Of a stretch of 64,000 nucleotides of DNA, positions 1 through 64,000 are shown in pieces (position 1 is the first letter of the stretch; each line of letters opens with the position of its first letter). This stretch comes from Candidatus Baldrarchaeum yapensis (GTDB lineage: Archaea > Asgardarchaeota > Baldrarchaeia > Baldrarchaeales > Baldrarchaeaceae). The translations under genes and the position numbers were made by a program. The stretch lies in contig JAEOSH010000003.1 in NCBI GenBank assembly GCA_016840465.1, positions 28,176 to 92,175 of the forward strand, in the 5' to 3' direction. The notes under the pieces were generated by a model that saw nothing but the letters and a program-made list of their open reading frames with translations, did no database searches and was not told where the DNA came from.

Positions 1-27
1 AAAGAATTCTTCGTATCGCATAAAGAT

Positions 28-696
28 ATGATAGTTGGGCTAACAGTGAGAAGGTACGATGGCAGACAGGGAAACTTAATATTCCTCGAGGCAGAAGCAA
101 AATTTCCAGTGAAGGAAATTTCAACATTCAAGGTGTTAATACTCTCGAGCCTCGCTCAGCGTGGAATATACTCGATGAAGCACCATGTGCCGTTCGGCGT
201 CCACGCCTATGTGATCATCGACTGCACAGAGATAACCGGATTAGTGATAAAACTTTTGTCAAAACTCGGAGTTGACTGGAGCACCTTGATATTGAGAAGG
301 TCACAAGCAATAGGCGATTGGATCAAAGTGGAATGTACACTCAATAAAAATAATTTGAGAAGCTTTCTCCATCGCAAGTACACGAGCCTCACTGATATCG
401 ATATAAAGGAAATTGTACGCTTTGCCACTAAAAACGGGGGATCAATCGAAGCAGCATTAATAATGGCGGAAATAATCAATAGGCAGAGAAGAAGGGAGTA
501 TAGTCGCGGAGAGTTGCTGGTAGACAGAAGAGTACTCGTGGATATAGCTGCAGCTGCAAGTTTAGCCGCGGATCTCTGCGGAGTTGAAGAAGTAGACACA
601 TCAATATGGCAAGTAGATCAAGAAGAAGTTGAGAGAAGAAAGAAAGAATTCCTAAGAGATTTTGGAAGGCTTCTTGGCCTTGAAGCTGAACAATGA
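28..696 (+). CDS. conserved hypothetical protein (frame is open to the window edge, so the 5' end may lie outside)
   Basis: 222-aa ORF; codons upstream of 28 remain open to position 1; no family recognised. Confidence 0.6.
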   Translation: MIVGLTVRRYDGRQGNLIFLEAEAKFPVKEISTFKVLILSSLAQRGIYSMKHHVPFGVHAYVIIDCTEITGLVIKLLSKLGVDWSTLILRRSQAIGDWIKVECTLNKNNLRSFLHRKYTSLTDIDIKEIVRFATKNGGSIEAALIMAEIINRQRRREYSRGELLVDRRVLVDIAAAASLAADLCGVEEVDTSIWQVDQEEVERRKKEFLRDFGRLLGLEAEQ

Positions 697-708
697 CTTC
701 GCCTGTTC

Positions 709-975
709 TCAATAAAGTTTTCTTATATCAAACTTTAATTGTATCTCTCTCGCAGCCCTCCTTAGCAAACTCATAATCCTCGAAATCAAAGTCTCGCCGT
801 ACCTTGTTAGGAATATCGTAACCTGACCCCATTGGGGAAAGAACACAACGACGAATAAGAACTTCTCTCCATTCCCGATGTAAAACTCATATCCGTGCCT
901 TCTGTACTTAAATCCGAGATCTCGCACTCCATGTTCGAAGGCGTCCATTATCGATCTCATAAGGTGACTCCTCAT
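709..975 (-). CDS. small hypothetical protein
   Basis: 88-aa ORF, co-oriented with and 2 nt from the next minus-strand ORF. Confidence 0.5.
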   Translation of the reverse strand: MRSHLMRSIMDAFEHGVRDLGFKYRRHGYEFYIGNGEKFLFVVVFFPQWGQVTIFLTRYGETLISRIMSLLRRAAREIQLKFDIRKLY

Positions 976-977
976 CG

Positions 978-1979
978 TTAATAAGTAACTTGTTCTCTAA
1001 TTCTATCCTTCCAATCAGCAAGCTTTTCTATGAGAGAGTTTATACTTCCATGGCCACTCCTCCAAGCCTTAATTTCACGTCCAATTTCGTATCTTATCCT
1101 ACCGCCGAAAGTCTTGAGCCTAGACTCGAGAATCTCGGATAATACCTCAAGCATCATTGCAATATCCGCTGGATTCTGATTTGTCTGCACAATCTTTGCA
1201 ATCTCATTCAATATGTCGACAGTTCTCATGTCCCTCCATTTCTCGCTCAATTCGTTTCGAGATAAGGTGACGGCTGATGGCCTCATAGGAGGCGGAGGGG
1301 GCGATGGAGGAGCCATAGGAGGGGTTTTTGGTTCCTCCATAACTTTAGTTATAGTCGTGGGAGGAGCTACCTGAACTTCTACTCCCTTGGTCATGTATGG
1401 TAGAAACACACTACGTCCTTCCACTTTTACGCATCCCATTGACATTAATTCTTTTAAATGGTCTAAAAGGGAATCTTCATTCAGTTTTAACGACGAAGCA
1501 AGTTGATCGATGGACTTTGAACCCTCAGAGAGTAATAAAAGAACCTTCACTTTGACATTTTCTGAATTTAAAAGCCTCTCCTCTAGGGTCTTTCTCACAT
1601 TCTTGTCGCCAGTTAGGTATCTCGCAACCAGCAACATTAACTCCTCGACATCTCCTTTTGCTTTTTCGGAGGGGGCCTCTGAAGAAACAACTTGGCCTCT
1701 TTCCGAACCCAATTCAACAACTTCTGGTATCTTTTCAGAAAGTATCCGTTTAAGACTCGCCTGCATGCGTAATTTTGCAATCTCTCTTTCCAAGCTTTTT
1801 ACTTTTTCTTCAAGTTTTTCTCTCTCCTCCTCTAAAAGCTTTATTTTATTATTTGTCTCCTCGAGTCTCTGCTTTAACTTTGAGATCTCTAATTTCTGTT
1901 CCTCTATTATCCTATTTTTCTCCTCTAGTAGACGCTTCACCTTTTGTAAGAGAGAAGCGCTGGTGCTCATCTCAATCAC
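978..1979 (-). CDS. coiled-coil protein with winged-helix-like segment and proline-rich linker
   Basis: N-terminal heptad-like Glu/Lys/Leu coil, HTH-like 'LLSEGSKSIDQLASSLKLNEDSLLDHLKELMSMGCVKVEGR', 'PPMAPPSPPPPPMRP' linker. Confidence 0.7.
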   Translation of the reverse strand: MIEMSTSASLLQKVKRLLEEKNRIIEEQKLEISKLKQRLEETNNKIKLLEEEREKLEEKVKSLEREIAKLRMQASLKRILSEKIPEVVELGSERGQVVSSEAPSEKAKGDVEELMLLVARYLTGDKNVRKTLEERLLNSENVKVKVLLLLSEGSKSIDQLASSLKLNEDSLLDHLKELMSMGCVKVEGRSVFLPYMTKGVEVQVAPPTTITKVMEEPKTPPMAPPSPPPPPMRPSAVTLSRNELSEKWRDMRTVDILNEIAKIVQTNQNPADIAMMLEVLSEILESRLKTFGGRIRYEIGREIKAWRSGHGSINSLIEKLADWKDRIREQVTY

Positions 1980-2440
1980 TCACTCCTTAAAAGATGTAGC
2001 TTCTTAAATAATTTTTCGCAGGAACTTGTCAGGGCGTAATTTCTTAACTCCTTAATATCGACCCATCTTGCATCATCTGCATCTGTGGACGGTGATAATT
2101 CCCCACCTTTATAGTCGGCGAGGAAGTCTATTATGACATAATGATACTTCACGTTGCCATCCTTATCGCGTATAATAACATCTATGGCATCGATAACTTC
2201 TCTCGGCTCTATAAAAATTCCCGTTTCCTCAAATATCTCGCGCCTCACGGCATCCCTTAATGTCTCACCGAGTTCAACAACCCCGCCCGGAACACTCCAC
2301 TTCCCCTTTCCCGGATCGTATTTCCTCTTTATCAGTAGGACCTTGTTATCTTTAAACACTACAGCTGCAACGCTCACTATGGGCATTCTCGGGTACTCGC
2401 GCCTCTCGGTCATTGGTAGTACCCTAACAGTAATTTTCAC
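1976..2440 (-). CDS. NUDIX hydrolase
   Basis: Nudix box 'GGVVELGETLRDAVRREIFEETGI'. Confidence 0.93.
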   Translation of the reverse strand: MKITVRVLPMTERREYPRMPIVSVAAVVFKDNKVLLIKRKYDPGKGKWSVPGGVVELGETLRDAVRREIFEETGIFIEPREVIDAIDVIIRDKDGNVKYHYVIIDFLADYKGGELSPSTDADDARWVDIKELRNYALTSSCEKLFKKLHLLRSE

Positions 2441-2637
2441 CGTAAACCTACATCTAGAACGCTTTAAAAGTTTAGATGGCGTTCATAACCTACAATCCCC
2501 CTCGTTAGTATTGAAATCCCAAAACCTCTGATGAAATCTCTACAGAATCGCTGGAGAACGCATAATTAGATGTTGAAAATCACACTAAGACCCACACTTA
2601 TATGAACATTTGTTACAATCTTATGTAATTATGTAGT

Positions 2638-3147
2638 TTGAGGAATCAAGTGGGGTGTGTTGAGATATTCAAGGTTACTGTACGTGGAACTGATTTAAAA
2701 TTCTCAGCGGCGCACTTCCTAATAGGGGAAAACGTGAAAGAGGGAATACACGGCCACAATTATGAGGTCGAGGTCTCAGTATGGGGGGCATTAAACGCTG
2801 ATTACATGGTTGTAGATTTTAGGAAACTAAGGGATCTCGTTAAAGAGATTTGCAAATCCATCGATCATAAGGTAATAATCCCAAAAAATAATGGCTGTCT
2901 GAAAGTAAGTACAAATGGCGATAAGGTCGAGGTGAGGACAGAAACTTCCACATATGTCTTTCCGAGGGACGACGTGGCGTTTCTCCCAATAGAGGCGAGC
3001 ACCGCCGAACTTCTTGCAAAATACTTATGCGACAAAATAATCGAGAATCTGCTGGAACATCATGACAACATCTATGGAGTTGAGGTCAAAATATACGAGC
3101 ATGCCGGTAGCTGTGCAACATATACACGGAAAATCCGTGGTGAGTAA
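2638..3147 (+). CDS. 6-pyruvoyl-tetrahydropterin synthase family protein (PTPS-III-like)
   Basis: 'FSAAHFL...KEGIHGHNYEVEV' Zn-His motifs and 'DHKVI'; catalytic Cys replaced, ExxHGH present. Confidence 0.85.
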   Translation: MRNQVGCVEIFKVTVRGTDLKFSAAHFLIGENVKEGIHGHNYEVEVSVWGALNADYMVVDFRKLRDLVKEICKSIDHKVIIPKNNGCLKVSTNGDKVEVRTETSTYVFPRDDVAFLPIEASTAELLAKYLCDKIIENLLEHHDNIYGVEVKIYEHAGSCATYTRKIRGE

Positions 3148-3634
3148 GCTGGGACGTGGAGTTTACACTTTAGTTATCAGGGTTAAACGTCAATTAAGGA
3201 AGAAAATAGGAAAATTTGGCGAGTATGTATTCCCACCAGGCCTGTACGTCTACATCGGATCTGCAATGGGGGAGGGGTCTACAAGTCTAGAAAACCGGTT
3301 AAAAAGACATTTTTCGAGAAATAAGAGGTTAAAATGGCATATAGACTACTTATTGTGCGATCCGAGCGTTGAACTTGTAGGAGCAATCTATGCGTTATCG
3401 GAGCGAAGACTGGAATGCGAATTATCAAAAACAATTGCACAACATCCCGCATCGAGAGTTATTGTCAGGGGATTTGGCTCGTCGGATTGTACAAGCGGAT
3501 GCCCCTCTCATTTGTATAAAATCGAATTGGAGATACACGATCTCCTTAAGATGTTATTTAAGTGTTTCACAAGTGTCGATGTAGAGCCTCATTGGATTGG
3601 CGCTAAAAACCATAAAACCTTCGTAAAGGAGTGA
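3137..3634 (+). CDS. DUF123 / GIY-YIG-like nuclease domain protein
   Basis: 'GVYTLVIRVKRQL...FPPGLYVYIGSAMG...LENRLKRHF...KRLKWHIDYLL' and 'CTSGCPSHLYKI'; likely GTG start at 3137/3140 overlapping the previous gene (ORF track extends to 3062). Confidence 0.85.
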   Translation: MVSKLGRGVYTLVIRVKRQLRKKIGKFGEYVFPPGLYVYIGSAMGEGSTSLENRLKRHFSRNKRLKWHIDYLLCDPSVELVGAIYALSERRLECELSKTIAQHPASRVIVRGFGSSDCTSGCPSHLYKIELEIHDLLKMLFKCFTSVDVEPHWIGAKNHKTFVKE

Positions 3635-3700
3635 AACAAATTTATATCACAAATACGTGTTCATCTCTCTACTCAAGAACTTCAGGATCGGTGCTGGATT

Positions 3701-4858
3701 TTGAATAGGGTTTACATAATAGGCGTCGGAATGACAAGAGTCGGAAGACATTATGATAAAACGCTAAAGGTCTTAATATCCGATGCGGCTCTTGAAGCAC
3801 TGAAGGACGCGGGCTTCCCAAAAATAGATGCGATTTATTTCTCAAACGCGTACGCGGGAATCGTGGATCATCAGGAAAACATAGCACCTCTCATCGCGGA
3901 CAGCCTGGGTTGTCACGGGATTCCTGCGGTGAGAATAGAATGCTCATGTAGTAGTGGAGGAGTTGCAGTTCATGAGGGCTTTAAGGCCATAGCATCCGGA
4001 ATACACGACGTAGTTCTGGTCATCGGTGCAGAAAAACTTTCAGATCTCGATCAATGTAGCACGACTAGTACTCTGACATCGAGTGAAGATGTAAGCTACG
4101 AAAGCTTCCAAGGTCTCACGATACCCGGAGCATATGCACTAATGACCCGCCAATACATGCAAACATTCCAAGTATCGGAGGAAGATCTTGCAATATGGCC
4201 CGTGCTCATGCATGAACACGCGTACCATAATCCCTATGCACAAATAAGGCGTAGAATTACCGTTAGAGACGTAATCGAGAGCAATCCGGTTGCAGACCCG
4301 ATAAAATTATTAGATTGCTTCTCGGCCGGTGATGGCGCCGCCGCTATAGTAATGGCAAGTGAAAAAATAGCCAAGGGGGTACGCGACAGGGCAGTTGAAG
4401 TAATAGGGATAGGAGCCGCAACTTCTGCTCTACATATGCATGAGAGGCCGGATCTCACGCGCCTTCAAGGAACCGTGGATGCAGCAAGGCAGGCGTACAC
4501 GATGGCAAAGTTGACACCTAAGGACATCCAAGTTATAGAGCTACATGATGCATTCACCATCACTGGTATAATCTCCCTCGAAGATCTGGGGATCGTCGGG
4601 AAAGGGGAGGGTGTGAAGTTTGTTGCCGAGGGTATGACATCGAAGGACGGAAAAGTGCCGACAAATTTGAGCGGTGGGCTCAAGGCGCGCGGTCACCCGG
4701 TCGGTGCAACTGGGATTTATCAAACCGCAGAGGTCGCTCTACAACTCAGGGGAGAATTTCCGGGATTACAAGCACAAAATGACCCAGAGGTGGGTCTCGT
4801 ACATAATGTTAGCGGAACTGGTGCTCTCACAACAGTCACCATTTTAAGGAAACAGTAG
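3701..4858 (+). CDS. thiolase family protein (archaeal SCP-x/acetyl-CoA acetyltransferase type)
   Basis: TTG start; 'ECSCSSGGVAVHEGFKAIASG', 'GGLKARGHPVGATGIYQTAEVALQLRGE'. Confidence 0.9.
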   Translation: MNRVYIIGVGMTRVGRHYDKTLKVLISDAALEALKDAGFPKIDAIYFSNAYAGIVDHQENIAPLIADSLGCHGIPAVRIECSCSSGGVAVHEGFKAIASGIHDVVLVIGAEKLSDLDQCSTTSTLTSSEDVSYESFQGLTIPGAYALMTRQYMQTFQVSEEDLAIWPVLMHEHAYHNPYAQIRRRITVRDVIESNPVADPIKLLDCFSAGDGAAAIVMASEKIAKGVRDRAVEVIGIGAATSALHMHERPDLTRLQGTVDAARQAYTMAKLTPKDIQVIELHDAFTITGIISLEDLGIVGKGEGVKFVAEGMTSKDGKVPTNLSGGLKARGHPVGATGIYQTAEVALQLRGEFPGLQAQNDPEVGLVHNVSGTGALTTVTILRKQ

Positions 4859-4906
4859 AATCACCATACTGATACGAATCACCAACAACACAGCGGAAGT
4901 GGTAGG

Positions 4907-5794
4907 TTGTCCGAGGAGAAGTTCTTACTCTATCTTAGGAAATGGATTGAGCATAACGTCGAACATAACAGAAAACACCTGGAGGAACTCAGAAAACTTC
5001 TGCAAAGAGTGAGAGAACATAACCTCAGAGAAGTGGAAGCGGAGTTGAGCGCAAGTGAGATGTTCATGGAAAAAGTTATTAAAAGCTTGGAAGAGGCGCT
5101 AAAGAGGCTAACAAGAGAACGGAGTGAAGTCGTCACCGCACATGAAGAACAAATGCTCGATCTGGAAGTTGAGATCGATATTCTTGAAATAAACAGAAGA
5201 CTCGCAGATGAGAATAGACGAATATTTGACGAACATGGTATAAAGGTTATAGATGTGAGAGGTGCCATTGGTAGTGGGAAAACATCACTAATAGAGGCAA
5301 TTATTGATAAGTTGAAGGGGAAATGTCGAATAGGCGTGATAGCGGGTGATGTGACAACTACAATAGATGCCGATAGAATAAGGCGTCACGGCGTGGACAG
5401 TATATGTGTAAATACGGGAAAGGAATGCCATTTGGATGCTCTACTGATAAGAAAGGCAATATCTAAAATGAATCTGCCAAATTACGATGTGATATTCATA
5501 GAAAACGTTGGAAATCTGATATGTCCGGCCGATTACCCCCTAGGGGCTCACCTGCACGTTGTTGTGGTCAGCGTGACCGAAGGATCAGATATGATCCTCA
5601 AGCACCCTCTGATATTCAAAGATGCAGATGTGATAGTGATTAATAAGACGGATCTCGCGGAAGAAATGAATGTGGATGTAAATAAACTCGTAAAGGACGC
5701 AAGAAGAGCAAACCCCAAGGCGAAAATAGTAACTACAAGTGTAAAGACTGGAAGAGGAATAGAGGAATTGATAAAGGCACTTGGCTTGTCTTAA
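4907..5794 (+). CDS. hypB: hydrogenase nickel incorporation GTPase HypB-like with ~110-aa N-terminal coiled-coil extension
   Basis: P-loop 'GAIGSGKTSLIEA', 'AGDVTTTIDADRIRRHG', 'ENVGNLICPADYPLGAH', 'INKTDL'. Confidence 0.88.
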   Translation: MSEEKFLLYLRKWIEHNVEHNRKHLEELRKLLQRVREHNLREVEAELSASEMFMEKVIKSLEEALKRLTRERSEVVTAHEEQMLDLEVEIDILEINRRLADENRRIFDEHGIKVIDVRGAIGSGKTSLIEAIIDKLKGKCRIGVIAGDVTTTIDADRIRRHGVDSICVNTGKECHLDALLIRKAISKMNLPNYDVIFIENVGNLICPADYPLGAHLHVVVVSVTEGSDMILKHPLIFKDADVIVINKTDLAEEMNVDVNKLVKDARRANPKAKIVTTSVKTGRGIEELIKALGLS

Positions 5795-6633
5795 TCCGAT
5801 ATCTTCGCTATCGGTGGTAACTGCCGTTTGTGTTCACTGCTCTCAATCATACGTTTTACGTGAAGCACTCGTTCTAACGGTATTGATAGATCTTCCGCAA
5901 CCTCTTCGGGACTCATGCCTAAATCGACAAGACCATGCAATATTAGATCTAGTAAATCATACGTTATCCCAAGTTCACCCTCATCGGTCTGTCCCGCCCA
6001 TAAACCAGCCGTTGGCACCTTCTTTATTATTCTCTCCGGTATACCAAGGTACCGCGCCAGCTGCCTCACCTGAGTTTTGTATAGATCGCCTATCGGCAGA
6101 AAATCCACTCCCCCGTCTCCATACTTGGTGAAATATCCGACTAAAAGTTCACTCTTGTTTCCAGTCCCTGCAACAACACCATTTAACCTGTTAGCATGGT
6201 AATACAGCGTGATCATACGGATACGTGCCATGACATTGCCTAATGAGATTCTGTCACTTTCGTCAAAGTGCCCACACTTGGAGAATACCTCCTTAAACGT
6301 GTCCACAATGGGAGTTATTTCGATAACTTCGAGATCTATCCCAAGCATTTTCGCCACACTGGAGGCATCCTCGTAATCCTCTTTCTTCGTGACATTCGTC
6401 GGTAGAAAAAGTGCATGAATTTTTTCGGGCCCAACCGCTCTGCTACAAAGACACACCACTACCGAACTGTCGATACCACCGCTCATCCCTATAACTATCA
6501 CTGATGCTCCAGATCTCTCGAAGATCTCCTTAATGAATCCTTCTATCCTTTTAGACACCTTCTCGGGGTCTATGCGCAACGACTCCGGCGTAAGTCTTCG
6601 CCCCACATTATCACCTCCTCTGAGGATTGTCAT
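5791..6633 (-). CDS. nadE: NAD+ synthetase
   Basis: 'VIGMSGGIDSSVVVCLC', 'GTGNKSELLVGYFTKYGDGGVDFLPIGDLYKTQVRQLARYL'. Confidence 0.95.
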   Translation of the reverse strand: MTILRGGDNVGRRLTPESLRIDPEKVSKRIEGFIKEIFERSGASVIVIGMSGGIDSSVVVCLCSRAVGPEKIHALFLPTNVTKKEDYEDASSVAKMLGIDLEVIEITPIVDTFKEVFSKCGHFDESDRISLGNVMARIRMITLYYHANRLNGVVAGTGNKSELLVGYFTKYGDGGVDFLPIGDLYKTQVRQLARYLGIPERIIKKVPTAGLWAGQTDEGELGITYDLLDLILHGLVDLGMSPEEVAEDLSIPLERVLHVKRMIESSEHKRQLPPIAKISD

Positions 6634-6845
6634 TTCACACCTTTTAAAATGATACGGAAAAGTTCACATTTTACAGGTTTTTCATTAAACATCTTTCGAA
6701 AAATAGCTTAAAATTCGTACATTTTTCAATTATAATTGAGAATTTCGAACGATTACCGCACACTAATCGGCGGGACAATACAAGCTTCTCACTCAACCTA
6801 AAAATTATTAGGTCCGTTGCCGTAACCTTAGCCAAAGATGAACCC

Positions 6846-8528
6846 GTGGAGCGTTATGACGTAATGTCGGAAAGAGAAAAAGAGTTGATTGAGAGAATAG
6901 TGGAGATGGGGGAGACTCACAATGTTGAAATAAAGAGGATGCTCTACGAGAAAGACCTTAAGCTGGCAGGCCGCAAAGAAAAACTCATTGCGCAACTTAA
7001 GTACATTACAAGCGATGGACCTGGGGTTTTCATAATAGGGTTGGAAGACATTGATGGAAAGCGCTGGGAAGTTTATGGTCTGAGCAGAAGTCAGCTCGAG
7101 AGCAGTGAAAGAATTCTTAAAGCATTATGCGAGGAGGCGGGAATAAGAATAGTGGAGGAGGAAATATTCGAAACGGAATACGGTTATGTCGGAAAGTATG
7201 TCCTTGAAAGGGCGCCGTTGCAAGGAGTTCAAATATCAATAGGGATAAATGTCGTCGGACGGGTGAACGCAGGCAAATCGACGCTGATAGGGGTCATGGT
7301 TACTGGTAAGCTTGACAACGGTAAAGGGAAGGCAAGAGCCTTTTTGTTGAAGCATCCCCAAGAACTAAAGAAAGGGCAGACAGCGGATCTTCATCAGGCG
7401 GTTTTAGGTATCGATGATGACAACAAACCGATATTTTTAGAGTCACCGTTAAACAAGGAGGAGCTGGCGCTTGCTCTCGACAGATCAAGAAAAATAATAA
7501 TATTTCACGACGCACCGGGACACGCGGAATATGCAAAAACGATGATAAGATCCGTCCTAGGACAAGACGCGCAGTACGGACTTGTCCTCATACCAGCAAA
7601 TGACGAATATAAAATAATAGTGTCGGAAGAGATGAGAACGGGACGCCCGAGGCTCGATGAGATAACAAGGGAGCACATGCTACTCTTGATAAACCAGGGA
7701 TTGCCGTTCATGGTCGCAATTTCGAAAATAGATACTGTGTCGAGAGAAGCCCTCCTTAAGGTCATGACGATAGTCAAAAAGACGCTGAAGGATATAGGAA
7801 AAGTTCCCCTCGTCGTACGTACCCTCCAAGATGTAAATATAGCGGCACGGGAACTGCCGCACGGCTCCATCGTTCCAATATTCCAAATATCGACAACCAC
7901 GGGCATTGGTATAAACCTCCTCAGAGAGTTGATAACCAAACTGCCGCCAACAGTGTCCGATGACCTCCTCTCAAAGCCGGCTCTCGCCTATATAGACAAA
8001 GTGTATAGGGGAATATCCGGTACGAACGTCGTGGTGACCGGAACGGTTCGGTCAGGCGTGTTCAAACCTGGGCAGACGGTAATAGTGGGACCCGACGAGA
8101 ATGGAGAATTCCTTGAAGCAAGAATAGCAACGATCGAGATATTCAAGAAGAGAGTGGAACGTGTAAAGGCGGGCGACGCTTTCGGAATAGATTTGAAAAA
8201 GATCGATCCTAAGATCGTAAGACGAGGACAGGTGATCGCAGATCCCGATTTCCCCGTAAAGGCAGTAAGAACTCTTGAAGCGAATATAGTCGTGACCAGA
8301 CATCCGACAAGGATAGTAGAGGGATACTCCCCCGTATTGCACTGTCATACTGTTTCTCAGACTGTCATTTTCGAGAAAATATACGGAAAAAGATACCTTG
8401 TTGTTGGAGATTTTGCAAGGGTGAGAATGAGGTTTAAATTCCGCCCAGAAATGGTACTTGAGGGAGATAAAATAGTAACCCGTGAGAGCAACACCAGAAC
8501 GATAGGAACAATCATAGCCGTTCACTAA
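6846..8528 (+). CDS. GTPBP1-like translation-factor-family GTPase
   Basis: 'GRVNAGKSTLIGV', 'DAPGHAEYAKT', EF-Tu domain II-like C-terminus. Confidence 0.88.
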   Translation: MERYDVMSEREKELIERIVEMGETHNVEIKRMLYEKDLKLAGRKEKLIAQLKYITSDGPGVFIIGLEDIDGKRWEVYGLSRSQLESSERILKALCEEAGIRIVEEEIFETEYGYVGKYVLERAPLQGVQISIGINVVGRVNAGKSTLIGVMVTGKLDNGKGKARAFLLKHPQELKKGQTADLHQAVLGIDDDNKPIFLESPLNKEELALALDRSRKIIIFHDAPGHAEYAKTMIRSVLGQDAQYGLVLIPANDEYKIIVSEEMRTGRPRLDEITREHMLLLINQGLPFMVAISKIDTVSREALLKVMTIVKKTLKDIGKVPLVVRTLQDVNIAARELPHGSIVPIFQISTTTGIGINLLRELITKLPPTVSDDLLSKPALAYIDKVYRGISGTNVVVTGTVRSGVFKPGQTVIVGPDENGEFLEARIATIEIFKKRVERVKAGDAFGIDLKKIDPKIVRRGQVIADPDFPVKAVRTLEANIVVTRHPTRIVEGYSPVLHCHTVSQTVIFEKIYGKRYLVVGDFARVRMRFKFRPEMVLEGDKIVTRESNTRTIGTIIAVH

Positions 8529-8606
8529 TGATACTATGCTCGTGCTACATCTCTTTATAATCCATCCCGCCGATCTCTTAATGCAGCATGTATCGGAGGG
8601 TAGTTC

Positions 8607-10172
8607 TTGGACGTAAAGCAGTACTTGGAAGTACTAAAGCAGGATCCCATGCCCTTCAAAAGTTTCGTCTCACGAGGAGATGTTCCCGATGAAATAGACA
8701 TTCCAGAGCCAAGAATGGACGCAGAAGAGATGGTTAACGACGCGATTCTCATGGTAAAAATGACTAGGATTCCAAGAATAGTTCCGGTAATAGGAGATGC
8801 GGGAATGGGAAAAACACACTTCTTCTGGGCACTTAAGAAGAGGGAGGAGGAAAATAATACTCTTATCGTGTATGTACCGAGCCCACCGAACCCTGCAAAA
8901 GTGTTTTTGCACTTTTACACGTGCCTAATGGACGAATGCGGCCCTTACCTCATCCAATGTGCATCAAAAAGAATCCTAAATCAAGTGGGCAACACGAATG
9001 GAGAACTGAGCGATATGCTTGCGGCCTTAGCACGAAAATACCCAGGAGTGTACGCGGATGTTGCAAAAGCCATCTTACTTTACACATTAGATGAAAAACT
9101 CAAAAGCCTCGCGGAAAGGTGGCTCTATGGTGAAACTCTGAGCGAGGAGGACATGGAAGCGCTGGGAATAAGAAGACCAATTGAAGAGGAGGACATATGC
9201 TTTGCCGCACTGAAAATGCTCATAGAAAACTGCGACAAGGTCGTCCTACTCTACTTAGATGAGATTGAAAGCCCACTCGTGAACTGGGGAGAGGACGCAG
9301 AACGGAAGTTCCTTGATGCAATAAAAAGAATATACAACGAAGTCGGTGGCGTATGTTTCGTGATCACAGCCCTCCCGTCCACATGGAAGAAAATCACACA
9401 AATAATGGACTCAACACTGTTAAGTAGAATGGATGAGCCTGCACGGCTCAGAAAATTCTCCATGGAAAACATAAAAGAACTCTACAAGAAGGCGATGCTT
9501 AAATACTGGGAACAGAAAGGTATAACCCCACCGGATGATGAATACTTCCCGCTCTCGGAAGAAGAACTGGAAGAGATCTATGAAAGGAGTGGTGGGAATC
9601 CAAGAGAAGCCATAAAACTGATAATGAGGAAAATAGTGCAAATTGCAACCGGAAGGTTGCCAATTGATACAACTCGCCGGGAAATCAGACTCACGCATGC
9701 CGCGCTTGCAGATGCTCTCTTCTTTGCAATAAAGAGCATAGCCGAGGAACTAGGGCTACAGGCAAAACTCGTAATGGCATATTCATTCAGCGTAGGAAGC
9801 AAGAAGCAACATGTGGATGCAATACTAGAGGTAAGTGATACATCGAAATCCGTCAAAATAGGCTTGGAGATACCGAATGTGAGAAATTGGAACAGAAGCG
9901 GCGGTGTTGCAGCATATTATGCTCTCATAAGGTTAAAGAACGCAATATTAGCTGGCTTAGTAAGTAAAGGAATATTATTGGTCCCAAAGGGAACTTCAGG
10001 CGCAAAATACAGAAGGGAAGCCGAGGCCCTGAAAGACAAGGTGCTGATAATAGAAATCTCCGAAGATGACGCAAGAATACTTATCGAAATGGAACAAAGC
10101 AGGGTATTGACAAGAGAAAGGACAAGAATATTGGAGGAGATACGATCCTTTATCTCAAATGTCACGCGATAA
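8607..10172 (+). CDS. AAA/P-loop ATPase with extra C-terminal domain
   Basis: Walker A 'GDAGMGKTHF', Walker B 'VVLLYLDEIE'; C-terminal domain not recognised. Confidence 0.75.
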   Translation: MDVKQYLEVLKQDPMPFKSFVSRGDVPDEIDIPEPRMDAEEMVNDAILMVKMTRIPRIVPVIGDAGMGKTHFFWALKKREEENNTLIVYVPSPPNPAKVFLHFYTCLMDECGPYLIQCASKRILNQVGNTNGELSDMLAALARKYPGVYADVAKAILLYTLDEKLKSLAERWLYGETLSEEDMEALGIRRPIEEEDICFAALKMLIENCDKVVLLYLDEIESPLVNWGEDAERKFLDAIKRIYNEVGGVCFVITALPSTWKKITQIMDSTLLSRMDEPARLRKFSMENIKELYKKAMLKYWEQKGITPPDDEYFPLSEEELEEIYERSGGNPREAIKLIMRKIVQIATGRLPIDTTRREIRLTHAALADALFFAIKSIAEELGLQAKLVMAYSFSVGSKKQHVDAILEVSDTSKSVKIGLEIPNVRNWNRSGGVAAYYALIRLKNAILAGLVSKGILLVPKGTSGAKYRREAEALKDKVLIIEISEDDARILIEMEQSRVLTRERTRILEEIRSFISNVTR

Positions 10173-10228
10173 TCAGACGCTGGAAACCCAAAAAATTGTA
10201 AAAAGGTGAAAAATTTAAGGCTCTAGAA

Positions 10229-10459
10229 TCAGCCAAAGAGTTGCTTGTATGCAAGCTTAATGTCATCAGCAGTTATGGTTTTTCTTCCTGCATGTTCCGC
10301 GAGTTCTCTCGCTGCGCTCGCAATCTTCAATGTGAGGTCCTCTAACAACTCTCGTAACGTCCTAGTAGCGGTCGCACTGACTCTCTCAGCGCCTCCCTTC
10401 TTAATCAGTCTCTCTATTGGTGCAAGTGGGAATAATCTCTCACGAGGCATACCACTCAC
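10229..10459 (-). CDS. archaeal histone
   Basis: 76 aa 'FPLAPIERLIKKGGAERVSATATRTLRELLEDLTLKIASAARELAEHAGRKTITADDIKLAYKQL', full histone fold. Confidence 0.97.
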   Translation of the reverse strand: MSGMPRERLFPLAPIERLIKKGGAERVSATATRTLRELLEDLTLKIASAARELAEHAGRKTITADDIKLAYKQLFG

Positions 10460-10569
10460 TCCTCCTTGTCTGCTTTCAAATCAACTATACTGCGTTTTTC
10501 AATGTGTAGGTTCTATTGGAGTTCTTTTTAAATCTTACCCTCATTTCCCATTAGAACTCAAGTAGTTGT

Positions 10570-11290
10570 AGCAAGATATAGCTAATAAGTGGACTCCAAC
10601 GTTGAAGCCCCCCTCTACTTATATGCTGATGATGCCCATATCATCAATCATTGGTCGCATCAACCAGCAATCGAATATTATTCAGATGTCAATTATGGTG
10701 AGCGCTGATGTCAAATCAAACATGTAGCCACGTTCTTTCTCTCAAATATATTCTCACATTCAACAAAACAGATAAAAAAGAGAAAGGCATGTTTTAGCTA
10801 AATACGATAGTATATATTTGACAAACGATCGGATATATTGCAATTTAAAGAAGAGGAGAATATAAAATGTTGAAATGCATCAAATGAGATAACTACCGGA
10901 AAACCTCCCCTAAAGTTTTTAACTAAATACAATTAGGGGCATCGGAGAAATTATCGAGATTTTTGCGCATACTCAAAAAACAATATCGGAATAAATGAAT
11001 AATTTCAGTAAAATTGCAATATAGAAGATTTGTGAGCTTTCATACTAAGCATTACCATTTATCAAAATAAGTAATTGCAATTGATTGGTGAATTATTGTA
11101 AAATTAAAAATTCCGGCTCCAAATATCAAAATCTGATTATTTAGCAATTATTAACGTCTAAACTCACCAGTCGACAATTGCGTACTGACTAGGACTCCAA
11201 TAATTATTACCTAATTAAAGGTAATAGTGTTGAGGTCCACATCATTGCCATCATTACCTTTTGCAATATAAGTGACGGACAAGCATGCAC
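10570..11290. repeat. AT-rich intergenic region with repeated ATTGCAAT palindrome
   Basis: ATTGCAAT at 10837-10844, 11013-11020, 11074-11081 and TTTGCAAT at 11260-11267; 22-nt palindrome TATTACCTAATTAAAGGTAATA at 11205-11226; hairpin TGATGATgcccatATCATCA at 10627-10646; no convincing ORF. Confidence 0.6.
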
Positions 11291-11304
11291 TTCCTCCATG
11301 CCCA

Positions 11305-13104
11305 TTACTCGGTCTCTATCTTCTTAAGTTGCATCCTGTACATCTCGACTATCTCACTTGTCGTCGTAGCGTCGTACGGCCCCTTGTCATCTCTCCATCT
11401 TCCAGTAAATCGTGGGAATCTCACCGCAATTCCTGCGTCCTTCTTAATAACCCCCCATGCGCATGTGTGCACGGGACTTAACGTCAACTCATCGCCTATT
11501 ATTTCGATCACCTTTGCAGGCTCAAACCATACGTCGGGCTCAAGTTTTGAATCGACATCTTTGGGTTTTCTGTCCACCTTGTAGGGTTCGAGGATATTAG
11601 GTAACGTTTGCAGATCCGCGTCGGTGAATCCCGAGCCAACCTTGCAAATTGTCTCGAAAACCCCACGGTCAGGGTTGTATACTGCACATAGAAGAGCACC
11701 GTAAGTACCTGCACGTTTCCCCTTGCCTGCGAAGCCTCCGACTATAACAACATCTATTGGCTCCGCCATTTTCGATTGATATGATCTCTTTAGCTTTATC
11801 CACAACCATCCTCGTGCCCCAGCTTGATAAATGCTATCGGATCTTATTGATTTCATAACGAGACCTTCACAACCCGCCTCGATTGCTTGCTCGAAGAACC
11901 TCTCTATCTCCTCGACATCATTTGAAATTATCATCTGAGAGAGGCAGAATCTATCAGTTTCCCTAACTATCTGCTCCAATATCTTTCTTCTCTCGGGATA
12001 GGGCTTTGAGGTCAAGTCCTGTCCGTCAACATAGAGCGCATCGAAGAGGAAGACCTTGACGGGGTACTCCTTCATTGCCTTCTCAATATCATATTTACGC
12101 CTTCTGTGCATAAGTTCTTGGAACGGCAGAAACTCCTCGGTGTCGGGGTTTATTGCAACGATTTCTCCCTCGACGATCGCCTCATCCGCCAGAATATTCT
12201 CTCGGATGTACTCCTGTACATCCGGATACTGATCGGTTATGTTTTCAAGCCTCCTTGAAAAGATCCAAACCTGATCCCCCTTCTTATGCATCTGTGCTCG
12301 CTCTCCATCGTACTTCCATTCGCATGCGGCAACTCCGCCCAGTTTACTGAGCACCTCACGCGCCGATGACAACCTTTGGGCAAGCATCGGTCTGATGGGT
12401 CTTCCCACCCTTACAGTGAACTTCCTCAATCCCTCTAATCCTTCCTTCGCTGCAACTCTTGCAACCTCACCCAAGTCACTACATAAGTTGTATGCCCTCT
12501 CCACGATCGGTCTATTTCCCTTACCACCGGCGAATGCCATTGCAAGTGCATCTAAGATCGTCATATCCGCAATACCAAGTCGCAATCTGCCAGTTACCGT
12601 CCTTAAAAGGTATCTTGCTTCCTTGGGCTTCGCACTAGTGAGCAATCCGGAAAGAAGCTTTATTTTCTGGTCTTGCGCTCCCTCTCCCGATGTTTTTGCA
12701 ATTTTTTCAAGCGTACTGAACACCTGGGAAACTGTCAATTCTTTAGCTACAAAAAGCGTCATCTGTTTCTTCATAGAGCTAAGCTTTTCAGCAACCTTAC
12801 CAAGATCCCCAAGTTTCTTAAATAACTCCTCTACATCCCTCAAGGGCTTACCGTAGGCATAAACAAGAGCTCTCATCGCCATTTTCTCGGCAATTCCGAA
12901 CTCGAGCCCGACAAAGTCAGGGCAGATTTTCCCTTGTGTCAGATAAACAACTTTGTCTATTAGATCGGGCGGAGTTTCCTTAAAGAGCGACACTAAAAGG
13001 TTCGTCATGTCTATACGACTGCTTGTCCTCTCTATTTTCTCGTAAAATTCGCAGAGCCTGAGGTACTTCACATGAATTCCTCCTCTTTTTCCTAGCACTC
13101 TCAC
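11305..13104 (-). CDS. lig: ATP-dependent DNA ligase
   Basis: Motif I 'EWKYDGERAQMHKKG', 'EGEIVAI', 'EGLVMKS', 'GWLWIKLKRSY'. Confidence 0.96.
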   Translation of the reverse strand: MRVLGKRGGIHVKYLRLCEFYEKIERTSSRIDMTNLLVSLFKETPPDLIDKVVYLTQGKICPDFVGLEFGIAEKMAMRALVYAYGKPLRDVEELFKKLGDLGKVAEKLSSMKKQMTLFVAKELTVSQVFSTLEKIAKTSGEGAQDQKIKLLSGLLTSAKPKEARYLLRTVTGRLRLGIADMTILDALAMAFAGGKGNRPIVERAYNLCSDLGEVARVAAKEGLEGLRKFTVRVGRPIRPMLAQRLSSAREVLSKLGGVAACEWKYDGERAQMHKKGDQVWIFSRRLENITDQYPDVQEYIRENILADEAIVEGEIVAINPDTEEFLPFQELMHRRRKYDIEKAMKEYPVKVFLFDALYVDGQDLTSKPYPERRKILEQIVRETDRFCLSQMIISNDVEEIERFFEQAIEAGCEGLVMKSIRSDSIYQAGARGWLWIKLKRSYQSKMAEPIDVVIVGGFAGKGKRAGTYGALLCAVYNPDRGVFETICKVGSGFTDADLQTLPNILEPYKVDRKPKDVDSKLEPDVWFEPAKVIEIIGDELTLSPVHTCAWGVIKKDAGIAVRFPRFTGRWRDDKGPYDATTTSEIVEMYRMQLKKIETE

Positions 13105-13346
13105 ATATAAACCACAGCAGACAGTGTTATAAAATGTCCCATTGTGATATTTCGGACTAGAGCAACTTCACACTATTTATTCCTCGCAACCTCTTCTAAA
13201 AATTCGTATAACGATTAGCATCCCCAGGCAGAAGTTTTATACCGCTTTCGTGTAGACCACGTGGTCGTGATTGCACACGTGACGAGCAAATCTTAACCCT
13301 TGTCGCCGTGTTGCTCTAATGACGGAATCGCTTAAATTCACATAGG

Positions 13347-14906
13347 GTGTTAAAATCACCCTTAGTGCACCCGTGGGTGAGCAGTTTGTTGAGGTTTCGT
13401 GCTCGTGTGTTAGGGGTACATTTCGGCGGCAATGTTGTCATTCTAAATCCTGATGACATGGAAGAACTTGAAACTTCGATTAACGAGCGGGTAAGGGTCA
13501 AATGTAGTGGCATGGAGTTTTCCGCAACCGTTTGCGGTTCGCGGCAATTAATACAAAGGGGAGAGGTCGGAATTCCGGAAAATATTGCGACATTTTATGG
13601 CATTGCCGATGGGGACATTGTCGAGGTTCGTCCATCATCAATACCCGCTTCAATAGAGTACATTAAGAAGAAGATCGATGGCAAGTCCCTAACGTACGAG
13701 GAGATTTCAAGTATCGTGAAAGATATGGTCAGGGGGAACCTCAGCGACATAGAGATAATAGCATTTATTTTGTCGGAACAGTTTCACGGCATGAGCGTAG
13801 ACGAGATAGAGTATCTTGCGAGGGCCATTGCGGAAAGCGGAGTACAGGCGGATTTCGAGGAGCCAGTCTATGACAAACACTCCATTGGAGGAGTGCCGGG
13901 AAACAAAGTATCGTTGTTGATAGTGCCAATAGTTGCAGCAGCGGGATTGCTCATTCCAAAAACTAGTAGTAAGGCTATTACAAGCCCGGCCGGAACCGCC
14001 GATACGATGGAGGTGCTGGCACCAGTAGAATTCTCGGTAGAAGAACTCGTGAAAATTGTAAAGAAAACAAAAGGCGCAATAGTCTGGGCAGGAGGTTTAA
14101 ACATATGCCCAGCAGACGACATATTTATACGTGTGCAACGACCGTTGATGCTGGATCCGGAACCCCACATGATAGCAAGTATGATGTCTAAGAAAATCGC
14201 ATTAGGTATCGACTTCCTAGTTATAGATATCCCTATGGGAAAGGAAACAAAGGTGGAAACGAAAGAGCACGCCATAAGGCTAGCGAGAAAGTTCACGGAA
14301 CTGGGCGAGAGATTGAATATACACGTAGAATGTGGGATAACTTACGGCGGTCAACCAGTGGGGCACGCAGTGGGTCCAGCTTTAGAAGCAAGAGAAGCGC
14401 TATTGGCACTAGAAGGTAAAGGTCCTTCGAGTCTTATTGAAAAATCCACTGCTCTTGCCGGAATTCTCTTTGAAATGGGAGGACTTGCGCCGCGTGGGAG
14501 AGGAAAAGATCTAGCAAAAAGAATACTTGAAAGCGGAAGGGCCTTGAAAAAGATGAGGGAGATAATAGAAGCACAGGGTGGGAATCCGGACATAAAACCC
14601 GATGATATTCCGGTAGGAGATCACAGGGCGGTAATTGAGGCACCATGTGACGGTTACGTGACTGATGTCAGCAACGCGGCGATAACAAAAATCGCAAGAG
14701 CCGCTGGTGCGCCCAGGGATAAAGGCGCGGGCGTTGTGATTCGATATAAACGGGGACATAAGGTGAAAAAAGGTGAACCCATATTGGAAATATATGCCGA
14801 AAGGGAGAGCAAGTTATCGGAAGCTTACTCCCTTGCAGTAAAGCTGAATCCTATAACAATTGAAGGAATGTTGCTCTACAGGTATCCTGACTTTGAGTTC
14901 AGTTAA
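13347..14906 (+). CDS. AMP phosphorylase / thymidine phosphorylase family (start possibly TTG 13383)
   Basis: 'DKHSIGGVPGNKVSLLIVPIVAAAGLLIPKTSSKAITSPAGTADTMEVLAPV', N-terminal double-psi-barrel-like domain. Confidence 0.93.
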   Translation: MLKSPLVHPWVSSLLRFRARVLGVHFGGNVVILNPDDMEELETSINERVRVKCSGMEFSATVCGSRQLIQRGEVGIPENIATFYGIADGDIVEVRPSSIPASIEYIKKKIDGKSLTYEEISSIVKDMVRGNLSDIEIIAFILSEQFHGMSVDEIEYLARAIAESGVQADFEEPVYDKHSIGGVPGNKVSLLIVPIVAAAGLLIPKTSSKAITSPAGTADTMEVLAPVEFSVEELVKIVKKTKGAIVWAGGLNICPADDIFIRVQRPLMLDPEPHMIASMMSKKIALGIDFLVIDIPMGKETKVETKEHAIRLARKFTELGERLNIHVECGITYGGQPVGHAVGPALEAREALLALEGKGPSSLIEKSTALAGILFEMGGLAPRGRGKDLAKRILESGRALKKMREIIEAQGGNPDIKPDDIPVGDHRAVIEAPCDGYVTDVSNAAITKIARAAGAPRDKGAGVVIRYKRGHKVKKGEPILEIYAERESKLSEAYSLAVKLNPITIEGMLLYRYPDFEFS

Positions 14907-15529
14907 TCCGCATACTCTTCAAGCTTTATCCCGTCTTTCGTTATTATCGCTACCTGTATTTTACCTCCCGATGCAGCATCTCGTTTTCTTGCGGCCTTTA
15001 TTGCACGCTTTGCAAGTTCAACTCCCTCTTCTATCGACATTCCGTCCCTATACCCGTCCTCCAGTACACCGTAGGCGATCACGCTACCCGAACCAGTCGC
15101 CGTGAACTTGTCTTCCTCAATCACGCTACCGAGAGGATCAAGTGAGAAGAGGTGAGGACCCTCAGAGTCTATTCCACCAACTATCAGTTGTGTTATGTAC
15201 GGGAATAACCTATTCTGGAATAACAACGCGGCAGTCAGATGGGTCACCGATCTGACGCTCGCCTCATGCTCGGTTTCTAACATTTTCAGATTTATATTTG
15301 CACGAACGAGCCTGACGAGCTGTTGGGCGTCCGCAACTGTCCCAGCAATTGTCATTGCAATTCTGTCAGTAATCTTGTGAATCTTGGCCGCTCTCTCGCT
15401 CGCAATGAGATATCCCATGGTCGCTCTCGACTCCGTAGCTAGGATGACTCCCCCATTGCATATTAGGCCTACAGTTGTTGTTCCGCTTTCGAGGACCTGT
15501 GGTTGCCTCCTTAAGGGCTCCGAGAACAT
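14903..15529 (-). CDS. psmB: proteasome beta subunit
   Basis: 'GTTTVGLICNGGVILATESRATMGYLIASERAAKIHKITDRIAMTIAG' with N-terminal-Thr processing site. Confidence 0.95.
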   Translation of the reverse strand: MFSEPLRRQPQVLESGTTTVGLICNGGVILATESRATMGYLIASERAAKIHKITDRIAMTIAGTVADAQQLVRLVRANINLKMLETEHEASVRSVTHLTAALLFQNRLFPYITQLIVGGIDSEGPHLFSLDPLGSVIEEDKFTATGSGSVIAYGVLEDGYRDGMSIEEGVELAKRAIKAARKRDAASGGKIQVAIITKDGIKLEEYAD

Positions 15530-15707
15530 AGCACTCGCCTCCCGAACCTGACATATCCTCCGAACGTTTATACCATTCTCTTTAAAATGATGATGGATAG
15601 ATAACGTTTTTGGAATTTGCCTAAATGGAGAGGACAGGAATCCGCCTTAAATCGAATATTTAGACAACGTTAGAATATAACGGCGTTAACCCTAAATATA
15701 AGGTCAT

Positions 15708-15724
15708 CACCTATTGTATAGGTG
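15708..15724. promoter_or_regulatory. candidate operator: perfect inverted repeat CACCTAT-TGT-ATAGGTG
   Basis: 7-bp perfect IR just downstream of TATA-like 'aaatata' (15694-15700) and immediately before the HTH gene at 15730. Confidence 0.55.
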
Positions 15725-15729
15725 TTCTG

Positions 15730-16101
15730 ATGATGGAGTTACGAGCGAAGGTCATTGTAGAGGGACTGAGATCGAAAGATATCATAAAGGAGATATTCAA
15801 TCTGAGCAATTTCGAAACTGACATTTACTTCTTTTTGTTGAACGGCATATACTTACTAAAAGACATTATAAACCATTTTGACAAGAGCAAAAGTAGTATA
15901 CAGCGAGCTATTAACTCTTTGATGAAAAAGAAGCTAGTTGAAAGGGTTGCAATAAACGCAGAAGGGGGTTCCCTCCGATATGGCTATAGAGCGGTCTCGT
16001 TGGACGCCCTGAAGGAACGTATAAAGGAACTTCTCCGGAATTGGTACGCCAAAATCATGGAGGCGACCAAGAGTCTAGAACAAGGCAAGATGAGTCCTTA
16101 A
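15730..16101 (+). CDS. HTH transcriptional regulator (TrmB/MarR-like)
   Basis: 'IYLLKDIINHFDKSKSSIQRAINSLMKKKLVER' winged-helix and C-terminal helix. Confidence 0.75.
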   Translation: MMELRAKVIVEGLRSKDIIKEIFNLSNFETDIYFFLLNGIYLLKDIINHFDKSKSSIQRAINSLMKKKLVERVAINAEGGSLRYGYRAVSLDALKERIKELLRNWYAKIMEATKSLEQGKMSP

Positions 16102-17567
16102 GAAGAACTGAATTCTATAGGAAGTATAAAACGTACAAGTACGGCTAGAGCCTTTCTACCCACGGTTGTCGTTCCGGTCTTCGAAATCGAAATAATATCA
16201 ACGTCCCTGAGTGAAAACCTCTCTAAACCTTCCACGGAAAGAAGCGATTTTACCAGTGAAAGAGCGGTAGTGTACTTCCTTTTCACACAAGTCCAATAGA
16301 ACCCCCTATCTGCGTAAGCATCTGGATGCTTTCTTAGGAACTCTTTAACATGCTCCTTTGCCCAAACGGGTGGCCCTCTTCTGATAAACGTATCGGGAAT
16401 CTTAGGTTTTTCGATAAAAAACGCCACAGCATAAATGTCCCCATTCTCAAAGTATATTTCAAATATCACCTTGCCAAATCTTTTCTCACCAGTTTCCTCA
16501 CGTTCCAATATCTTTGTCATATAAGATGCGAGCCTGTAGAGTTTATCACGTACAATAACATAATGAACATCACTTTTACATCGAAACTCCACAACTATAG
16601 TGTTTTTCCGGAACCGCCTGTGCTCATCGGCACTCAATGGTTCTATCGGCTTTCTCAGAAAATAATCCACACGAGGATTCTCAAGGAATTCCTTTATCAT
16701 CCTCCTAATGTGCAGATATGCACGTCTATCTATACTAGCGGCAAGATTCCTATTCGGGTCCACGGGATCTATTATTATCAAGAAATCATCCTTGAATCTC
16801 GGGTTGCTTTTGAGTTGAGCGGGTGGTCTATTGAAAAAATCTATAGGTTTTTGCGCAAGTTGATCAAAGTTCAGAAGCACGTTTTCAAATGAACCGTAGT
16901 GGTATACCAGTACCTCGGCACTATAACCAGTAAAACCACACCTTCCGACCGCGCTCTTATCCCCGTATGCGTGATTTGCAATGAAGAATGCCTTAAGAAG
17001 TCTAACATCATTCCGCTGAGCATCATTCAGCGCATCCTTGATAAACCTGCTGTGATGTGGTGTTCTGTCCACCGCCGTTATCGGCCCACAGCTCATCAAC
17101 GCCTCACGGGTTATATAAAAACACCCGACGATGTCTATGTCAAATCGCCCATAACGCGCTGAAAGGTAAGGGTGCTCGGCATATGCTATCTTAATATCTG
17201 AGCATCCCGCCCTGATTGCAGCCTCTTTAAAGCAGTCCTCAACTATTCTTCCGAAGATTCTCCTTATCTCCTCCGCTCTTTTACGTCTACTCATCTTGAA
17301 AATGTGGGAATACGCGGTCGGAGGGAACTCGACGAAAATGTCGATATCGCTGGCACCTCTAAGTTGGGTCTGTTTGATTCCGGTGCTACCATGTGCCTCC
17401 ACACCAACGAACTCGTATCCCTTCTCCTCCAATGTTTTAATGAGGTGGGACTTTAAGCGATCTATGACCCTATTCTGTTCTTCAATCTCTTCTTTCGTCG
17501 GTAAAATAAACTTTAAGGCCTGCTCCTTGACCCTACGTACATCTTCAAGTCTTACCATCACCTTCAA
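16098..17567 (-). CDS. cca: archaeal CCA tRNA nucleotidyltransferase
   Basis: 'GSTGIKQTQLRGASDIDIFVEF' nucleotidyltransferase motif and class I archaeal CCA architecture. Confidence 0.93.
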   Translation of the reverse strand: MKVMVRLEDVRRVKEQALKFILPTKEEIEEQNRVIDRLKSHLIKTLEEKGYEFVGVEAHGSTGIKQTQLRGASDIDIFVEFPPTAYSHIFKMSRRKRAEEIRRIFGRIVEDCFKEAAIRAGCSDIKIAYAEHPYLSARYGRFDIDIVGCFYITREALMSCGPITAVDRTPHHSRFIKDALNDAQRNDVRLLKAFFIANHAYGDKSAVGRCGFTGYSAEVLVYHYGSFENVLLNFDQLAQKPIDFFNRPPAQLKSNPRFKDDFLIIIDPVDPNRNLAASIDRRAYLHIRRMIKEFLENPRVDYFLRKPIEPLSADEHRRFRKNTIVVEFRCKSDVHYVIVRDKLYRLASYMTKILEREETGEKRFGKVIFEIYFENGDIYAVAFFIEKPKIPDTFIRRGPPVWAKEHVKEFLRKHPDAYADRGFYWTCVKRKYTTALSLVKSLLSVEGLERFSLRDVDIISISKTGTTTVGRKALAVLVRFILPIEFSSS

Positions 17568-17639
17568 AGCACCGCACTGGCCTTTTCAGCATCTTTTTAT
17601 CCCTTTGCTAAAATTAGGCTATGAAGGAGGTTTGTAAAC

Positions 17640-18398
17640 TTGATGCTTGTGGATGCCCACTGCCACCTCTCGATGGGTCGTCTAGCGAGGAAGTTGCCTG
17701 AAGTTATAAAACGAGCAAAGGAAAGGAACCTTATTGCAATAGTGACCTCTACAATCTCGCCGGAAGACTTCAGCGTAACTAGAAAACTTGTCGAGAAATA
17801 CAAGGGATACGTCTTCATATCTCTCGGCCTGCACCCTCCGGGGGTCAATCCAACAACCTTAATGAAAACGATAGAATTGATAAAAAAGCATCAACGAGAA
17901 ATTGTCGCGATCGGGGAGGTCGGGCTGGACTACTACTGGGTTAAGGACGAGAAGAGAAGAGAGTTCCAAAGAGCGGCATTTAGAGAATTCATAAAGCTGT
18001 CAGATGAGACAAATCTTCCGTTGGTGATTCACAGTCGCGAGGCCGGCCACGATACTTTTAAAATACTCGAGGAATGTGATGCAAAGAGGGTCATGTTGCA
18101 TTGTTTTTCCGATTCTACGGACATGGCAGCATATGCGGTAAAGAAGGGCTGGCTTATCTCGATACCCACAACAGTTACTAGGAGAAAGGTGCATAAAGAC
18201 GCCGCATCGGTAACACCGCTAGATAGCATGCTCGTCGAGACCGATAGCCCCTTCTTATCCCCATTCGGTGGAGTGAATGAACCTGCAAATGTGTACTACG
18301 CAGTTGAAGCAATAGCACGAATTAAGGGAGTTGATATAGAGACCGTTGCAAACAAAACATCGGAAAACGCGTTGAAGTTCTTTGAAATAAGCATATAA
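17640..18398 (+). CDS. TatD family metal-dependent hydrolase
   Basis: 'VDAHCHLSMG', 'AIGEVGLDYYW', 'LPLVIHSREAGHDT', 'LVETDSPFLSP'. Confidence 0.93.
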   Translation: MMLVDAHCHLSMGRLARKLPEVIKRAKERNLIAIVTSTISPEDFSVTRKLVEKYKGYVFISLGLHPPGVNPTTLMKTIELIKKHQREIVAIGEVGLDYYWVKDEKRREFQRAAFREFIKLSDETNLPLVIHSREAGHDTFKILEECDAKRVMLHCFSDSTDMAAYAVKKGWLISIPTTVTRRKVHKDAASVTPLDSMLVETDSPFLSPFGGVNEPANVYYAVEAIARIKGVDIETVANKTSENALKFFEISI

Positions 18399-18430
18399 GG
18401 TTGCAATATTTCTTATTATCATGCATTTGC

Positions 18431-19336
18431 CTAAATGGAATGGTACAGCGAAAGCAAGTACTGCGCGTCCTGCTCCTTAAGTGGACTTTCGCAAATTAAT
18501 GTCCCACCTACTCCTCTTTCCTTTAGCACCTTTAATACCAGCTCTGGGCTCGGCCTCCCACTTCTGACTTCTAAGTGCTTTTTCTCAGTACCCTCACTTT
18601 CACTTATCTGTTTGCCTCCACTACCGGTGAATGCGTCGAGAGACCATGATGGATACCTTATTATTGAAAACTCGACCCCGGTGAAGTGCATGTGAAGATC
18701 AAAGAGAATATCACTCCCAAGGATTTCCTCTATTTTCTCCAAAACGTGAATGACATCCTCATTGGTCTTAAGTCTGCCACCACTTCGGGCATAAAGATGA
18801 GCCCAATCCACAACTAGTGTTACTCCTTCACAACTGGAAACAACCTCCAGCAGCTCATCTAACTTCCCGAATTGTCTATGCTTTCCCGTAGTTTCAAGTC
18901 CAAGGAGAATACCACTAATCTCGCTCATGACTTCTCTACAGTTCCGAGTAACAATTCTTATGTGATCATCAATACTGATATTCGGCTGATAGCCACCCGG
19001 ATGGAGAACCACCACTCTACAACCAAAGTTTTTCGCGATTCGTAAGCATTTTAGCAATCTCTTTTTCCCGTAACTTTTGAACTGCTTTTCGTTCGTGAGA
19101 CTTATTGTAAACGGTGCGTGCAGCGAAACGACAACTCCATGATCTTTACAGATAGTTCTAAATTTCTCAAAATATCTCTGCGGAAACACTGGCAATTCGT
19201 ACTGGTATATGGTGAACGGTATCTCAAATGCCTTTAACTCAGGAAAATTTTTTACTAAATACGTTAGCCCATTGAGAGGGTCATTCGTGATTAGTGTACC
19301 ACTCGGGCCGAAACGGAGGAGTGCCATCTCGACCAT
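18431..19336 (-). CDS. sugar isomerase / AP endonuclease family 2 TIM-barrel protein
   Basis: 'VVSLHAPFTISL', 'VVVLHPGG', 'LGLETTGKHRQFGKLDELLEVV', 'VVDWAHLYAR'. Confidence 0.8.
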   Translation of the reverse strand: MVEMALLRFGPSGTLITNDPLNGLTYLVKNFPELKAFEIPFTIYQYELPVFPQRYFEKFRTICKDHGVVVSLHAPFTISLTNEKQFKSYGKKRLLKCLRIAKNFGCRVVVLHPGGYQPNISIDDHIRIVTRNCREVMSEISGILLGLETTGKHRQFGKLDELLEVVSSCEGVTLVVDWAHLYARSGGRLKTNEDVIHVLEKIEEILGSDILFDLHMHFTGVEFSIIRYPSWSLDAFTGSGGKQISESEGTEKKHLEVRSGRPSPELVLKVLKERGVGGTLICESPLKEQDAQYLLSLYHSI

Positions 19337-19340
19337 CTGG

Positions 19341-20696
19341 TCATGCTGGTACCAGTTTTGTACTGCGCTTGCCCCAGTTTACATCTATCAGGGTAACAGC
19401 GCTCGGCACGAACTCATTTATTATTTCGAATCCTCCATACTCACATATTTTTCTCGAAAACTCAACGATATCGCTATGACGCGGCTGGAAGAGTTCAAAC
19501 GCCCTCTCACGGGGATAACCCATGCGCTCGCAGTAGTCGCCCATCCTCCTACGCGCCCCTCCTACATACGTAAAGCCCTTGACCTCCACGAAGTGAGGGT
19601 TCGCGTTTTCTATGATCTTCGCATACTCCTCCGGTTTTACCATATTTAGATTCTTGACCGCGGTTATTCTAATAACCGTCCTGCATGATAACGTATCCAA
19701 AAGTTCTAACGTCCGCATAAGCCTCCGCCATCCTCTTTCTATCAGTGGCCTGCATACTTCCAGGTATATCTTCTCGTTGGGAGCAGGTAGCGTTATGTAG
19801 AGTTGCGAAGGCTCTCTCGATATGTTTTCGAGAGCCTCCGGAAGGGTACCATTTGAAACTATGAACGTTGTAAAGCCCCGTCTCCGAAACTCCTCCACAA
19901 GTTCGCCGATCTGCGGATATAAGAGTGGCTCGCCCGCGAGCGATATTGCAGCATGCTTTGGCTCGAGAGCCTCCCTATGCACTCTCCTGATATCTGCTGG
20001 ATTTGCAACTCTGCGTTTTACTAGATCCTCGAGATCATCGGTGCTCTCTGCAACCTCCTCGACATCCTTCGACAGAATATAGCGTCCTCCCCCGGCCTCC
20101 GCAATAAGACCCTCCCTTAGGAGGTGTTCGGCGGCCTCTCTGAATTTCCTCCTGGATATTTCTGCCTTTTCAGCAATCTGCACCCCAGTTATTGCTCTTC
20201 TTTCCTTCAAAAGCACTTCTAGGATCTTTATCATGTTCTCGTAATTTGTCAGAAGCCTATCGATGCTGTAGCGCTCCTGTATCATTCTCTTCTGCGCTGC
20301 TATCATTTCCTCCGCAAGGTGGATTGCATCATCTAATTCGAAACCCTCGAGGGAGGACTCCTTCCATGAGAGCCCCAGGTCGCTTGGTTGCACCCTCCAG
20401 CAGAACAGACATCTGTGCGTACAGAAGTAGAGTACGGGGGTGTTCTGTATGCAGAGGTGGCTCTTAACGCCATAGAATTTCTCTTTATAGCACCCCCTCC
20501 TGCCTGTGAAAAGCTTCTGCTCGAGCCAGTGGCAGGGCTTTATAGCCGCATGCTTTCGCGATCCTACGATTATGTAACCGGGTATGCTTCTGTAGGCGTT
20601 TATGTACTCCCCTGGAATCTTCAACATATCATCACCGGCCAAGACCACATAAATCGACGGATTCACTATGGAGTATTTGTGATTCCTACATTTCAA
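19341..20696 (-). CDS. taw1: wybutosine biosynthesis radical SAM enzyme Taw1 with internal winged-helix insertion
   Basis: 'CTHRCLFCWR' radical SAM cluster motif; 'EPKHAAISLAGEPLLYPQIGELVEEFRRRGFTTFIVSNG'; inserted 'MIKILEVLLKERRAITGVQIAEKAEISRRKFREAAEHLLREGLIAEAGGGRYIL'. Confidence 0.9.
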   Translation of the reverse strand: MKCRNHKYSIVNPSIYVVLAGDDMLKIPGEYINAYRSIPGYIIVGSRKHAAIKPCHWLEQKLFTGRRGCYKEKFYGVKSHLCIQNTPVLYFCTHRCLFCWRVQPSDLGLSWKESSLEGFELDDAIHLAEEMIAAQKRMIQERYSIDRLLTNYENMIKILEVLLKERRAITGVQIAEKAEISRRKFREAAEHLLREGLIAEAGGGRYILSKDVEEVAESTDDLEDLVKRRVANPADIRRVHREALEPKHAAISLAGEPLLYPQIGELVEEFRRRGFTTFIVSNGTLPEALENISREPSQLYITLPAPNEKIYLEVCRPLIERGWRRLMRTLELLDTLSCRTVIRITAVKNLNMVKPEEYAKIIENANPHFVEVKGFTYVGGARRRMGDYCERMGYPRERAFELFQPRHSDIVEFSRKICEYGGFEIINEFVPSAVTLIDVNWGKRSTKLVPA

Positions 20697-20731
20697 AATA
20701 TCTGTTAACGTTATACCATCCTTTTTACAAC

Positions 20732-21136
20732 GTGCTACAAAAATCTTATCTCAAAGAATCTAGCGGTGAGATCACGATGGACAACTACCTCAAGAGATTG
20801 GAGGAGGCTCTTGCCTCGGATCCTGCAAAACGCGCAATCCTCGAAGTCCTCCTCGATGGTGAGTGGCACTCAACTGTCGAAATATGGAGAAAAGTAAGGA
20901 GCACAAGAAAGTTTATAGGGCTTGTCGGAATCGGCACCGCAATCCGTCAAATGGTAAATCTTACTGGGAATGAGATAATAGAATGCAAAAACGGAGTAGA
21001 TATTTCCGAGTGGAGGTTAAAGCCTGAAGTTATCGAGGATGTGAGAAAGCTCTTGGAGAATTTCAAGAAGCCGGATAGACACGAAATTAGCAGGGATTAC
21101 ACGGATCTTATACTGAAGGGGCAAAAGAGCGTATAG
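20732..21136 (+). CDS. hypothetical HTH-like protein
   Basis: 134-aa ORF, 'AILEVLLDGEWHSTVEIWRKVRS' winged-helix-like. Confidence 0.6.
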   Translation: MLQKSYLKESSGEITMDNYLKRLEEALASDPAKRAILEVLLDGEWHSTVEIWRKVRSTRKFIGLVGIGTAIRQMVNLTGNEIIECKNGVDISEWRLKPEVIEDVRKLLENFKKPDRHEISRDYTDLILKGQKSV

Positions 21137-21305
21137 TTTCGTCACAAAATGGGGCATTCTTCTTTCGAACAACCAAGTTTTTAGGAGAGATTCCAATCAC
21201 ACATGGAAAAATAGAGGCCGCATCATCCTCGCCGCGCCTTGTGACCTCGATACTCAACTGTGTTCCCTTGTCCATTAACTTTAAATTTTCAAAATTCTCA
21301 TACAA
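21108..21305 (-). CDS. possible small hypothetical protein
   Basis: 65-aa ORF filling the gap between neighbours; no family match. Confidence 0.3.
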   Translation of the reverse strand: MYENFENLKLMDKGTQLSIEVTRRGEDDAASIFPCVIGISPKNLVVRKKNAPFCDETIRSFAPSV

Positions 21306-21427
21306 ATCCTCTGACAGGAGGTTCTATGCGTGAGGGGTTCTATTCTCATACAAAGGACACGTCCGTAAATCCGTGAAAACACGCCTAGTTATCATCACCA
21401 GCCCTGCTTCTCCACTAGTTCTGCGGG

Positions 21428-24334
21428 GTGCTGTTCTTGAGTGGAGAGTTTCTAAATCTACTTAGGAGTATCCAGGAAAAATGGCAAAAAGAATGGGAAA
21501 GGAGCCGAATATTCGAAGCAGATCCTGATCCTTCGAAACCAAAGTTCTTCCTAACAGTAGCATACCCATATCCGGATGCGCCGCAGCACATCGGTCACGG
21601 GAGAACTTATAGTCTTGCCGACGCTTACGCGAGATTCAAGAGAATGCAAGGGTACAACGTACTATTCCCTATGGCCTTCCATTACACGGGAACTCCTATC
21701 CTCGCAATTGCAAAGAGACTGGCTCAAGAAGATAAAGAATTGCTGAGGATATTCAGAGATGTCTTCCACATACCAGAGGAGGTAATAAGAACTCTCACTG
21801 AACCCATAAAGCTAGCAAGGTACTTCCACGAGGAGATAAAGCAAGGAATGAAGGAAATGGGGTACTCTATCGACTGGCGGAGGGAATTCACGACAATAGA
21901 TCCGCCGTACAACAAGTTCATCATGTGGCAATTCCACAAACTGCATGAAAAGGGTCTAATAATAAGAGGGCGTCATCCGGTACCTTGGTGCATTTCTTGC
22001 GACAACGCGGTTGGTCAGCATGATACCCTCGGTGATGTGGAACCAGAAATAGAGGAAGTTACACTATTGAAGTTCAAAATGGCGGAGAATGGCATGATAC
22101 TGCCTGTAGTTACCTTTAGACCTGAGACCATATTCGGTGTTACCAACATATGGGTAAACCCGGAGATAGAGTACGTGGTTGCCGATGTGAATGGAGAAAC
22201 TTGGGTAGTATCCGAAGACGCGGCAATGAGGCTGAAATACCAGGGCAGAAAGGTTAAAGAGTTAAGAAGGGTGTCAGGAAGAGAGTTCATCGGAAAAGAG
22301 GCAATAAACCCGGTAACTAATGACAGAATTCCGATACTTCCCGCTACATTCGTAAGCGCCGAGTACGGTACTGGAATAGTAATGTCAGTTCCTGGTCACG
22401 CACCTTATGACTATCTGGCGCTCGAGGACTTGAAGAAAAATGCCGACATGCTAAGAGAGTATGGAGTGGATCCGGAGGTCGTCAAACGCATAGAACCGAT
22501 TTCCATAATATCGATCGAAGGGTTTTCGGATATTCCCGCTAAGGACGCCGTCGAACAGCTTGGGGTCAAAAATCAAAATGATCCGAAAGCCGAAGAAGCG
22601 ACAAAACTAGTCTACGGTAAAGAGTTCCACATGGGTGTTATGAAGAGCAACACAGGAAAATATGCTGGATTGAAGGTTTCAGAGGCCAAAGAGAGAGTGA
22701 GAGAGGACCTGATCGAGGAGGGCATTGCAGAGGAGTTCTACGAAATAGTGAACGGGCCAGTGTACTGCAGATGCATGTCAAGAGTTGTCGTTAAGGTTGT
22801 GGAAGATCAGTGGTTCATCAACTATGGTGACGAGAATTGGAAGGAACTAGCCCGTGAGTGTCTAAGAGAAATGAGAATAGTGCCCGAAGAAATAAGACGA
22901 GAATTCGAGGCGTGCATCGATTGGTTGAAGGCAAAGGCATGTGCACGGAGAAGCGGCCTAGGAACGCCGCTTCCATGGGATCCGAACTGGATAATTGAGA
23001 GCCTCAGCGATTCTACAATATACATGGCGTACTACACAATCGCAAAGTACATCAATCAGTACGGAATTAAAGGCGATAATCTAAACGATGAAGTCTTCGA
23101 TTACATCTTCTTAGGAAAGGGAGATCCTAAAGAAATATCCGAAAGAACCGGAATACCTGCAGATGTACTGAAGGCAATGAGGGAAGAATTCCTATATTGG
23201 TACCCTCTGGACTCGAGACATAGCGGGAGAGACCTCGTGTGGAATCACCTGACGTTCTTCATATTCAATCACGTCGCGATATTTCCGCGAGAACTATGGC
23301 CAAAACAGATAGTTGTAAATGGGTTCGTAGTTGCCGAAGGCGGTCAGAAAATGAGCAAGTCTCTGGGAAATATAATACCGATCAGGGAAGGTCTGAGAGA
23401 GTACTGTGCCGACCCGATCCGTCTATTGCTACTTGGCGGTGCTGAACTGCTATCAGACACAGAATTCAGTCCGAAAATTGCGCGCTCAATACTGGCTCGA
23501 TTGGAGAAGATGTATAGGCTTGCTCAAAGCGTTAAAGACGCACCTAATATTGAGTTCTCTGACATGGAAATGGACATTTGGGATAAGTGGATAGTCTCAC
23601 GGGTTCAACGTCACATCATTGAAGCCACGCGTGCATTGGAAGATTGTCGGATGAGGGATGCCGTCCAACATGCGTTCTATCTGATGGATGCAGATGTATC
23701 GAAATATATCGATGCGGTTGGCGACGTAAAGAGAAAGGCCTCAATGCTGAAGAAAATCCTAGACATATGGGTTCGTCTGCTGGCGCCATTTGCACCGCAT
23801 ATCTCGGAGGAAATCTGGCATATGCTCGGCAACGACACATTCGTATCCGTAGCCAAGTGGCCTGAGGCCGATAAAAGACTAATAAATGATAGAATTGAAA
23901 AGGCGATAGAATTCATTGACGCGGTTATCGAGGATCTAAAAGAGGTAAGAAAGCTTCTAAAGAAGGGCGAGCGCGCACACATATACGTCGCGCATGGATG
24001 GAAATACGAACTGATGAAGAAAATAGAAGAGACGATCGCGGAAACGGGTAAGATGGATCCGAAGATATTGATGCGAAGCGTAATGCGGGAAGCTAAATTC
24101 AAACAATTCGGAAAGGAGGTTACAAAGATTGTGCAACAAATCGCGAAAGGCGGCATGTGGACGTGGCTTGAAAGTCCTGAGGAAGAAATGAAAGTATTGG
24201 AGGAGACAACTACATACATAGAAAAGGCGACGGGACTGAAAATAAACATACAAAGCGCAGAGAAACCAGAGTATGACCCACGCAGAAGATCACAGGTGGC
24301 GCTACCCGGAAAACCAGCAATCTATATAGAGTAA
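21428..24334 (+). CDS. leuS: leucyl-tRNA synthetase
   Basis: 'YPYPDAPQHIGHGRTY' (HIGH) and 'GGQKMSKSLGN' (KMSKS), archaeal-type length. Confidence 0.97.
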   Translation: MLFLSGEFLNLLRSIQEKWQKEWERSRIFEADPDPSKPKFFLTVAYPYPDAPQHIGHGRTYSLADAYARFKRMQGYNVLFPMAFHYTGTPILAIAKRLAQEDKELLRIFRDVFHIPEEVIRTLTEPIKLARYFHEEIKQGMKEMGYSIDWRREFTTIDPPYNKFIMWQFHKLHEKGLIIRGRHPVPWCISCDNAVGQHDTLGDVEPEIEEVTLLKFKMAENGMILPVVTFRPETIFGVTNIWVNPEIEYVVADVNGETWVVSEDAAMRLKYQGRKVKELRRVSGREFIGKEAINPVTNDRIPILPATFVSAEYGTGIVMSVPGHAPYDYLALEDLKKNADMLREYGVDPEVVKRIEPISIISIEGFSDIPAKDAVEQLGVKNQNDPKAEEATKLVYGKEFHMGVMKSNTGKYAGLKVSEAKERVREDLIEEGIAEEFYEIVNGPVYCRCMSRVVVKVVEDQWFINYGDENWKELARECLREMRIVPEEIRREFEACIDWLKAKACARRSGLGTPLPWDPNWIIESLSDSTIYMAYYTIAKYINQYGIKGDNLNDEVFDYIFLGKGDPKEISERTGIPADVLKAMREEFLYWYPLDSRHSGRDLVWNHLTFFIFNHVAIFPRELWPKQIVVNGFVVAEGGQKMSKSLGNIIPIREGLREYCADPIRLLLLGGAELLSDTEFSPKIARSILARLEKMYRLAQSVKDAPNIEFSDMEMDIWDKWIVSRVQRHIIEATRALEDCRMRDAVQHAFYLMDADVSKYIDAVGDVKRKASMLKKILDIWVRLLAPFAPHISEEIWHMLGNDTFVSVAKWPEADKRLINDRIEKAIEFIDAVIEDLKEVRKLLKKGERAHIYVAHGWKYELMKKIEETIAETGKMDPKILMRSVMREAKFKQFGKEVTKIVQQIAKGGMWTWLESPEEEMKVLEETTTYIEKATGLKINIQSAEKPEYDPRRRSQVALPGKPAIYIE

Positions 24335-24345
24335 ACTTTTCTAAA

Positions 24346-25197
24346 CTATTTTTTCTTGCCGATTATGATAATCGATTCCCCAAAATCGCTCAATTTGTTA
24401 TTTCTACATAGCAGATCTTCCAATTTTCCCATAATTTTAAGGTATGCCCTAAGTAGAAATCCACGTGCTTTTCTAAGAAAGCGGGGCGGAATAAGTGGAG
24501 CAAAGACGTGCATACCTTGCATCCTTAGGATCTTACCTCCTTGATCCGATAGCAATCGTCTTATGACGTTCACTGAGAAGTAGTATTGCGAGATAAGAAA
24601 ATCTTTTCCCTGCTCGGAATACACGAACTCCATTATCTTCACTTCATCTTTCTTCAAAAGTTCCCTTATGGTTTTCTTGGCTGCATCCTTCCCATATATT
24701 CCAATCACTCGCCAAAGCGTGTCTATGCATTTCCAGTTTTCAAATTCCAGCATGAACATACCATTCGATCTTAGTATCCTCAGCATCTCTTTTATTCCTT
24801 CGTGGAAAAACTTTAGGTGATTTATAACACCGCCTATGGAAAATGTCATATCAAAAATCCCAGATCTTATTGGGAGACGGTCAGCGGATGCAAGAATTAT
24901 TCCTCCTCTCCTCATTTCAATCCCAGTTTTTCTTATTTTGTCCCGCAGAATGCGCAACATTTCTGCGGATACGTCCAAAAAACAGACATCCTTGCCCTTT
25001 TCAGCGAGAAATATCAACCCCGGAAATCCGGTTCCACAACCTATATCGAGAATGAGGTCACCGGGAGGCTCTATAGACCTGATCTCGCGCTCATAGATCA
25101 TGTAGAGGTCTTCATCGTAAAGAGTACCTGGTAAGTCGTAGAGTTCCGCAACGCTATCATAAAATTCCTTGACCTTTCTTTCCTCGATCATACGCAC
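24346..25197 (-). CDS. class I SAM-dependent methyltransferase
   Basis: 'LILDIGCGTGFPGLIFLAEKGKDVCFLDVSAEML'. Confidence 0.9.
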   Translation of the reverse strand: MRMIEERKVKEFYDSVAELYDLPGTLYDEDLYMIYEREIRSIEPPGDLILDIGCGTGFPGLIFLAEKGKDVCFLDVSAEMLRILRDKIRKTGIEMRRGGIILASADRLPIRSGIFDMTFSIGGVINHLKFFHEGIKEMLRILRSNGMFMLEFENWKCIDTLWRVIGIYGKDAAKKTIRELLKKDEVKIMEFVYSEQGKDFLISQYYFSVNVIRRLLSDQGGKILRMQGMHVFAPLIPPRFLRKARGFLLRAYLKIMGKLEDLLCRNNKLSDFGESIIIIGKKK

Positions 25198-25264
25198 TCC
25201 TCGTGAGAACGCTATTGAAAATCACCAAAAATTGACAATAACGTGGTGCCTTAAAGATAGTGAT

Positions 25265-25282
25265 CGGTGAGAACCCTCACCG
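25265..25282. promoter_or_regulatory. short perfect hairpin CGGTGAG-aacc-CTCACCG in a divergent intergenic region
   Basis: 7-bp stem, 4-nt loop. Confidence 0.35.
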
Positions 25283-25404
25283 TCACCCCAACCTCTTTGC
25301 GGTATCACCCATGTACTCCGGCACAAAAATAATATTGAAAATCCCTCATCTACTCGTTAGAATTCCTAAGCCTGGCAGTCCATGTGAGAGATCGGTGATG
25401 CGGC

Positions 25405-26130
25405 TTGCTAACGATTGGTGCCGTTGCTGATGTGCACTCACCGAAATACCTGAAGTTGTTTAGGGAGGCAATGGACACACTTGATGTCAGTGCGATCGAT
25501 CTTATGTTTTTAGCCGGCGATATGATATATAAGGGCAGAGTTGAGGAGATGAACAACATAATTGACATTCTCGAACGAAAGGGCGTTAACTGCCCCATTA
25601 TTGCAGTATTTGGAAATGAAGAATTCGAAGACAGGCATGAAAAAATTAGAAGGTTGTGTGAAGGAAAAATAATATTCTTGGATGATGAAAGCGTTGTTTT
25701 AAACTTAAAAGGCCTCAAGGTTGGTATAGTGGGAACTAAGGGCTCACTCGACAAACCCACAACTTGGCAGGCGCGCAATATACCGAATATTCAACAGATA
25801 TATTCCGAAAGGATAAAGAAAGTGGACAATCTGCTTGCAAATTTGAATTCCGACGTTAAGATATTACTAATGCACTATGCGCCGACATATAAGACGCTAA
25901 AAGGCGAAAAGACTTCAATATATCCTCTTCTCGGGTCAAAAAAGTTTGAAGAAGTAATACTCAGGAGGCGCCCTGACCTCGTAATTCATGCTCACGCGCA
26001 TAACGGGTCGGAATTTGCATCTCTGAACGGTATACCCGTATATAACGTATCTCTCCCGCTCACGAGGAAAATCTGCATAATAAAGTTGAAGGGTGCCCGA
26101 GGCCTCGACGCCTTTATATCGAGGGGATGA
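25405..26130 (+). CDS. calcineurin-like metallophosphoesterase
   Basis: 'AVADVHSPKYLKLF', 'LAGDMIYKG', 'VFGNEE', 'MHYAPTY', 'IHAHAHNG'. Confidence 0.92.
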   Translation: MLTIGAVADVHSPKYLKLFREAMDTLDVSAIDLMFLAGDMIYKGRVEEMNNIIDILERKGVNCPIIAVFGNEEFEDRHEKIRRLCEGKIIFLDDESVVLNLKGLKVGIVGTKGSLDKPTTWQARNIPNIQQIYSERIKKVDNLLANLNSDVKILLMHYAPTYKTLKGEKTSIYPLLGSKKFEEVILRRRPDLVIHAHAHNGSEFASLNGIPVYNVSLPLTRKICIIKLKGARGLDAFISRG

Positions 26131-26411
26131 GTTTGAGGGAGTTCTTAGAAGTTGAAAACTGGGAAGACTTCGTAAAAATAGCCCAGGCCTCGAATCTCGT
26201 CATACGCATCGATCCGTACGTGTTTGTTTACCTTTACGGCCTCATATTCTTCATAGACCTGGGTAAGTTGACATCCGAGGATGTAAAGAACCTATTCCAG
26301 GCGTTAAAGGAGAAACTAGTACTGGTGAAGGGGGTTAAGGTGAGCAGATCGATCTATGAGTTCATCAAGAGGCAATCGGATAAGGGGGATATGAATGAAG
26401 GCAATCAGTAA
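26127..26411 (+). CDS. conserved hypothetical protein downstream of phosphoesterase
   Basis: 94-aa ORF overlapping neighbours by 4 nt and 17 nt, operon-like. Confidence 0.6.
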   Translation: MSLREFLEVENWEDFVKIAQASNLVIRIDPYVFVYLYGLIFFIDLGKLTSEDVKNLFQALKEKLVLVKGVKVSRSIYEFIKRQSDKGDMNEGNQ

Positions 26412-26820
26412 GATGATTACTATAAGAACTAGGAGCAGATTCGAGATAATAGACATAACCGCTGAAGTCGAGAAAATCGTAAGAGAAGCAGATGTTGACA
26501 ACGGCTTCGTGCTAATCCATGAACCACACACCACGGCCGCTGTGACAATAAACGAGAACGATCCCTCTCTTTTCACAGATTTCATAAACATTTACACAAA
26601 AATAGCCCCACCAAACGGCGAATATGAGCATAATAGGAAATATATGGGAATTCCCTCGGAGCAAAACGCCCATGCTCACATAATTTCATCATTGATAAAA
26701 CCATCGGTGGTGATTCCGGTGATCAATGGGAGAATTATGTTAGGGACGTGGCAAAGGGTACTTTTCATCGAGTTGGACGGCCCGAGAACGAGAGAGGTCA
26801 ACATAATAGTTTATTACTAG
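26395..26820 (+). CDS. YjbQ family protein (UPF0047)
   Basis: 'GFVLIHEPHTTAAVTINENDPSLFTDF', 'GRIMLGTWQRVLFIELDGPRTREV'. Confidence 0.93.
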   Translation: MKAISKMITIRTRSRFEIIDITAEVEKIVREADVDNGFVLIHEPHTTAAVTINENDPSLFTDFINIYTKIAPPNGEYEHNRKYMGIPSEQNAHAHIISSLIKPSVVIPVINGRIMLGTWQRVLFIELDGPRTREVNIIVYY

Positions 26821-27722
26821 CCCTTAAGTAGCCTCTGAGTTCTCTCAACCGAGAGTCCCAATCTTTCGAGTACCGGAAGGATAGCATCCTTGTGCTCCTT
26901 TTTCATACCTTTCCAGTCCAAAATTGCATATTTGACCTCTTCCACAGTCTTTGAAACGGCCATTTTTATCATGTCCTCTTCCAGTTCGTCGAGCACATAT
27001 CTAGGAGCTATGTGACTAAGTGCAAAATCGGTTCTTAAAACAACCTTCGTAAACTGGGGAGCATAATGTGGGCCTCCAAACCCTATAGCTACTTTATACG
27101 TTTTTTTCCCAAAGTTCATGCAGGCACGCATCACAGCATGTGCAACGGCCTCTGCGGCCTTCTTATCGGACCATTGTTTTTCGGAGCTCCCGAGTTCCAC
27201 GAAAACCACCGGACTTGAAAGAGAAGTGGGTCCATGATGAGAAACCTCAAGTGTGACATCATACTCCGACAAATTAAGCCTCTCTTTCTGCTCGGCCAAC
27301 TCAAGTAACGCCTCCTTGATGGCTACAGCCGAGGTGTATGCCAACTCCTTGGCCCTACCTCCCAATGGGGCATTAATGGTCCAATTTCCCGGTGCGTGCA
27401 CCAGGAGAGCGGGCACTTCCATTTCCGACTTGTGTCTACTCGCAAAAATAAGCAAATCCGATTTTAGAATGTTATCTATATGCTCCGCCTCCACTAAGTC
27501 CTCATTTATGGTCACTAACTCTATTCCCTCGCACTCGTAAACCGGATGACCTTCTATAACTCTTGTCGTTTCCTTGAAGTCGTATAACTCGATCAAGCGC
27601 TCCTTGATGTTCATGCTTGCAATATCAGCTGTTGAAGTTATAATTGTCGGCATCGTAACTTCATCTCCTGACCTATGGGCATCTATATTATCTAGATGTA
27701 GAGATATATGTGGTGTGCGCAT
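26817..27722 (-). CDS. dtdA: D-aminoacyl-tRNA deacylase
   Basis: 'LLIFASRHKSEMEVPALLVHAPGNW', 'EVSHHGPTSLSSPVVFVELGSSEKQW', 'GFGGPHYAPQFT'. Confidence 0.95.
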   Translation of the reverse strand: MRTPHISLHLDNIDAHRSGDEVTMPTIITSTADIASMNIKERLIELYDFKETTRVIEGHPVYECEGIELVTINEDLVEAEHIDNILKSDLLIFASRHKSEMEVPALLVHAPGNWTINAPLGGRAKELAYTSAVAIKEALLELAEQKERLNLSEYDVTLEVSHHGPTSLSSPVVFVELGSSEKQWSDKKAAEAVAHAVMRACMNFGKKTYKVAIGFGGPHYAPQFTKVVLRTDFALSHIAPRYVLDELEEDMIKMAVSKTVEEVKYAILDWKGMKKEHKDAILPVLERLGLSVERTQRLLKG

Positions 27723-27752
27723 TCCGCGTCAGAGCATTAGGAGAGTGGTCAT

Positions 27753-28931
27753 ATGAGTAAAAGCCACATTATGGACATCGTTAAAAGACATGAGGACTGG
27801 CGGTCCCAGTGCATAAATTTAATTCCCAGCGAGAACATCATGAGCCCCCTTGCGAGGAAAGCCATTGCCTCCGACCTTGGCCATAGGTACACAAATCCCG
27901 AAGGCTTTTATCGCGGAACGAAATTTTCCGATGAATTGATAGAAGAAGTCGAAAAACTGGCATGCAGGTTATTTGGAGCGAAAGTCGCATTTGTTAACGT
28001 TCTGAGTGGTCACATGGCCGTGTTATCCGCATTGTTCGCATTATCAGAAACAAGAGATGTAATAATGATGCCATCTCCCGAAGACGGAGGTTATCCCCTG
28101 AATGTAGCCCCGCTTGCTCGTAAGCTTGTCTACTTTCCATTCGACAAGGAAAACATGAATATAGATGTTGACGCCGCGGTGGAAAGAATTTCCGAGACGA
28201 AGCCGAAGTTGATCTTCCTTGGTGCAAGTCTCTTCCTCTTTCCACATCCCGTCAGAGAGATCTGCAAAGTTGCAAACGAGGTAGAAGCAACAGTGGTATA
28301 TGACGGATCTCACGTTCTTGGGTTAATAGCAGGTGGGGAGTTTCAAAAGCCGTTTACTGAGGGTGCTTCCGTGCTTCTTGGAAGCACCCATAAGTCCTTA
28401 CCGGGCCCCCAAGGCGGAATCGTGTTGTTAAAAGATGATGAACTAGCTGAACGGTTCAAAGAGGTCCTAGGATTCCCTCCAGTTCTCGTCGACAACATAC
28501 ATCTACATAGGCTTGCAGCGCTAGGCATAACATTGGAAGAAATGCTCGTCTACGGAAAAGAATATGCAAAGCAGATCGTTAAGAACGCAAAAGCGCTTGC
28601 TGAAACCCTATATAAAGGTGGGATTGATGTTGCATGTCCTCATCTGGGCTTTACGAGATCTCATCAAATCCTCATAAGGGCAGGAGGTAGGGAGCGAGAA
28701 ATTGCCAATTTACTAGAGCGTGCAAACATAATCGTCGATGAAGAAATCAGGTTAGGAACGCAAGAGGTCACAAGAAGGGGGATGAAAGAGCGAGAAATGA
28801 AAATATTAGGAGAAGTAATTTCGGAGTTGATAAATGGAGAAAGAAAGCCTGAAGACGTCAGGGATTACGTAATAGAACTTTCAAAGGAGTTTCAAGACGT
28901 GCACTATTGCTTCAAAGGTGATTTTCCTTGA
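27753..28931 (+). CDS. glyA: serine hydroxymethyltransferase-like PLP enzyme
   Basis: 'INLIPSENIMSPLARKAIASDLGHRYTNPEGFYRGT', PLP lysine 'STHKSLPGPQGG'. Confidence 0.9.
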   Translation: MSKSHIMDIVKRHEDWRSQCINLIPSENIMSPLARKAIASDLGHRYTNPEGFYRGTKFSDELIEEVEKLACRLFGAKVAFVNVLSGHMAVLSALFALSETRDVIMMPSPEDGGYPLNVAPLARKLVYFPFDKENMNIDVDAAVERISETKPKLIFLGASLFLFPHPVREICKVANEVEATVVYDGSHVLGLIAGGEFQKPFTEGASVLLGSTHKSLPGPQGGIVLLKDDELAERFKEVLGFPPVLVDNIHLHRLAALGITLEEMLVYGKEYAKQIVKNAKALAETLYKGGIDVACPHLGFTRSHQILIRAGGREREIANLLERANIIVDEEIRLGTQEVTRRGMKEREMKILGEVISELINGERKPEDVRDYVIELSKEFQDVHYCFKGDFP

Positions 28932-29737
28932 ATACAGAAACTATCAGGGTTGCAGCAATTCAGATGAACATAGAACCGGGAAATAAGCACAAAAATTTAA
29001 CAGAGGCGTTAAAAAGAATAGAGGAAGCAAAAGCCCTTGAAGTGGATATTGCATGTCTTCCCGAACTATTCCTCACCGGATATTCCCTTGATAACATTCA
29101 GGAACTAGCGGAGGAAATTCCAGGACCCTCCATTCAACAATTATGCGAGATTGCGCGCAAACTCGATATTAATATCGTTGCTGGAAGTATCCCTGAGAAG
29201 GCAGGTAATAAACTCTTCAACACATCGGTCATCATAGATGGTGGCGGCAAAATTAAAGGTGTTTACCGGAAAGTCCACTTATTTGAACCCTTTGACGAAC
29301 CGAAATATTTCTCAGCGGGGAGTTCAATTGATGTGTTTGATCTTTCCACGGTGCGTATTGGAGTGGAAATATGCTATGATATCAGATTTCCCGAAATCAG
29401 CCGAATTTTATGCCTAAAAGGTGCTCAAATAATCTTTGTACCCGCAGAATTTCCGCATCCACGCGTCGAACACTGGGAACTGCTCGTGAGGACACGAGCA
29501 TTAGAAAATCAGTTGTACGTAGTAGCAGTAAATAGAGTGGGGTCGGATGATAGAGCAAGCTATTTTGGTTTAAGCATGATAGTGAACCCATGGGGTCGTG
29601 TATTAGCCCGTGCTGGTAGCGATGAGGAAATAGTAACTGCAGATATCAGGCTATCGCAAATAGAAGAAGTCAGATCGAGCATTCCATGTCTGAGGGATAG
29701 AAGACCGGACGTTTATAAACTTTCTCTGTATAAATGA
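28928..29737 (+). CDS. carbon-nitrogen hydrolase (nitrilase superfamily)
   Basis: 'CLPELFLTGY', 'YRKVHLF', 'GVEICYDIRFPE'. Confidence 0.93.
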   Translation: MNTETIRVAAIQMNIEPGNKHKNLTEALKRIEEAKALEVDIACLPELFLTGYSLDNIQELAEEIPGPSIQQLCEIARKLDINIVAGSIPEKAGNKLFNTSVIIDGGGKIKGVYRKVHLFEPFDEPKYFSAGSSIDVFDLSTVRIGVEICYDIRFPEISRILCLKGAQIIFVPAEFPHPRVEHWELLVRTRALENQLYVVAVNRVGSDDRASYFGLSMIVNPWGRVLARAGSDEEIVTADIRLSQIEEVRSSIPCLRDRRPDVYKLSLYK

Positions 29738-29750
29738 AAATCACCTGAGG

Positions 29751-30329
29751 GTGATGCTCATGAAGAGAGAAGTGGACTTGAGTCTGGCGTATCGACTAAT
29801 AGCCCCCCGTCCTGTCGTGATAATAACAACCGTGGACAGCAATGGGAGAATAAACGCAGCACCTTTCAGTTTAGTATGTCCGGTTTCATTTGATCCTCCT
29901 CGTGTGATGTTTTGCACGGATCCCGAGCATGATACTTATCTGAACGTCAAGGAGACAAAAGAATTCGTAATAAACGTACCACCCGCGGATATTCTTGATA
30001 AGGTATGGGAGACAGCAAGGGATTATCCACGCGGTGTTAATGAACTAGAAAAAGCGGGACTTAAATGGGAGCCCTCCCTTAAAGTCAAACCACCAAGGGT
30101 TGTTGAGTGTGTTGCTCATCTAGAGTGTGTATATGCATGGGAACGTGAGGTAGGCGACCACGTAATGATAGTGGGTGATGTTGTGGCTGCTTTTGTAAAT
30201 GAGGACTGCATCGATAGGAGTAATGTCCTTGATGTCAGAACGGCTAAACCCCTTTTACATGTCGGAAGAAACGTTTTCGTTATCGGGGATAAGAGGATAT
30301 CTGCAAAAATAACAAGATCGCGCGGCTAA
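29751..30329 (+). CDS. flavin reductase-like FMN-binding protein
   Basis: 'RPVVIITTVDSNGRINAAPFSLVCPVSFDPPRVMF', 'DTYLNVKETKEFVINVP'. Confidence 0.92.
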   Translation: MMLMKREVDLSLAYRLIAPRPVVIITTVDSNGRINAAPFSLVCPVSFDPPRVMFCTDPEHDTYLNVKETKEFVINVPPADILDKVWETARDYPRGVNELEKAGLKWEPSLKVKPPRVVECVAHLECVYAWEREVGDHVMIVGDVVAAFVNEDCIDRSNVLDVRTAKPLLHVGRNVFVIGDKRISAKITRSRG

Positions 30330-30985
30330 CTTTTTCCACTCTCACAAATCGAGGATATTGGACACAAGTCGCATAATGGAGACCTCTTGCATATCTTGCG
30401 ACCATGAGTGACCATGAGGGCATGAAACTCCTTATATACGTCAATGTTTCGCGGCAGCGATTCCATAAGAAACTCTCTCCACCGATCATATCCTCCTTTA
30501 TTTTTAATACCGATCCTTGTCAGAACCCTGACCGTATACTCACTCACGGGTAAGGAGAGTTTGTTTGCGGCATATAAGATGATGGAATCTGCAGTTTCGG
30601 GCCCTATTCCGTTTACTGATAGGAGAAATGATCTCAGTTCTGTAACCGGACAGGAAAATGCCTTTTCTAAGGAGCCGTATTTCGACAAAATGCCTCTGCA
30701 CAAATTAATAATTCTCTGGGCCTTCTGTCTATAATAATTAACTCCTTTGAGATATTTTTCTAGAATTAAGGGTTGCATGTTTGCAAGAATCCTCAGATCA
30801 AGCAAGCCATTATTCTTCAATCTAACAATAACCCGTGCGGATGCCTCCCAGCGGGTACGCTGAACCAAGATGGCCCCCACCACTATTTCTAGGGAACTCT
30901 CTCCAGGCCACCATCCCTGCCTCCCATAATGCGTGAGTAAGGCTTTAAATACCGTTAAAATCTTACTCTTCTCGTTCTCGTCCAT
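30326..30985 (-). CDS. endonuclease III-family (HhH-GPD) DNA glycosylase
   Basis: 'LLSVNGIGPETADSIILYA', C-terminal Fe-S motif 'CKRSPLCDLCPISSIC'. Confidence 0.93.
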   Translation of the reverse strand: MDENEKSKILTVFKALLTHYGRQGWWPGESSLEIVVGAILVQRTRWEASARVIVRLKNNGLLDLRILANMQPLILEKYLKGVNYYRQKAQRIINLCRGILSKYGSLEKAFSCPVTELRSFLLSVNGIGPETADSIILYAANKLSLPVSEYTVRVLTRIGIKNKGGYDRWREFLMESLPRNIDVYKEFHALMVTHGRKICKRSPLCDLCPISSICESGKS

Positions 30986-31059
30986 ATGTCACCACTTTTA
31001 TATCGCTAATCTCCCTGATACCGATTCCATGCCTACTTTAAAAGGTTACATTTATTTTA

Positions 31060-31236
31060 GTGAGAGAAGTTGAGAACGTAGAGGTGCCATTCATGCCTTA
31101 CATGTGTACGAAATGCGGGCACATAGTGAAGATCGAGGAGACAGAGCGGTTGCTGGGAGTCAGATGTCCCAAATGCAACTGCAGAATACTGATAAAGGTT
31201 AGACCGCCGATAATAAAGAAAGTGGATGCCGTCTGA
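31060..31236 (+). CDS. rpoP: DNA-directed RNA polymerase subunit P (Rpb12-like), 58 aa, absent from the ORF track
   Basis: My translation from GTG 31060: VREVENVEVPFMPYMCTKCGHIVKIEETERLLGVRCPKCNCRILIKVRPPIIKKVDAV*; zinc ribbon and 'RxRPPxxKxVxA' tail. Confidence 0.88.
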   Translation: MREVENVEVPFMPYMCTKCGHIVKIEETERLLGVRCPKCNCRILIKVRPPIIKKVDAV

Positions 31237-31286
31237 ACCCCCGGAATAATCATCGTTATCCTCAATCTGCAAAGAGGTGCACCGAT

Positions 31287-33041
31287 TTGGACTTATATGA
31301 GAAAGTTATGGAGATGGCAAGGAGAAGGGGTTTCCTGTGGCCAAGCTTCGAAATATACGGTGGGGTTAGCGGTTTTATAACATATGGCCCCCTCGGCGCG
31401 GTCCTTAAGAGAAAGATTGAAGATAAATGGAGGGAATGGTTCGTACATAAGCAGGATTTTGTGGAAATAGAAACCCCCATAATAATGCCGGAAATAGTCT
31501 TTAAGGCGAGTGGGCACCTCGAGCATTTCACTGATGCAATCACCGAGTGCCTAAAATGCAGGAGGAAGTTCAGGGCGGATCATTTAATAGAGGACGCCAT
31601 AGGCGAGACCGTCGAGGGTCTGAGTACAGAAGAATTAACAAAAATAATCATGGAGAAAAACATAAAGTGCCCCGAATGCGGGGGAGATCTAGATCAAGTC
31701 AAGGAATTCAATCTCATGTTCCAGACAACCATAGGACCCTACAGCGATAACATTGGCTTTGCGAGACCGGAAGCCGCGCAGGGAATGTTCGTAGAGTTCA
31801 AAAGGGTGTATATAGCGGAAAGGGAAAGACTTCCACTTGGAATCGCGCAGATAGGGAAGGTCCTAAGAAATGAAATCAGTCCGCGAAAAGGTCCAATCAG
31901 GCTGAGAGAATTCACAATAATGGAGGTAGAAGTGTTCATAGATCCCGAGAACATAAACTCGTGTCCCTATTTTGACGAAGTAAAGGATGAAGAGCTAAGA
32001 TTACTGACCGCTGATATGCGTATGAAGAACGAGAAGGAGCCCATCGAGGTCACAGCAGAAGAGGCCGTAAAGAAAGGCCTCATACTTACCGAATGGCAGG
32101 CGTACTTTATGGTTATTTCCAAGTTCTTCTTGCTGGATCTAGGAATTCCTTGGGAGAAGCAGAGATTCAAAGAACAGTTGCCGTGGGAGAAGGCCCACTA
32201 TTCGAAGCAGACATACGACCATGAGGTACTTTTACAAAGATTTGGGTGGGTTGAAGTCGCGGGGCATGCCTACAGAACAGATTATGATCTCTCCAGACAC
32301 ATACAACATAGCAAAGAAGACCTCTACGCTTTTAAAGAATTTCCTGAGCCTAAAATCGTAGAAAAGACTGTAGTGAAACCACTTAAGCATGTTATCGGGA
32401 AGGAGTTCAGAAAAGATGCTGCAAAGGTCATCGAGGCTATTTCTAAAACTCCCCCTGAGGAGATAATCAAGGCGTTTGAAACAAAGGGCTACTTTGAAGT
32501 TGACGGCATAAAAGTAGAGCCGCGGCATGTGAGTATAGAAAAAGTCAAAGAGAAGATAAGTGGGAAGAAGTTCATCCCACATGTGGTGGAGCCAAGTTTC
32601 GGTGCAGATAGACTGGTATACGCAACATTAGAACACGCGTACACAGAGAAGGATGGAAGGGTGGTTCTGAGATTACCTATTGATTTGGCACCAATACAGG
32701 TTGCTGTATTCCCACTGGTATCAAAGGATGGACTTCCCGAGGTTGCGAAGAGGGTCTACCGTATGTTAAAGGACGAGGGCTTCACGGCAATTTATGACGA
32801 GACGGGGTCCATCGGCAGAAGATATGCCCGTGTTGACGAAATAGGTGTGCCTATCGCAGTAACCGTTGATTATATGACCCTAGAGGATAATACAGTGACA
32901 TTAAGAAATAGAGATACTTGGAGCCAGGTTAGAACCCGTATTAATGACCTTCCCGAACTCCTGCATAAGTACTTCCGCAAGAAGATAAAATTCGAAAATC
33001 TGGGGATCCCGTACACACCGACCGAAGAAGGGGGTGGTTAG
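31287..33041 (+). CDS. glyS: glycyl-tRNA synthetase
   Basis: 'RRGFLWPSFEIYGGVSGFITYGPLGAVLKRKIEDKWREWF', class II motifs. Confidence 0.96.
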   Translation: MDLYEKVMEMARRRGFLWPSFEIYGGVSGFITYGPLGAVLKRKIEDKWREWFVHKQDFVEIETPIIMPEIVFKASGHLEHFTDAITECLKCRRKFRADHLIEDAIGETVEGLSTEELTKIIMEKNIKCPECGGDLDQVKEFNLMFQTTIGPYSDNIGFARPEAAQGMFVEFKRVYIAERERLPLGIAQIGKVLRNEISPRKGPIRLREFTIMEVEVFIDPENINSCPYFDEVKDEELRLLTADMRMKNEKEPIEVTAEEAVKKGLILTEWQAYFMVISKFFLLDLGIPWEKQRFKEQLPWEKAHYSKQTYDHEVLLQRFGWVEVAGHAYRTDYDLSRHIQHSKEDLYAFKEFPEPKIVEKTVVKPLKHVIGKEFRKDAAKVIEAISKTPPEEIIKAFETKGYFEVDGIKVEPRHVSIEKVKEKISGKKFIPHVVEPSFGADRLVYATLEHAYTEKDGRVVLRLPIDLAPIQVAVFPLVSKDGLPEVAKRVYRMLKDEGFTAIYDETGSIGRRYARVDEIGVPIAVTVDYMTLEDNTVTLRNRDTWSQVRTRINDLPELLHKYFRKKIKFENLGIPYTPTEEGGG

Positions 33042-33317
33042 ATGGGAGTTCCGCAGAGGAGATTGAGATTACGATATAAGGATGTCAAGGAAGGCGAGGC
33101 GTATATGAACCCTGAAATGATGAAGATGCTTGGTCTCGAAGATGGCGATGAGATAGAAGTCGTGGTTGCAAAGAGAAAGTGGTTTACCTTCAAGGCACAT
33201 CCGAGAGAAGAGGTTCCTAGAAACGAGGTCTGGACAAATCCCGACATTCTAAGGTCAAACGGAATTGCAGACAATTCGATAGCAACCGTTAGGAAATACG
33301 TACCAGAATCGGATTAG
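33042..33317 (+). CDS. small double-psi-beta-barrel-like protein
   Basis: 91-aa ORF 1 nt after glyS; 'MMKMLGLEDGDEIEVVVAKRKW'. Confidence 0.65.
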   Translation: MGVPQRRLRLRYKDVKEGEAYMNPEMMKMLGLEDGDEIEVVVAKRKWFTFKAHPREEVPRNEVWTNPDILRSNGIADNSIATVRKYVPESD

Positions 33318-34642
33318 ATTTCAAAAACCTCCCCCATCTTCGGCGCTTGCGCGTTTATATTTCTTTGCCTCAGTCTTTCGCTTAAATCCTCAACCTTATG
33401 TTCTTCCCCATGTATGCAGAAAACATACTCCAGATCTTCAAACATTGTGACAAACCTGAAGAGATTAGGCTGATCTGCGTGAGCACTGAATTCGAAAAGC
33501 TTAACATCCGCGTTCACGTCAATAGAGGTGCCATCCGGAAGAGTTACGCGTTTGTTCCTGTTCAGTAATTGCCAGCCTATGGTTCCGGGAACTTGATAAC
33601 CTGTAAGGCAAATCAGGTTGTTGGGATCTTCACCAAATTCCTTCAAGTAGAAAAGTGCAGGCCCTCCCTCAAGCATTCCAGAAGTTGTAACTATAACGAG
33701 GGGTTCCTCACTCCGGACGATGTCTTCCCTTCGGCCAACATACCTAAAAATCTCGGATCTGAAAGGATCATACCCCGTATACCTTATTGAATTCCTTATT
33801 TCCCTGCTGAGGTAAATCCAATACCTTCGATAAAGGTCATTCACCTGCTTTATCATTCCATCTATGAAAACCGATCGCAATTTCGTATTTTCCTGAGAAG
33901 TACACCTAATTCTCGACTCTAAAACCAGCATCACCTCCTGAGCGCGGCCGACCGCAAACGCGGGAATTAATACTTTACCCCCAGACTCCACAACCTCCAT
34001 CACACTTCTGAAAAACTCCTGCTCTATTCTCTTTCTGCTCGGATGCCTGTCAGTGTGATGACCGTATGTCGATTCCATAAGCAATATATCAACATCGCCA
34101 ACTGCAGTATCTGCCTTCTCTAGAGTTTTAGTATTCGTAACCGAGAAATCCCCAGTATACAGCACCGAAACGTCGCCAACCTTAATTTTTATCATAGAGG
34201 ATCCCAATATGTGCCCCGATCTGAAAAAAGTAATGCAAACATCGTCATTAAGCCTGTAGGGTACACGATACTCGGCATCGAGAAAATACTTCCTCAAGTC
34301 CATGATGTCCTGATTCGAATATGGAGGCTCCAAACCGCGCTCCTTGTATAATTTAAGCATATCTCTATTTAATAGCTCAGCGAGGTCCTGCGTCGGCATC
34401 GTTGCCAATACGGTGCATCTATACTTTTTCACAAGAGCGGGTAAATACCCGACATGATCGAGATGTGCATGTGATATTAGGACGACATCTGGAGGGACCG
34501 GCGGATCGAGGGGAAAAATATCATCGCCTCCTCCCAGCTTGACTCCGCAGTCGATAAGTATGTTCAAGGACCTGGTTTCGAGTAATATAGAAACCCTACC
34601 GACTTCCCTCGCACCCCCTAGGAAGTGTATTCGCATTCTCAA
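33314..34642 (-). CDS. beta-CASP metallo-beta-lactamase RNA-processing exonuclease
   Basis: 'SHAHLDHVGYLPALVKKY', 'MESTYGHH', 'FEFSAHADQPNLF', 'CIHGEEHKVEDLSERL'. Confidence 0.93.
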   Translation of the reverse strand: MRMRIHFLGGAREVGRVSILLETRSLNILIDCGVKLGGGDDIFPLDPPVPPDVVLISHAHLDHVGYLPALVKKYRCTVLATMPTQDLAELLNRDMLKLYKERGLEPPYSNQDIMDLRKYFLDAEYRVPYRLNDDVCITFFRSGHILGSSMIKIKVGDVSVLYTGDFSVTNTKTLEKADTAVGDVDILLMESTYGHHTDRHPSRKRIEQEFFRSVMEVVESGGKVLIPAFAVGRAQEVMLVLESRIRCTSQENTKLRSVFIDGMIKQVNDLYRRYWIYLSREIRNSIRYTGYDPFRSEIFRYVGRREDIVRSEEPLVIVTTSGMLEGGPALFYLKEFGEDPNNLICLTGYQVPGTIGWQLLNRNKRVTLPDGTSIDVNADVKLFEFSAHADQPNLFRFVTMFEDLEYVFCIHGEEHKVEDLSERLRQRNINAQAPKMGEVFEI

Positions 34643-34659
34643 ATATCGACACCCACCGC

Positions 34660-35637
34660 TCAGGTGGGTATGAACTCCTCTTCAAATAAGTATCTTGCAA
34701 CTTTCCTCAGCTGCTCAAGTCCTCTTACCTCGTTGGGAAACAAAGGTAAGTACACTATTGAAAAGTCATCGTAATATTTTACGATTTTCTCTAGGTTCCT
34801 ACGTTGCATCTCATACCTTGACCTACAAAAACTGCAGTCCGGAACCTTGGGATGTATCATGTTCACAATCACGTGTGTCACCGGGATTTCGTACTCATAC
34901 AATGATCTTAACAGCCTCTCGGTCTCGTAAATTGCCATCATCTCCGGAATCATCACAGGAACGAATCGTGTCTTCTTAAGATCACTAAGTTCCTCCTTTG
35001 CCCGTCTTATGGTTTCTTTTAACGCCTCAAGAACTTCAAGTGAGCGATCCTCTTCCTCCTCCCTTCTGCTAAATAGCCTTTTTATGAAAGAAGCCGCCTT
35101 CGAGAACCAAAGGCGAATTTTTATTAATTTGCCGATCCAACTATCCAAAACATCAGGTAAACTCAGAAGTCTTAATGTGTGTCCAGTTGGCGCAGTGTCA
35201 AACACGATCACGTCATACTCGGGCTTCTCTATGAATTCAAGAACCTTAGCAAATGCGAGTGCCTCGTCAACTCCCGGCGCGGTTACCGAAAACATATCCT
35301 CAAACTCTTCTATCCCCATACCCATACTCATTGACAATTCAGCTTCCGCGTACCCGCTCATCTTGCTCCTAAAGTCCTTCATTGCCTTGTTTGGGTCCAC
35401 TTCTAACGCATATAAGTTTTTTATTCCGCTTATTTTCCTAATCTCTCCTCCTATTTTTTGGTCAAAGCTGTCAGAAAGGCTATGAGCCGGATCCGTGCTT
35501 ATAACAAGTGTCTCCATGCCCCGCTCTGCTAACCACAGTGCAGTTGCTGCAGCACATGTTGTCTTCCCTACACCTCCCTTTCCTCCGAATAGAACGAATC
35601 TTATTTTCTCCTCAAATATTGGCGATAGGAGCCCCAT
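34660..35637 (-). CDS. ArsA/Get3-family ATPase
   Basis: 'GGKGGVGKTTCAAATALWLAERGMETLVISTDPAHSLSDSFDQ', 'DTAPTGHTLRLLSLP'. Confidence 0.94.
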   Translation of the reverse strand: MGLLSPIFEEKIRFVLFGGKGGVGKTTCAAATALWLAERGMETLVISTDPAHSLSDSFDQKIGGEIRKISGIKNLYALEVDPNKAMKDFRSKMSGYAEAELSMSMGMGIEEFEDMFSVTAPGVDEALAFAKVLEFIEKPEYDVIVFDTAPTGHTLRLLSLPDVLDSWIGKLIKIRLWFSKAASFIKRLFSRREEEEDRSLEVLEALKETIRRAKEELSDLKKTRFVPVMIPEMMAIYETERLLRSLYEYEIPVTHVIVNMIHPKVPDCSFCRSRYEMQRRNLEKIVKYYDDFSIVYLPLFPNEVRGLEQLRKVARYLFEEEFIPT

Positions 35638-35897
35638 ACCGATCCTCTCGATAGTTTCTACACCAGTGAAAAGTCGATGGCCACTAGTATCACATAAGTT
35701 CAGACACCCTCTAAAATGCTTTGTTTAAAGTAGTATGCGATCTCATGTCCTTCATTTGAAGTGCACGGGAGTGGTCACCCGCATGGTCGGAGCATTTCTC
35801 GGCATCTGTAATCAGAAGCGTCACGAGCCCGAATCTTGATAGCGTTAAAAATAAGTGATAATGTGTAAAGTGCACTTTGAGACGAGGTGGATAAAAG

Positions 35898-36218
35898 TTG
35901 GCACTGGATGTGCTCGAAGCTATTAGGGCGGCGGAAAAGGAGGCGGAACAAATAATACAAAAGGCAGAGGAGGACGCGAAGAAAATTATAGAGGAAGCAA
36001 AAAGAAAGGCAATGGAAGAAGAGAAAAAGATAGTCGAGGAAGCGAAGAAGAAAGTCGATGGGATGATGAATGCCGCGGTGAAGGAGGCAGAGGAGGAGAT
36101 TAAGAAAATAGAGACAGAAACGAAGGATAAAATAGAAAAACTCGCAAAAAGTGCAGAAGGCAGGTTGCCTGATGCTGTGAATTTAATTGTAAGAACAATA
36201 ACGGGGGGAGTGTTATGA
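35898..36218 (+). CDS. A-type ATP synthase subunit H (stator coiled coil)
   Basis: 'VLEAIRAAEKEAEQIIQKAEEDAKKIIEEA', immediately upstream of subunit E. Confidence 0.75.
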   Translation: MALDVLEAIRAAEKEAEQIIQKAEEDAKKIIEEAKRKAMEEEKKIVEEAKKKVDGMMNAAVKEAEEEIKKIETETKDKIEKLAKSAEGRLPDAVNLIVRTITGGVL

Positions 36219-36835
36219 GCGAGGAGGAGAAAATAAAGAAAATTAGAGACAGGATAATTGCGCAGGCGAAGAAGAAGGCCGATGAAATAATAAATGAGGC
36301 TGAGCGTGAGGCAAAAAGGATAATCGAGGAGGCAATCTCCGAAGCAAAGCATAAGGCTGAAGTTATTCTCAGAAGGGGGGTCGAGGAATCCCAGGCATAT
36401 AAACGTAGAAAGATAGCGGAGGCAACACTGAAGTGGAGGATCGAATACATAAAGTCTCGTGAGAAGTTCATAGAGGAAGTCTTCAGAAAGGCAAATGAGG
36501 AACTTCAGAATCTCGTCAGGACCGACAAATATCGCAAAGTGATCAAGAACCTGATACTTGATGCGCTTAATGTTCTCGGCAGCGGCGAATATGAGGTAAT
36601 AATTGCAGGAGACACCGCGGTCAGCATAGATTTGAATGAAATAGCCAGATTATCCAAAGAGAAACTGGGAATCGATGTAAAGTTGTCGATGGCAAGCGAA
36701 CGCGTAAGATCGATGGGAGGCGTCATCGTCAGAACAAAGGACTTGTCATTCGTGGTGGACAATACGTTTGAGGCAAGATTAAAGAGAATGTATGAGCCTC
36801 TTAGAGTCCAAGTGGCTCGAATGCTCTTTAAATAA
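36215..36835 (+). CDS. atpE: A-type ATP synthase subunit E
   Basis: 'IRDRIIAQAKKKADEIINEAEREAKRIIEEA' and C-terminal 'GGVIVRTKDLSFVVDNTFEARLKRMYEPLR'. Confidence 0.92.
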   Translation: MSEEEKIKKIRDRIIAQAKKKADEIINEAEREAKRIIEEAISEAKHKAEVILRRGVEESQAYKRRKIAEATLKWRIEYIKSREKFIEEVFRKANEELQNLVRTDKYRKVIKNLILDALNVLGSGEYEVIIAGDTAVSIDLNEIARLSKEKLGIDVKLSMASERVRSMGGVIVRTKDLSFVVDNTFEARLKRMYEPLRVQVARMLFK

Positions 36836-37025
36836 AGACTTGCATGATAATATCGTTTGATATTCATCGATGAAGATAACAAGCTTCCGCAAATGATTAT
36901 ACTTGGTTGGAGTTTTGTCTATCTCAATCCAATTTTTAACACAAATTAATGACTGGAAGGTTGGTTTATTTTCCCAAATCGTTCACTCTCGACCCGGTAG
37001 GGGTTCTCGAAAAGCTTAAACGCCT

Positions 37026-37319
37026 ATGTTATCTAAAAACGACCGCCGAGAAAGAATAATGGGGAGCACACCAATGTACGAACTGTTACATATAACACTG
37101 TTAGTGGCGGCAATAATTTTCGCACTGCTATCTATCGAGGCAAAGAGGTTGCATCGCGCGGCAATGGCTTTTTGCATTTTCAGTGTGATACTTGGAATAA
37201 TTTTCTACATGCTAGCAGCTCCATACGTCGCTGTGGCTCAACTGGTAATCTATGCGGGTGCGGTGACCGTTCTCCTGCTGGTTGTAATAAGTTTGACTAG
37301 GGGTGGGTGGGAAGAATGA
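37026..37319 (+). CDS. complex-I-like subunit J, N-terminal half
   Basis: 'FYMLAAPYVAVAQLVIYAGAVTVLLLVVISL' NuoJ TM3-like; overlaps next ORF by 13 nt. Confidence 0.85.
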   Translation: MLSKNDRRERIMGSTPMYELLHITLLVAAIIFALLSIEAKRLHRAAMAFCIFSVILGIIFYMLAAPYVAVAQLVIYAGAVTVLLLVVISLTRGGWEE

Positions 37320-37588
37320 AGATAAGCGCAACTGGGGCGTTCTTCACGATAGTGTTCCTCATAGTTGTACTATGGACACTACTAATGGTAAAACCCGTAT
37401 TAGAGCCCGGAGCTTTCCTTGCACTTCCGCATTTCGTTAAAAGCACAGAAATCTCGGCGATAGTCCAAGATACAAGTATGCTACTGTGGAACGAGAGAGG
37501 ATTGGATGTTCTGGCGCAGGCAGCAATGTTACTAGCAACCGCCGCCGGAGTATCCGCTTTGTTTAGAAGAAAGGAAGTTAGAGAGTAG
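37307..37588 (+). CDS. complex-I-like subunit J, C-terminal half
   Basis: 93-aa membrane protein between J-N and K. Confidence 0.7.
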   Translation: MGRMKISATGAFFTIVFLIVVLWTLLMVKPVLEPGAFLALPHFVKSTEISAIVQDTSMLLWNERGLDVLAQAAMLLATAAGVSALFRRKEVRE

Positions 37589-37601
37589 TGGAGGTGGTTA
37601 G

Positions 37602-37922
37602 ATGGCCATAGATTTATTCTCTTGGTATATTGGAACCGTAGTAGTACTGTATTCAATAGGCCTCTACTGCCTAGCATCTAAGAGAAATCTGGTGAAGATG
37701 GTCATAGCAATAGAAATACTGCTGGCTGCGGCAAACCTGAACTTCATCGTGATGAGCTACTTCATGAGAACAGGATACGTACACACACTGGCTCATGCCA
37801 TAGTCATAATCTCGATGGCAATCGGCGCATGTGTGGCCGCAATAGCCCTTTCGCTTGTTATGAACGCGTATAGGCATTATAAGACTCTGGATACCCGTAA
37901 GATGAGCAGACTCAGATGGTGA
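37602..37922 (+). CDS. complex-I-like subunit K
   Basis: 'YSIGLYCLASKRNLVKMVIAIEILLAAANLNFIVMSY' NuoK signature. Confidence 0.92.
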   Translation: MAIDLFSWYIGTVVVLYSIGLYCLASKRNLVKMVIAIEILLAAANLNFIVMSYFMRTGYVHTLAHAIVIISMAIGACVAAIALSLVMNAYRHYKTLDTRKMSRLRW

Positions 37923-39958
37923 GGGGTGGTCGGGAGATGTTACCGTACGCCCCTTGGTTGTGCTGGTTAATTCCACTCGGATTTGCAGTACTCATACCGC
38001 TGGCGGATAAAATTCACCCAAGAGTAAGAGATGGACTTGCAATACTCGGATCGTTCTTAGCGATGGTGTTTGCTGCCTCTATGATACCGGATGTGTTCGC
38101 AGGAAAAGTAACCATTTGGCCGGATGGAAAAGTCGTAGGCGAAATACCATATGGCCAATCAGTTTCTTGGATCAATGCGACCGTCTATGTGAATGGAAAT
38201 GAAACCAGAATAACACTTGGCGCGGGAGTTCTGGTCGATCCATTGAGTGTGTTCATGGCAAACATTGTTGGAATAATAGGGTTCCTCATAATGGTCTATA
38301 GCCTCGGATACATGGCTGGAGAGCCAGATATGCGACGATACTGGTTCTGGATGTCGACGTTCATAGGCTCCATGATCCTCCTAGTGATGGCTGATAACCT
38401 AATACAGATGTTCGTCGGATGGGAGTTAGTAGGTCTATGCAGCTGGCAGTTGATCGCTTTCTGGTTCAAGGCAACAACGCCCAGCCCAGTGCCCGACTTT
38501 AAGACCGAAGGCGAATACAATGCACATTGTGGAATGAAAGCATGGATAATGACAAGAGCTGGTGACATATGCCTCCTAATAGCAATTGCAGCAATTGGTT
38601 GGGCACAATTAAAGGCCGGTCAGCCGTTAACATTCAAGTTCATGGACCTTCAGGAATCTACTGGCTGGCTGAGGGTACTAGCAGACGTGGGATTGCTTGT
38701 ACCTATTAGTGTGTTGATGTTTGGAGGACCAGTGGGTAAGAGTGCACAATTCCCGTTACACGAGTGGCTACCTGAGGCTATGGCGGGTCCCACAACCGTT
38801 AGTGCACTGATACATGCCGCCACGATGGTTAAGGCTGGAGTATACCTAGTGGCAAGAATGGTACAAGTGTTCTACCTTGCCGGAGAAAGTGCCGGTATGT
38901 TGGTTGCACTCAAGCCGCTCTTCATAACCGTCGCGTGGATAGGTTGCTTCACGGCATTTCTGGCCGCAACACAGGCAATGGTTTCTATGGAGCTTAAGAA
39001 AGTCCTCGCATACTCGACAATAAGCCAAATAGGGTATATGATGCTGGGTCTTGGTGCTGGCGCGTTGCTACTGATACCAGCCCATGGTTATGTTGCCGGA
39101 ACATTCCATCTCATGTCTCATGCTGTCTTTAAGGCATTACTCTTCCTCTGTGCAGGATCGGTACTTCATGCGACCGAGACAAAGTACATGTATGAAATGG
39201 GCGGCCTTAAGGAGGATATGCCTATAACCTACTGGACAATGGTTATAGGTGCGGCCTCTCTTGCCGCAGTTCCCGGACTGGCAGGATTCTTCAGCAAAGA
39301 ACTAATACTTGAAATATTATGGAAGGAAGGACAACTTGCGCTCTTCACTCTCGCGACGGTCACCGCCGCATTGACCGCATTCTACAGCTTCAGAATGATA
39401 GGACTTACTTTCCACGGACCGAAGAGCGAGTACATAAAGAAGAGAGAGGAGGAAGGAAAACACGTCCACGAGGCTCCTCCAGTCATGTGGGTACCATTGG
39501 TGATACTTGCCGTAGCATCGATAGTCCTAGGATGGCTGGGTCCGTACTACGAGGCCTTTGCAACGAGCGGCAGATTCTGGGTAGCTCATGAGCTTGGTTC
39601 CGAAGTAACGCTCGAGAAGTATGCTCACTATTTGACAGAGGTCTTCGCAACACCAACTGCGGCCCTCTCGCTACTCATGCTAGTGATCGGAATAGTTCCC
39701 GCGTACTACATTTACATAAAGCGTAAGATCGATCCTGCCGAACTAGTAAGTAAGAACGTCGTACTAAGAGCGCTTTACACGTTCTTGTACAACAGATGGT
39801 ACATCAATCCGTTCTACTACAAGGTGTTCCTTAATGGAACTCAGGCATTCTCCCAGAGATTCCGAAAGTTGCAGACAGGGATACTCAATGTCAACGTTAT
39901 CCTGATGCTCATAGGATTTGTGGCCTTCATTGCGTATCTGGTGTTTTACCTCCTGTGA
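37916..39958 (+). CDS. complex-I-like antiporter subunit L
   Basis: 680 aa; 'GWELVGLCSWQLIAFW', 'FPLHEWLPEAMAGPTTVSALIHAATMVKAGVYL'. Confidence 0.94.
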   Translation: MVRGGREMLPYAPWLCWLIPLGFAVLIPLADKIHPRVRDGLAILGSFLAMVFAASMIPDVFAGKVTIWPDGKVVGEIPYGQSVSWINATVYVNGNETRITLGAGVLVDPLSVFMANIVGIIGFLIMVYSLGYMAGEPDMRRYWFWMSTFIGSMILLVMADNLIQMFVGWELVGLCSWQLIAFWFKATTPSPVPDFKTEGEYNAHCGMKAWIMTRAGDICLLIAIAAIGWAQLKAGQPLTFKFMDLQESTGWLRVLADVGLLVPISVLMFGGPVGKSAQFPLHEWLPEAMAGPTTVSALIHAATMVKAGVYLVARMVQVFYLAGESAGMLVALKPLFITVAWIGCFTAFLAATQAMVSMELKKVLAYSTISQIGYMMLGLGAGALLLIPAHGYVAGTFHLMSHAVFKALLFLCAGSVLHATETKYMYEMGGLKEDMPITYWTMVIGAASLAAVPGLAGFFSKELILEILWKEGQLALFTLATVTAALTAFYSFRMIGLTFHGPKSEYIKKREEEGKHVHEAPPVMWVPLVILAVASIVLGWLGPYYEAFATSGRFWVAHELGSEVTLEKYAHYLTEVFATPTAALSLLMLVIGIVPAYYIYIKRKIDPAELVSKNVVLRALYTFLYNRWYINPFYYKVFLNGTQAFSQRFRKLQTGILNVNVILMLIGFVAFIAYLVFYLL

Positions 39959-39969
39959 GGTGATTTGTC

Positions 39970-41493
39970 ATGTGGGGTCAAATAGCTGGCAAATATTTGC
40001 CGGCGGCTCCCATTATGGTACCAGTGGCGTTTGCGATTCTGGTATTCATAGTAGGGTATTTTGCCGAGGAAACTCGTGCTAGAAAGGTAGTAGACTGGCT
40101 TGCAACACTAGGAATGTTCTGCACTCTTGCGATCGCGATCAAAATTCTATACAAGGTGGTGTTCGGGGGATTTGTGCTCCAGTTCACGTACCCAATCGCA
40201 ACTCTTTCCATGCTCGGAACGGGCTTAAAGGTAGATGCTCTCAGCGCATTCATGGCAGTTATATTCTCCTCAATAGGTTTCGCCGCATCTCTTTACAGCG
40301 TGAGATACATGGAACACGACACAGGTCTGACACAGTACTATGTGCTACTGCTACTCCTAGTAGCATCGCTGAACGGCGTAGCATACGCTGCTGACCTGTT
40401 TACACTGTTCGTGTTCTATGAGATGATGGGCATATCCTCATATTCGCTGGTTGCCTTTAGAAAACACCAGTGGGAACCTGTCGAGGCAGCAATGAAGTAC
40501 CTCTTCATGGCAGCAATTGGAAGCACGGCTGTCCTCTTAGCAATGTCCATGCTCTATGGACTCACGGGAACGTTAAACTTCGAGGGGATAGCCAATGCCC
40601 TTAAGAACGCGGAGGCACCAACGGGTTACTTATACCTAGTAATTGCTCTACTGATAGGAGGATTTGGAGTAAAGGCGGCAATTGTGCCTATGCACTCATG
40701 GCTGATCGACGCACACCCTGCCGCACCGACAAGCATAAGTGCAATGCTGTCAGGAGTTGTGATAAAGGGCGGAGTATACGCACTGGTCAGAACGCTATTT
40801 ATGTTCTTCCCAGTCACGGTCTACCATTGGGACTGGATGCTCGCGGTAATAGGCGTCGTCACGATGACGGTCGCAAACATAATCGCCCTCGTGCAGGAGG
40901 ATATCAAGAGACTACTGGCGTACTCCAGTATATACAACATAGGCCTGATAATGCTGGGCGTATCAATAGGACACGTGAGCGTCCTTGGACTCACGGGTGC
41001 CATGTTCCATGTGCTGAACCACGCAATCATGAAAGCACTCGCTTTCTTATGTGCAGGGTGCTTCCTTCACGTTGTAGGCACTAGGATGCTCTCTGATCTT
41101 AAGGGAGTTGCGAGAAGAATGCCAATAACTGGAACATGCTTCGGAATAAGCCTACTGGCTCTGATGGGAGTTCCGCCGCTGAACGGGTTCTGGTCAAAGT
41201 TCTGGATAATACTCGCAGTGTTCCTACTACCAGACCCCGTGTACGGTGGAATCCTTGGAATGCTCGCGCTAATCAACGTGCTCCTGGCGACGGGCTATTA
41301 TGCGAAGGTTCTAAGGATAGTGTGGATGGATCCGGAGTCCGAAAAAGTCAAGGAGGCGAAAGAGGCACCACCCGAGATGCTAATCGCACTGATAATACTG
41401 ACACTGGCGATACTCGTGATAGGAGTATATCCGCAACCGTTCTTCGAAATCTCAGAAAAGGCAGCAGAAAGCGTTATAGGAGTACTCGGCTAA
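39970..41493 (+). CDS. complex-I-like antiporter subunit (NuoM/NuoN/MrpD family)
   Basis: 507 aa; 'FVFYEMMGISSYSLVAF', 'VPMHSWLIDAHPAAPTSISAMLSGVVIKGGVYALVR'. Confidence 0.92.
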   Translation: MWGQIAGKYLPAAPIMVPVAFAILVFIVGYFAEETRARKVVDWLATLGMFCTLAIAIKILYKVVFGGFVLQFTYPIATLSMLGTGLKVDALSAFMAVIFSSIGFAASLYSVRYMEHDTGLTQYYVLLLLLVASLNGVAYAADLFTLFVFYEMMGISSYSLVAFRKHQWEPVEAAMKYLFMAAIGSTAVLLAMSMLYGLTGTLNFEGIANALKNAEAPTGYLYLVIALLIGGFGVKAAIVPMHSWLIDAHPAAPTSISAMLSGVVIKGGVYALVRTLFMFFPVTVYHWDWMLAVIGVVTMTVANIIALVQEDIKRLLAYSSIYNIGLIMLGVSIGHVSVLGLTGAMFHVLNHAIMKALAFLCAGCFLHVVGTRMLSDLKGVARRMPITGTCFGISLLALMGVPPLNGFWSKFWIILAVFLLPDPVYGGILGMLALINVLLATGYYAKVLRIVWMDPESEKVKEAKEAPPEMLIALIILTLAILVIGVYPQPFFEISEKAAESVIGVLG

Positions 41494-41525
41494 CAAAAAA
41501 TAACAATTTTTTCCTTTTGTTTGTC

Positions 41526-42098
41526 TTATTCTTTCTGCTTTTTATTTTGTGCAAAGAATCTTTTTGAAATGACGTCAAGAGCCCTTTTGACAAACTCCTT
41601 TTTGCCAGAAATCCTAATAGTATTTTCACTTTCTGCCTCAATCATCGCTCCCGTCTTTTTTTCAATACCCTTAAGCTCGTCGAAACTAGCTGCTCTCGGC
41701 AGTACTATCCTCACAAAGTCGACGTCTTTATCTCGTGGAATTCCCGGTATAAATGTCCCACCAAGTTGTGGTAGTGGTACGCGGAATTCCCCGCTCTTGG
41801 CCTTCCTTAAAAGCTCCTTCCATTTATTAACGTAGTCTTCTCCAAGAACCGTAGATGCATGTTCAAAGAGAATCTTCCTTGCACTATCTAAGAGCATATC
41901 AATATCTGCAATGAATGCCTCCTCCGTGGCTTTACCCCTCGCGAGATGAAGTTGCCAATGAGAAATTAAAAGACGAGAGTGGCGAAGATCTGCATTCACC
42001 TGTAGTGATGGTGGAACTCCCTTTGAGGTAAGATCTCCCAGCATCTTATTCAAAACAGTCCATATGGAGTATCTTATTTCAAGGTCCCTCTGAGACAA
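41526..42098 (-). CDS. archaeal conserved hypothetical protein (DUF2096-like?), KH-like C-terminus
   Basis: 190-aa ORF 9 nt downstream of hdrB; family call from memory. Confidence 0.55.
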   Translation of the reverse strand: MSQRDLEIRYSIWTVLNKMLGDLTSKGVPPSLQVNADLRHSRLLISHWQLHLARGKATEEAFIADIDMLLDSARKILFEHASTVLGEDYVNKWKELLRKAKSGEFRVPLPQLGGTFIPGIPRDKDVDFVRIVLPRAASFDELKGIEKKTGAMIEAESENTIRISGKKEFVKRALDVISKRFFAQNKKQKE

Positions 42099-42107
42099 GG
42101 TATCACC

Positions 42108-42998
42108 TTAGAGACCGATTTTTCTCAATAGAGGTCTCACGGGTATAATATTGTACTGAAGACCTAATACATGTGGCGATGCACCAAGTGCCAACATTAT
42201 CAACTGGGTTATAAACACAACCGGAAGTCCTAACTTCACTCCCATACGGTCCTCTATTTCCTTCTGTCCCCTATCGAATTGCAGGTGGCAGAACACGCAA
42301 GGTGTGGTCAGGCAATCGGCGCCTGCTCTCATCATGTTCTGAACTTTTTCCCTCGTCATGTCTAAACTCACATCTATCGATCCTGCTCTCACCCCGCCAC
42401 CCGCTCCACAGCACATAAGCTTATCCCTGTAATCTATACTTATGGCGTTCGTGGTTTCGATAATCCTGTCAAGGATCGTTGGTCGCTCGGGATGCTCATG
42501 CCGCCTAACCTCTCTGGGCTTTAAGAAGTGGCAACCATAATGAGCGGCCACTTTCAAGCCGCTGAGATCTCTTTCTATCTCGCTCCTTATTCTATTCAGC
42601 CCTATGTCATGCTCTATCACTTCAATTACATGCTTGACCTCTATGGTCCCCTTAAACTCTTTGTCGATGTTCTTTAGGATTTCATTAACCCACTCCCTGA
42701 GTTCCTTGTTCTCCTTTAAAAGATGATTTGCCTCCTGCAAACTTCCATAGCAGCCGTTACAACATGTTACTATGTCAGCGCCTAGACTCTCGGCAATGCA
42801 CAGGTTTCTTGCAGCTATAACGATCCAAGTGTAGAGATCAAAGGATCCAAACACTCCGGGTGCTGGGCAGCAGGAGGCTCCCTTCATATCTAGAAGTTCT
42901 ATGCCATATCTTGTCATAAGGTATCTTGTCGAGGCCTCAACGCCCGGGTACCTGTTGGGCATTATGCATCCGAGGAAAAACGCATATTTCTTCGCCAT
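42108..42998 (-). CDS. hdrB: heterodisulfide reductase subunit B (copy 1)
   Basis: Two complete CCG motifs: 'FLGC..SCC..CCNGC' and 'HYGC..MCCGAGGG..PCVFC'. Confidence 0.94.
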   Translation of the reverse strand: MAKKYAFFLGCIMPNRYPGVEASTRYLMTRYGIELLDMKGASCCPAPGVFGSFDLYTWIVIAARNLCIAESLGADIVTCCNGCYGSLQEANHLLKENKELREWVNEILKNIDKEFKGTIEVKHVIEVIEHDIGLNRIRSEIERDLSGLKVAAHYGCHFLKPREVRRHEHPERPTILDRIIETTNAISIDYRDKLMCCGAGGGVRAGSIDVSLDMTREKVQNMMRAGADCLTTPCVFCHLQFDRGQKEIEDRMGVKLGLPVVFITQLIMLALGASPHVLGLQYNIIPVRPLLRKIGL

Positions 42999-43568
42999 TT
43001 AACCACTCTCCTGATAACCAACCATTTGATCGAATTTCATAATTTTTATCAACTTTCTGACTTCATCCAGCGCCTCGGGATAAGAATGAACCGTGGGTGG
43101 CAATTCACTTAAACCTAAAGCCTTTCTGATCTCTTTAAACTCGTCGGTGATCGGAACTGCGTGACCAAATCTTATAAGAAGCCTTGCAACTCGTTTGTGT
43201 TGCTCTTTCATCCTGCCGCTTTTTGCAGCAATGTTTCTGATCACTCTGATGATGTCCGTAGTTCTGACGCCGCGCGGACACCTCTCATAACACGTATAAC
43301 AGGTGGTGCAGTACCAGAGCTCTTCACTTGAAAGCACCTCATCCTTGAGCCCAAGAAGAGCCTTGCGCATAACTAGACGCGTCCTATAAGCAGTTCTTCT
43401 GCCAGATGGGCAACTTCCACTGCACGTTCCGCACTGGAAACATGCAGTGATGGTTTCCATATGTTCTCTTCCGAAAATCTTGGACCCGTACTCTATTATC
43501 TCCTCAACAAACTTAGGATCGGTTTTTTCGAGTTGTATGACCTGTTCGGAAGCACTCATCGCGGACAC
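42999..43568 (-). CDS. hdrC: heterodisulfide reductase subunit C (copy 1)
   Basis: 'CFQCGTCSGSCPSGRR', 'CTTCYTCYERCPRGV'; abuts hdrB. Confidence 0.93.
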   Translation of the reverse strand: MSAMSASEQVIQLEKTDPKFVEEIIEYGSKIFGREHMETITACFQCGTCSGSCPSGRRTAYRTRLVMRKALLGLKDEVLSSEELWYCTTCYTCYERCPRGVRTTDIIRVIRNIAAKSGRMKEQHKRVARLLIRFGHAVPITDEFKEIRKALGLSELPPTVHSYPEALDEVRKLIKIMKFDQMVGYQESG

Positions 43569-43679
43569 CCATTACGGATCAGCCGGGAATTACATACCCG
43601 GTGTCCTTTATTTGTTCTTTCCCAAGAAAAGAGGTATCCTCCAGTTATTCTGGTTATTACGTAAAAAATGTATTGGGGG

Positions 43680-44774
43680 TCAATGCGCATTATACGCGGT
43701 CAAAATCGCGTTAACAAAGTCTTCAGGTGAGGTGCCGCTAGTTCTTATTTTTTTACTCTCAAAGACTTCCACAAGTGCGGACTTTAGGAGGTTCTTATCT
43801 AAGCGTAGACCCTTTAATGAGTTTTCCAAATCGGCTATTGCATCTCGAGGCTCGAGCCAAAAGTCCCCGCTTATCAAAATATCCCTGATCACTTCATCCT
43901 CCATCTCGAAAGTCACCCTGATTAAACCACCAGGGGACTTATAGACCCCCTCAACGATGTAAGTATCGCCTGCCACCTTAACTTTCCTTGTAGCAAGATT
44001 CGGATGTCTCTCCTCGTGTATAAATAGCCACTCATGCGAAAGATACTGCTCTCTGAGTTCCCGTATGATTTCCTCCTCTCTTCTCGTCAATTCACCTCTT
44101 TCAAGCTTAACATTGAGGTACTTCTCAAAATTCTTCACTAACAAGTCAACAACTCTGCTTCTATCCGGTACGTACCCTAACTCTCTCCTCAATGAGGTGA
44201 CCCTTTCCTTCAGACTTTTTGCAAACTTGTCCCTGAACTTCTCACTGGGTACCCTGAGAACCTTAACCATTATATCGTAATTAAAGTCGAGAATTATGTT
44301 GCCGACGAAGACAAATGCTTTCTCTATTTCCCCACCGCCGTTTCCACTGATCTTCCTACCGTTAACCTCTATGTCATTAACGGGTCTAAAGTACGCGTCG
44401 ACCCCTAACTCCCTATACGTTTGCACAGGAGCCCTTAAGAAGTACTCAAATCTACCAACGGTGTCCGCGGGGACATCTGACCAGTCCTGGGGAATCACCA
44501 GTTGATAAAATATCTGATTTTCGTCTAAGTATACGGCCCCGCCGCCAATAACTCTCCTCACTATTGGTATTCCCATTTTCCTGCAAAATTCTATGTCTAC
44601 CTCCTTTGAAACCTCCTGAAAATACCCGCAGGAAACCAGAGGTGATGCCGGCCAGTCTATGAAAAGTGTCGGTGGAATGTCCCCCTCGCTTAGAGCAATC
44701 GCCGCTGCATGCCATATTACCTGCGTCAAAACGGGATCTATCGGCCCAAGAAAAACGTATCGCAGCTTCTTCAT
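43680..44774 (-). CDS. lplA: lipoate-protein ligase with C-terminal accessory domain
   Basis: 'VRRVIGGGAVYLDENQIFYQLVIP', 'NDIEVNGRKISGNGG', C-terminal 'YKSPGGLIRVTFEMEDEVIRDILISGDFW'. Confidence 0.93.
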   Translation of the reverse strand: MKKLRYVFLGPIDPVLTQVIWHAAAIALSEGDIPPTLFIDWPASPLVSCGYFQEVSKEVDIEFCRKMGIPIVRRVIGGGAVYLDENQIFYQLVIPQDWSDVPADTVGRFEYFLRAPVQTYRELGVDAYFRPVNDIEVNGRKISGNGGGEIEKAFVFVGNIILDFNYDIMVKVLRVPSEKFRDKFAKSLKERVTSLRRELGYVPDRSRVVDLLVKNFEKYLNVKLERGELTRREEEIIRELREQYLSHEWLFIHEERHPNLATRKVKVAGDTYIVEGVYKSPGGLIRVTFEMEDEVIRDILISGDFWLEPRDAIADLENSLKGLRLDKNLLKSALVEVFESKKIRTSGTSPEDFVNAILTAYNAH

Positions 44775-45232
44775 CTCAACTCTCCCTTCTTAAGCTTCTC
44801 CTCGTCCTCCTTGATCCACTTCTCTATGTTCTCGACACCATGAATTAGATTTTTCAAGTCCTCCTCTAAGTTCGTCGGTTCTATTACCGCGATCCACCCC
44901 TCACCGTACGGATCCTCATTTAATAACTCGACTCTTTTCTCCTTAACGAGTTTTTCATTCACCTCTATGATCTTCCCGCTGACTGGCGAATACAGAGTTC
45001 CGCGCCATTTCCCACTCTCAACAACCGCAAGAGGCTTTCCTTGCTCGACATGCCGCCCAACGGGGAGTACTCGTATTGCTATTGCTCGCCCTAAGGCCTG
45101 TTGCCCCCAGTCATCTATTCCCACACGAACCTTCCCATTTTCAATACGTGCCCACGTGTGCCTTGGATGATAGTAGAGATCCTCGGGGAATTCATATTTT
45201 CCGAGTATTTTTACCAATATGCCGACCTCCAC
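44771..45232 (-). CDS. GcvH-like lipoyl-carrier protein (glycine cleavage H / LbpA family)
   Basis: 'YYHPRHTWARIENGKVRVGIDDWGQQALG', lipoylation site 'VESGKWRGTLYSPVSGKIIEVNE'; 4-nt overlap with lplA. Confidence 0.93.
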   Translation of the reverse strand: MEVGILVKILGKYEFPEDLYYHPRHTWARIENGKVRVGIDDWGQQALGRAIAIRVLPVGRHVEQGKPLAVVESGKWRGTLYSPVSGKIIEVNEKLVKEKRVELLNEDPYGEGWIAVIEPTNLEEDLKNLIHGVENIEKWIKEDEEKLKKGELR

Positions 45233-45405
45233 AATTTCTGAAGAGAAGTCACCGCATTGAGAATATAAATGATGTACAGAGACTTGTTAGGGTGTATCAT
45301 CCCAATATGCTTTTTCCAAAATAAAACGCAAAGTTGCTGGAAAAATCGAAATTTTGTCCCTGTGGGTTTATTGTTTAAACCCTTTTAATTGACGTATGAT
45401 TTATA

Positions 45406-45777
45406 TTGGGTACCTTTCGAATAGTTAGCGACTCGCGGAACGAGGGAAGACGGATGAGCGACGCGCTAACTGTCATAATAGCGTTTGTGGTCTGCCTTCT
45501 GACTTCAGCGTTCCTTTACGCGCTCGGACGGAAATTGGCACCACGGGGCAAAGAGAATGACGAGAAAGTAACACCATACGCATGCGGAGAAGACTACCCG
45601 GTCGAATACATACAGTATTACATCCACTGGTTCTACTACGCGGTCTTCTTCACAATACTTGAGGTTGCAGCGATACTCATAGCGTTCTCGCTGTTCGCAC
45701 CAAGCGTGGCGCTCGTGGTGGTAATAATATACACGATTATGGCCCTAATTGCCGCGTTTATGGCACCGCGTGAGTAG
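45406..45777 (+). CDS. complex-I-like subunit A
   Basis: 'KVTPYACGEDYPVEYIQYYIHWFYYAVFFTILEVAAILIAFSL' NuoA-like; likely ATG start at 45454. Confidence 0.85.
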   Translation: MGTFRIVSDSRNEGRRMSDALTVIIAFVVCLLTSAFLYALGRKLAPRGKENDEKVTPYACGEDYPVEYIQYYIHWFYYAVFFTILEVAAILIAFSLFAPSVALVVVIIYTIMALIAAFMAPRE

Positions 45778-45787
45778 GTGATGTGAT

Positions 45788-46225
45788 ATGGGAATACTAG
45801 ATCGTATGGTCAAGTGGGCGCGTATAAGATCACCCTGGATACTCCACTTCAACACGGGAGGATGCAACGCGTGTGACATAGAGGTACTAGCAGTATTAAC
45901 TCCAAGATTTGATGTTGAGAGGTTCGGAATACTCCTAAAGGGAAGCCCCAGACATGCTGATGTGCTCGTAGTAACAGGTCCCGTGACGAGACAAGTTGCT
46001 AAGCGGCTAAAAAGAATTTATTATCAAATGCCTGAGCCTAAATTCGTAATGGCAGTAGGTGCATGCGCAGTCAGCGGTGGGGTCTTCAGGGGGGCTTATA
46101 ACGTACATATGGGACTCGACCAAGTACTTCCGGTCGATGTATACGTTCCCGGATGCCCACCAAAGCCGGAGGCCATCATTGATGGTGTTGTTAAGTTGTT
46201 AAAGAAGTTGGAGGAGGGTGGTTAG
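45788..46225 (+). CDS. [NiFe]-hydrogenase small subunit / NuoB-like
   Basis: 'NTGGCNACDIEVLAVL' CxxC (hydrogenase type, not the complex I tandem CC), 'AVGACAVSGG', 'VPGCPPKPEAIIDG'. Confidence 0.93.
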   Translation: MGILDRMVKWARIRSPWILHFNTGGCNACDIEVLAVLTPRFDVERFGILLKGSPRHADVLVVTGPVTRQVAKRLKRIYYQMPEPKFVMAVGACAVSGGVFRGAYNVHMGLDQVLPVDVYVPGCPPKPEAIIDGVVKLLKKLEEGG

Positions 46226-46724
46226 TGTGAGCGAACTAAAAGCGGAACAGGAACTCGTCGAGGATGTAAAGAAACAGCTCGGTGACAAAATTGTGGACAC
46301 CAAGATCCAGAGGGCAAAGAGGGTGTATATAAGGGTAAAGGCTGGAGATCACCGTGACGTTATAAAGTACCTCAAGGAGAAATGGGACGCATATCACGTA
46401 TCGACAATCACTGGCGTTGACTTGGGCGAAAATATAGAACTTCTTTATCACCTGTTCGCCTATCGGGGAAATGTTACGGTCACCGTGCGAACCGAGGTTC
46501 CAAAGTCGGATCCCAAGATACAGACAATTGTTGACATAATTCCGGGCGCAACGCTCTATGAGAGAGAAGTTCATGACTTGCTGGGTGTGGTTTTTGAGGG
46601 ACATCCTGAGCTTGAACGTTTAATATTACCGGATGACTGGCCAGAGGGGGTATATCCCCTAAGAAAAGAATACAAACTCGAAGTTGAGGAAGTTGAAGAG
46701 GTTAAGGAGGAGGGTGAGGCATGA
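46218..46724 (+). CDS. NuoC-like subunit (30-kDa)
   Basis: 'GATLYEREVHDLLGVVFEGHPELERLILPDDWPEGVYPLRKEY'. Confidence 0.94.
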   Translation: MVSVSELKAEQELVEDVKKQLGDKIVDTKIQRAKRVYIRVKAGDHRDVIKYLKEKWDAYHVSTITGVDLGENIELLYHLFAYRGNVTVTVRTEVPKSDPKIQTIVDIIPGATLYEREVHDLLGVVFEGHPELERLILPDDWPEGVYPLRKEYKLEVEEVEEVKEEGEA

Positions 46725-47935
46725 GCGAGGAGAGGATGTTTAGAATTCCCGTTGGTCCTCAGCATCCCGCTCTTAAAGAACCGATAAACTTCACATTCAT
46801 AGTTGATGGAGAAAGGGTCGTGGATGTCAAGCCACGGATAGGATACAATCACCGCGGAATAGAGAAACTCATGGAATCGAAGACGTACATTCAAGGGCTT
46901 TATCTCATCGAGAGAATTTGCGGAATATGCTCGGCGGCGCATCAGGGATGTTACGCTCAGAACATAGAGGAGGCCGCAGGCATCGAGGCACCCCCACGTG
47001 GTGTATACCTCAGAACGCTAATCTGGGAGTTAGAAAGAATTCACAGCCATCTCCTGTGGGTAGGTGTCGCATACCACGAGATAGGGTTTGATACGCTATT
47101 CATGTATGTATGGCGTGACAGAGAGCGGGTTATGGACATATTGGAGATGATATCGGGTAACAGGGTCAACTACGCAATGAACACCATAGGTGGAGTTCGT
47201 AGGGATGTTACTCCCGAAATTGTAGACAATGCCCTAAAGGCCCTCGACTACTTGGAAGAGAGAACGAAGTACTACAAGAAGGTCACCGAAGAGGACGACA
47301 GCATCCTTGCAAGGACCGTCAACGTCGGAATACTGAAGACAGAAGATGCTAAGAGATTATGCGCCGTCGGCCCGACGGCAAGGGCATCAGGACTGAAGGT
47401 TGATGTGAGAAGAGACGACCCATACGGTGCTTACGACGAGTTGGACTTCGACGTCGTAGTTTATGACACCTGCGACCTTACCGCGAGAGTACTCGTACGT
47501 ATAGACGAGGTTCTCGAAAGTATAAAAATGTGCCGCCAGATTCTCCAGAACCTCCCATCTGGGCCCGTTAGAGTGAAATTCAAGAGAAAGGTTCCAGAAG
47601 GAGAGTCAATAAGCAAGGTGGAGGCCCCTCGTGGAGAGGACTTACACTATGTCAAGGCAAATGGCACTGAAAAACCGGAGAGGTACAAGGTGAGAGCACC
47701 TACACTTGCGAATATACCGTCGGTCTGCGAGATGCTAAAGGGAGGATACATTGCCGACATCCCAATAGTATTCGCTGGTATCGATCCCTGTATTGCGTGC
47801 ACCGACAGGATGTTGTTCATAGATGTGAATACTGAGCGAAAGTGGATGTGGACGGAAGAGGAGTTGAGGATGTACGCGCGTAAGTGGTATAAGAAACATC
47901 TTAAGGAAGTGGTGAGGGAAAGATGGAAGTGCTAG
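46721..47935 (+). CDS. group 4 [NiFe]-hydrogenase large subunit / NuoD-like
   Basis: L1 'ERICGICSAAH' (Cys67, Cys70) and L2 'DPCIACTDR' both present. Confidence 0.93.
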   Translation: MSEERMFRIPVGPQHPALKEPINFTFIVDGERVVDVKPRIGYNHRGIEKLMESKTYIQGLYLIERICGICSAAHQGCYAQNIEEAAGIEAPPRGVYLRTLIWELERIHSHLLWVGVAYHEIGFDTLFMYVWRDRERVMDILEMISGNRVNYAMNTIGGVRRDVTPEIVDNALKALDYLEERTKYYKKVTEEDDSILARTVNVGILKTEDAKRLCAVGPTARASGLKVDVRRDDPYGAYDELDFDVVVYDTCDLTARVLVRIDEVLESIKMCRQILQNLPSGPVRVKFKRKVPEGESISKVEAPRGEDLHYVKANGTEKPERYKVRAPTLANIPSVCEMLKGGYIADIPIVFAGIDPCIACTDRMLFIDVNTERKWMWTEEELRMYARKWYKKHLKEVVRERWKC

Positions 47936-48939
47936 AACTCATACTCCTTATATTGGCAACTGTGTTGTTCCCCGGTGTTGTGTTCTGCACGTATTACGCC
48001 CTATTTCTAGAGTGGGTTGATCGAAAGTTCTTTGCAAGGCTCCAGAACAGAGTGGGGCCTTGGATAACTGGGCCAAAAGGAATACTGCAGCCCATTGCGG
48101 ATATAATAAAGTTACTCGCAAAAGAGGACATAACTCCAAATGGGGTTGATAGAGCCGGTTTCGTCGGTGCACCTTTCTTCGCATTAACCTTAGCGCTGTT
48201 CTCATTGATGTTCGTGCCAATAGCATCAACAAGCGGAATACTCTCATTTAAAGGAGATCTGCTCATAGTGCTGTTCATATCCACGGTATTCGGCATCATA
48301 ATAATATTCGCCGGGTACGTCTCTGCAAGCAGATTCTCGATAGTCGGCACTGCAAGAGCGGGGCTCCAGTTCGTGGGGTACGAAATCCCGCTCTTTGTGT
48401 CAGCAATTATTCCCGCACTTATAGCCAGGTCTCTGACATTGAAGGAAATAGTGGAGTGGCAGATTGCACATTACCCACTGATACTATGCTTCCCTGCAAT
48501 GATAGCATTCGGAATCTTCATAGTATGTTCCCTTGCGAAACTCGAAAAACTGCCGTTTGACATACCCGAAGCAGAAACGGAGATAGTTGCAGGGTGGGCA
48601 ACAGAGTTCAGCGGAAAGAAGTTGGCCCTCTTTAGACTTTCAACGGACCTGAAAATGTTGCTTCTTGCCGGATTGGCGACTGCATTGTTCCTTGGTGGAC
48701 CTGCACCCTGGGGCTTCACACTTCCGGCAGATCTAAATCCGTACCTTGCGGCGCTCATATACTCGATATGGTTCGTGATAAAGACAATAATCGTTGTGCT
48801 TATAATGTCCACGTTGAAAGCGGCATTTGCAAGGTACAGGATAGATCAGGCACTTAGGGGCTTCTGGAGATATCTAACGCCCCTATCGCTTGCAATACTA
48901 ATACTTACGCCTATAGTCGCCTATCATTTCTACTGGTAG
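47923..48939 (+). CDS. complex-I-like subunit H
   Basis: 'EWVDRKFFARLQNRVGPWITGPKGILQPIADIIKLLAKEDITP', 'FDIPEAETEIVAGWATEFSG'. Confidence 0.95.
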   Translation: MEVLELILLILATVLFPGVVFCTYYALFLEWVDRKFFARLQNRVGPWITGPKGILQPIADIIKLLAKEDITPNGVDRAGFVGAPFFALTLALFSLMFVPIASTSGILSFKGDLLIVLFISTVFGIIIIFAGYVSASRFSIVGTARAGLQFVGYEIPLFVSAIIPALIARSLTLKEIVEWQIAHYPLILCFPAMIAFGIFIVCSLAKLEKLPFDIPEAETEIVAGWATEFSGKKLALFRLSTDLKMLLLAGLATALFLGGPAPWGFTLPADLNPYLAALIYSIWFVIKTIIVVLIMSTLKAAFARYRIDQALRGFWRYLTPLSLAILILTPIVAYHFYW

Positions 48940-48949
48940 GTGATGTAAG

Positions 48950-49306
48950 ATGAGATTACCCGCAAGGTTCTCACCCGAATTGCTGAGGCATGTGCCGCGC
49001 AAGCCGGCAACAGTAATGTATCCGTTTGTCCCCGTGGAAGCACCGGAGGGCTTCAGGGGAAAACATGAATTTGATATAGAGAAGTGCGTTGGATGCGGCC
49101 TGTGCGCAAGGGATTGCCCCTCAGGAGCAATAGAAATGGTTCCCGATGAGAGAACAAAGGGCAAAAAGCGTCCTGTGATCCACTTGGACAGATGCCTCTT
49201 CTGTGCCCAGTGCGAGGAGTCATGCCCAAGAGGGGCGATAAAGCTAACAAAAGTGTACGAAATGGCGGGCTACAAGAGGGAAGAAATGGTAGTCACCGCC
49301 CCCTGA
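48950..49306 (+). CDS. complex-I-like subunit I (2x[4Fe-4S] ferredoxin)
   Basis: 'CVGCGLCARDCPSG', 'CLFCAQCEESCPRG'. Confidence 0.93.
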   Translation: MRLPARFSPELLRHVPRKPATVMYPFVPVEAPEGFRGKHEFDIEKCVGCGLCARDCPSGAIEMVPDERTKGKKRPVIHLDRCLFCAQCEESCPRGAIKLTKVYEMAGYKREEMVVTAP

Positions 49307-49448
49307 TGCTTTTCCTCAAATATTATCCATTTTCTTATTTTTATCCTAAGACTGACATATTCTTCCCTCCTCGAAGGCCTAATGGTTAGATTTATTCACA
49401 TTACGGTCAGGATTTTTCCAGTATCCACACCCCCCGCGGACAGAGAGA

Positions 49449-50471
49449 GTGCTCCACATGTGTAAAAAGGAGAGTTTGTACAGGCTTGCAAAGGAAATAA
49501 AGGAATTCGTTGGAGTTTCTAGAAAGAGGCCAATCATAAGAGTGACTTCCGCATTAACCGATACCCTAGAATTTTCCGATGCAAAGATTATAAGAAGCTT
49601 CGGGGAGGATGCAGCAATACTCGACATAGGTAATGGAAGACTCCTCTTATTTGCGGCAGACGGAATATGGTATAAGTTGGTATCAGCGGACCCATTCTTT
49701 GCTGGATATTGCGCGGTATTGGTTAACGTGAATGATATTGTGTGTAAAGGCGGGGATCCTTTAGCGCTGGTCGATATACTCGGCGTTCCGAAGGAGTGCG
49801 ATATCGATAAAGTTGTGAGGGGAATAATACGGGGATGCAAGAAGTTTGGTGTTTCCTGCGTAGGAGGGCATTTGCACCCGGATCATCCGATCCCCGAAAT
49901 CTCCGCCGCAATCATAGGAGTTGCGGAATATAATAAGGTGATATTCAGCGATCTTGCAAGACCCGGTGACCTAATAATCATAGGGATAGATCTGGACGGG
50001 AAGTTTCATGAAAAGTTCAAATTGGCGTGGGACACAACATCGCACAAGTCTCCTAAGCAGATCAGAGATATGTTCCAAGCAATGTATATAATAGCGGACG
50101 AGGGACTAGCAACCGCAAGCAAGGATATAAGCAATCCTGGAGTCCTCGGATCTCTCGGGATGTTGCTCGAAGCAAGCCAAGTTGGCGGATACGTGTATCC
50201 TGATAAGATACCTATTCCGGAAAACGTGTCAATATATACATGGGTCAAGACGTACCCCGGATTTGGGGTTGTGCTCACATCACCCGAGGATCTTGCAAAT
50301 AAATGTGTGAAAATACTGGAAGACCATGGAATATCAGCATCCATAGTCGGAAAGGTGATCTCTGATCCTCTTCTTCTCCTAAAAAGCGATAATGAAATGG
50401 CTGAGGTCTTTAACTTCTCAAGAGACAAAATTTCGGGGAGACCTAACAGAGGGCAATTAAAACAAATTTAA
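49449..50471 (+). CDS. AIR synthase-related protein, similar to methanogenesis marker 2
   Basis: 'FGEDAAILDIGNGRLLLFAADGIWYKLVSADPFFAGYCAVLVNVNDIVCKGGDPLALVDIL'. Confidence 0.8.
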   Translation: MLHMCKKESLYRLAKEIKEFVGVSRKRPIIRVTSALTDTLEFSDAKIIRSFGEDAAILDIGNGRLLLFAADGIWYKLVSADPFFAGYCAVLVNVNDIVCKGGDPLALVDILGVPKECDIDKVVRGIIRGCKKFGVSCVGGHLHPDHPIPEISAAIIGVAEYNKVIFSDLARPGDLIIIGIDLDGKFHEKFKLAWDTTSHKSPKQIRDMFQAMYIIADEGLATASKDISNPGVLGSLGMLLEASQVGGYVYPDKIPIPENVSIYTWVKTYPGFGVVLTSPEDLANKCVKILEDHGISASIVGKVISDPLLLLKSDNEMAEVFNFSRDKISGRPNRGQLKQI

Positions 50472-50501
50472 ATTTAAAATCATATAGATAAATTGGGCCG
50501 T

Positions 50502-50596
50502 GGGCCCGTGGCCTAGTCTGGATAGGGCGCCGGCCTCCGGTCAAATTGTTGGGAGAAAGCCGGAGGTCCCGGGTTCAAATCCCGGCGGGCCCGCCA
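50502..50596 (+). tRNA. tRNA-Arg (anticodon CCG, 50537-50539), intron-containing, CCA encoded
   Basis: Acceptor GGGCCCG/CGGGCCC, anticodon stem CCGGC/GCCGG, T-arm CCGGG-TTCAAAT-CCCGG, 3' GCCA. Confidence 0.95.
50541..50557 (+). other. 17-nt tRNA intron at canonical position 37/38
   Basis: BHB fold by eye: outer stem CCGGC/GCCGG, central helix CUCC/GGAG, bulges GGU and AAA, inner helix CAA/UUG; intron TCAAATTGTTGGGAGAA. Confidence 0.9.
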
Positions 50597-50662
50597 CGCA
50601 ATATAGAGCTCATCATCGGCCATTTAAATACTTGAACGAAGCTATGCAGATGAGGTACTTAT

Positions 50663-51499
50663 TTAAGGATATGCGAAGATCCACGTTCTAGTTCTAATAA
50701 TTCTATAACCAAGTCTCCTGTAGACCCTTATAGCGGGCTCGTTACCTACCTCTACGTGGAGGCCTGCAGGGATGCTCGAAGCCATCGCTTCCCTTGTCAA
50801 CGCTGAGGTTACGGCCTTAGCAAAACCCTTTCCTCTGTACTCTTTCCTCGTGAATACACCACCTATTACATGGATTTGTGGAAGGGTTATGTATCTCGCA
50901 GCTATAGAGGCAAGAGCATTATCGATTATTACACCATAATGGGTGTACTCTCTAATGATTTCTCTGGCCTCATCCACGCTCATCTCTGTCCCCCTTTCCA
51001 ACTCCAAGTCCCTATATAGGAGTGCATGCTCCTCCTTCAGCCTCACAGCCATCCTTTCAAGGGGACTAGGCCTGAAATTTTCTGGATCACAGATCATATC
51101 ATGGAACTCCTCGACATTAAACCTTTTAAAACCGAGACTTCTAAAGTGATCGGTAATCATTTCTATATCGCTAGAAGTGCTATTATATAGCTGTATATCC
51201 GCCATCTTACTTGGAGAGATCTTGATTTCCAATATTATGTCGCTAGTAGGATTCCATATGTGGATCTCGTAAATATCTTGAATAGTGAACCTACCACCAT
51301 GCCATATGAGGGCATAGGACTTGATGTCGTCATGCGAAGCAAGCAATAATACCTCGGTTTTATCAGGCTCACGCGTGAGGTAGTAGGTGGCGTAGCAGTG
51401 TGCTGATAAGGGGTCACTCCTACAGAGATCGCTTAGTGCGTTCATCAATCGATTTTGGGCAGAAAGTTGCAAGCCTTTAAATCTAAGTACGGTATTCAT
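50663..51499 (-). CDS. GNAT-family N-acetyltransferase
   Basis: 'GGVFTRKEYRGKGFAKAVTSALTREA...LHVEVGNEPAIRVYRRLGYR'. Confidence 0.9.
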   Translation of the reverse strand: MNTVLRFKGLQLSAQNRLMNALSDLCRSDPLSAHCYATYYLTREPDKTEVLLLASHDDIKSYALIWHGGRFTIQDIYEIHIWNPTSDIILEIKISPSKMADIQLYNSTSSDIEMITDHFRSLGFKRFNVEEFHDMICDPENFRPSPLERMAVRLKEEHALLYRDLELERGTEMSVDEAREIIREYTHYGVIIDNALASIAARYITLPQIHVIGGVFTRKEYRGKGFAKAVTSALTREAMASSIPAGLHVEVGNEPAIRVYRRLGYRIIRTRTWIFAYP

Positions 51500-51909
51500 A
51501 CCGATTCACTTCCGCCAGTCTGCCTGGTCCTGCTTGCTGATGCGCTCCTAACAATTTGTAAAGCAAATCTTCGTCTTTTTACATTTTCTGCTTATTCTGC
51601 TTATTATTTTAGCAATCTTCACAAATAACTGAATTGCCTAAAGAACTTCTCATAATATTCGATGAAACTTAGTACCTCTAAACTACTTACCAGTGTATGG
51701 ACTCTTTACGGGGAGTACTGGCTTTGTATGTCAAGTCGAACCCTAATAACTTCAGTAACCATTCTCCTATCAGCTATAAGGCGTGCACTGCACATCCATT
51801 GTAGTTCATTTATAGCGGATAGGATGGCCATAGAAAATAGTGCGTTGAGAACAAGCGTCATACGCCAAATAGGTCTCTAAAATGTTTATTTTTAGTTTCG
51901 GGTTTCTAA

Positions 51910-51947
51910 GCTGGAAGTCCTAGGTTTAAATTCCAACAAGCTCACCG
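51910..51947 (+). pseudogene. decayed tRNA-Arg-like 3' half
   Basis: 25/38 identity to intact 50559-50596; 12 of 13 differences are C->T or G->A relative to the intact copy; T stem no longer pairs. Confidence 0.7.
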
Positions 51948-52005
51948 ATTTGTTTAGGGAGTTTAAATAAAAGGAAAATATGAAATTTGCACTGCTAGAA
52001 AGATA

Positions 52006-52944
52006 TTAAATTTTCACCCAGATTTCTTTAATCTTTTCGAGCAGAGGTTGCGTACTTATTGCGTGTAGATGTAAGCATAACTGGGTACGAGGATTTAATC
52101 CCAAAACTAGTCCTATTAACTGGCTGAGGTGGAGAACGGGTATTTGAAAATCTATCTTCCCACTTTTGTACAGATCTCTTTGGCAAATATCAAGCCTGTA
52201 CATACACGCAGGGCACCACACGACTATCATATCTGCACCGACTCTATGGATACTTTCTAACTTCCTTATGCATATATTTTCCGATAACTCGTAATGGACT
52301 CGTGACTGTATGCCGGATCCCCCGCAACACAAGTTTTTCTCCGAGTAATCCACGACCTCGGCCCCTAAATCGCTTAATAACTCGTCTACAAATCTTGGGT
52401 TCTTGTGGTCATCGAATTTCCTGAACATCAACTCGCGACGATAATGACATCCATAATGCACTGCAACTCTCAGCCCTTCTAGCGAGAATCTCATCCGACG
52501 CAGAATTTCATCCTTAAATGCATAAAACATCTCAGGTACATGGAAGATGTCAACATCTAAGTCGTTTACATCATCGGGAGTCCGACCAATTATCTCAGCT
52601 ATCCTCCGAGCCAGATCCTCGTTATTACTTAGTTCTCGAAGAGCATGATTAAACGCAGTGTAGCATGCGTTACAAACAACAAGTACTGCCTTGCAAGCGA
52701 GACTCTTTGCTAGGAGCATATTTCGGGCGCAGAGGGAAACCATGACTTCGGGTGGCGACATATTCCAAAAGAATGTGGGAAAGCCGCAACATGTCTGGTC
52801 ATCTGACATCAGGAAGGGTATGTCGAGAAACTTGAGCACAAAGTACGTGGCCACCTCTATCCCAGGATGGGCCTGCACGCAAGGCCGGAAGAGGAAGAAG
52901 GGCACCGTCTCTCTAATAATGCTGAAGTCCCTATCATTAGACAT
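52006..52944 (-). CDS. heterodisulfide reductase subunit B (copy 2, divergent)
   Basis: CCG motifs 'QTCCGFP..VVCNAC' and 'HYGCHYRRE..LCCGGSG..WCPAC'. Confidence 0.9.
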   Translation of the reverse strand: MSNDRDFSIIRETVPFFLFRPCVQAHPGIEVATYFVLKFLDIPFLMSDDQTCCGFPTFFWNMSPPEVMVSLCARNMLLAKSLACKAVLVVCNACYTAFNHALRELSNNEDLARRIAEIIGRTPDDVNDLDVDIFHVPEMFYAFKDEILRRMRFSLEGLRVAVHYGCHYRRELMFRKFDDHKNPRFVDELLSDLGAEVVDYSEKNLCCGGSGIQSRVHYELSENICIRKLESIHRVGADMIVVWCPACMYRLDICQRDLYKSGKIDFQIPVLHLSQLIGLVLGLNPRTQLCLHLHAISTQPLLEKIKEIWVKI

Positions 52945-53470
52945 TTCTACTCACCTTTTTCATGTATTCTAAGGCTTCTGACTTCTCAAATATGCGCTTA
53001 ACGTCTCTAAGCGCATCTTCTGAAACAGACCTTGGTGGTATACCGACCTCCCTCTGGAGATTTATCAGATTATCTGTTAGCGGAACAGAAAGCCCCGTTT
53101 CCATGATGTTTTCCGCGAATTTTATTATCTTGCTCATCTTTAATAGCGTGTTTATGTCCTGTAAGAGCACGCCAGCGTATCTGAGATTTATTATGAACAA
53201 CGCCGGGTTTATCGACCGCGGGCACTTCATCGCGCATTCAAAACACAGCAGGCAGTCCCAAATGTTCTCACGTTCAAATATATCACCTAATGAGCATAAA
53301 AGGAAACGCCCGACGATCCTTCGGATATTAAAGTTGGAAAAGCGTGCCGCTGGGCAATCGCCGACGCACATCCCACACTGGTAGCAGGTTTCTATATTGC
53401 CCGCTCTTTTTCTCAAGTCCTCCTTTATTGCCCGTTCCACGGATTCGGGGATCGTCTGCGATCCTCTCAA
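52937..53470 (-). CDS. heterodisulfide reductase subunit C (copy 2)
   Basis: 'CYQCGMCVGDCPAARF', 'CLLCFECAMKCPRSI'; 8-nt overlap with hdrB2. Confidence 0.9.
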   Translation of the reverse strand: MRGSQTIPESVERAIKEDLRKRAGNIETCYQCGMCVGDCPAARFSNFNIRRIVGRFLLCSLGDIFERENIWDCLLCFECAMKCPRSINPALFIINLRYAGVLLQDINTLLKMSKIIKFAENIMETGLSVPLTDNLINLQREVGIPPRSVSEDALRDVKRIFEKSEALEYMKKVSRNV

Positions 53471-53650
53471 TACACTTCACACCTTAAGGGGGCGTCGTGA
53501 TATAGTTACATAACGCAATTTAAATAATATGGCATGATTGAAAGTATGCTTAGCGGAATATGAGGCGATTTGCGTGATTACTCTCGCATGTACAAAGTTT
53601 TTCGTAGGATCTCCAAGAATTTGTGAGAGAAGATTATAGGAGGTGTCCAT

Positions 53651-54046
53651 TTGTCAATTTTCAAATACTTAAAGCCAAAAATCACGTATAGGGTCATTAT
53701 AGCTAGAATGCGTCCGAAAGAGGAACGTTCCGAGTACGATAGACTCTCAAATGGATATATGGAAATTGCCGCAGTTGCATATTTTAATCCGAGTGATTAC
53801 GACTCCCTGATAGGTAAGGAGGGTGGTAATGTTAAGGTGAAGGGCAGGGGAGGGGAGGTAGTACTTAAACCGCTAAAGGACGAAAGAGTTCCCAAGAACA
53901 CAATAATCATACCGCCGGGACCTTGGGCTAATGCGTTGATCGATGAGAGTGGCCATGGCGGCATTCCTCATTTTAAGTCCTTAAATGTCGAAGTGATGGT
54001 TGTCAAAGAGCCCGTTACCAAGGTAGAAGAGATTTTAAAAAGGTGA
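53651..54046 (+). CDS. fwdD: formylmethanofuran dehydrogenase subunit D-like (molybdopterin dinucleotide-binding)
   Basis: 'CxxN-less' MopBD domain: 'AVAYFNPSDYDSLIGKEGGNVKVKGRGGEVVLKPLKDERVPKNTIIIPPGPWANALID'; TTG start with SD 'aggaggtg'. Confidence 0.88.
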   Translation: MSIFKYLKPKITYRVIIARMRPKEERSEYDRLSNGYMEIAAVAYFNPSDYDSLIGKEGGNVKVKGRGGEVVLKPLKDERVPKNTIIIPPGPWANALIDESGHGGIPHFKSLNVEVMVVKEPVTKVEEILKR

Positions 54047-54050
54047 TGAT

Positions 54051-55601
54051 ATGTCATCTGGAGCGCCTGAAAAGCTTATTATAAAAGGCGGCGTGGTCGT
54101 GGATCCGATTAATGAAATTCGAGGAGATAAACTCGATATTTTCGTTTCTAATGGAAAGATTTGTGAAGAATTCGATGAAAAGAATGCAAAGATAATAGAT
54201 GCGGCTGGAAACATCGTTGTTGCCGGGGCCATCGACCCTCATGCTCATCTCATCACAACAGGATCATTTCTGAGATACTTGGTTCCTGTAGCCCGCAAAG
54301 CACCAACTTATGAAATAATAAGAGAGTATGTGAGGCTGGGATGGACGACGATATCGCTGGTCGGTCCCTCGATTCCCGAAGTACTGCATGTACACACGAT
54401 CTTACGTAATATTGGTTTCATGGATTACGCGATATTTCCCCGCATCGACAATGATCAGATGTTTCTTTCTCTTGTCAGAACGCTGGACATCGCCGGACTT
54501 GCGACCTATTTGAGCATCATCGCTAAGAACTTACAAACGCTCGGTTTTTACATGGTACCGCCTGGCATCCTAGAGGGACAGGTCGCAGGACAAGATATAA
54601 AATCCTTGAAAGAAAAAATCAGAGTGCTGGACATCTCTCCCCTCGAAGCAATTATGGCACTTTTCGATTCCATAAAGAGAATAGGGTCTTTTGTTCCGGT
54701 GCAAATAGAGGCGCCTGGACTGACAAATAGCCCCATCGAAGAATTAAAGGAGATAATTGACGTACTTGGTGATGCAAGTATATTTGTGCCTCATTTATCG
54801 TATCATCTTCTGGGAGAGGACATCAGCACTGAGGAATTGCTGAAGCTTTTCGAGGGTGGCAAAATCTTCGGGGACATCGGAGTGTGCGTAGATAGAAGTA
54901 TTTCGGTAGCGCCCATAAAAAGGGTAGATGGATACAAGAATATACGGTGGTTTGCATCTTATGCTTGTGAAATGGAATCGTTTTCCCTCTATGGTCTTTT
55001 GGACGAAGAGTTTGCAGAGAAGCAGTCTTATGAAATTCTCAAAAACGCCTTAATGCTAGCAATTAAGGGAGGTAGGAAGGATAATTTGTCAATTTCAGGA
55101 GATATTCCACTATGCTCAGAACCTAAAGACCTTGCGATATTTATGTGTTCAATTCTTAGTAAGGAGTGCAGAAAGGAGGTTATAGGTCGGCATGCCACAG
55201 ATGACCTGTCAGCATTACCGGATGTCAATCTTATAGACGTCATACAAATGACCAGGGCGTCTCCTGCTAAAGCTTTAGGAATCGTAGAGAAAAAGGGACA
55301 TTTAGGAATCGGCGCAGATGCAGATATCGTAATCTATGACTTTGACATAGAGAGGCAGGACCCGTCGAGAGACTGGAAGGCATTCATGAAAGCGCTCCTG
55401 AAGCCGAAATATGTCATAAAGAGTGGTCAAGTAGTAGTGGTGGACGGCGAAATTACGAGTTCCGCCAATTCTTCTCCCATAATTGGCCGGGCAAAAGATA
55501 TCGACCAAAAAGAGTTCGAAGAATTTATTAACAGAGTGAGGAGAACCACAGGCCTTTACTACTCTTGCGTCGTTGAGAATAGATACAGAAGTGTCATGTG
55601 A
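54051..55601 (+). CDS. formylmethanofuran dehydrogenase subunit A-like amidohydrolase, divergent active site
   Basis: 'KLIIKGGVVVDPINEIRGDKLDIFVSNGKI', 'IDPHAHLITTG', 'MTRASPAKALGIVEKKGHLGIGADADIVIYD'. Confidence 0.85.
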   Translation: MSSGAPEKLIIKGGVVVDPINEIRGDKLDIFVSNGKICEEFDEKNAKIIDAAGNIVVAGAIDPHAHLITTGSFLRYLVPVARKAPTYEIIREYVRLGWTTISLVGPSIPEVLHVHTILRNIGFMDYAIFPRIDNDQMFLSLVRTLDIAGLATYLSIIAKNLQTLGFYMVPPGILEGQVAGQDIKSLKEKIRVLDISPLEAIMALFDSIKRIGSFVPVQIEAPGLTNSPIEELKEIIDVLGDASIFVPHLSYHLLGEDISTEELLKLFEGGKIFGDIGVCVDRSISVAPIKRVDGYKNIRWFASYACEMESFSLYGLLDEEFAEKQSYEILKNALMLAIKGGRKDNLSISGDIPLCSEPKDLAIFMCSILSKECRKEVIGRHATDDLSALPDVNLIDVIQMTRASPAKALGIVEKKGHLGIGADADIVIYDFDIERQDPSRDWKAFMKALLKPKYVIKSGQVVVVDGEITSSANSSPIIGRAKDIDQKEFEEFINRVRRTTGLYYSCVVENRYRSVM

Positions 55602-56901
55602 GTTTTTTGAATTTCCCCCGCTCTATAAGTCTTCTTATTCCTATTTTCGATATCTCGTCCTCTAGACGCTTTAACCTCTGTTGTAACTCGTCTTTGACAT
55701 CTTCAGGTACACTTGGAACTTCTCGTAACTCTTCCGCTGGAATTCTCTCCTCAATTTCAATTTTCGCATACCGCTGATGCTTTGGTGTTTCACGATTGAT
55801 AGTTGCATCTATTATTGCTCTTTTCCTAGACCCTGCCCACAGAGATGGAACCTCCGGATCAATAATGTTCACCGATGTTATCTCGACTTTAATTATATTT
55901 TCCGGGCATGCTCTCTCACAAGACCCGCAGAATATGCATAGACTCTCATTAACGGCTATCTTGCCTTCCCTTTCTGGGTCCTTTGGAATATACCAGCAAT
56001 TTACGGGACATATGTTTATACAGGCCTTACAACCAAGCGGATCGCACTTCTCTATATGGAAAAGCTTTATCTTTCCCTCGAAGCGCTTTTTTACCTCAAT
56101 GGCGTTTCTGGGACAAGTATTGGTACACCATCCGCAGTAAATGCAGTTTTCCTCGTTTATAACCACGTCTCCCGTGATGCGTGGTATTTCTATTTCTCTT
56201 TCAACTGGTGTTATGCACTTCACCTCTATTGCCTCATCAGGACAAATCTCTGCACAGAGGCCACAAAAATCACATTTCTCCAAGTTCACACTTATTGAGG
56301 AGGCAAAAGTGAGATCTGAGGGATCCGGCTTTTTCCACTCAATTACTATTGCATCGCACAATTCTGCACAAATACCACAAAATGTGCACTTTTCTTCGTT
56401 TATTTTTATTTCACCTTCGATTTTTTCGGGCATCTTCTTATATCTTACCAGATCTTCCTTCTTTTTAAGTTGAATTCTGACCTCTATACACCTCGTTGGG
56501 CAAATAGTCTCGCAAATCCTACAAGGAATGCACTTCTCTTTATCAATTCTTATACTTCCTACAATCCTCGGATACTCTTTCAGTGTCTCGATTCTCTGAC
56601 CATTTATTTCGAAAATTATCGCATTGATAGGACAGATTTCGGCACAAAGACCGCAAAACTGACATTTATCTTGATCAAAGGTTATTTTCGCAAATTTTCC
56701 ATCCATTTTCCCTGTAGCTATCTGGGGTATCGGTCCAAGAGAAATAGCACCCGTTGGGCATACCTCTACACATAATCCACATCCGACACACGTGTCCGTA
56801 TTGTAAATTAGCCTTTTCTTATAATTACGCCCAATCCACGTAACTATCATTTCGTTCTCCGTGAAGTCCAATAATATTTGGGGAGAAAACTCATCCGGCA
56901 C
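55594..56901 (-). CDS. FwdF-like polyferredoxin with eight [4Fe-4S] motifs
   Basis: Eight Cys-quartets (e.g. CVGCGLCVEVCP, CQFCGLCAEICP, CIPCRICETICP, CTFCGICAELCD, CDFCGLCAEICP, CIYCGWCTNTCP, CKACINICP, CIFCGSCERACP). Confidence 0.93.
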   Translation of the reverse strand: MPDEFSPQILLDFTENEMIVTWIGRNYKKRLIYNTDTCVGCGLCVEVCPTGAISLGPIPQIATGKMDGKFAKITFDQDKCQFCGLCAEICPINAIIFEINGQRIETLKEYPRIVGSIRIDKEKCIPCRICETICPTRCIEVRIQLKKKEDLVRYKKMPEKIEGEIKINEEKCTFCGICAELCDAIVIEWKKPDPSDLTFASSISVNLEKCDFCGLCAEICPDEAIEVKCITPVEREIEIPRITGDVVINEENCIYCGWCTNTCPRNAIEVKKRFEGKIKLFHIEKCDPLGCKACINICPVNCWYIPKDPEREGKIAVNESLCIFCGSCERACPENIIKVEITSVNIIDPEVPSLWAGSRKRAIIDATINRETPKHQRYAKIEIEERIPAEELREVPSVPEDVKDELQQRLKRLEDEISKIGIRRLIERGKFKKLT

Positions 56902-59272
56902 TTTTCATCACCAACTCGGAACCTATCGGACCCAACTTCTTGAGTTCTTCAACAAACTCCCTGACTATGTTTGCGAATCTCTCTCCTTCGGATGCCGAAG
57001 TGCTTGCGATTTTCAATCTGCGTGGATTAATCCCCACATTCTCAAGATACTTTTTGAGCGCAGAAATTCGTCTCTCGGCCTTTGAAAAACCTGTCCTGTA
57101 ATGGCAATCCTGAGGATGACAACCAACCACAAGGACTCCATCAGCTCCCGCCTTAAACGCCTCTAATATCATGAGGGGACTGACCCTTGCTGTGCACATG
57201 ACCCTTATCGGTCTAATGTTGGTTGGGTATTGTATTTTTGTGGTTCCTGCGAAATCAGCAGCCGCATAACCACACCAATTGCATAAGAATGCAACTATGA
57301 GGGGGAATTCGCATTTGTTTTCCAATGTTGCATGTATTTGGGCAATTATCTGTTGATTTGTGAAGTAAGGCATATCTAACGCGCCTGTGGGACAAGCGGC
57401 AACACAGGCGCCACATCCCAAGCAGGCACTTGAGTTTATGATAACCCCTTTCTCTTTATCGAATGTCAAAGCCCCCCAATCGCAGGCCTCCTCACAAAGC
57501 CTGCATCGCTTACATAGATCTGGATTATACGTCGGGACGTAGGGATCCAATTCTATTTTTTCGTGTAGCACAAAGTTCGCTGCATCGAGTGCGGCAGATT
57601 TGGAGTGTGCAACCGTGTCCTGAATGTCCTTAGGACCTTGAATTGTACCCGCAATGTAAATTCCCTGTATCATGGTCTCTGAAGGGGCAAGCTTCGGATG
57701 CCGCTCGAGGAGAAACCCATCAGAGGATTGAGAAATTCCTAGCATTCGTGCCAAGTCCTCGGTATCAGAGGGAGGAACCAGTCCCACGGACAATACCACG
57801 AGATCAGCATTTATTTCCATGATTTCCCCAGTAAGCGTGTTCTCTGCTCTAACTATGAGATCATCGCCGTTTTCATTTGCGGTGACCGAACTCGCCCTAC
57901 CTCTTATTATCTTTATTCCGAAATCTCTCATTGCTTTCAGCAAGAACTCCTCATACCCCTTTCCATACGTTCGTATATCCTGGAAGAGTATGAACACCTC
58001 GGCATCAGGTATCCTTTCCTTAATGCAAATAGCCTCCTTTATGCTGGCCGTACAACAGATCCTAGAACAATAGGGGTTGCCTACGCTTTCGTCCCTACTC
58101 CCAACACACTGGATGAACACGATCCTTCTGGGTTCCTTTCCGTTCGATAACCTGACCACACGTCCGCGCGTTGGGCCACTGGGGCTGAGCAACCTTTCGA
58201 GTTCTAGTGATGTTATAACATCGGGATACCTTCCGTAGCCGTACTCGCTCTTAAGTCGGGCATCAAAGGTTTCATAACCCGTGGCCACAATAATTGCACC
58301 AACATGAATCCTTATCCTTTCTGGCGTTTGATTGAAATCTATTGCATCGCGTTCACACGCATCTTCACAGTTTCTACAACCTATGCAATGATCTGGGTCT
58401 ATCACCGCGAGCAGAGGGACTGCTTGCGGAAACGGTAGATATATTGCCTTTCTTGGCCTCAGTCCCATGTCAAACTCGTTAGGGACCTCCACAGGACATG
58501 TTTTTGAACAAATTTCTATGCATCCGACGCATTTCTCCTCATTTACGTAACGTGGTCGTTTCAGTATCTCTACCTCGAAGTCCCCCGGTCTTCCCTTAAT
58601 GCTTGTTACCTCCGATAACGTTAGGACTTTTATCATAGGATGCTCCGAAACCTCGCTCATGAGAGGGGCCAGTATGCAAATTGAGCAGTCAAGAGTCGGG
58701 AAAAGCTTGTCGAGCATAGCCATATGCCCGCCCAGCGTCGGTTGCTTTTCGACGAGATAAACCTCAATTCCGAGACTTGCAAGGGAGAGTGCAGCCGTTA
58801 TTCCAGCGACTCCTCCGCCTATTACTAGAACTCTTTTCTTCGCACGTGCGTATCTGCGCTGTATTGGGGTTAGAAGCCTTGCCTTTTCGATTCCCATCTT
58901 TATCAGAGCAATAGCCTTGTTTGTCGCGGCGGTTGGAGAATACATGTGAGGCCAAGAGCATTGTTCACGAATATTCACAAATTCTACCAGAAACGGATTC
59001 AAACCCGCCTCTTCTGCTGCTCTTCTAAAAAGTCTCTCATGAAGCCGCGGGCTGCATGCCGCTATTACAACTTTTGATAATTTTTCCTCTGCTATTTTCC
59101 TTTTCAACTCATTAAGCCCTTCCTTGCTACATAGGTACGTGTGATCCATCACGAAAACGTTGGGGGCCCTCGCTATTTCGTTTAGAACCCGCTTGATGTC
59201 TATTACTCCGGCAATGTTCGATCCGCAATGGCATATGAAAACTCCTATTTTGTCGCTGTCCATATACTTCAT
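56891..59272 (-). CDS. hdrA: HdrA-MvhD fusion (heterodisulfide reductase subunit A with C-terminal MvhD domain)
   Basis: 'VIGGGVAGITAALSLASLGIEVYLVEKQPTLGGHMAMLDKLFPTLDCSICILAPLM'; C-terminal 'FLCNWCGYAAADFAG...VMCTARVSPLMILEAFKAGADGVLVVGCHPQDCHYRTGF'. Confidence 0.95.
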   Translation of the reverse strand: MKYMDSDKIGVFICHCGSNIAGVIDIKRVLNEIARAPNVFVMDHTYLCSKEGLNELKRKIAEEKLSKVVIAACSPRLHERLFRRAAEEAGLNPFLVEFVNIREQCSWPHMYSPTAATNKAIALIKMGIEKARLLTPIQRRYARAKKRVLVIGGGVAGITAALSLASLGIEVYLVEKQPTLGGHMAMLDKLFPTLDCSICILAPLMSEVSEHPMIKVLTLSEVTSIKGRPGDFEVEILKRPRYVNEEKCVGCIEICSKTCPVEVPNEFDMGLRPRKAIYLPFPQAVPLLAVIDPDHCIGCRNCEDACERDAIDFNQTPERIRIHVGAIIVATGYETFDARLKSEYGYGRYPDVITSLELERLLSPSGPTRGRVVRLSNGKEPRRIVFIQCVGSRDESVGNPYCSRICCTASIKEAICIKERIPDAEVFILFQDIRTYGKGYEEFLLKAMRDFGIKIIRGRASSVTANENGDDLIVRAENTLTGEIMEINADLVVLSVGLVPPSDTEDLARMLGISQSSDGFLLERHPKLAPSETMIQGIYIAGTIQGPKDIQDTVAHSKSAALDAANFVLHEKIELDPYVPTYNPDLCKRCRLCEEACDWGALTFDKEKGVIINSSACLGCGACVAACPTGALDMPYFTNQQIIAQIHATLENKCEFPLIVAFLCNWCGYAAADFAGTTKIQYPTNIRPIRVMCTARVSPLMILEAFKAGADGVLVVGCHPQDCHYRTGFSKAERRISALKKYLENVGINPRRLKIASTSASEGERFANIVREFVEELKKLGPIGSELVMKSAG

Positions 59273-59289
59273 CTCTTGAAAATAGTGGA

Positions 59290-59844
59290 TTGTGTGCCAC
59301 CTTGTTGAAAGTAAATAAATGGAACCATATACGTATTTCTGACACTGACCTCCGGTTCATATTCCAGAGGTGTAAGAGTTTGAAGCCGTCTCCTCTCGAG
59401 ATATATAAACTACTTCCGAAGACAAATTGCAAAAAATGTGGTTTGCCAAACTGTATGGCATTTGCCGTGAGATTACTGAGCGGTCAGGCAAAAATAGAGG
59501 ACTGCCCCGACCTCGTAGAGAGGGAGGAGTTCAGAGAGAATTATGAAAAACTTAAGGAGTTGCTGGGAGAAAGACCAGCAGCAGAAGTATCATTACCGAG
59601 AATAGATAATGAGGAGGCATGCAATGGATGTGGTATCTGTGTGGTGGTTTGCCCTGCGAATGCTAGGGCAGACCCGGAGGTTGGTAGCGGAAAGGGGGCA
59701 TCCCGAAAGGAAGGTCTCATTTTCGTGGTTGTTAATGGAAAAGTCAAGATAATGGATATAAGTAAGTGCAGGAGACAGGAAGATTTGACAACGTGTCGTG
59801 TGTGCGAGGAGTTCTGCCCAAATAATGTCATAAAAATAGGTTAA
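59290..59844 (+). CDS. Fe-S protein: CdhE-like [4Fe-4S] domain plus ferredoxin domain (likely start TTG near 59380)
   Basis: 'YKLLPKTNCKKCGLPNCMAFAVRLLSGQAKIEDCP' then 'CNGCGICVVVCPANA', 'CRVCEEFCPNN'. Confidence 0.85.
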   Translation: MCATLLKVNKWNHIRISDTDLRFIFQRCKSLKPSPLEIYKLLPKTNCKKCGLPNCMAFAVRLLSGQAKIEDCPDLVEREEFRENYEKLKELLGERPAAEVSLPRIDNEEACNGCGICVVVCPANARADPEVGSGKGASRKEGLIFVVVNGKVKIMDISKCRRQEDLTTCRVCEEFCPNNVIKIG

Positions 59845-59866
59845 AACATAGGAGGTATGCAAAAAT

Positions 59867-61159
59867 ATGAGATCATTTCACAATGTCATATGTACGGGCT
59901 GTTCTCTCCTCTGTGATGACATACAGGTCACTGTCGAGGGCTCGCACATAAAAGAGATTTTAAACGCATGTTCAAAAGGATGCTCAAGGTTCGTTTCGGA
60001 TCCAAAAGAGGGCAGATTATTGTCTCCCTTAATAAAGAGGAATGGTCGAGCCGAAAAGGCAAGCCTCGAGGACGCCGTAAAAGAGACCGTTGAAATACTA
60101 AAGACTTCCGATAGACCTCTGCTTTATGGCTGGAGCAACTGCGTATCGGAAGCTCAAATACTGGGGATAAAAATAGCACGAAAAATCAGAGGAGCAATAG
60201 ACGCAACATCCAGCTTTTGCCAAGGCGTCGTATACCTCGCAGCGTGCGAGGCAAAGGGGTATCACACAGTATCCTTGGGCGAGGTATTTAACAGAGCGGA
60301 TCTACTCGTGTTTTGGGGATGTAACCCTGCTGATGCTCATCTCAGGCACTTCAGTAGGTATACTTTCTTTCCACGTGGTAGATACAGACAAACGGGGTTT
60401 GAAGAGCGAGATAGTATCCTTATCGACGTTAGGGAAAGCGGATCAGCAAAAATTGCAAGGACACCATTGATCATAGAGCCAGAAACTGATTACGAGTTAA
60501 TACAGACAATAAGGGCGATTATTAAGGGACACGAAATTCTACATGGAAAAGTCTCCGGTGTAGACTTTGAAAAAGTAAAATCCATTGCGGATAAAATGGT
60601 CAACTCCAGATTTTGTGTAATATTCTATGGGCTGGGCCTATCCGGAACGAAAGGTACTTATAGAAACGTCTCCGCCCTTCTCTCCCTCGTTGACGACATA
60701 AACAGGAGAGGAACCCGTTGCGCAGTAATTCCTATGGCGGGGCATTTTAACATGGTTGGATTTAACAGGGTGCTCCTCGAGTTGACCGGATACCCGTATG
60801 GTGTGGACTTTCATGACGGTAGCGCTTACTGGAACCCAGGTGAAACCACCGCTTTTGATCTATTGAAAAAGGAAGAAGTCGATGCTCTCGTGGTCGTAGG
60901 TGCGGATCCTGTCTCCCACTTTCCGCGGAAAATTGCAAAGTACATATCAGAAATTCCAACTATCTACATAGGGCCTCACGTGACGCCCACCTCAGCCGTA
61001 AGCAGAGTCTCTATACCGGCGACAATAGCCGGTATAGAACAGGAGGGGGTTGCGTATAGACTCGATGGTCTTCCGCTAAAACTTAAAAAGATAGCAGATC
61101 CGCCGGATGGCGTAATTCCCGACGTAGCCATACTTGAGGCGATCCTTAAGCGCCTATAG
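59867..61159 (+). CDS. fwdB: formylmethanofuran dehydrogenase subunit B-like (Mo/W catalytic subunit)
   Basis: 'CTGCSLLCDDIQV', 'LYGWSNCVSEAQILGIKIARKI', putative metal-ligand Cys 'SSFCQG', 'GHFNMVGFNRVL'. Confidence 0.92.
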   Translation: MRSFHNVICTGCSLLCDDIQVTVEGSHIKEILNACSKGCSRFVSDPKEGRLLSPLIKRNGRAEKASLEDAVKETVEILKTSDRPLLYGWSNCVSEAQILGIKIARKIRGAIDATSSFCQGVVYLAACEAKGYHTVSLGEVFNRADLLVFWGCNPADAHLRHFSRYTFFPRGRYRQTGFEERDSILIDVRESGSAKIARTPLIIEPETDYELIQTIRAIIKGHEILHGKVSGVDFEKVKSIADKMVNSRFCVIFYGLGLSGTKGTYRNVSALLSLVDDINRRGTRCAVIPMAGHFNMVGFNRVLLELTGYPYGVDFHDGSAYWNPGETTAFDLLKKEEVDALVVVGADPVSHFPRKIAKYISEIPTIYIGPHVTPTSAVSRVSIPATIAGIEQEGVAYRLDGLPLKLKKIADPPDGVIPDVAILEAILKRL

Positions 61160-61181
61160 GTAACATTGCACGGGAACGAAA

Positions 61182-62144
61182 ATGAAGCTAAATCCCCCAA
61201 TAAGTATTAAAGATGCTAAGAAGATTCTGTCTGCACCGGATCAGGAGTTAAAGGCTCTCATGGAACATGCGAGGAAAGTCGCGGAGGATATCCATGGGCC
61301 GAACATTACTTTCTATGTACCAGGTAATAGCTTCCCAGCAATTTCGATAACTGGAACGAAGTGCTGGCTGCTATGTAAGCATTGTGTTGGGCATTACTTA
61401 AAGGGAATGATACCAGCAACAACTCCAGACGAGTTTCGAGAACTCTGTGTAAGACTCTGGAAAAGGGGGGCAAAGGGCTGTCTCATAAGTGGTGGTTACA
61501 CACGCTTCGGTGCACTTCCAATAGAATCTTTCTTTGAGGCAATAAAGTATGTGAAGAAAAACACAAAATTGCTACTAAATGTCCATCCCGGGTTTTTATC
61601 ACGTAATTCAATAATGCGTTTGGTGCAATGCGGCATCGATGCGGCATCGATAGATGTTGTGGGAAGTGAAGAAACAACAAAACAAGTATATGGCATCAGT
61701 AAGGATCCTCAAAGCTATGATAAATTATTATGCGAATTTAAAACGGCAGGAGTACCAATATTAGCCCCACACGTCTGTATAGGATTACATTTTGGTAAGC
61801 TACTCGGGGAACTTCATGCTCTTTCAATAATAAGGAATCATGAACCATCGGTTCTCGTATTCATAATCTTTACACCGACTCGTGGAACTCCCATGGAGGC
61901 GTGCAGTCCTCCGAACATTAAGGATGTTATCAGGCTCATTGTAGCCGCACGTCTGATGATGCCAGGTGTTCCGATATCCCTAGGATGTATGAGACCTAAG
62001 GGAACGTATAGAAGGGTTCTAGACGAAGTGTGCATGAGGGCAGGCGTTAACAGAATAGTTATACCGAGTGGGGTTGCATTAGATGTGGCTCGCGATCTGG
62101 GCTATGAGGTGTTAAGTAAAGATTTATGTTGTGTTTTCGCATGA
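61182..62144 (+). CDS. radical SAM protein, BioB-like/COG1856-type (LipS-like candidate)
   Basis: Cluster motif 'CWLLCKHC' (CxxxCxxC), TIM-barrel pattern. Confidence 0.85.
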   Translation: MKLNPPISIKDAKKILSAPDQELKALMEHARKVAEDIHGPNITFYVPGNSFPAISITGTKCWLLCKHCVGHYLKGMIPATTPDEFRELCVRLWKRGAKGCLISGGYTRFGALPIESFFEAIKYVKKNTKLLLNVHPGFLSRNSIMRLVQCGIDAASIDVVGSEETTKQVYGISKDPQSYDKLLCEFKTAGVPILAPHVCIGLHFGKLLGELHALSIIRNHEPSVLVFIIFTPTRGTPMEACSPPNIKDVIRLIVAARLMMPGVPISLGCMRPKGTYRRVLDEVCMRAGVNRIVIPSGVALDVARDLGYEVLSKDLCCVFA

Positions 62145-62350
62145 GGCCTCGAAGACGGTTCTCCGAATAAAATAACCGCATCCGTTGGGCAAACAGCCTT
62201 ACACACTCCGCATTCTAAACATGCATCTGGTTCTTTCACAACCGCCTTTGACGGGCATCCGACAAGTTTAATTGCCGGAGGAACTGATGGACAAAGGTCT
62301 ACGCACTTACCGCATCCGGAGCACTTCTCTGGTATTATGATTGGTGGCAA
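62102..62350 (-). CDS. 2x[4Fe-4S] ferredoxin
   Basis: 'CSGCGKCVDLCPS', 'CLECGVCKAVCPTDA'. Confidence 0.88.
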   Translation of the reverse strand: MPPIIIPEKCSGCGKCVDLCPSVPPAIKLVGCPSKAVVKEPDACLECGVCKAVCPTDAVILFGEPSSRPHAKTQHKSLLNTS

Positions 62351-62373
62351 GGGTTATACCTCTAATTTAAGCA

Positions 62374-62832
62374 CTACGTTTTTCCGAGAAGTTGCTTAAA
62401 CTCTTTTAACAGGTCCTTGTATAGTTGCCCTCTAGAGGGAGATGGAGGAGCTTTAGGAGCTGGAGGTGGTGAGGGTTGAGGCGCTGCTGGCGGGGGTGAA
62501 GGCGTAGTGGTTTGAGAAGATTGTGTTTGTGCAGGGCTCATGGAAGCAGGTGAAGCGGATGGAGAAGGTGGAATCGTGACTTGGCTTTGAGCCCGAGGCA
62601 TTGCCGGTGCTGTGGCATATTGAGGTGTAGCTTGTGGCTGGGGTGATTGTTGCGGCGATACTCTAGTTTCGAGCCCTCTCAACCTCTTCTCTATGGAATC
62701 TATCCTTTGGGAAAATTCATTGCGCATTTCCATCATTATTTCTCCGAGTAATGGTACGATTATATTTCTAACTACCTCCAACATCTGTTCCATCACTATT
62801 TTCTGTACCCTTTTTTCTAGATCCTCGGACAT
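62374..62832 (-). CDS. hypothetical protein with N-terminal coil and Pro/Gln/Ser-rich low-complexity tail
   Basis: 152-aa ORF; 'SSQTTTPSPPPAAPQPSPPPAPKAPPSPSRGQLYKDLLKEFKQLLG'. Confidence 0.65.
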   Translation of the reverse strand: MSEDLEKRVQKIVMEQMLEVVRNIIVPLLGEIMMEMRNEFSQRIDSIEKRLRGLETRVSPQQSPQPQATPQYATAPAMPRAQSQVTIPPSPSASPASMSPAQTQSSQTTTPSPPPAAPQPSPPPAPKAPPSPSRGQLYKDLLKEFKQLLGKT

Positions 62833-63135
62833 TTATAACAGACTCCATTCACTTGGATAAGCCAGCAAACATCGATTTAATGGGGTTACTCCAACTGTAA
62901 AATATAATGCTATTCGCCTAATTAATTTTCTCCAAGTGAACGAGATTGTAAACTGAAGAATCTGGGGCCGCTAGTAGGTAATAAGATCCAGCATTAAAGT
63001 GTCTAAATGACAAAATGAGTCGATGTGCCACCTCTTCACTTCGTAAAAATCTTTTAAAGCCGTTTGTCACAATTTCGATTTGCGCGCGGAACAACGATTG
63101 TAAAAGAAAAATAAGCAGATGCTTGGGAGTGTGAA

Positions 63136-63936
63136 ATGACGCACAAGGAATGTTTTTCACATGAAAAGCACGACATATACTCGAATTTCAAAAAATTCGA
63201 AATGTTTTCGGTCATTTATGCACCACCAGACACCCCGTGTATTGTGAGATGTGACGGTAGAAACTTCCATCGACTGACAGATGAGGTTGGATTCTCGAAG
63301 CCGTATGACCTGAAATTCATGAAGATAATGGTTGAAAGTGCAAAAGCCGTGTTTAAAGAGGGCTTCAACCCGATACTCGCTTATATTTTCTCGGATGAGA
63401 TAAATTTCCTCTTTCGAGATCTTCCCTTTAATAGAAGAGTTGAGAAAATAGATAGCATCTTGGCAAGTATTGTAAGTAGTGCCTTCTCACTAAAATTACT
63501 TGAATCTATGAGCATTAGGAAGATAATAAGTTTTGACGCACGTATAGTACCTCTGCCCGAAGAATTAGTACCTGCATACTTTATATGGCGGCAATCAGAA
63601 TGCTGGCGGAACCTTCTAAATTCATACGCCTTCTATTCTCTCTTAAAACTCGGATACAGCAAAAGAAAGGCAGCAAACACACTAAAGGGTATGAAGAGCG
63701 ACAAACTTCACGAAATAATATTCAAAACCTCTGGAATAAACCCGGCACGAACCCCCCTGTGGCAACGAAGAGGAGTTATGCTACACTATGTAAAAGTAAT
63801 AAGACGGGCTCTTGACAAGAGGACCGGAGAAGAAGTGCTTTGTACACGTAAGGTTCTTGTAGAAAACTGGAACGTCCCGCTATTTTCAAGTGAACCCGGC
63901 AGGAAGTTCTTGGAAAAAATAATACGCATTTTGTAA
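63136..63936 (+). CDS. tRNA-His guanylyltransferase-like protein (Thg1/TLP)
   Basis: 'CIVRCDGRNFHRLTDEVGFSKPYD', 'AYIFSDEINFLF'. Confidence 0.92.
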   Translation: MTHKECFSHEKHDIYSNFKKFEMFSVIYAPPDTPCIVRCDGRNFHRLTDEVGFSKPYDLKFMKIMVESAKAVFKEGFNPILAYIFSDEINFLFRDLPFNRRVEKIDSILASIVSSAFSLKLLESMSIRKIISFDARIVPLPEELVPAYFIWRQSECWRNLLNSYAFYSLLKLGYSKRKAANTLKGMKSDKLHEIIFKTSGINPARTPLWQRRGVMLHYVKVIRRALDKRTGEEVLCTRKVLVENWNVPLFSSEPGRKFLEKIIRIL

Positions 63937-64000
63937 TCTGCTAGCCGCTAAGATCACGATCTACGCTCTATCGCGAGCTCGTACTTTAACTTCACAATGC

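Follow-up and report, generated by a model that had tools for sequence, protein, structure and literature searches.

The window, the 64,000-nucleotide stretch of Candidatus Baldrarchaeum yapensis DNA that was analysed, contains a complex I-like gene set in two halves (Table 1). The hydrogenase module (45406-49306) comprises ORFs for A, B, C, D, H and I, all of which lie on the forward strand with ends that overlap or nearly touch. Genes for J-, K- and L-type subunits and one M/N-type gene were found apart from it, at 37026-41493, and an operon on the reverse strand separates the two halves. The V/A-type ATP synthase genes adjoin the complex in order-mates too, as judged by synteny, and the overall architecture is shared by Aminicenantes-type bacteria as well as by order-mates and members of other Asgard families. 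The preliminary description of this DNA had foreseen a Nuo label from automated annotation, and Pfam and NCBIfam do name the subunits so.

Table 1. Features of the locus and of hypB, with positions in the window, strand and basis of assignment.
Feature	Position	Strand	Basis
HypB, nickel insertion GTPase	4907..5794	+	TIGR00073 274 bits, cut-off 121
V/A-type ATP synthase subunits H and E, directly upstream of J	35898..36835	+	PRK08404, PRK03963, PF01991, synteny
J, NuoJ N-terminal/MbhD-type subunit	37026..37319	+	PF00499, PF13244
J2, small membrane ORF, second half of split J	37307..37588	+	similar ORFs in loci L079, L085
K, NuoK/MrpC-type subunit	37602..37922	+	PF00420
L, NuoL-type antiporter-like subunit	37916..39958	+	TIGR01974 486 bits, cut-off 407.5
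Second antiporter-like subunit, M/N/MrpD type	39970..41493	+	PRK08376 369 bits
Operon separating the two halves of the hydrogenase locus	41526..45232	-	order gcvH, lplA, hdrC, hdrB, DUF2096 gene
DUF2096 protein	42098-41526	-	PF23100
hdrB	42998-42108	-	operon basis: TIGR03288 and TIGR03290 above cut-off (hdrC/hdrB)
hdrC	43568-42999	-	operon basis: TIGR03288 and TIGR03290 above cut-off (hdrC/hdrB)
lplA	44774-43680	-	lipoate ligase match
gcvH	45232-44771	-	PF01597
A, NuoA-like membrane subunit	45406..45777	+	PF00507 25.7 bits, cut-off 23.3
B, small electron-transfer subunit, hydrogenase-type CNACDIE	45788..46225	+	PDB best match MbhJ 6cfw_J, E 9e-53
C, NuoC/FpoC-like 30 kDa subunit	46218..46724	+	PF00329, TIGR01961, NF040611
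D, catalytic large subunit	46721..47935	+	motif alignment, tree, PDB matches, AlphaFold model
L1 cysteine pair of D, C67-G-I-C70	46919..46930	+	motif position, aligned columns
L2 cysteine pair of D, C357-I-A-C360	47789..47800	+	motif position, aligned columns
H, NuoH/FpoH/MbhM-type membrane anchor	47923..48939	+	PF00146 291 bits; PFDIPEAE loop conserved
I, 2x[4Fe-4S] ferredoxin-like subunit (NuoI/HycF type)	48950..49306	+	TIGR01971, NF009053, Fer4 domains

D ("NuoD") carries both hydrogenase cysteine pairs, CGIC and CIAC, exactly where the preliminary description had placed them. Alignment revealed all four predicted nickel ligands (Cys67, Cys70, Cys357 and Cys360) and a complete second shell (Glu20, His74, Asp362 and Arg363), and D thus contains the L1 (CxxC...H) and L2 (DPCxxCxxR) cysteines that mark a group 4 [NiFe]-hydrogenase. 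Of the 115 hydrogenase-type sequences aligned, 114-115 had the four cysteines and Glu21/His75 (Mbh numbering), with a fragment as the exception; the cysteines, Glu and His occurred as a joint set in none of the 34 Nuo-type rows of the alignment, suggesting that the motifs of D are beyond chance. Genuine Nuo-type D proteins from the same phylum differ in appearance from D in the aligned columns. Past Arg363, D has a 41-residue C-terminal tail resembling that of HycE after DPCxxCxDR. Against the PDB, D matched MbhL (E 1.5e-88) and HycE (1.7e-82), followed by NuoD (3.6e-64), and the top structural matches of its AlphaFold model (pLDDT 85, low in the L2 segment) were HycE and MbhL. A first motif scan had pointed to a loss of L1/L2 in some Asgard D proteins; this was rejected, the aligned columns showing variants such as EHVCGIC and PRACGIC with the ligands kept. 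A literature search on partial loss of the NiFe cysteines in NuoD/FpoD found nothing to the point.

In a 115-sequence tree, D fell outside the Nuo-type clade (clade support 100/100) and inside a 93/97 clade of Asgard, Thermoproteota and bacterial hydrogenase-type sequences; Nuo-type D of Asgard archaea, one Bathyarchaeota genome and bacteria served as stand-ins for curated Fpo references. The tree holds no such reference because the FpoD model, scanned over the phylum to which locus L042 belongs, picked out hydrogenase-type sequences in the examined loci, none of them above the FpoD cut-off. The placement inside Nuo/Fpo that the preliminary description had named as a point against a hydrogenase was not seen.

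The remaining subunits of the module agree with this picture. At the position of GLSCCYVE in E. coli NuoB, B reads GGCNACDIE, and the earlier claim that it bears a CxxC rather than the tandem cysteines of complex I was borne out by the alignment. The NuoH-type anchor and NuoI-type ferredoxin subunit looked for in a group 4 operon are present as H and I. A is conserved among Asgard and bacterial relatives, and it probably starts at the ATG at 45454 rather than the TTG at 45406.

The company of NuoA-, NuoJ- and NuoK-type subunits described earlier was all there, with two corrections: J is encoded as two ORFs, and the set also includes L and one M/N-type subunit. A Pfam search with J2 gave no match. 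Alignment of K showed that the first membrane Glu was retained and the second substituted. The model of L matched complex I NdhF/NuoL in Foldseek (TM 0.73-0.76), with its HL helix region modelled at a pLDDT near 55. The M/N-type subunit shared 42-49% identity with one M/N-type subunit of relatives. No third antiporter-type subunit was found in the window, and the remaining PF00361 matches of the genome belong to a second group 4 complex. The cluster contained no NuoEFG or FpoFO, as had been claimed, and NuoF was not found in a search of the genome; FrhB/FpoF-family proteins, however, are encoded elsewhere in the genome, outside the hydrogenase cluster.

The HypB homologue noted earlier at 4.9 kb scored well above the cut-off of its model. 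Since HypB taken alone is weak evidence for nickel, we looked for HypD, HypE, HypF and maturation proteases in the genome. Profile searches detected HypE and HypF above cut-off, two HycI-family maturation proteases (PF01750) are encoded, and hypD is present in an interrupted form. The absence of all other hyp genes, which would have spoken against a nickel enzyme, was therefore not observed.

Together, the motifs and second shell of D, the tree, the structure and sequence comparisons, and the Hyp and protease genes suggest that the locus very probably encodes a membrane-bound, energy-converting group 4 [NiFe]-hydrogenase of complex I-like build without an NADH or F420 input module, of the Hfo type or the Asgard complex I-like type. 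This upholds the earlier reading, in which a group 4 hydrogenase was joined to a nearly complete membrane arm of the complex I type. Its subgroup would be the "4g" type, which is polyphyletic (PMC11291895).

Complexes of this kind are already on record from Bathyarchaeia and other archaea (PMC7886697), Korarchaeia (PMC10667645) and Asgard archaea (PMC11291895), and papers of 2021 and 2024 had drawn the evolutionary point that a complex I arm can bear the active site of a hydrogenase; the locus adds a clear example, from an Asgard archaeon, of how membrane hydrogenases and complex I are linked. Valentin-Alvarado et al. (2024) described a complex I-like group 4 [NiFe]-hydrogenase in Freyarchaeia and Atabeyarchaeia (PMC11291895). 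Compared by gene content and description, that Asgard complex likewise combines a hydrogenase with NuoL/M/K-like membrane modules and has ATP synthase and Hdr genes as neighbours, but here the gcvH-lplA-hdrCB operon splits the cluster. The published complex is also marked by a helix HL in its L-type subunit. Hfo, the 11-subunit Fpo-like hydrogenase of Bathyarchaeia with Hfo-like forms in Pyrodictium and Methanomethylicus (Loh et al., 2021; PMC7886697), is classed as HydDB 4g (PMC7886697). Our locus shares with it A, B, C, D, H, I, J, K, L and M/N, intact L1/L2 and the lack of FpoFO/NuoEFG; it differs in having two antiporter-type subunits rather than three (L, M and N), a split gene order and a J of two ORFs. 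Hence the Hfo hallmark of a hydrogenase-type D with A, H, J, K and L is present, but not L, M and N in one cluster.

Korarchaeia, which belong to another phylum, encode a group 4g hydrogenase with Nuo-like subunits (PMC10667645), similar by description in its 4g catalytic subunit and in the NuoLM-like transmembrane subunits close by. Pyrococcus furiosus Mbh (group 4d, PDB 6CFW) was the top PDB sequence match of D and B, with identical ligands and proton-path Glu/His, but it has an Mrp-type Na+ module in place of the NuoL-type and NuoA-type subunits found here. With the Nuo and Fpo/Fqo complexes I the locus shares the A, H, J, K, L and M/N membrane arm and the C subunit; it differs in that D/B carry [NiFe] ligands and lack quinone-site residues. 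As far as gene content goes, what is peculiar to the Ca. Baldrarchaeum yapensis locus is one antiporter subunit fewer than in the examined relatives, the gcvH-lplA-hdrC-hdrB operon between the halves, and the presence in the genome of a further group 4 complex that contains HdrB.

In the mechanism that we infer, as we do the activity, direction, ion and stoichiometry of the complex, electrons from reduced ferredoxin would enter at I, through its two [4Fe-4S] clusters, and travel by the B cluster to the [NiFe] site where D and B meet. There protons would be reduced to H2 by way of Glu20 and Cys357. Movements in the D/H/A/J region would power the pumping of H+ or Na+ by H, K, L and the M/N-type subunit, and the translocated ions may feed the V/A-type ATP synthase (for the Mbh mechanism, see PMC11228991). 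The reaction is presumably reversible, and H2 plus membrane potential could reduce ferredoxin for the formylmethanofuran dehydrogenase encoded nearby.

That the complex runs mainly in this reverse direction, with CO2 reduction by formylmethanofuran dehydrogenase and acetogenic growth, is possible though somewhat unlikely. FwdB, FwdA-like, FwdD-like, FwdF-like and HdrA2 genes lie close by (53651-61159), reversal has been proposed for the Bathyarchaeia Hfo (PMC7886697) and acetogenesis for Asgard relatives (PMC11291895), but group 4 enzymes are usually assumed to be fermentative and ferredoxin-oxidising, and sequence cannot reveal direction.

The interposed operon raises the question of coupling to HdrBC, in which electrons would pass to or from a disulfide supplied or regenerated by GcvH and LplA. 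We consider this improbable. The operon lies between the halves of the locus, gcvH and lplA adjoin A in two further Asgard families, and the proposed disulfide-linked group 4 complexes Ehd, Ehe and Ehg (PMC9723716) place a group 4 hydrogenase near HdrBC, an antiporter and, in Ehe, GcvH. However, HdrBC is encoded here on the opposite strand and outside the hydrogenase operon, unlike the in-operon HdrB(C) of Ehd/Ehe, it occurs at that place in none of the examined order-mates, and the separate group 4 complex of the same genome, with HdrB inside its operon, is the better Ehd fit. Likewise improbable is a two-antiporter version of the complex I-like hydrogenase that works with HdrBC and a lipoylated H-protein, so that at the membrane a lipoyl or thiol disulfide would be a redox partner of H2 or ferredoxin.

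Inactivity of the hydrogenase in this strain through a broken hypD is very improbable. A short palindromic insertion with an in-frame TGA interrupts hypD at the CGTHE motif, but the genome otherwise keeps both group 4 complexes whole, along with a group 3b-like hydrogenase operon and the protease that goes with it. The palindrome is perfect, has no further copy in the window or the other loci examined, and sits in an assembly of 100 contigs; it plausibly arose as an artefact of assembly.

A quinone- or F420-type complex I (Nuo/Fpo-like) with the cysteines as mere relicts deserves almost no credence despite the Nuo names and the complex I-type A, K and L, since the active-site residues and the tree speak against a respiratory complex I: Thermus quinone-site His38 and Tyr87 are replaced by Lys19 and Gly68 in D, which has the full second shell and a C-terminal processing tail, the tandem cysteines are lacking in B, and hyp genes are present. 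A respiratory complex I label would mislead on energy metabolism, implying quinone respiration instead of H2 cycling; complexes without NuoEFG in two Asgard lineages have been taken as respiratory complex I (PMC9723677).

The genes for subunits A, B, C, D, H and I (named after complex I) read as a single six-gene operon, with ORFs at the positions given in the preliminary description, and Pfam and NCBIfam labelled them NuoA, B, C, D, H and I, as had been anticipated for an automated annotation. The large catalytic subunit D (404 residues) scored 349.6 against the NuoD model PRK06075, slightly below the cut-off of 360. Both hydrogenase cysteine pairs previously read in D, CGIC and CIAC, were found, and alignment of the small subunit B placed GGCNACDIE opposite GLSCCYVE of E. 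coli NuoB, confirming a CxxC instead of a tandem CC. NuoA-, NuoJ- and NuoK-type subunits accompany the complex, as proposed, with A in the operon and J and K in a second cluster. The antiporter-type genes of the window are L and a single M/N-type gene located 12 bases 3' of L. K retains the first membrane glutamate of NuoK but not the second (Glu72 in E. coli), which is likewise missing from its Asgard relatives in the alignment.

Features of the hydrogenase region, in window coordinates
Feature	Position	Strand	Remark
V/A-type ATP synthase subunits H and E			immediately upstream of the 37026-41493 cluster
J (two ORFs), K, L, one M/N-type subunit	37026-41493		second cluster
K	37602-37922
gcvH-lplA-hdrC-hdrB-DUF2096 operon	41526-45232	reverse	separates the two halves of the complex
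A-B-C-D-H-I operon	45406-49306
CGIC codons of D (motif L1)	46919-46930
CIAC codons of D (motif L2)	47789-47800
Protein whose score for 'methanogenesis marker 2' (TIGR03267) lies at the cut-off	49449-50471		directly 3' of the hydrogenase; similar gene downstream of the hydrogenase in some genomes of the order
Lipoyl synthase LipS1	61182-62144

The catalytic site was examined in an alignment of D and 148 homologues. These comprised HycE, HyfG and NuoCD of E. coli, MbhL of P. furiosus, two sequences of NuoD type from the PDB, and Asgard, Thermoproteota, bacterial and other genomic loci. The nickel ligands and proton donors of the P. furiosus membrane hydrogenase Mbh, Glu21, Cys68, Cys71, His75, Cys374 and Cys377 (PMC11228991), correspond to Glu20, Cys67, Cys70, His74, Cys357 and Cys360 of D, and all six were kept in every hydrogenase-type row covering these columns, the lone exception being a fragment. 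The glutamate occurred in no Nuo-type row, and in most Nuo-type rows the cysteines were reduced by half or gone altogether. In D, Lys19 and Gly68 stand in place of the quinone-site residues His38 and Tyr87 of Thermus. The 41-residue tail after DPCIACTDR aligned partially with that of HycE, which is consistent with maturation by a HycI-type protease; the genome encodes two. Most of the Asgard Nuo-type D proteins at loci L113-L128 retain one cysteine per former [NiFe] pair (e.g., DRLCYVS...DLCMGEIDR), and from their sequences these may be half-way states of ligand loss.

In a maximum likelihood tree of 115 D sequences, the Nuo-type proteins formed a single clade (support 100/100), and the window D fell outside it, in a 93/97 clade with hydrogenase-type sequences from Asgard archaea, Thermoproteota and bacteria (TA06, Aminicenantes and Acidobacteriota). 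The deeper branching order of group 4 lineages was weakly supported, and therefore we name none as nearest to complex I. In phmmer searches of the PDB, MbhL and HycE scored above all NuoD for D, and MbhJ above all NuoB for B. D was modelled with AlphaFold2 (mean pLDDT 84.9, low in the L2 segment), and its best structural matches were HycE and MbhL; the model of L (pLDDT 76.5) matched NdhF/NuoL of complex I along its whole length. With pLDDT near 55 in the lateral-helix region of L, helix HL is rated as no more than likely.

The assembly (2.27 Mb, 100 contigs, 96% complete) encodes HypB in the window (TIGR00073, above cut-off), HypF on contig C51 and HypE on C64, both above their cut-offs, and HypD on C67, so the objection that no other hyp genes are present fails. 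HypD is interrupted at its conserved CGTHE motif (locus L062, 2412-2560, minus strand) by a short perfect palindrome, TGCCGGTCAGTGACCGGCA, containing an in-frame TGA, possibly an artefact, a small element or a real break. A search of the genome found no NuoF; FrhB/FpoF-family proteins are encoded on other contigs, one adjoining HdrC and HdrB.

These gene contents and active-site residues are best explained by a ferredoxin-linked, ion-translocating, energy-converting [NiFe]-hydrogenase; its activity, direction and ion we infer from Mbh and the papers cited here. With the formylmethanofuran dehydrogenase and HdrA2 genes nearby, the enzyme could serve either in the fermentative production of H2 or in CO2 reduction driven by H2. 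The complex is of a known kind. Hfo, a hydrogenase that shares the 11 subunits of Fpo and Nuo and has intact L1 and L2 motifs, has been described as linked more closely to complex I than Mbh is (PMC7886697), Korarchaeia possess 4g hydrogenases with Nuo-like subunits (PMC10667645), and an Asgard complex-I-like group 4 hydrogenase that has two antiporters besides a NuoL-like subunit, its genes adjoining Hdr and ATP synthase genes, has been described and modelled (PMC11291895).

What the window adds is a split locus and an arm one antiporter-type subunit short of that in other genomes of the order. There, the gene order is J-K-L-M-N, ATP synthase H/E and A-B-C-D-H-I, with three antiporter-type subunits wherever the contig is long enough; several further Asgard families show the same number in their readable loci. 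Two Asgard families outside the order (L082 and L083) also have gcvH and lplA next to the complex. Closely related clusters occur in bacterial metagenome-assembled genomes (TA06, Aminicenantes and Acidobacteriota; L037-L041), with D 55-58% identical and, in complete loci, J, K, A-D, H, I and three antiporter-type subunits; transfer between domains is a possible cause.

The remaining antiporter-type genes of the genome are part of another group 4 [NiFe]-hydrogenase, encoded on contigs C1 (L070, 1-8012) and C46 (right end of L071). In this second complex the gene for an HdrB-like protein lies between those for C and D. The complex further has a HycB-like ferredoxin and two subunits of antiporter type, and resembles the published HdrB-linked Ehd type (PMC9723716).
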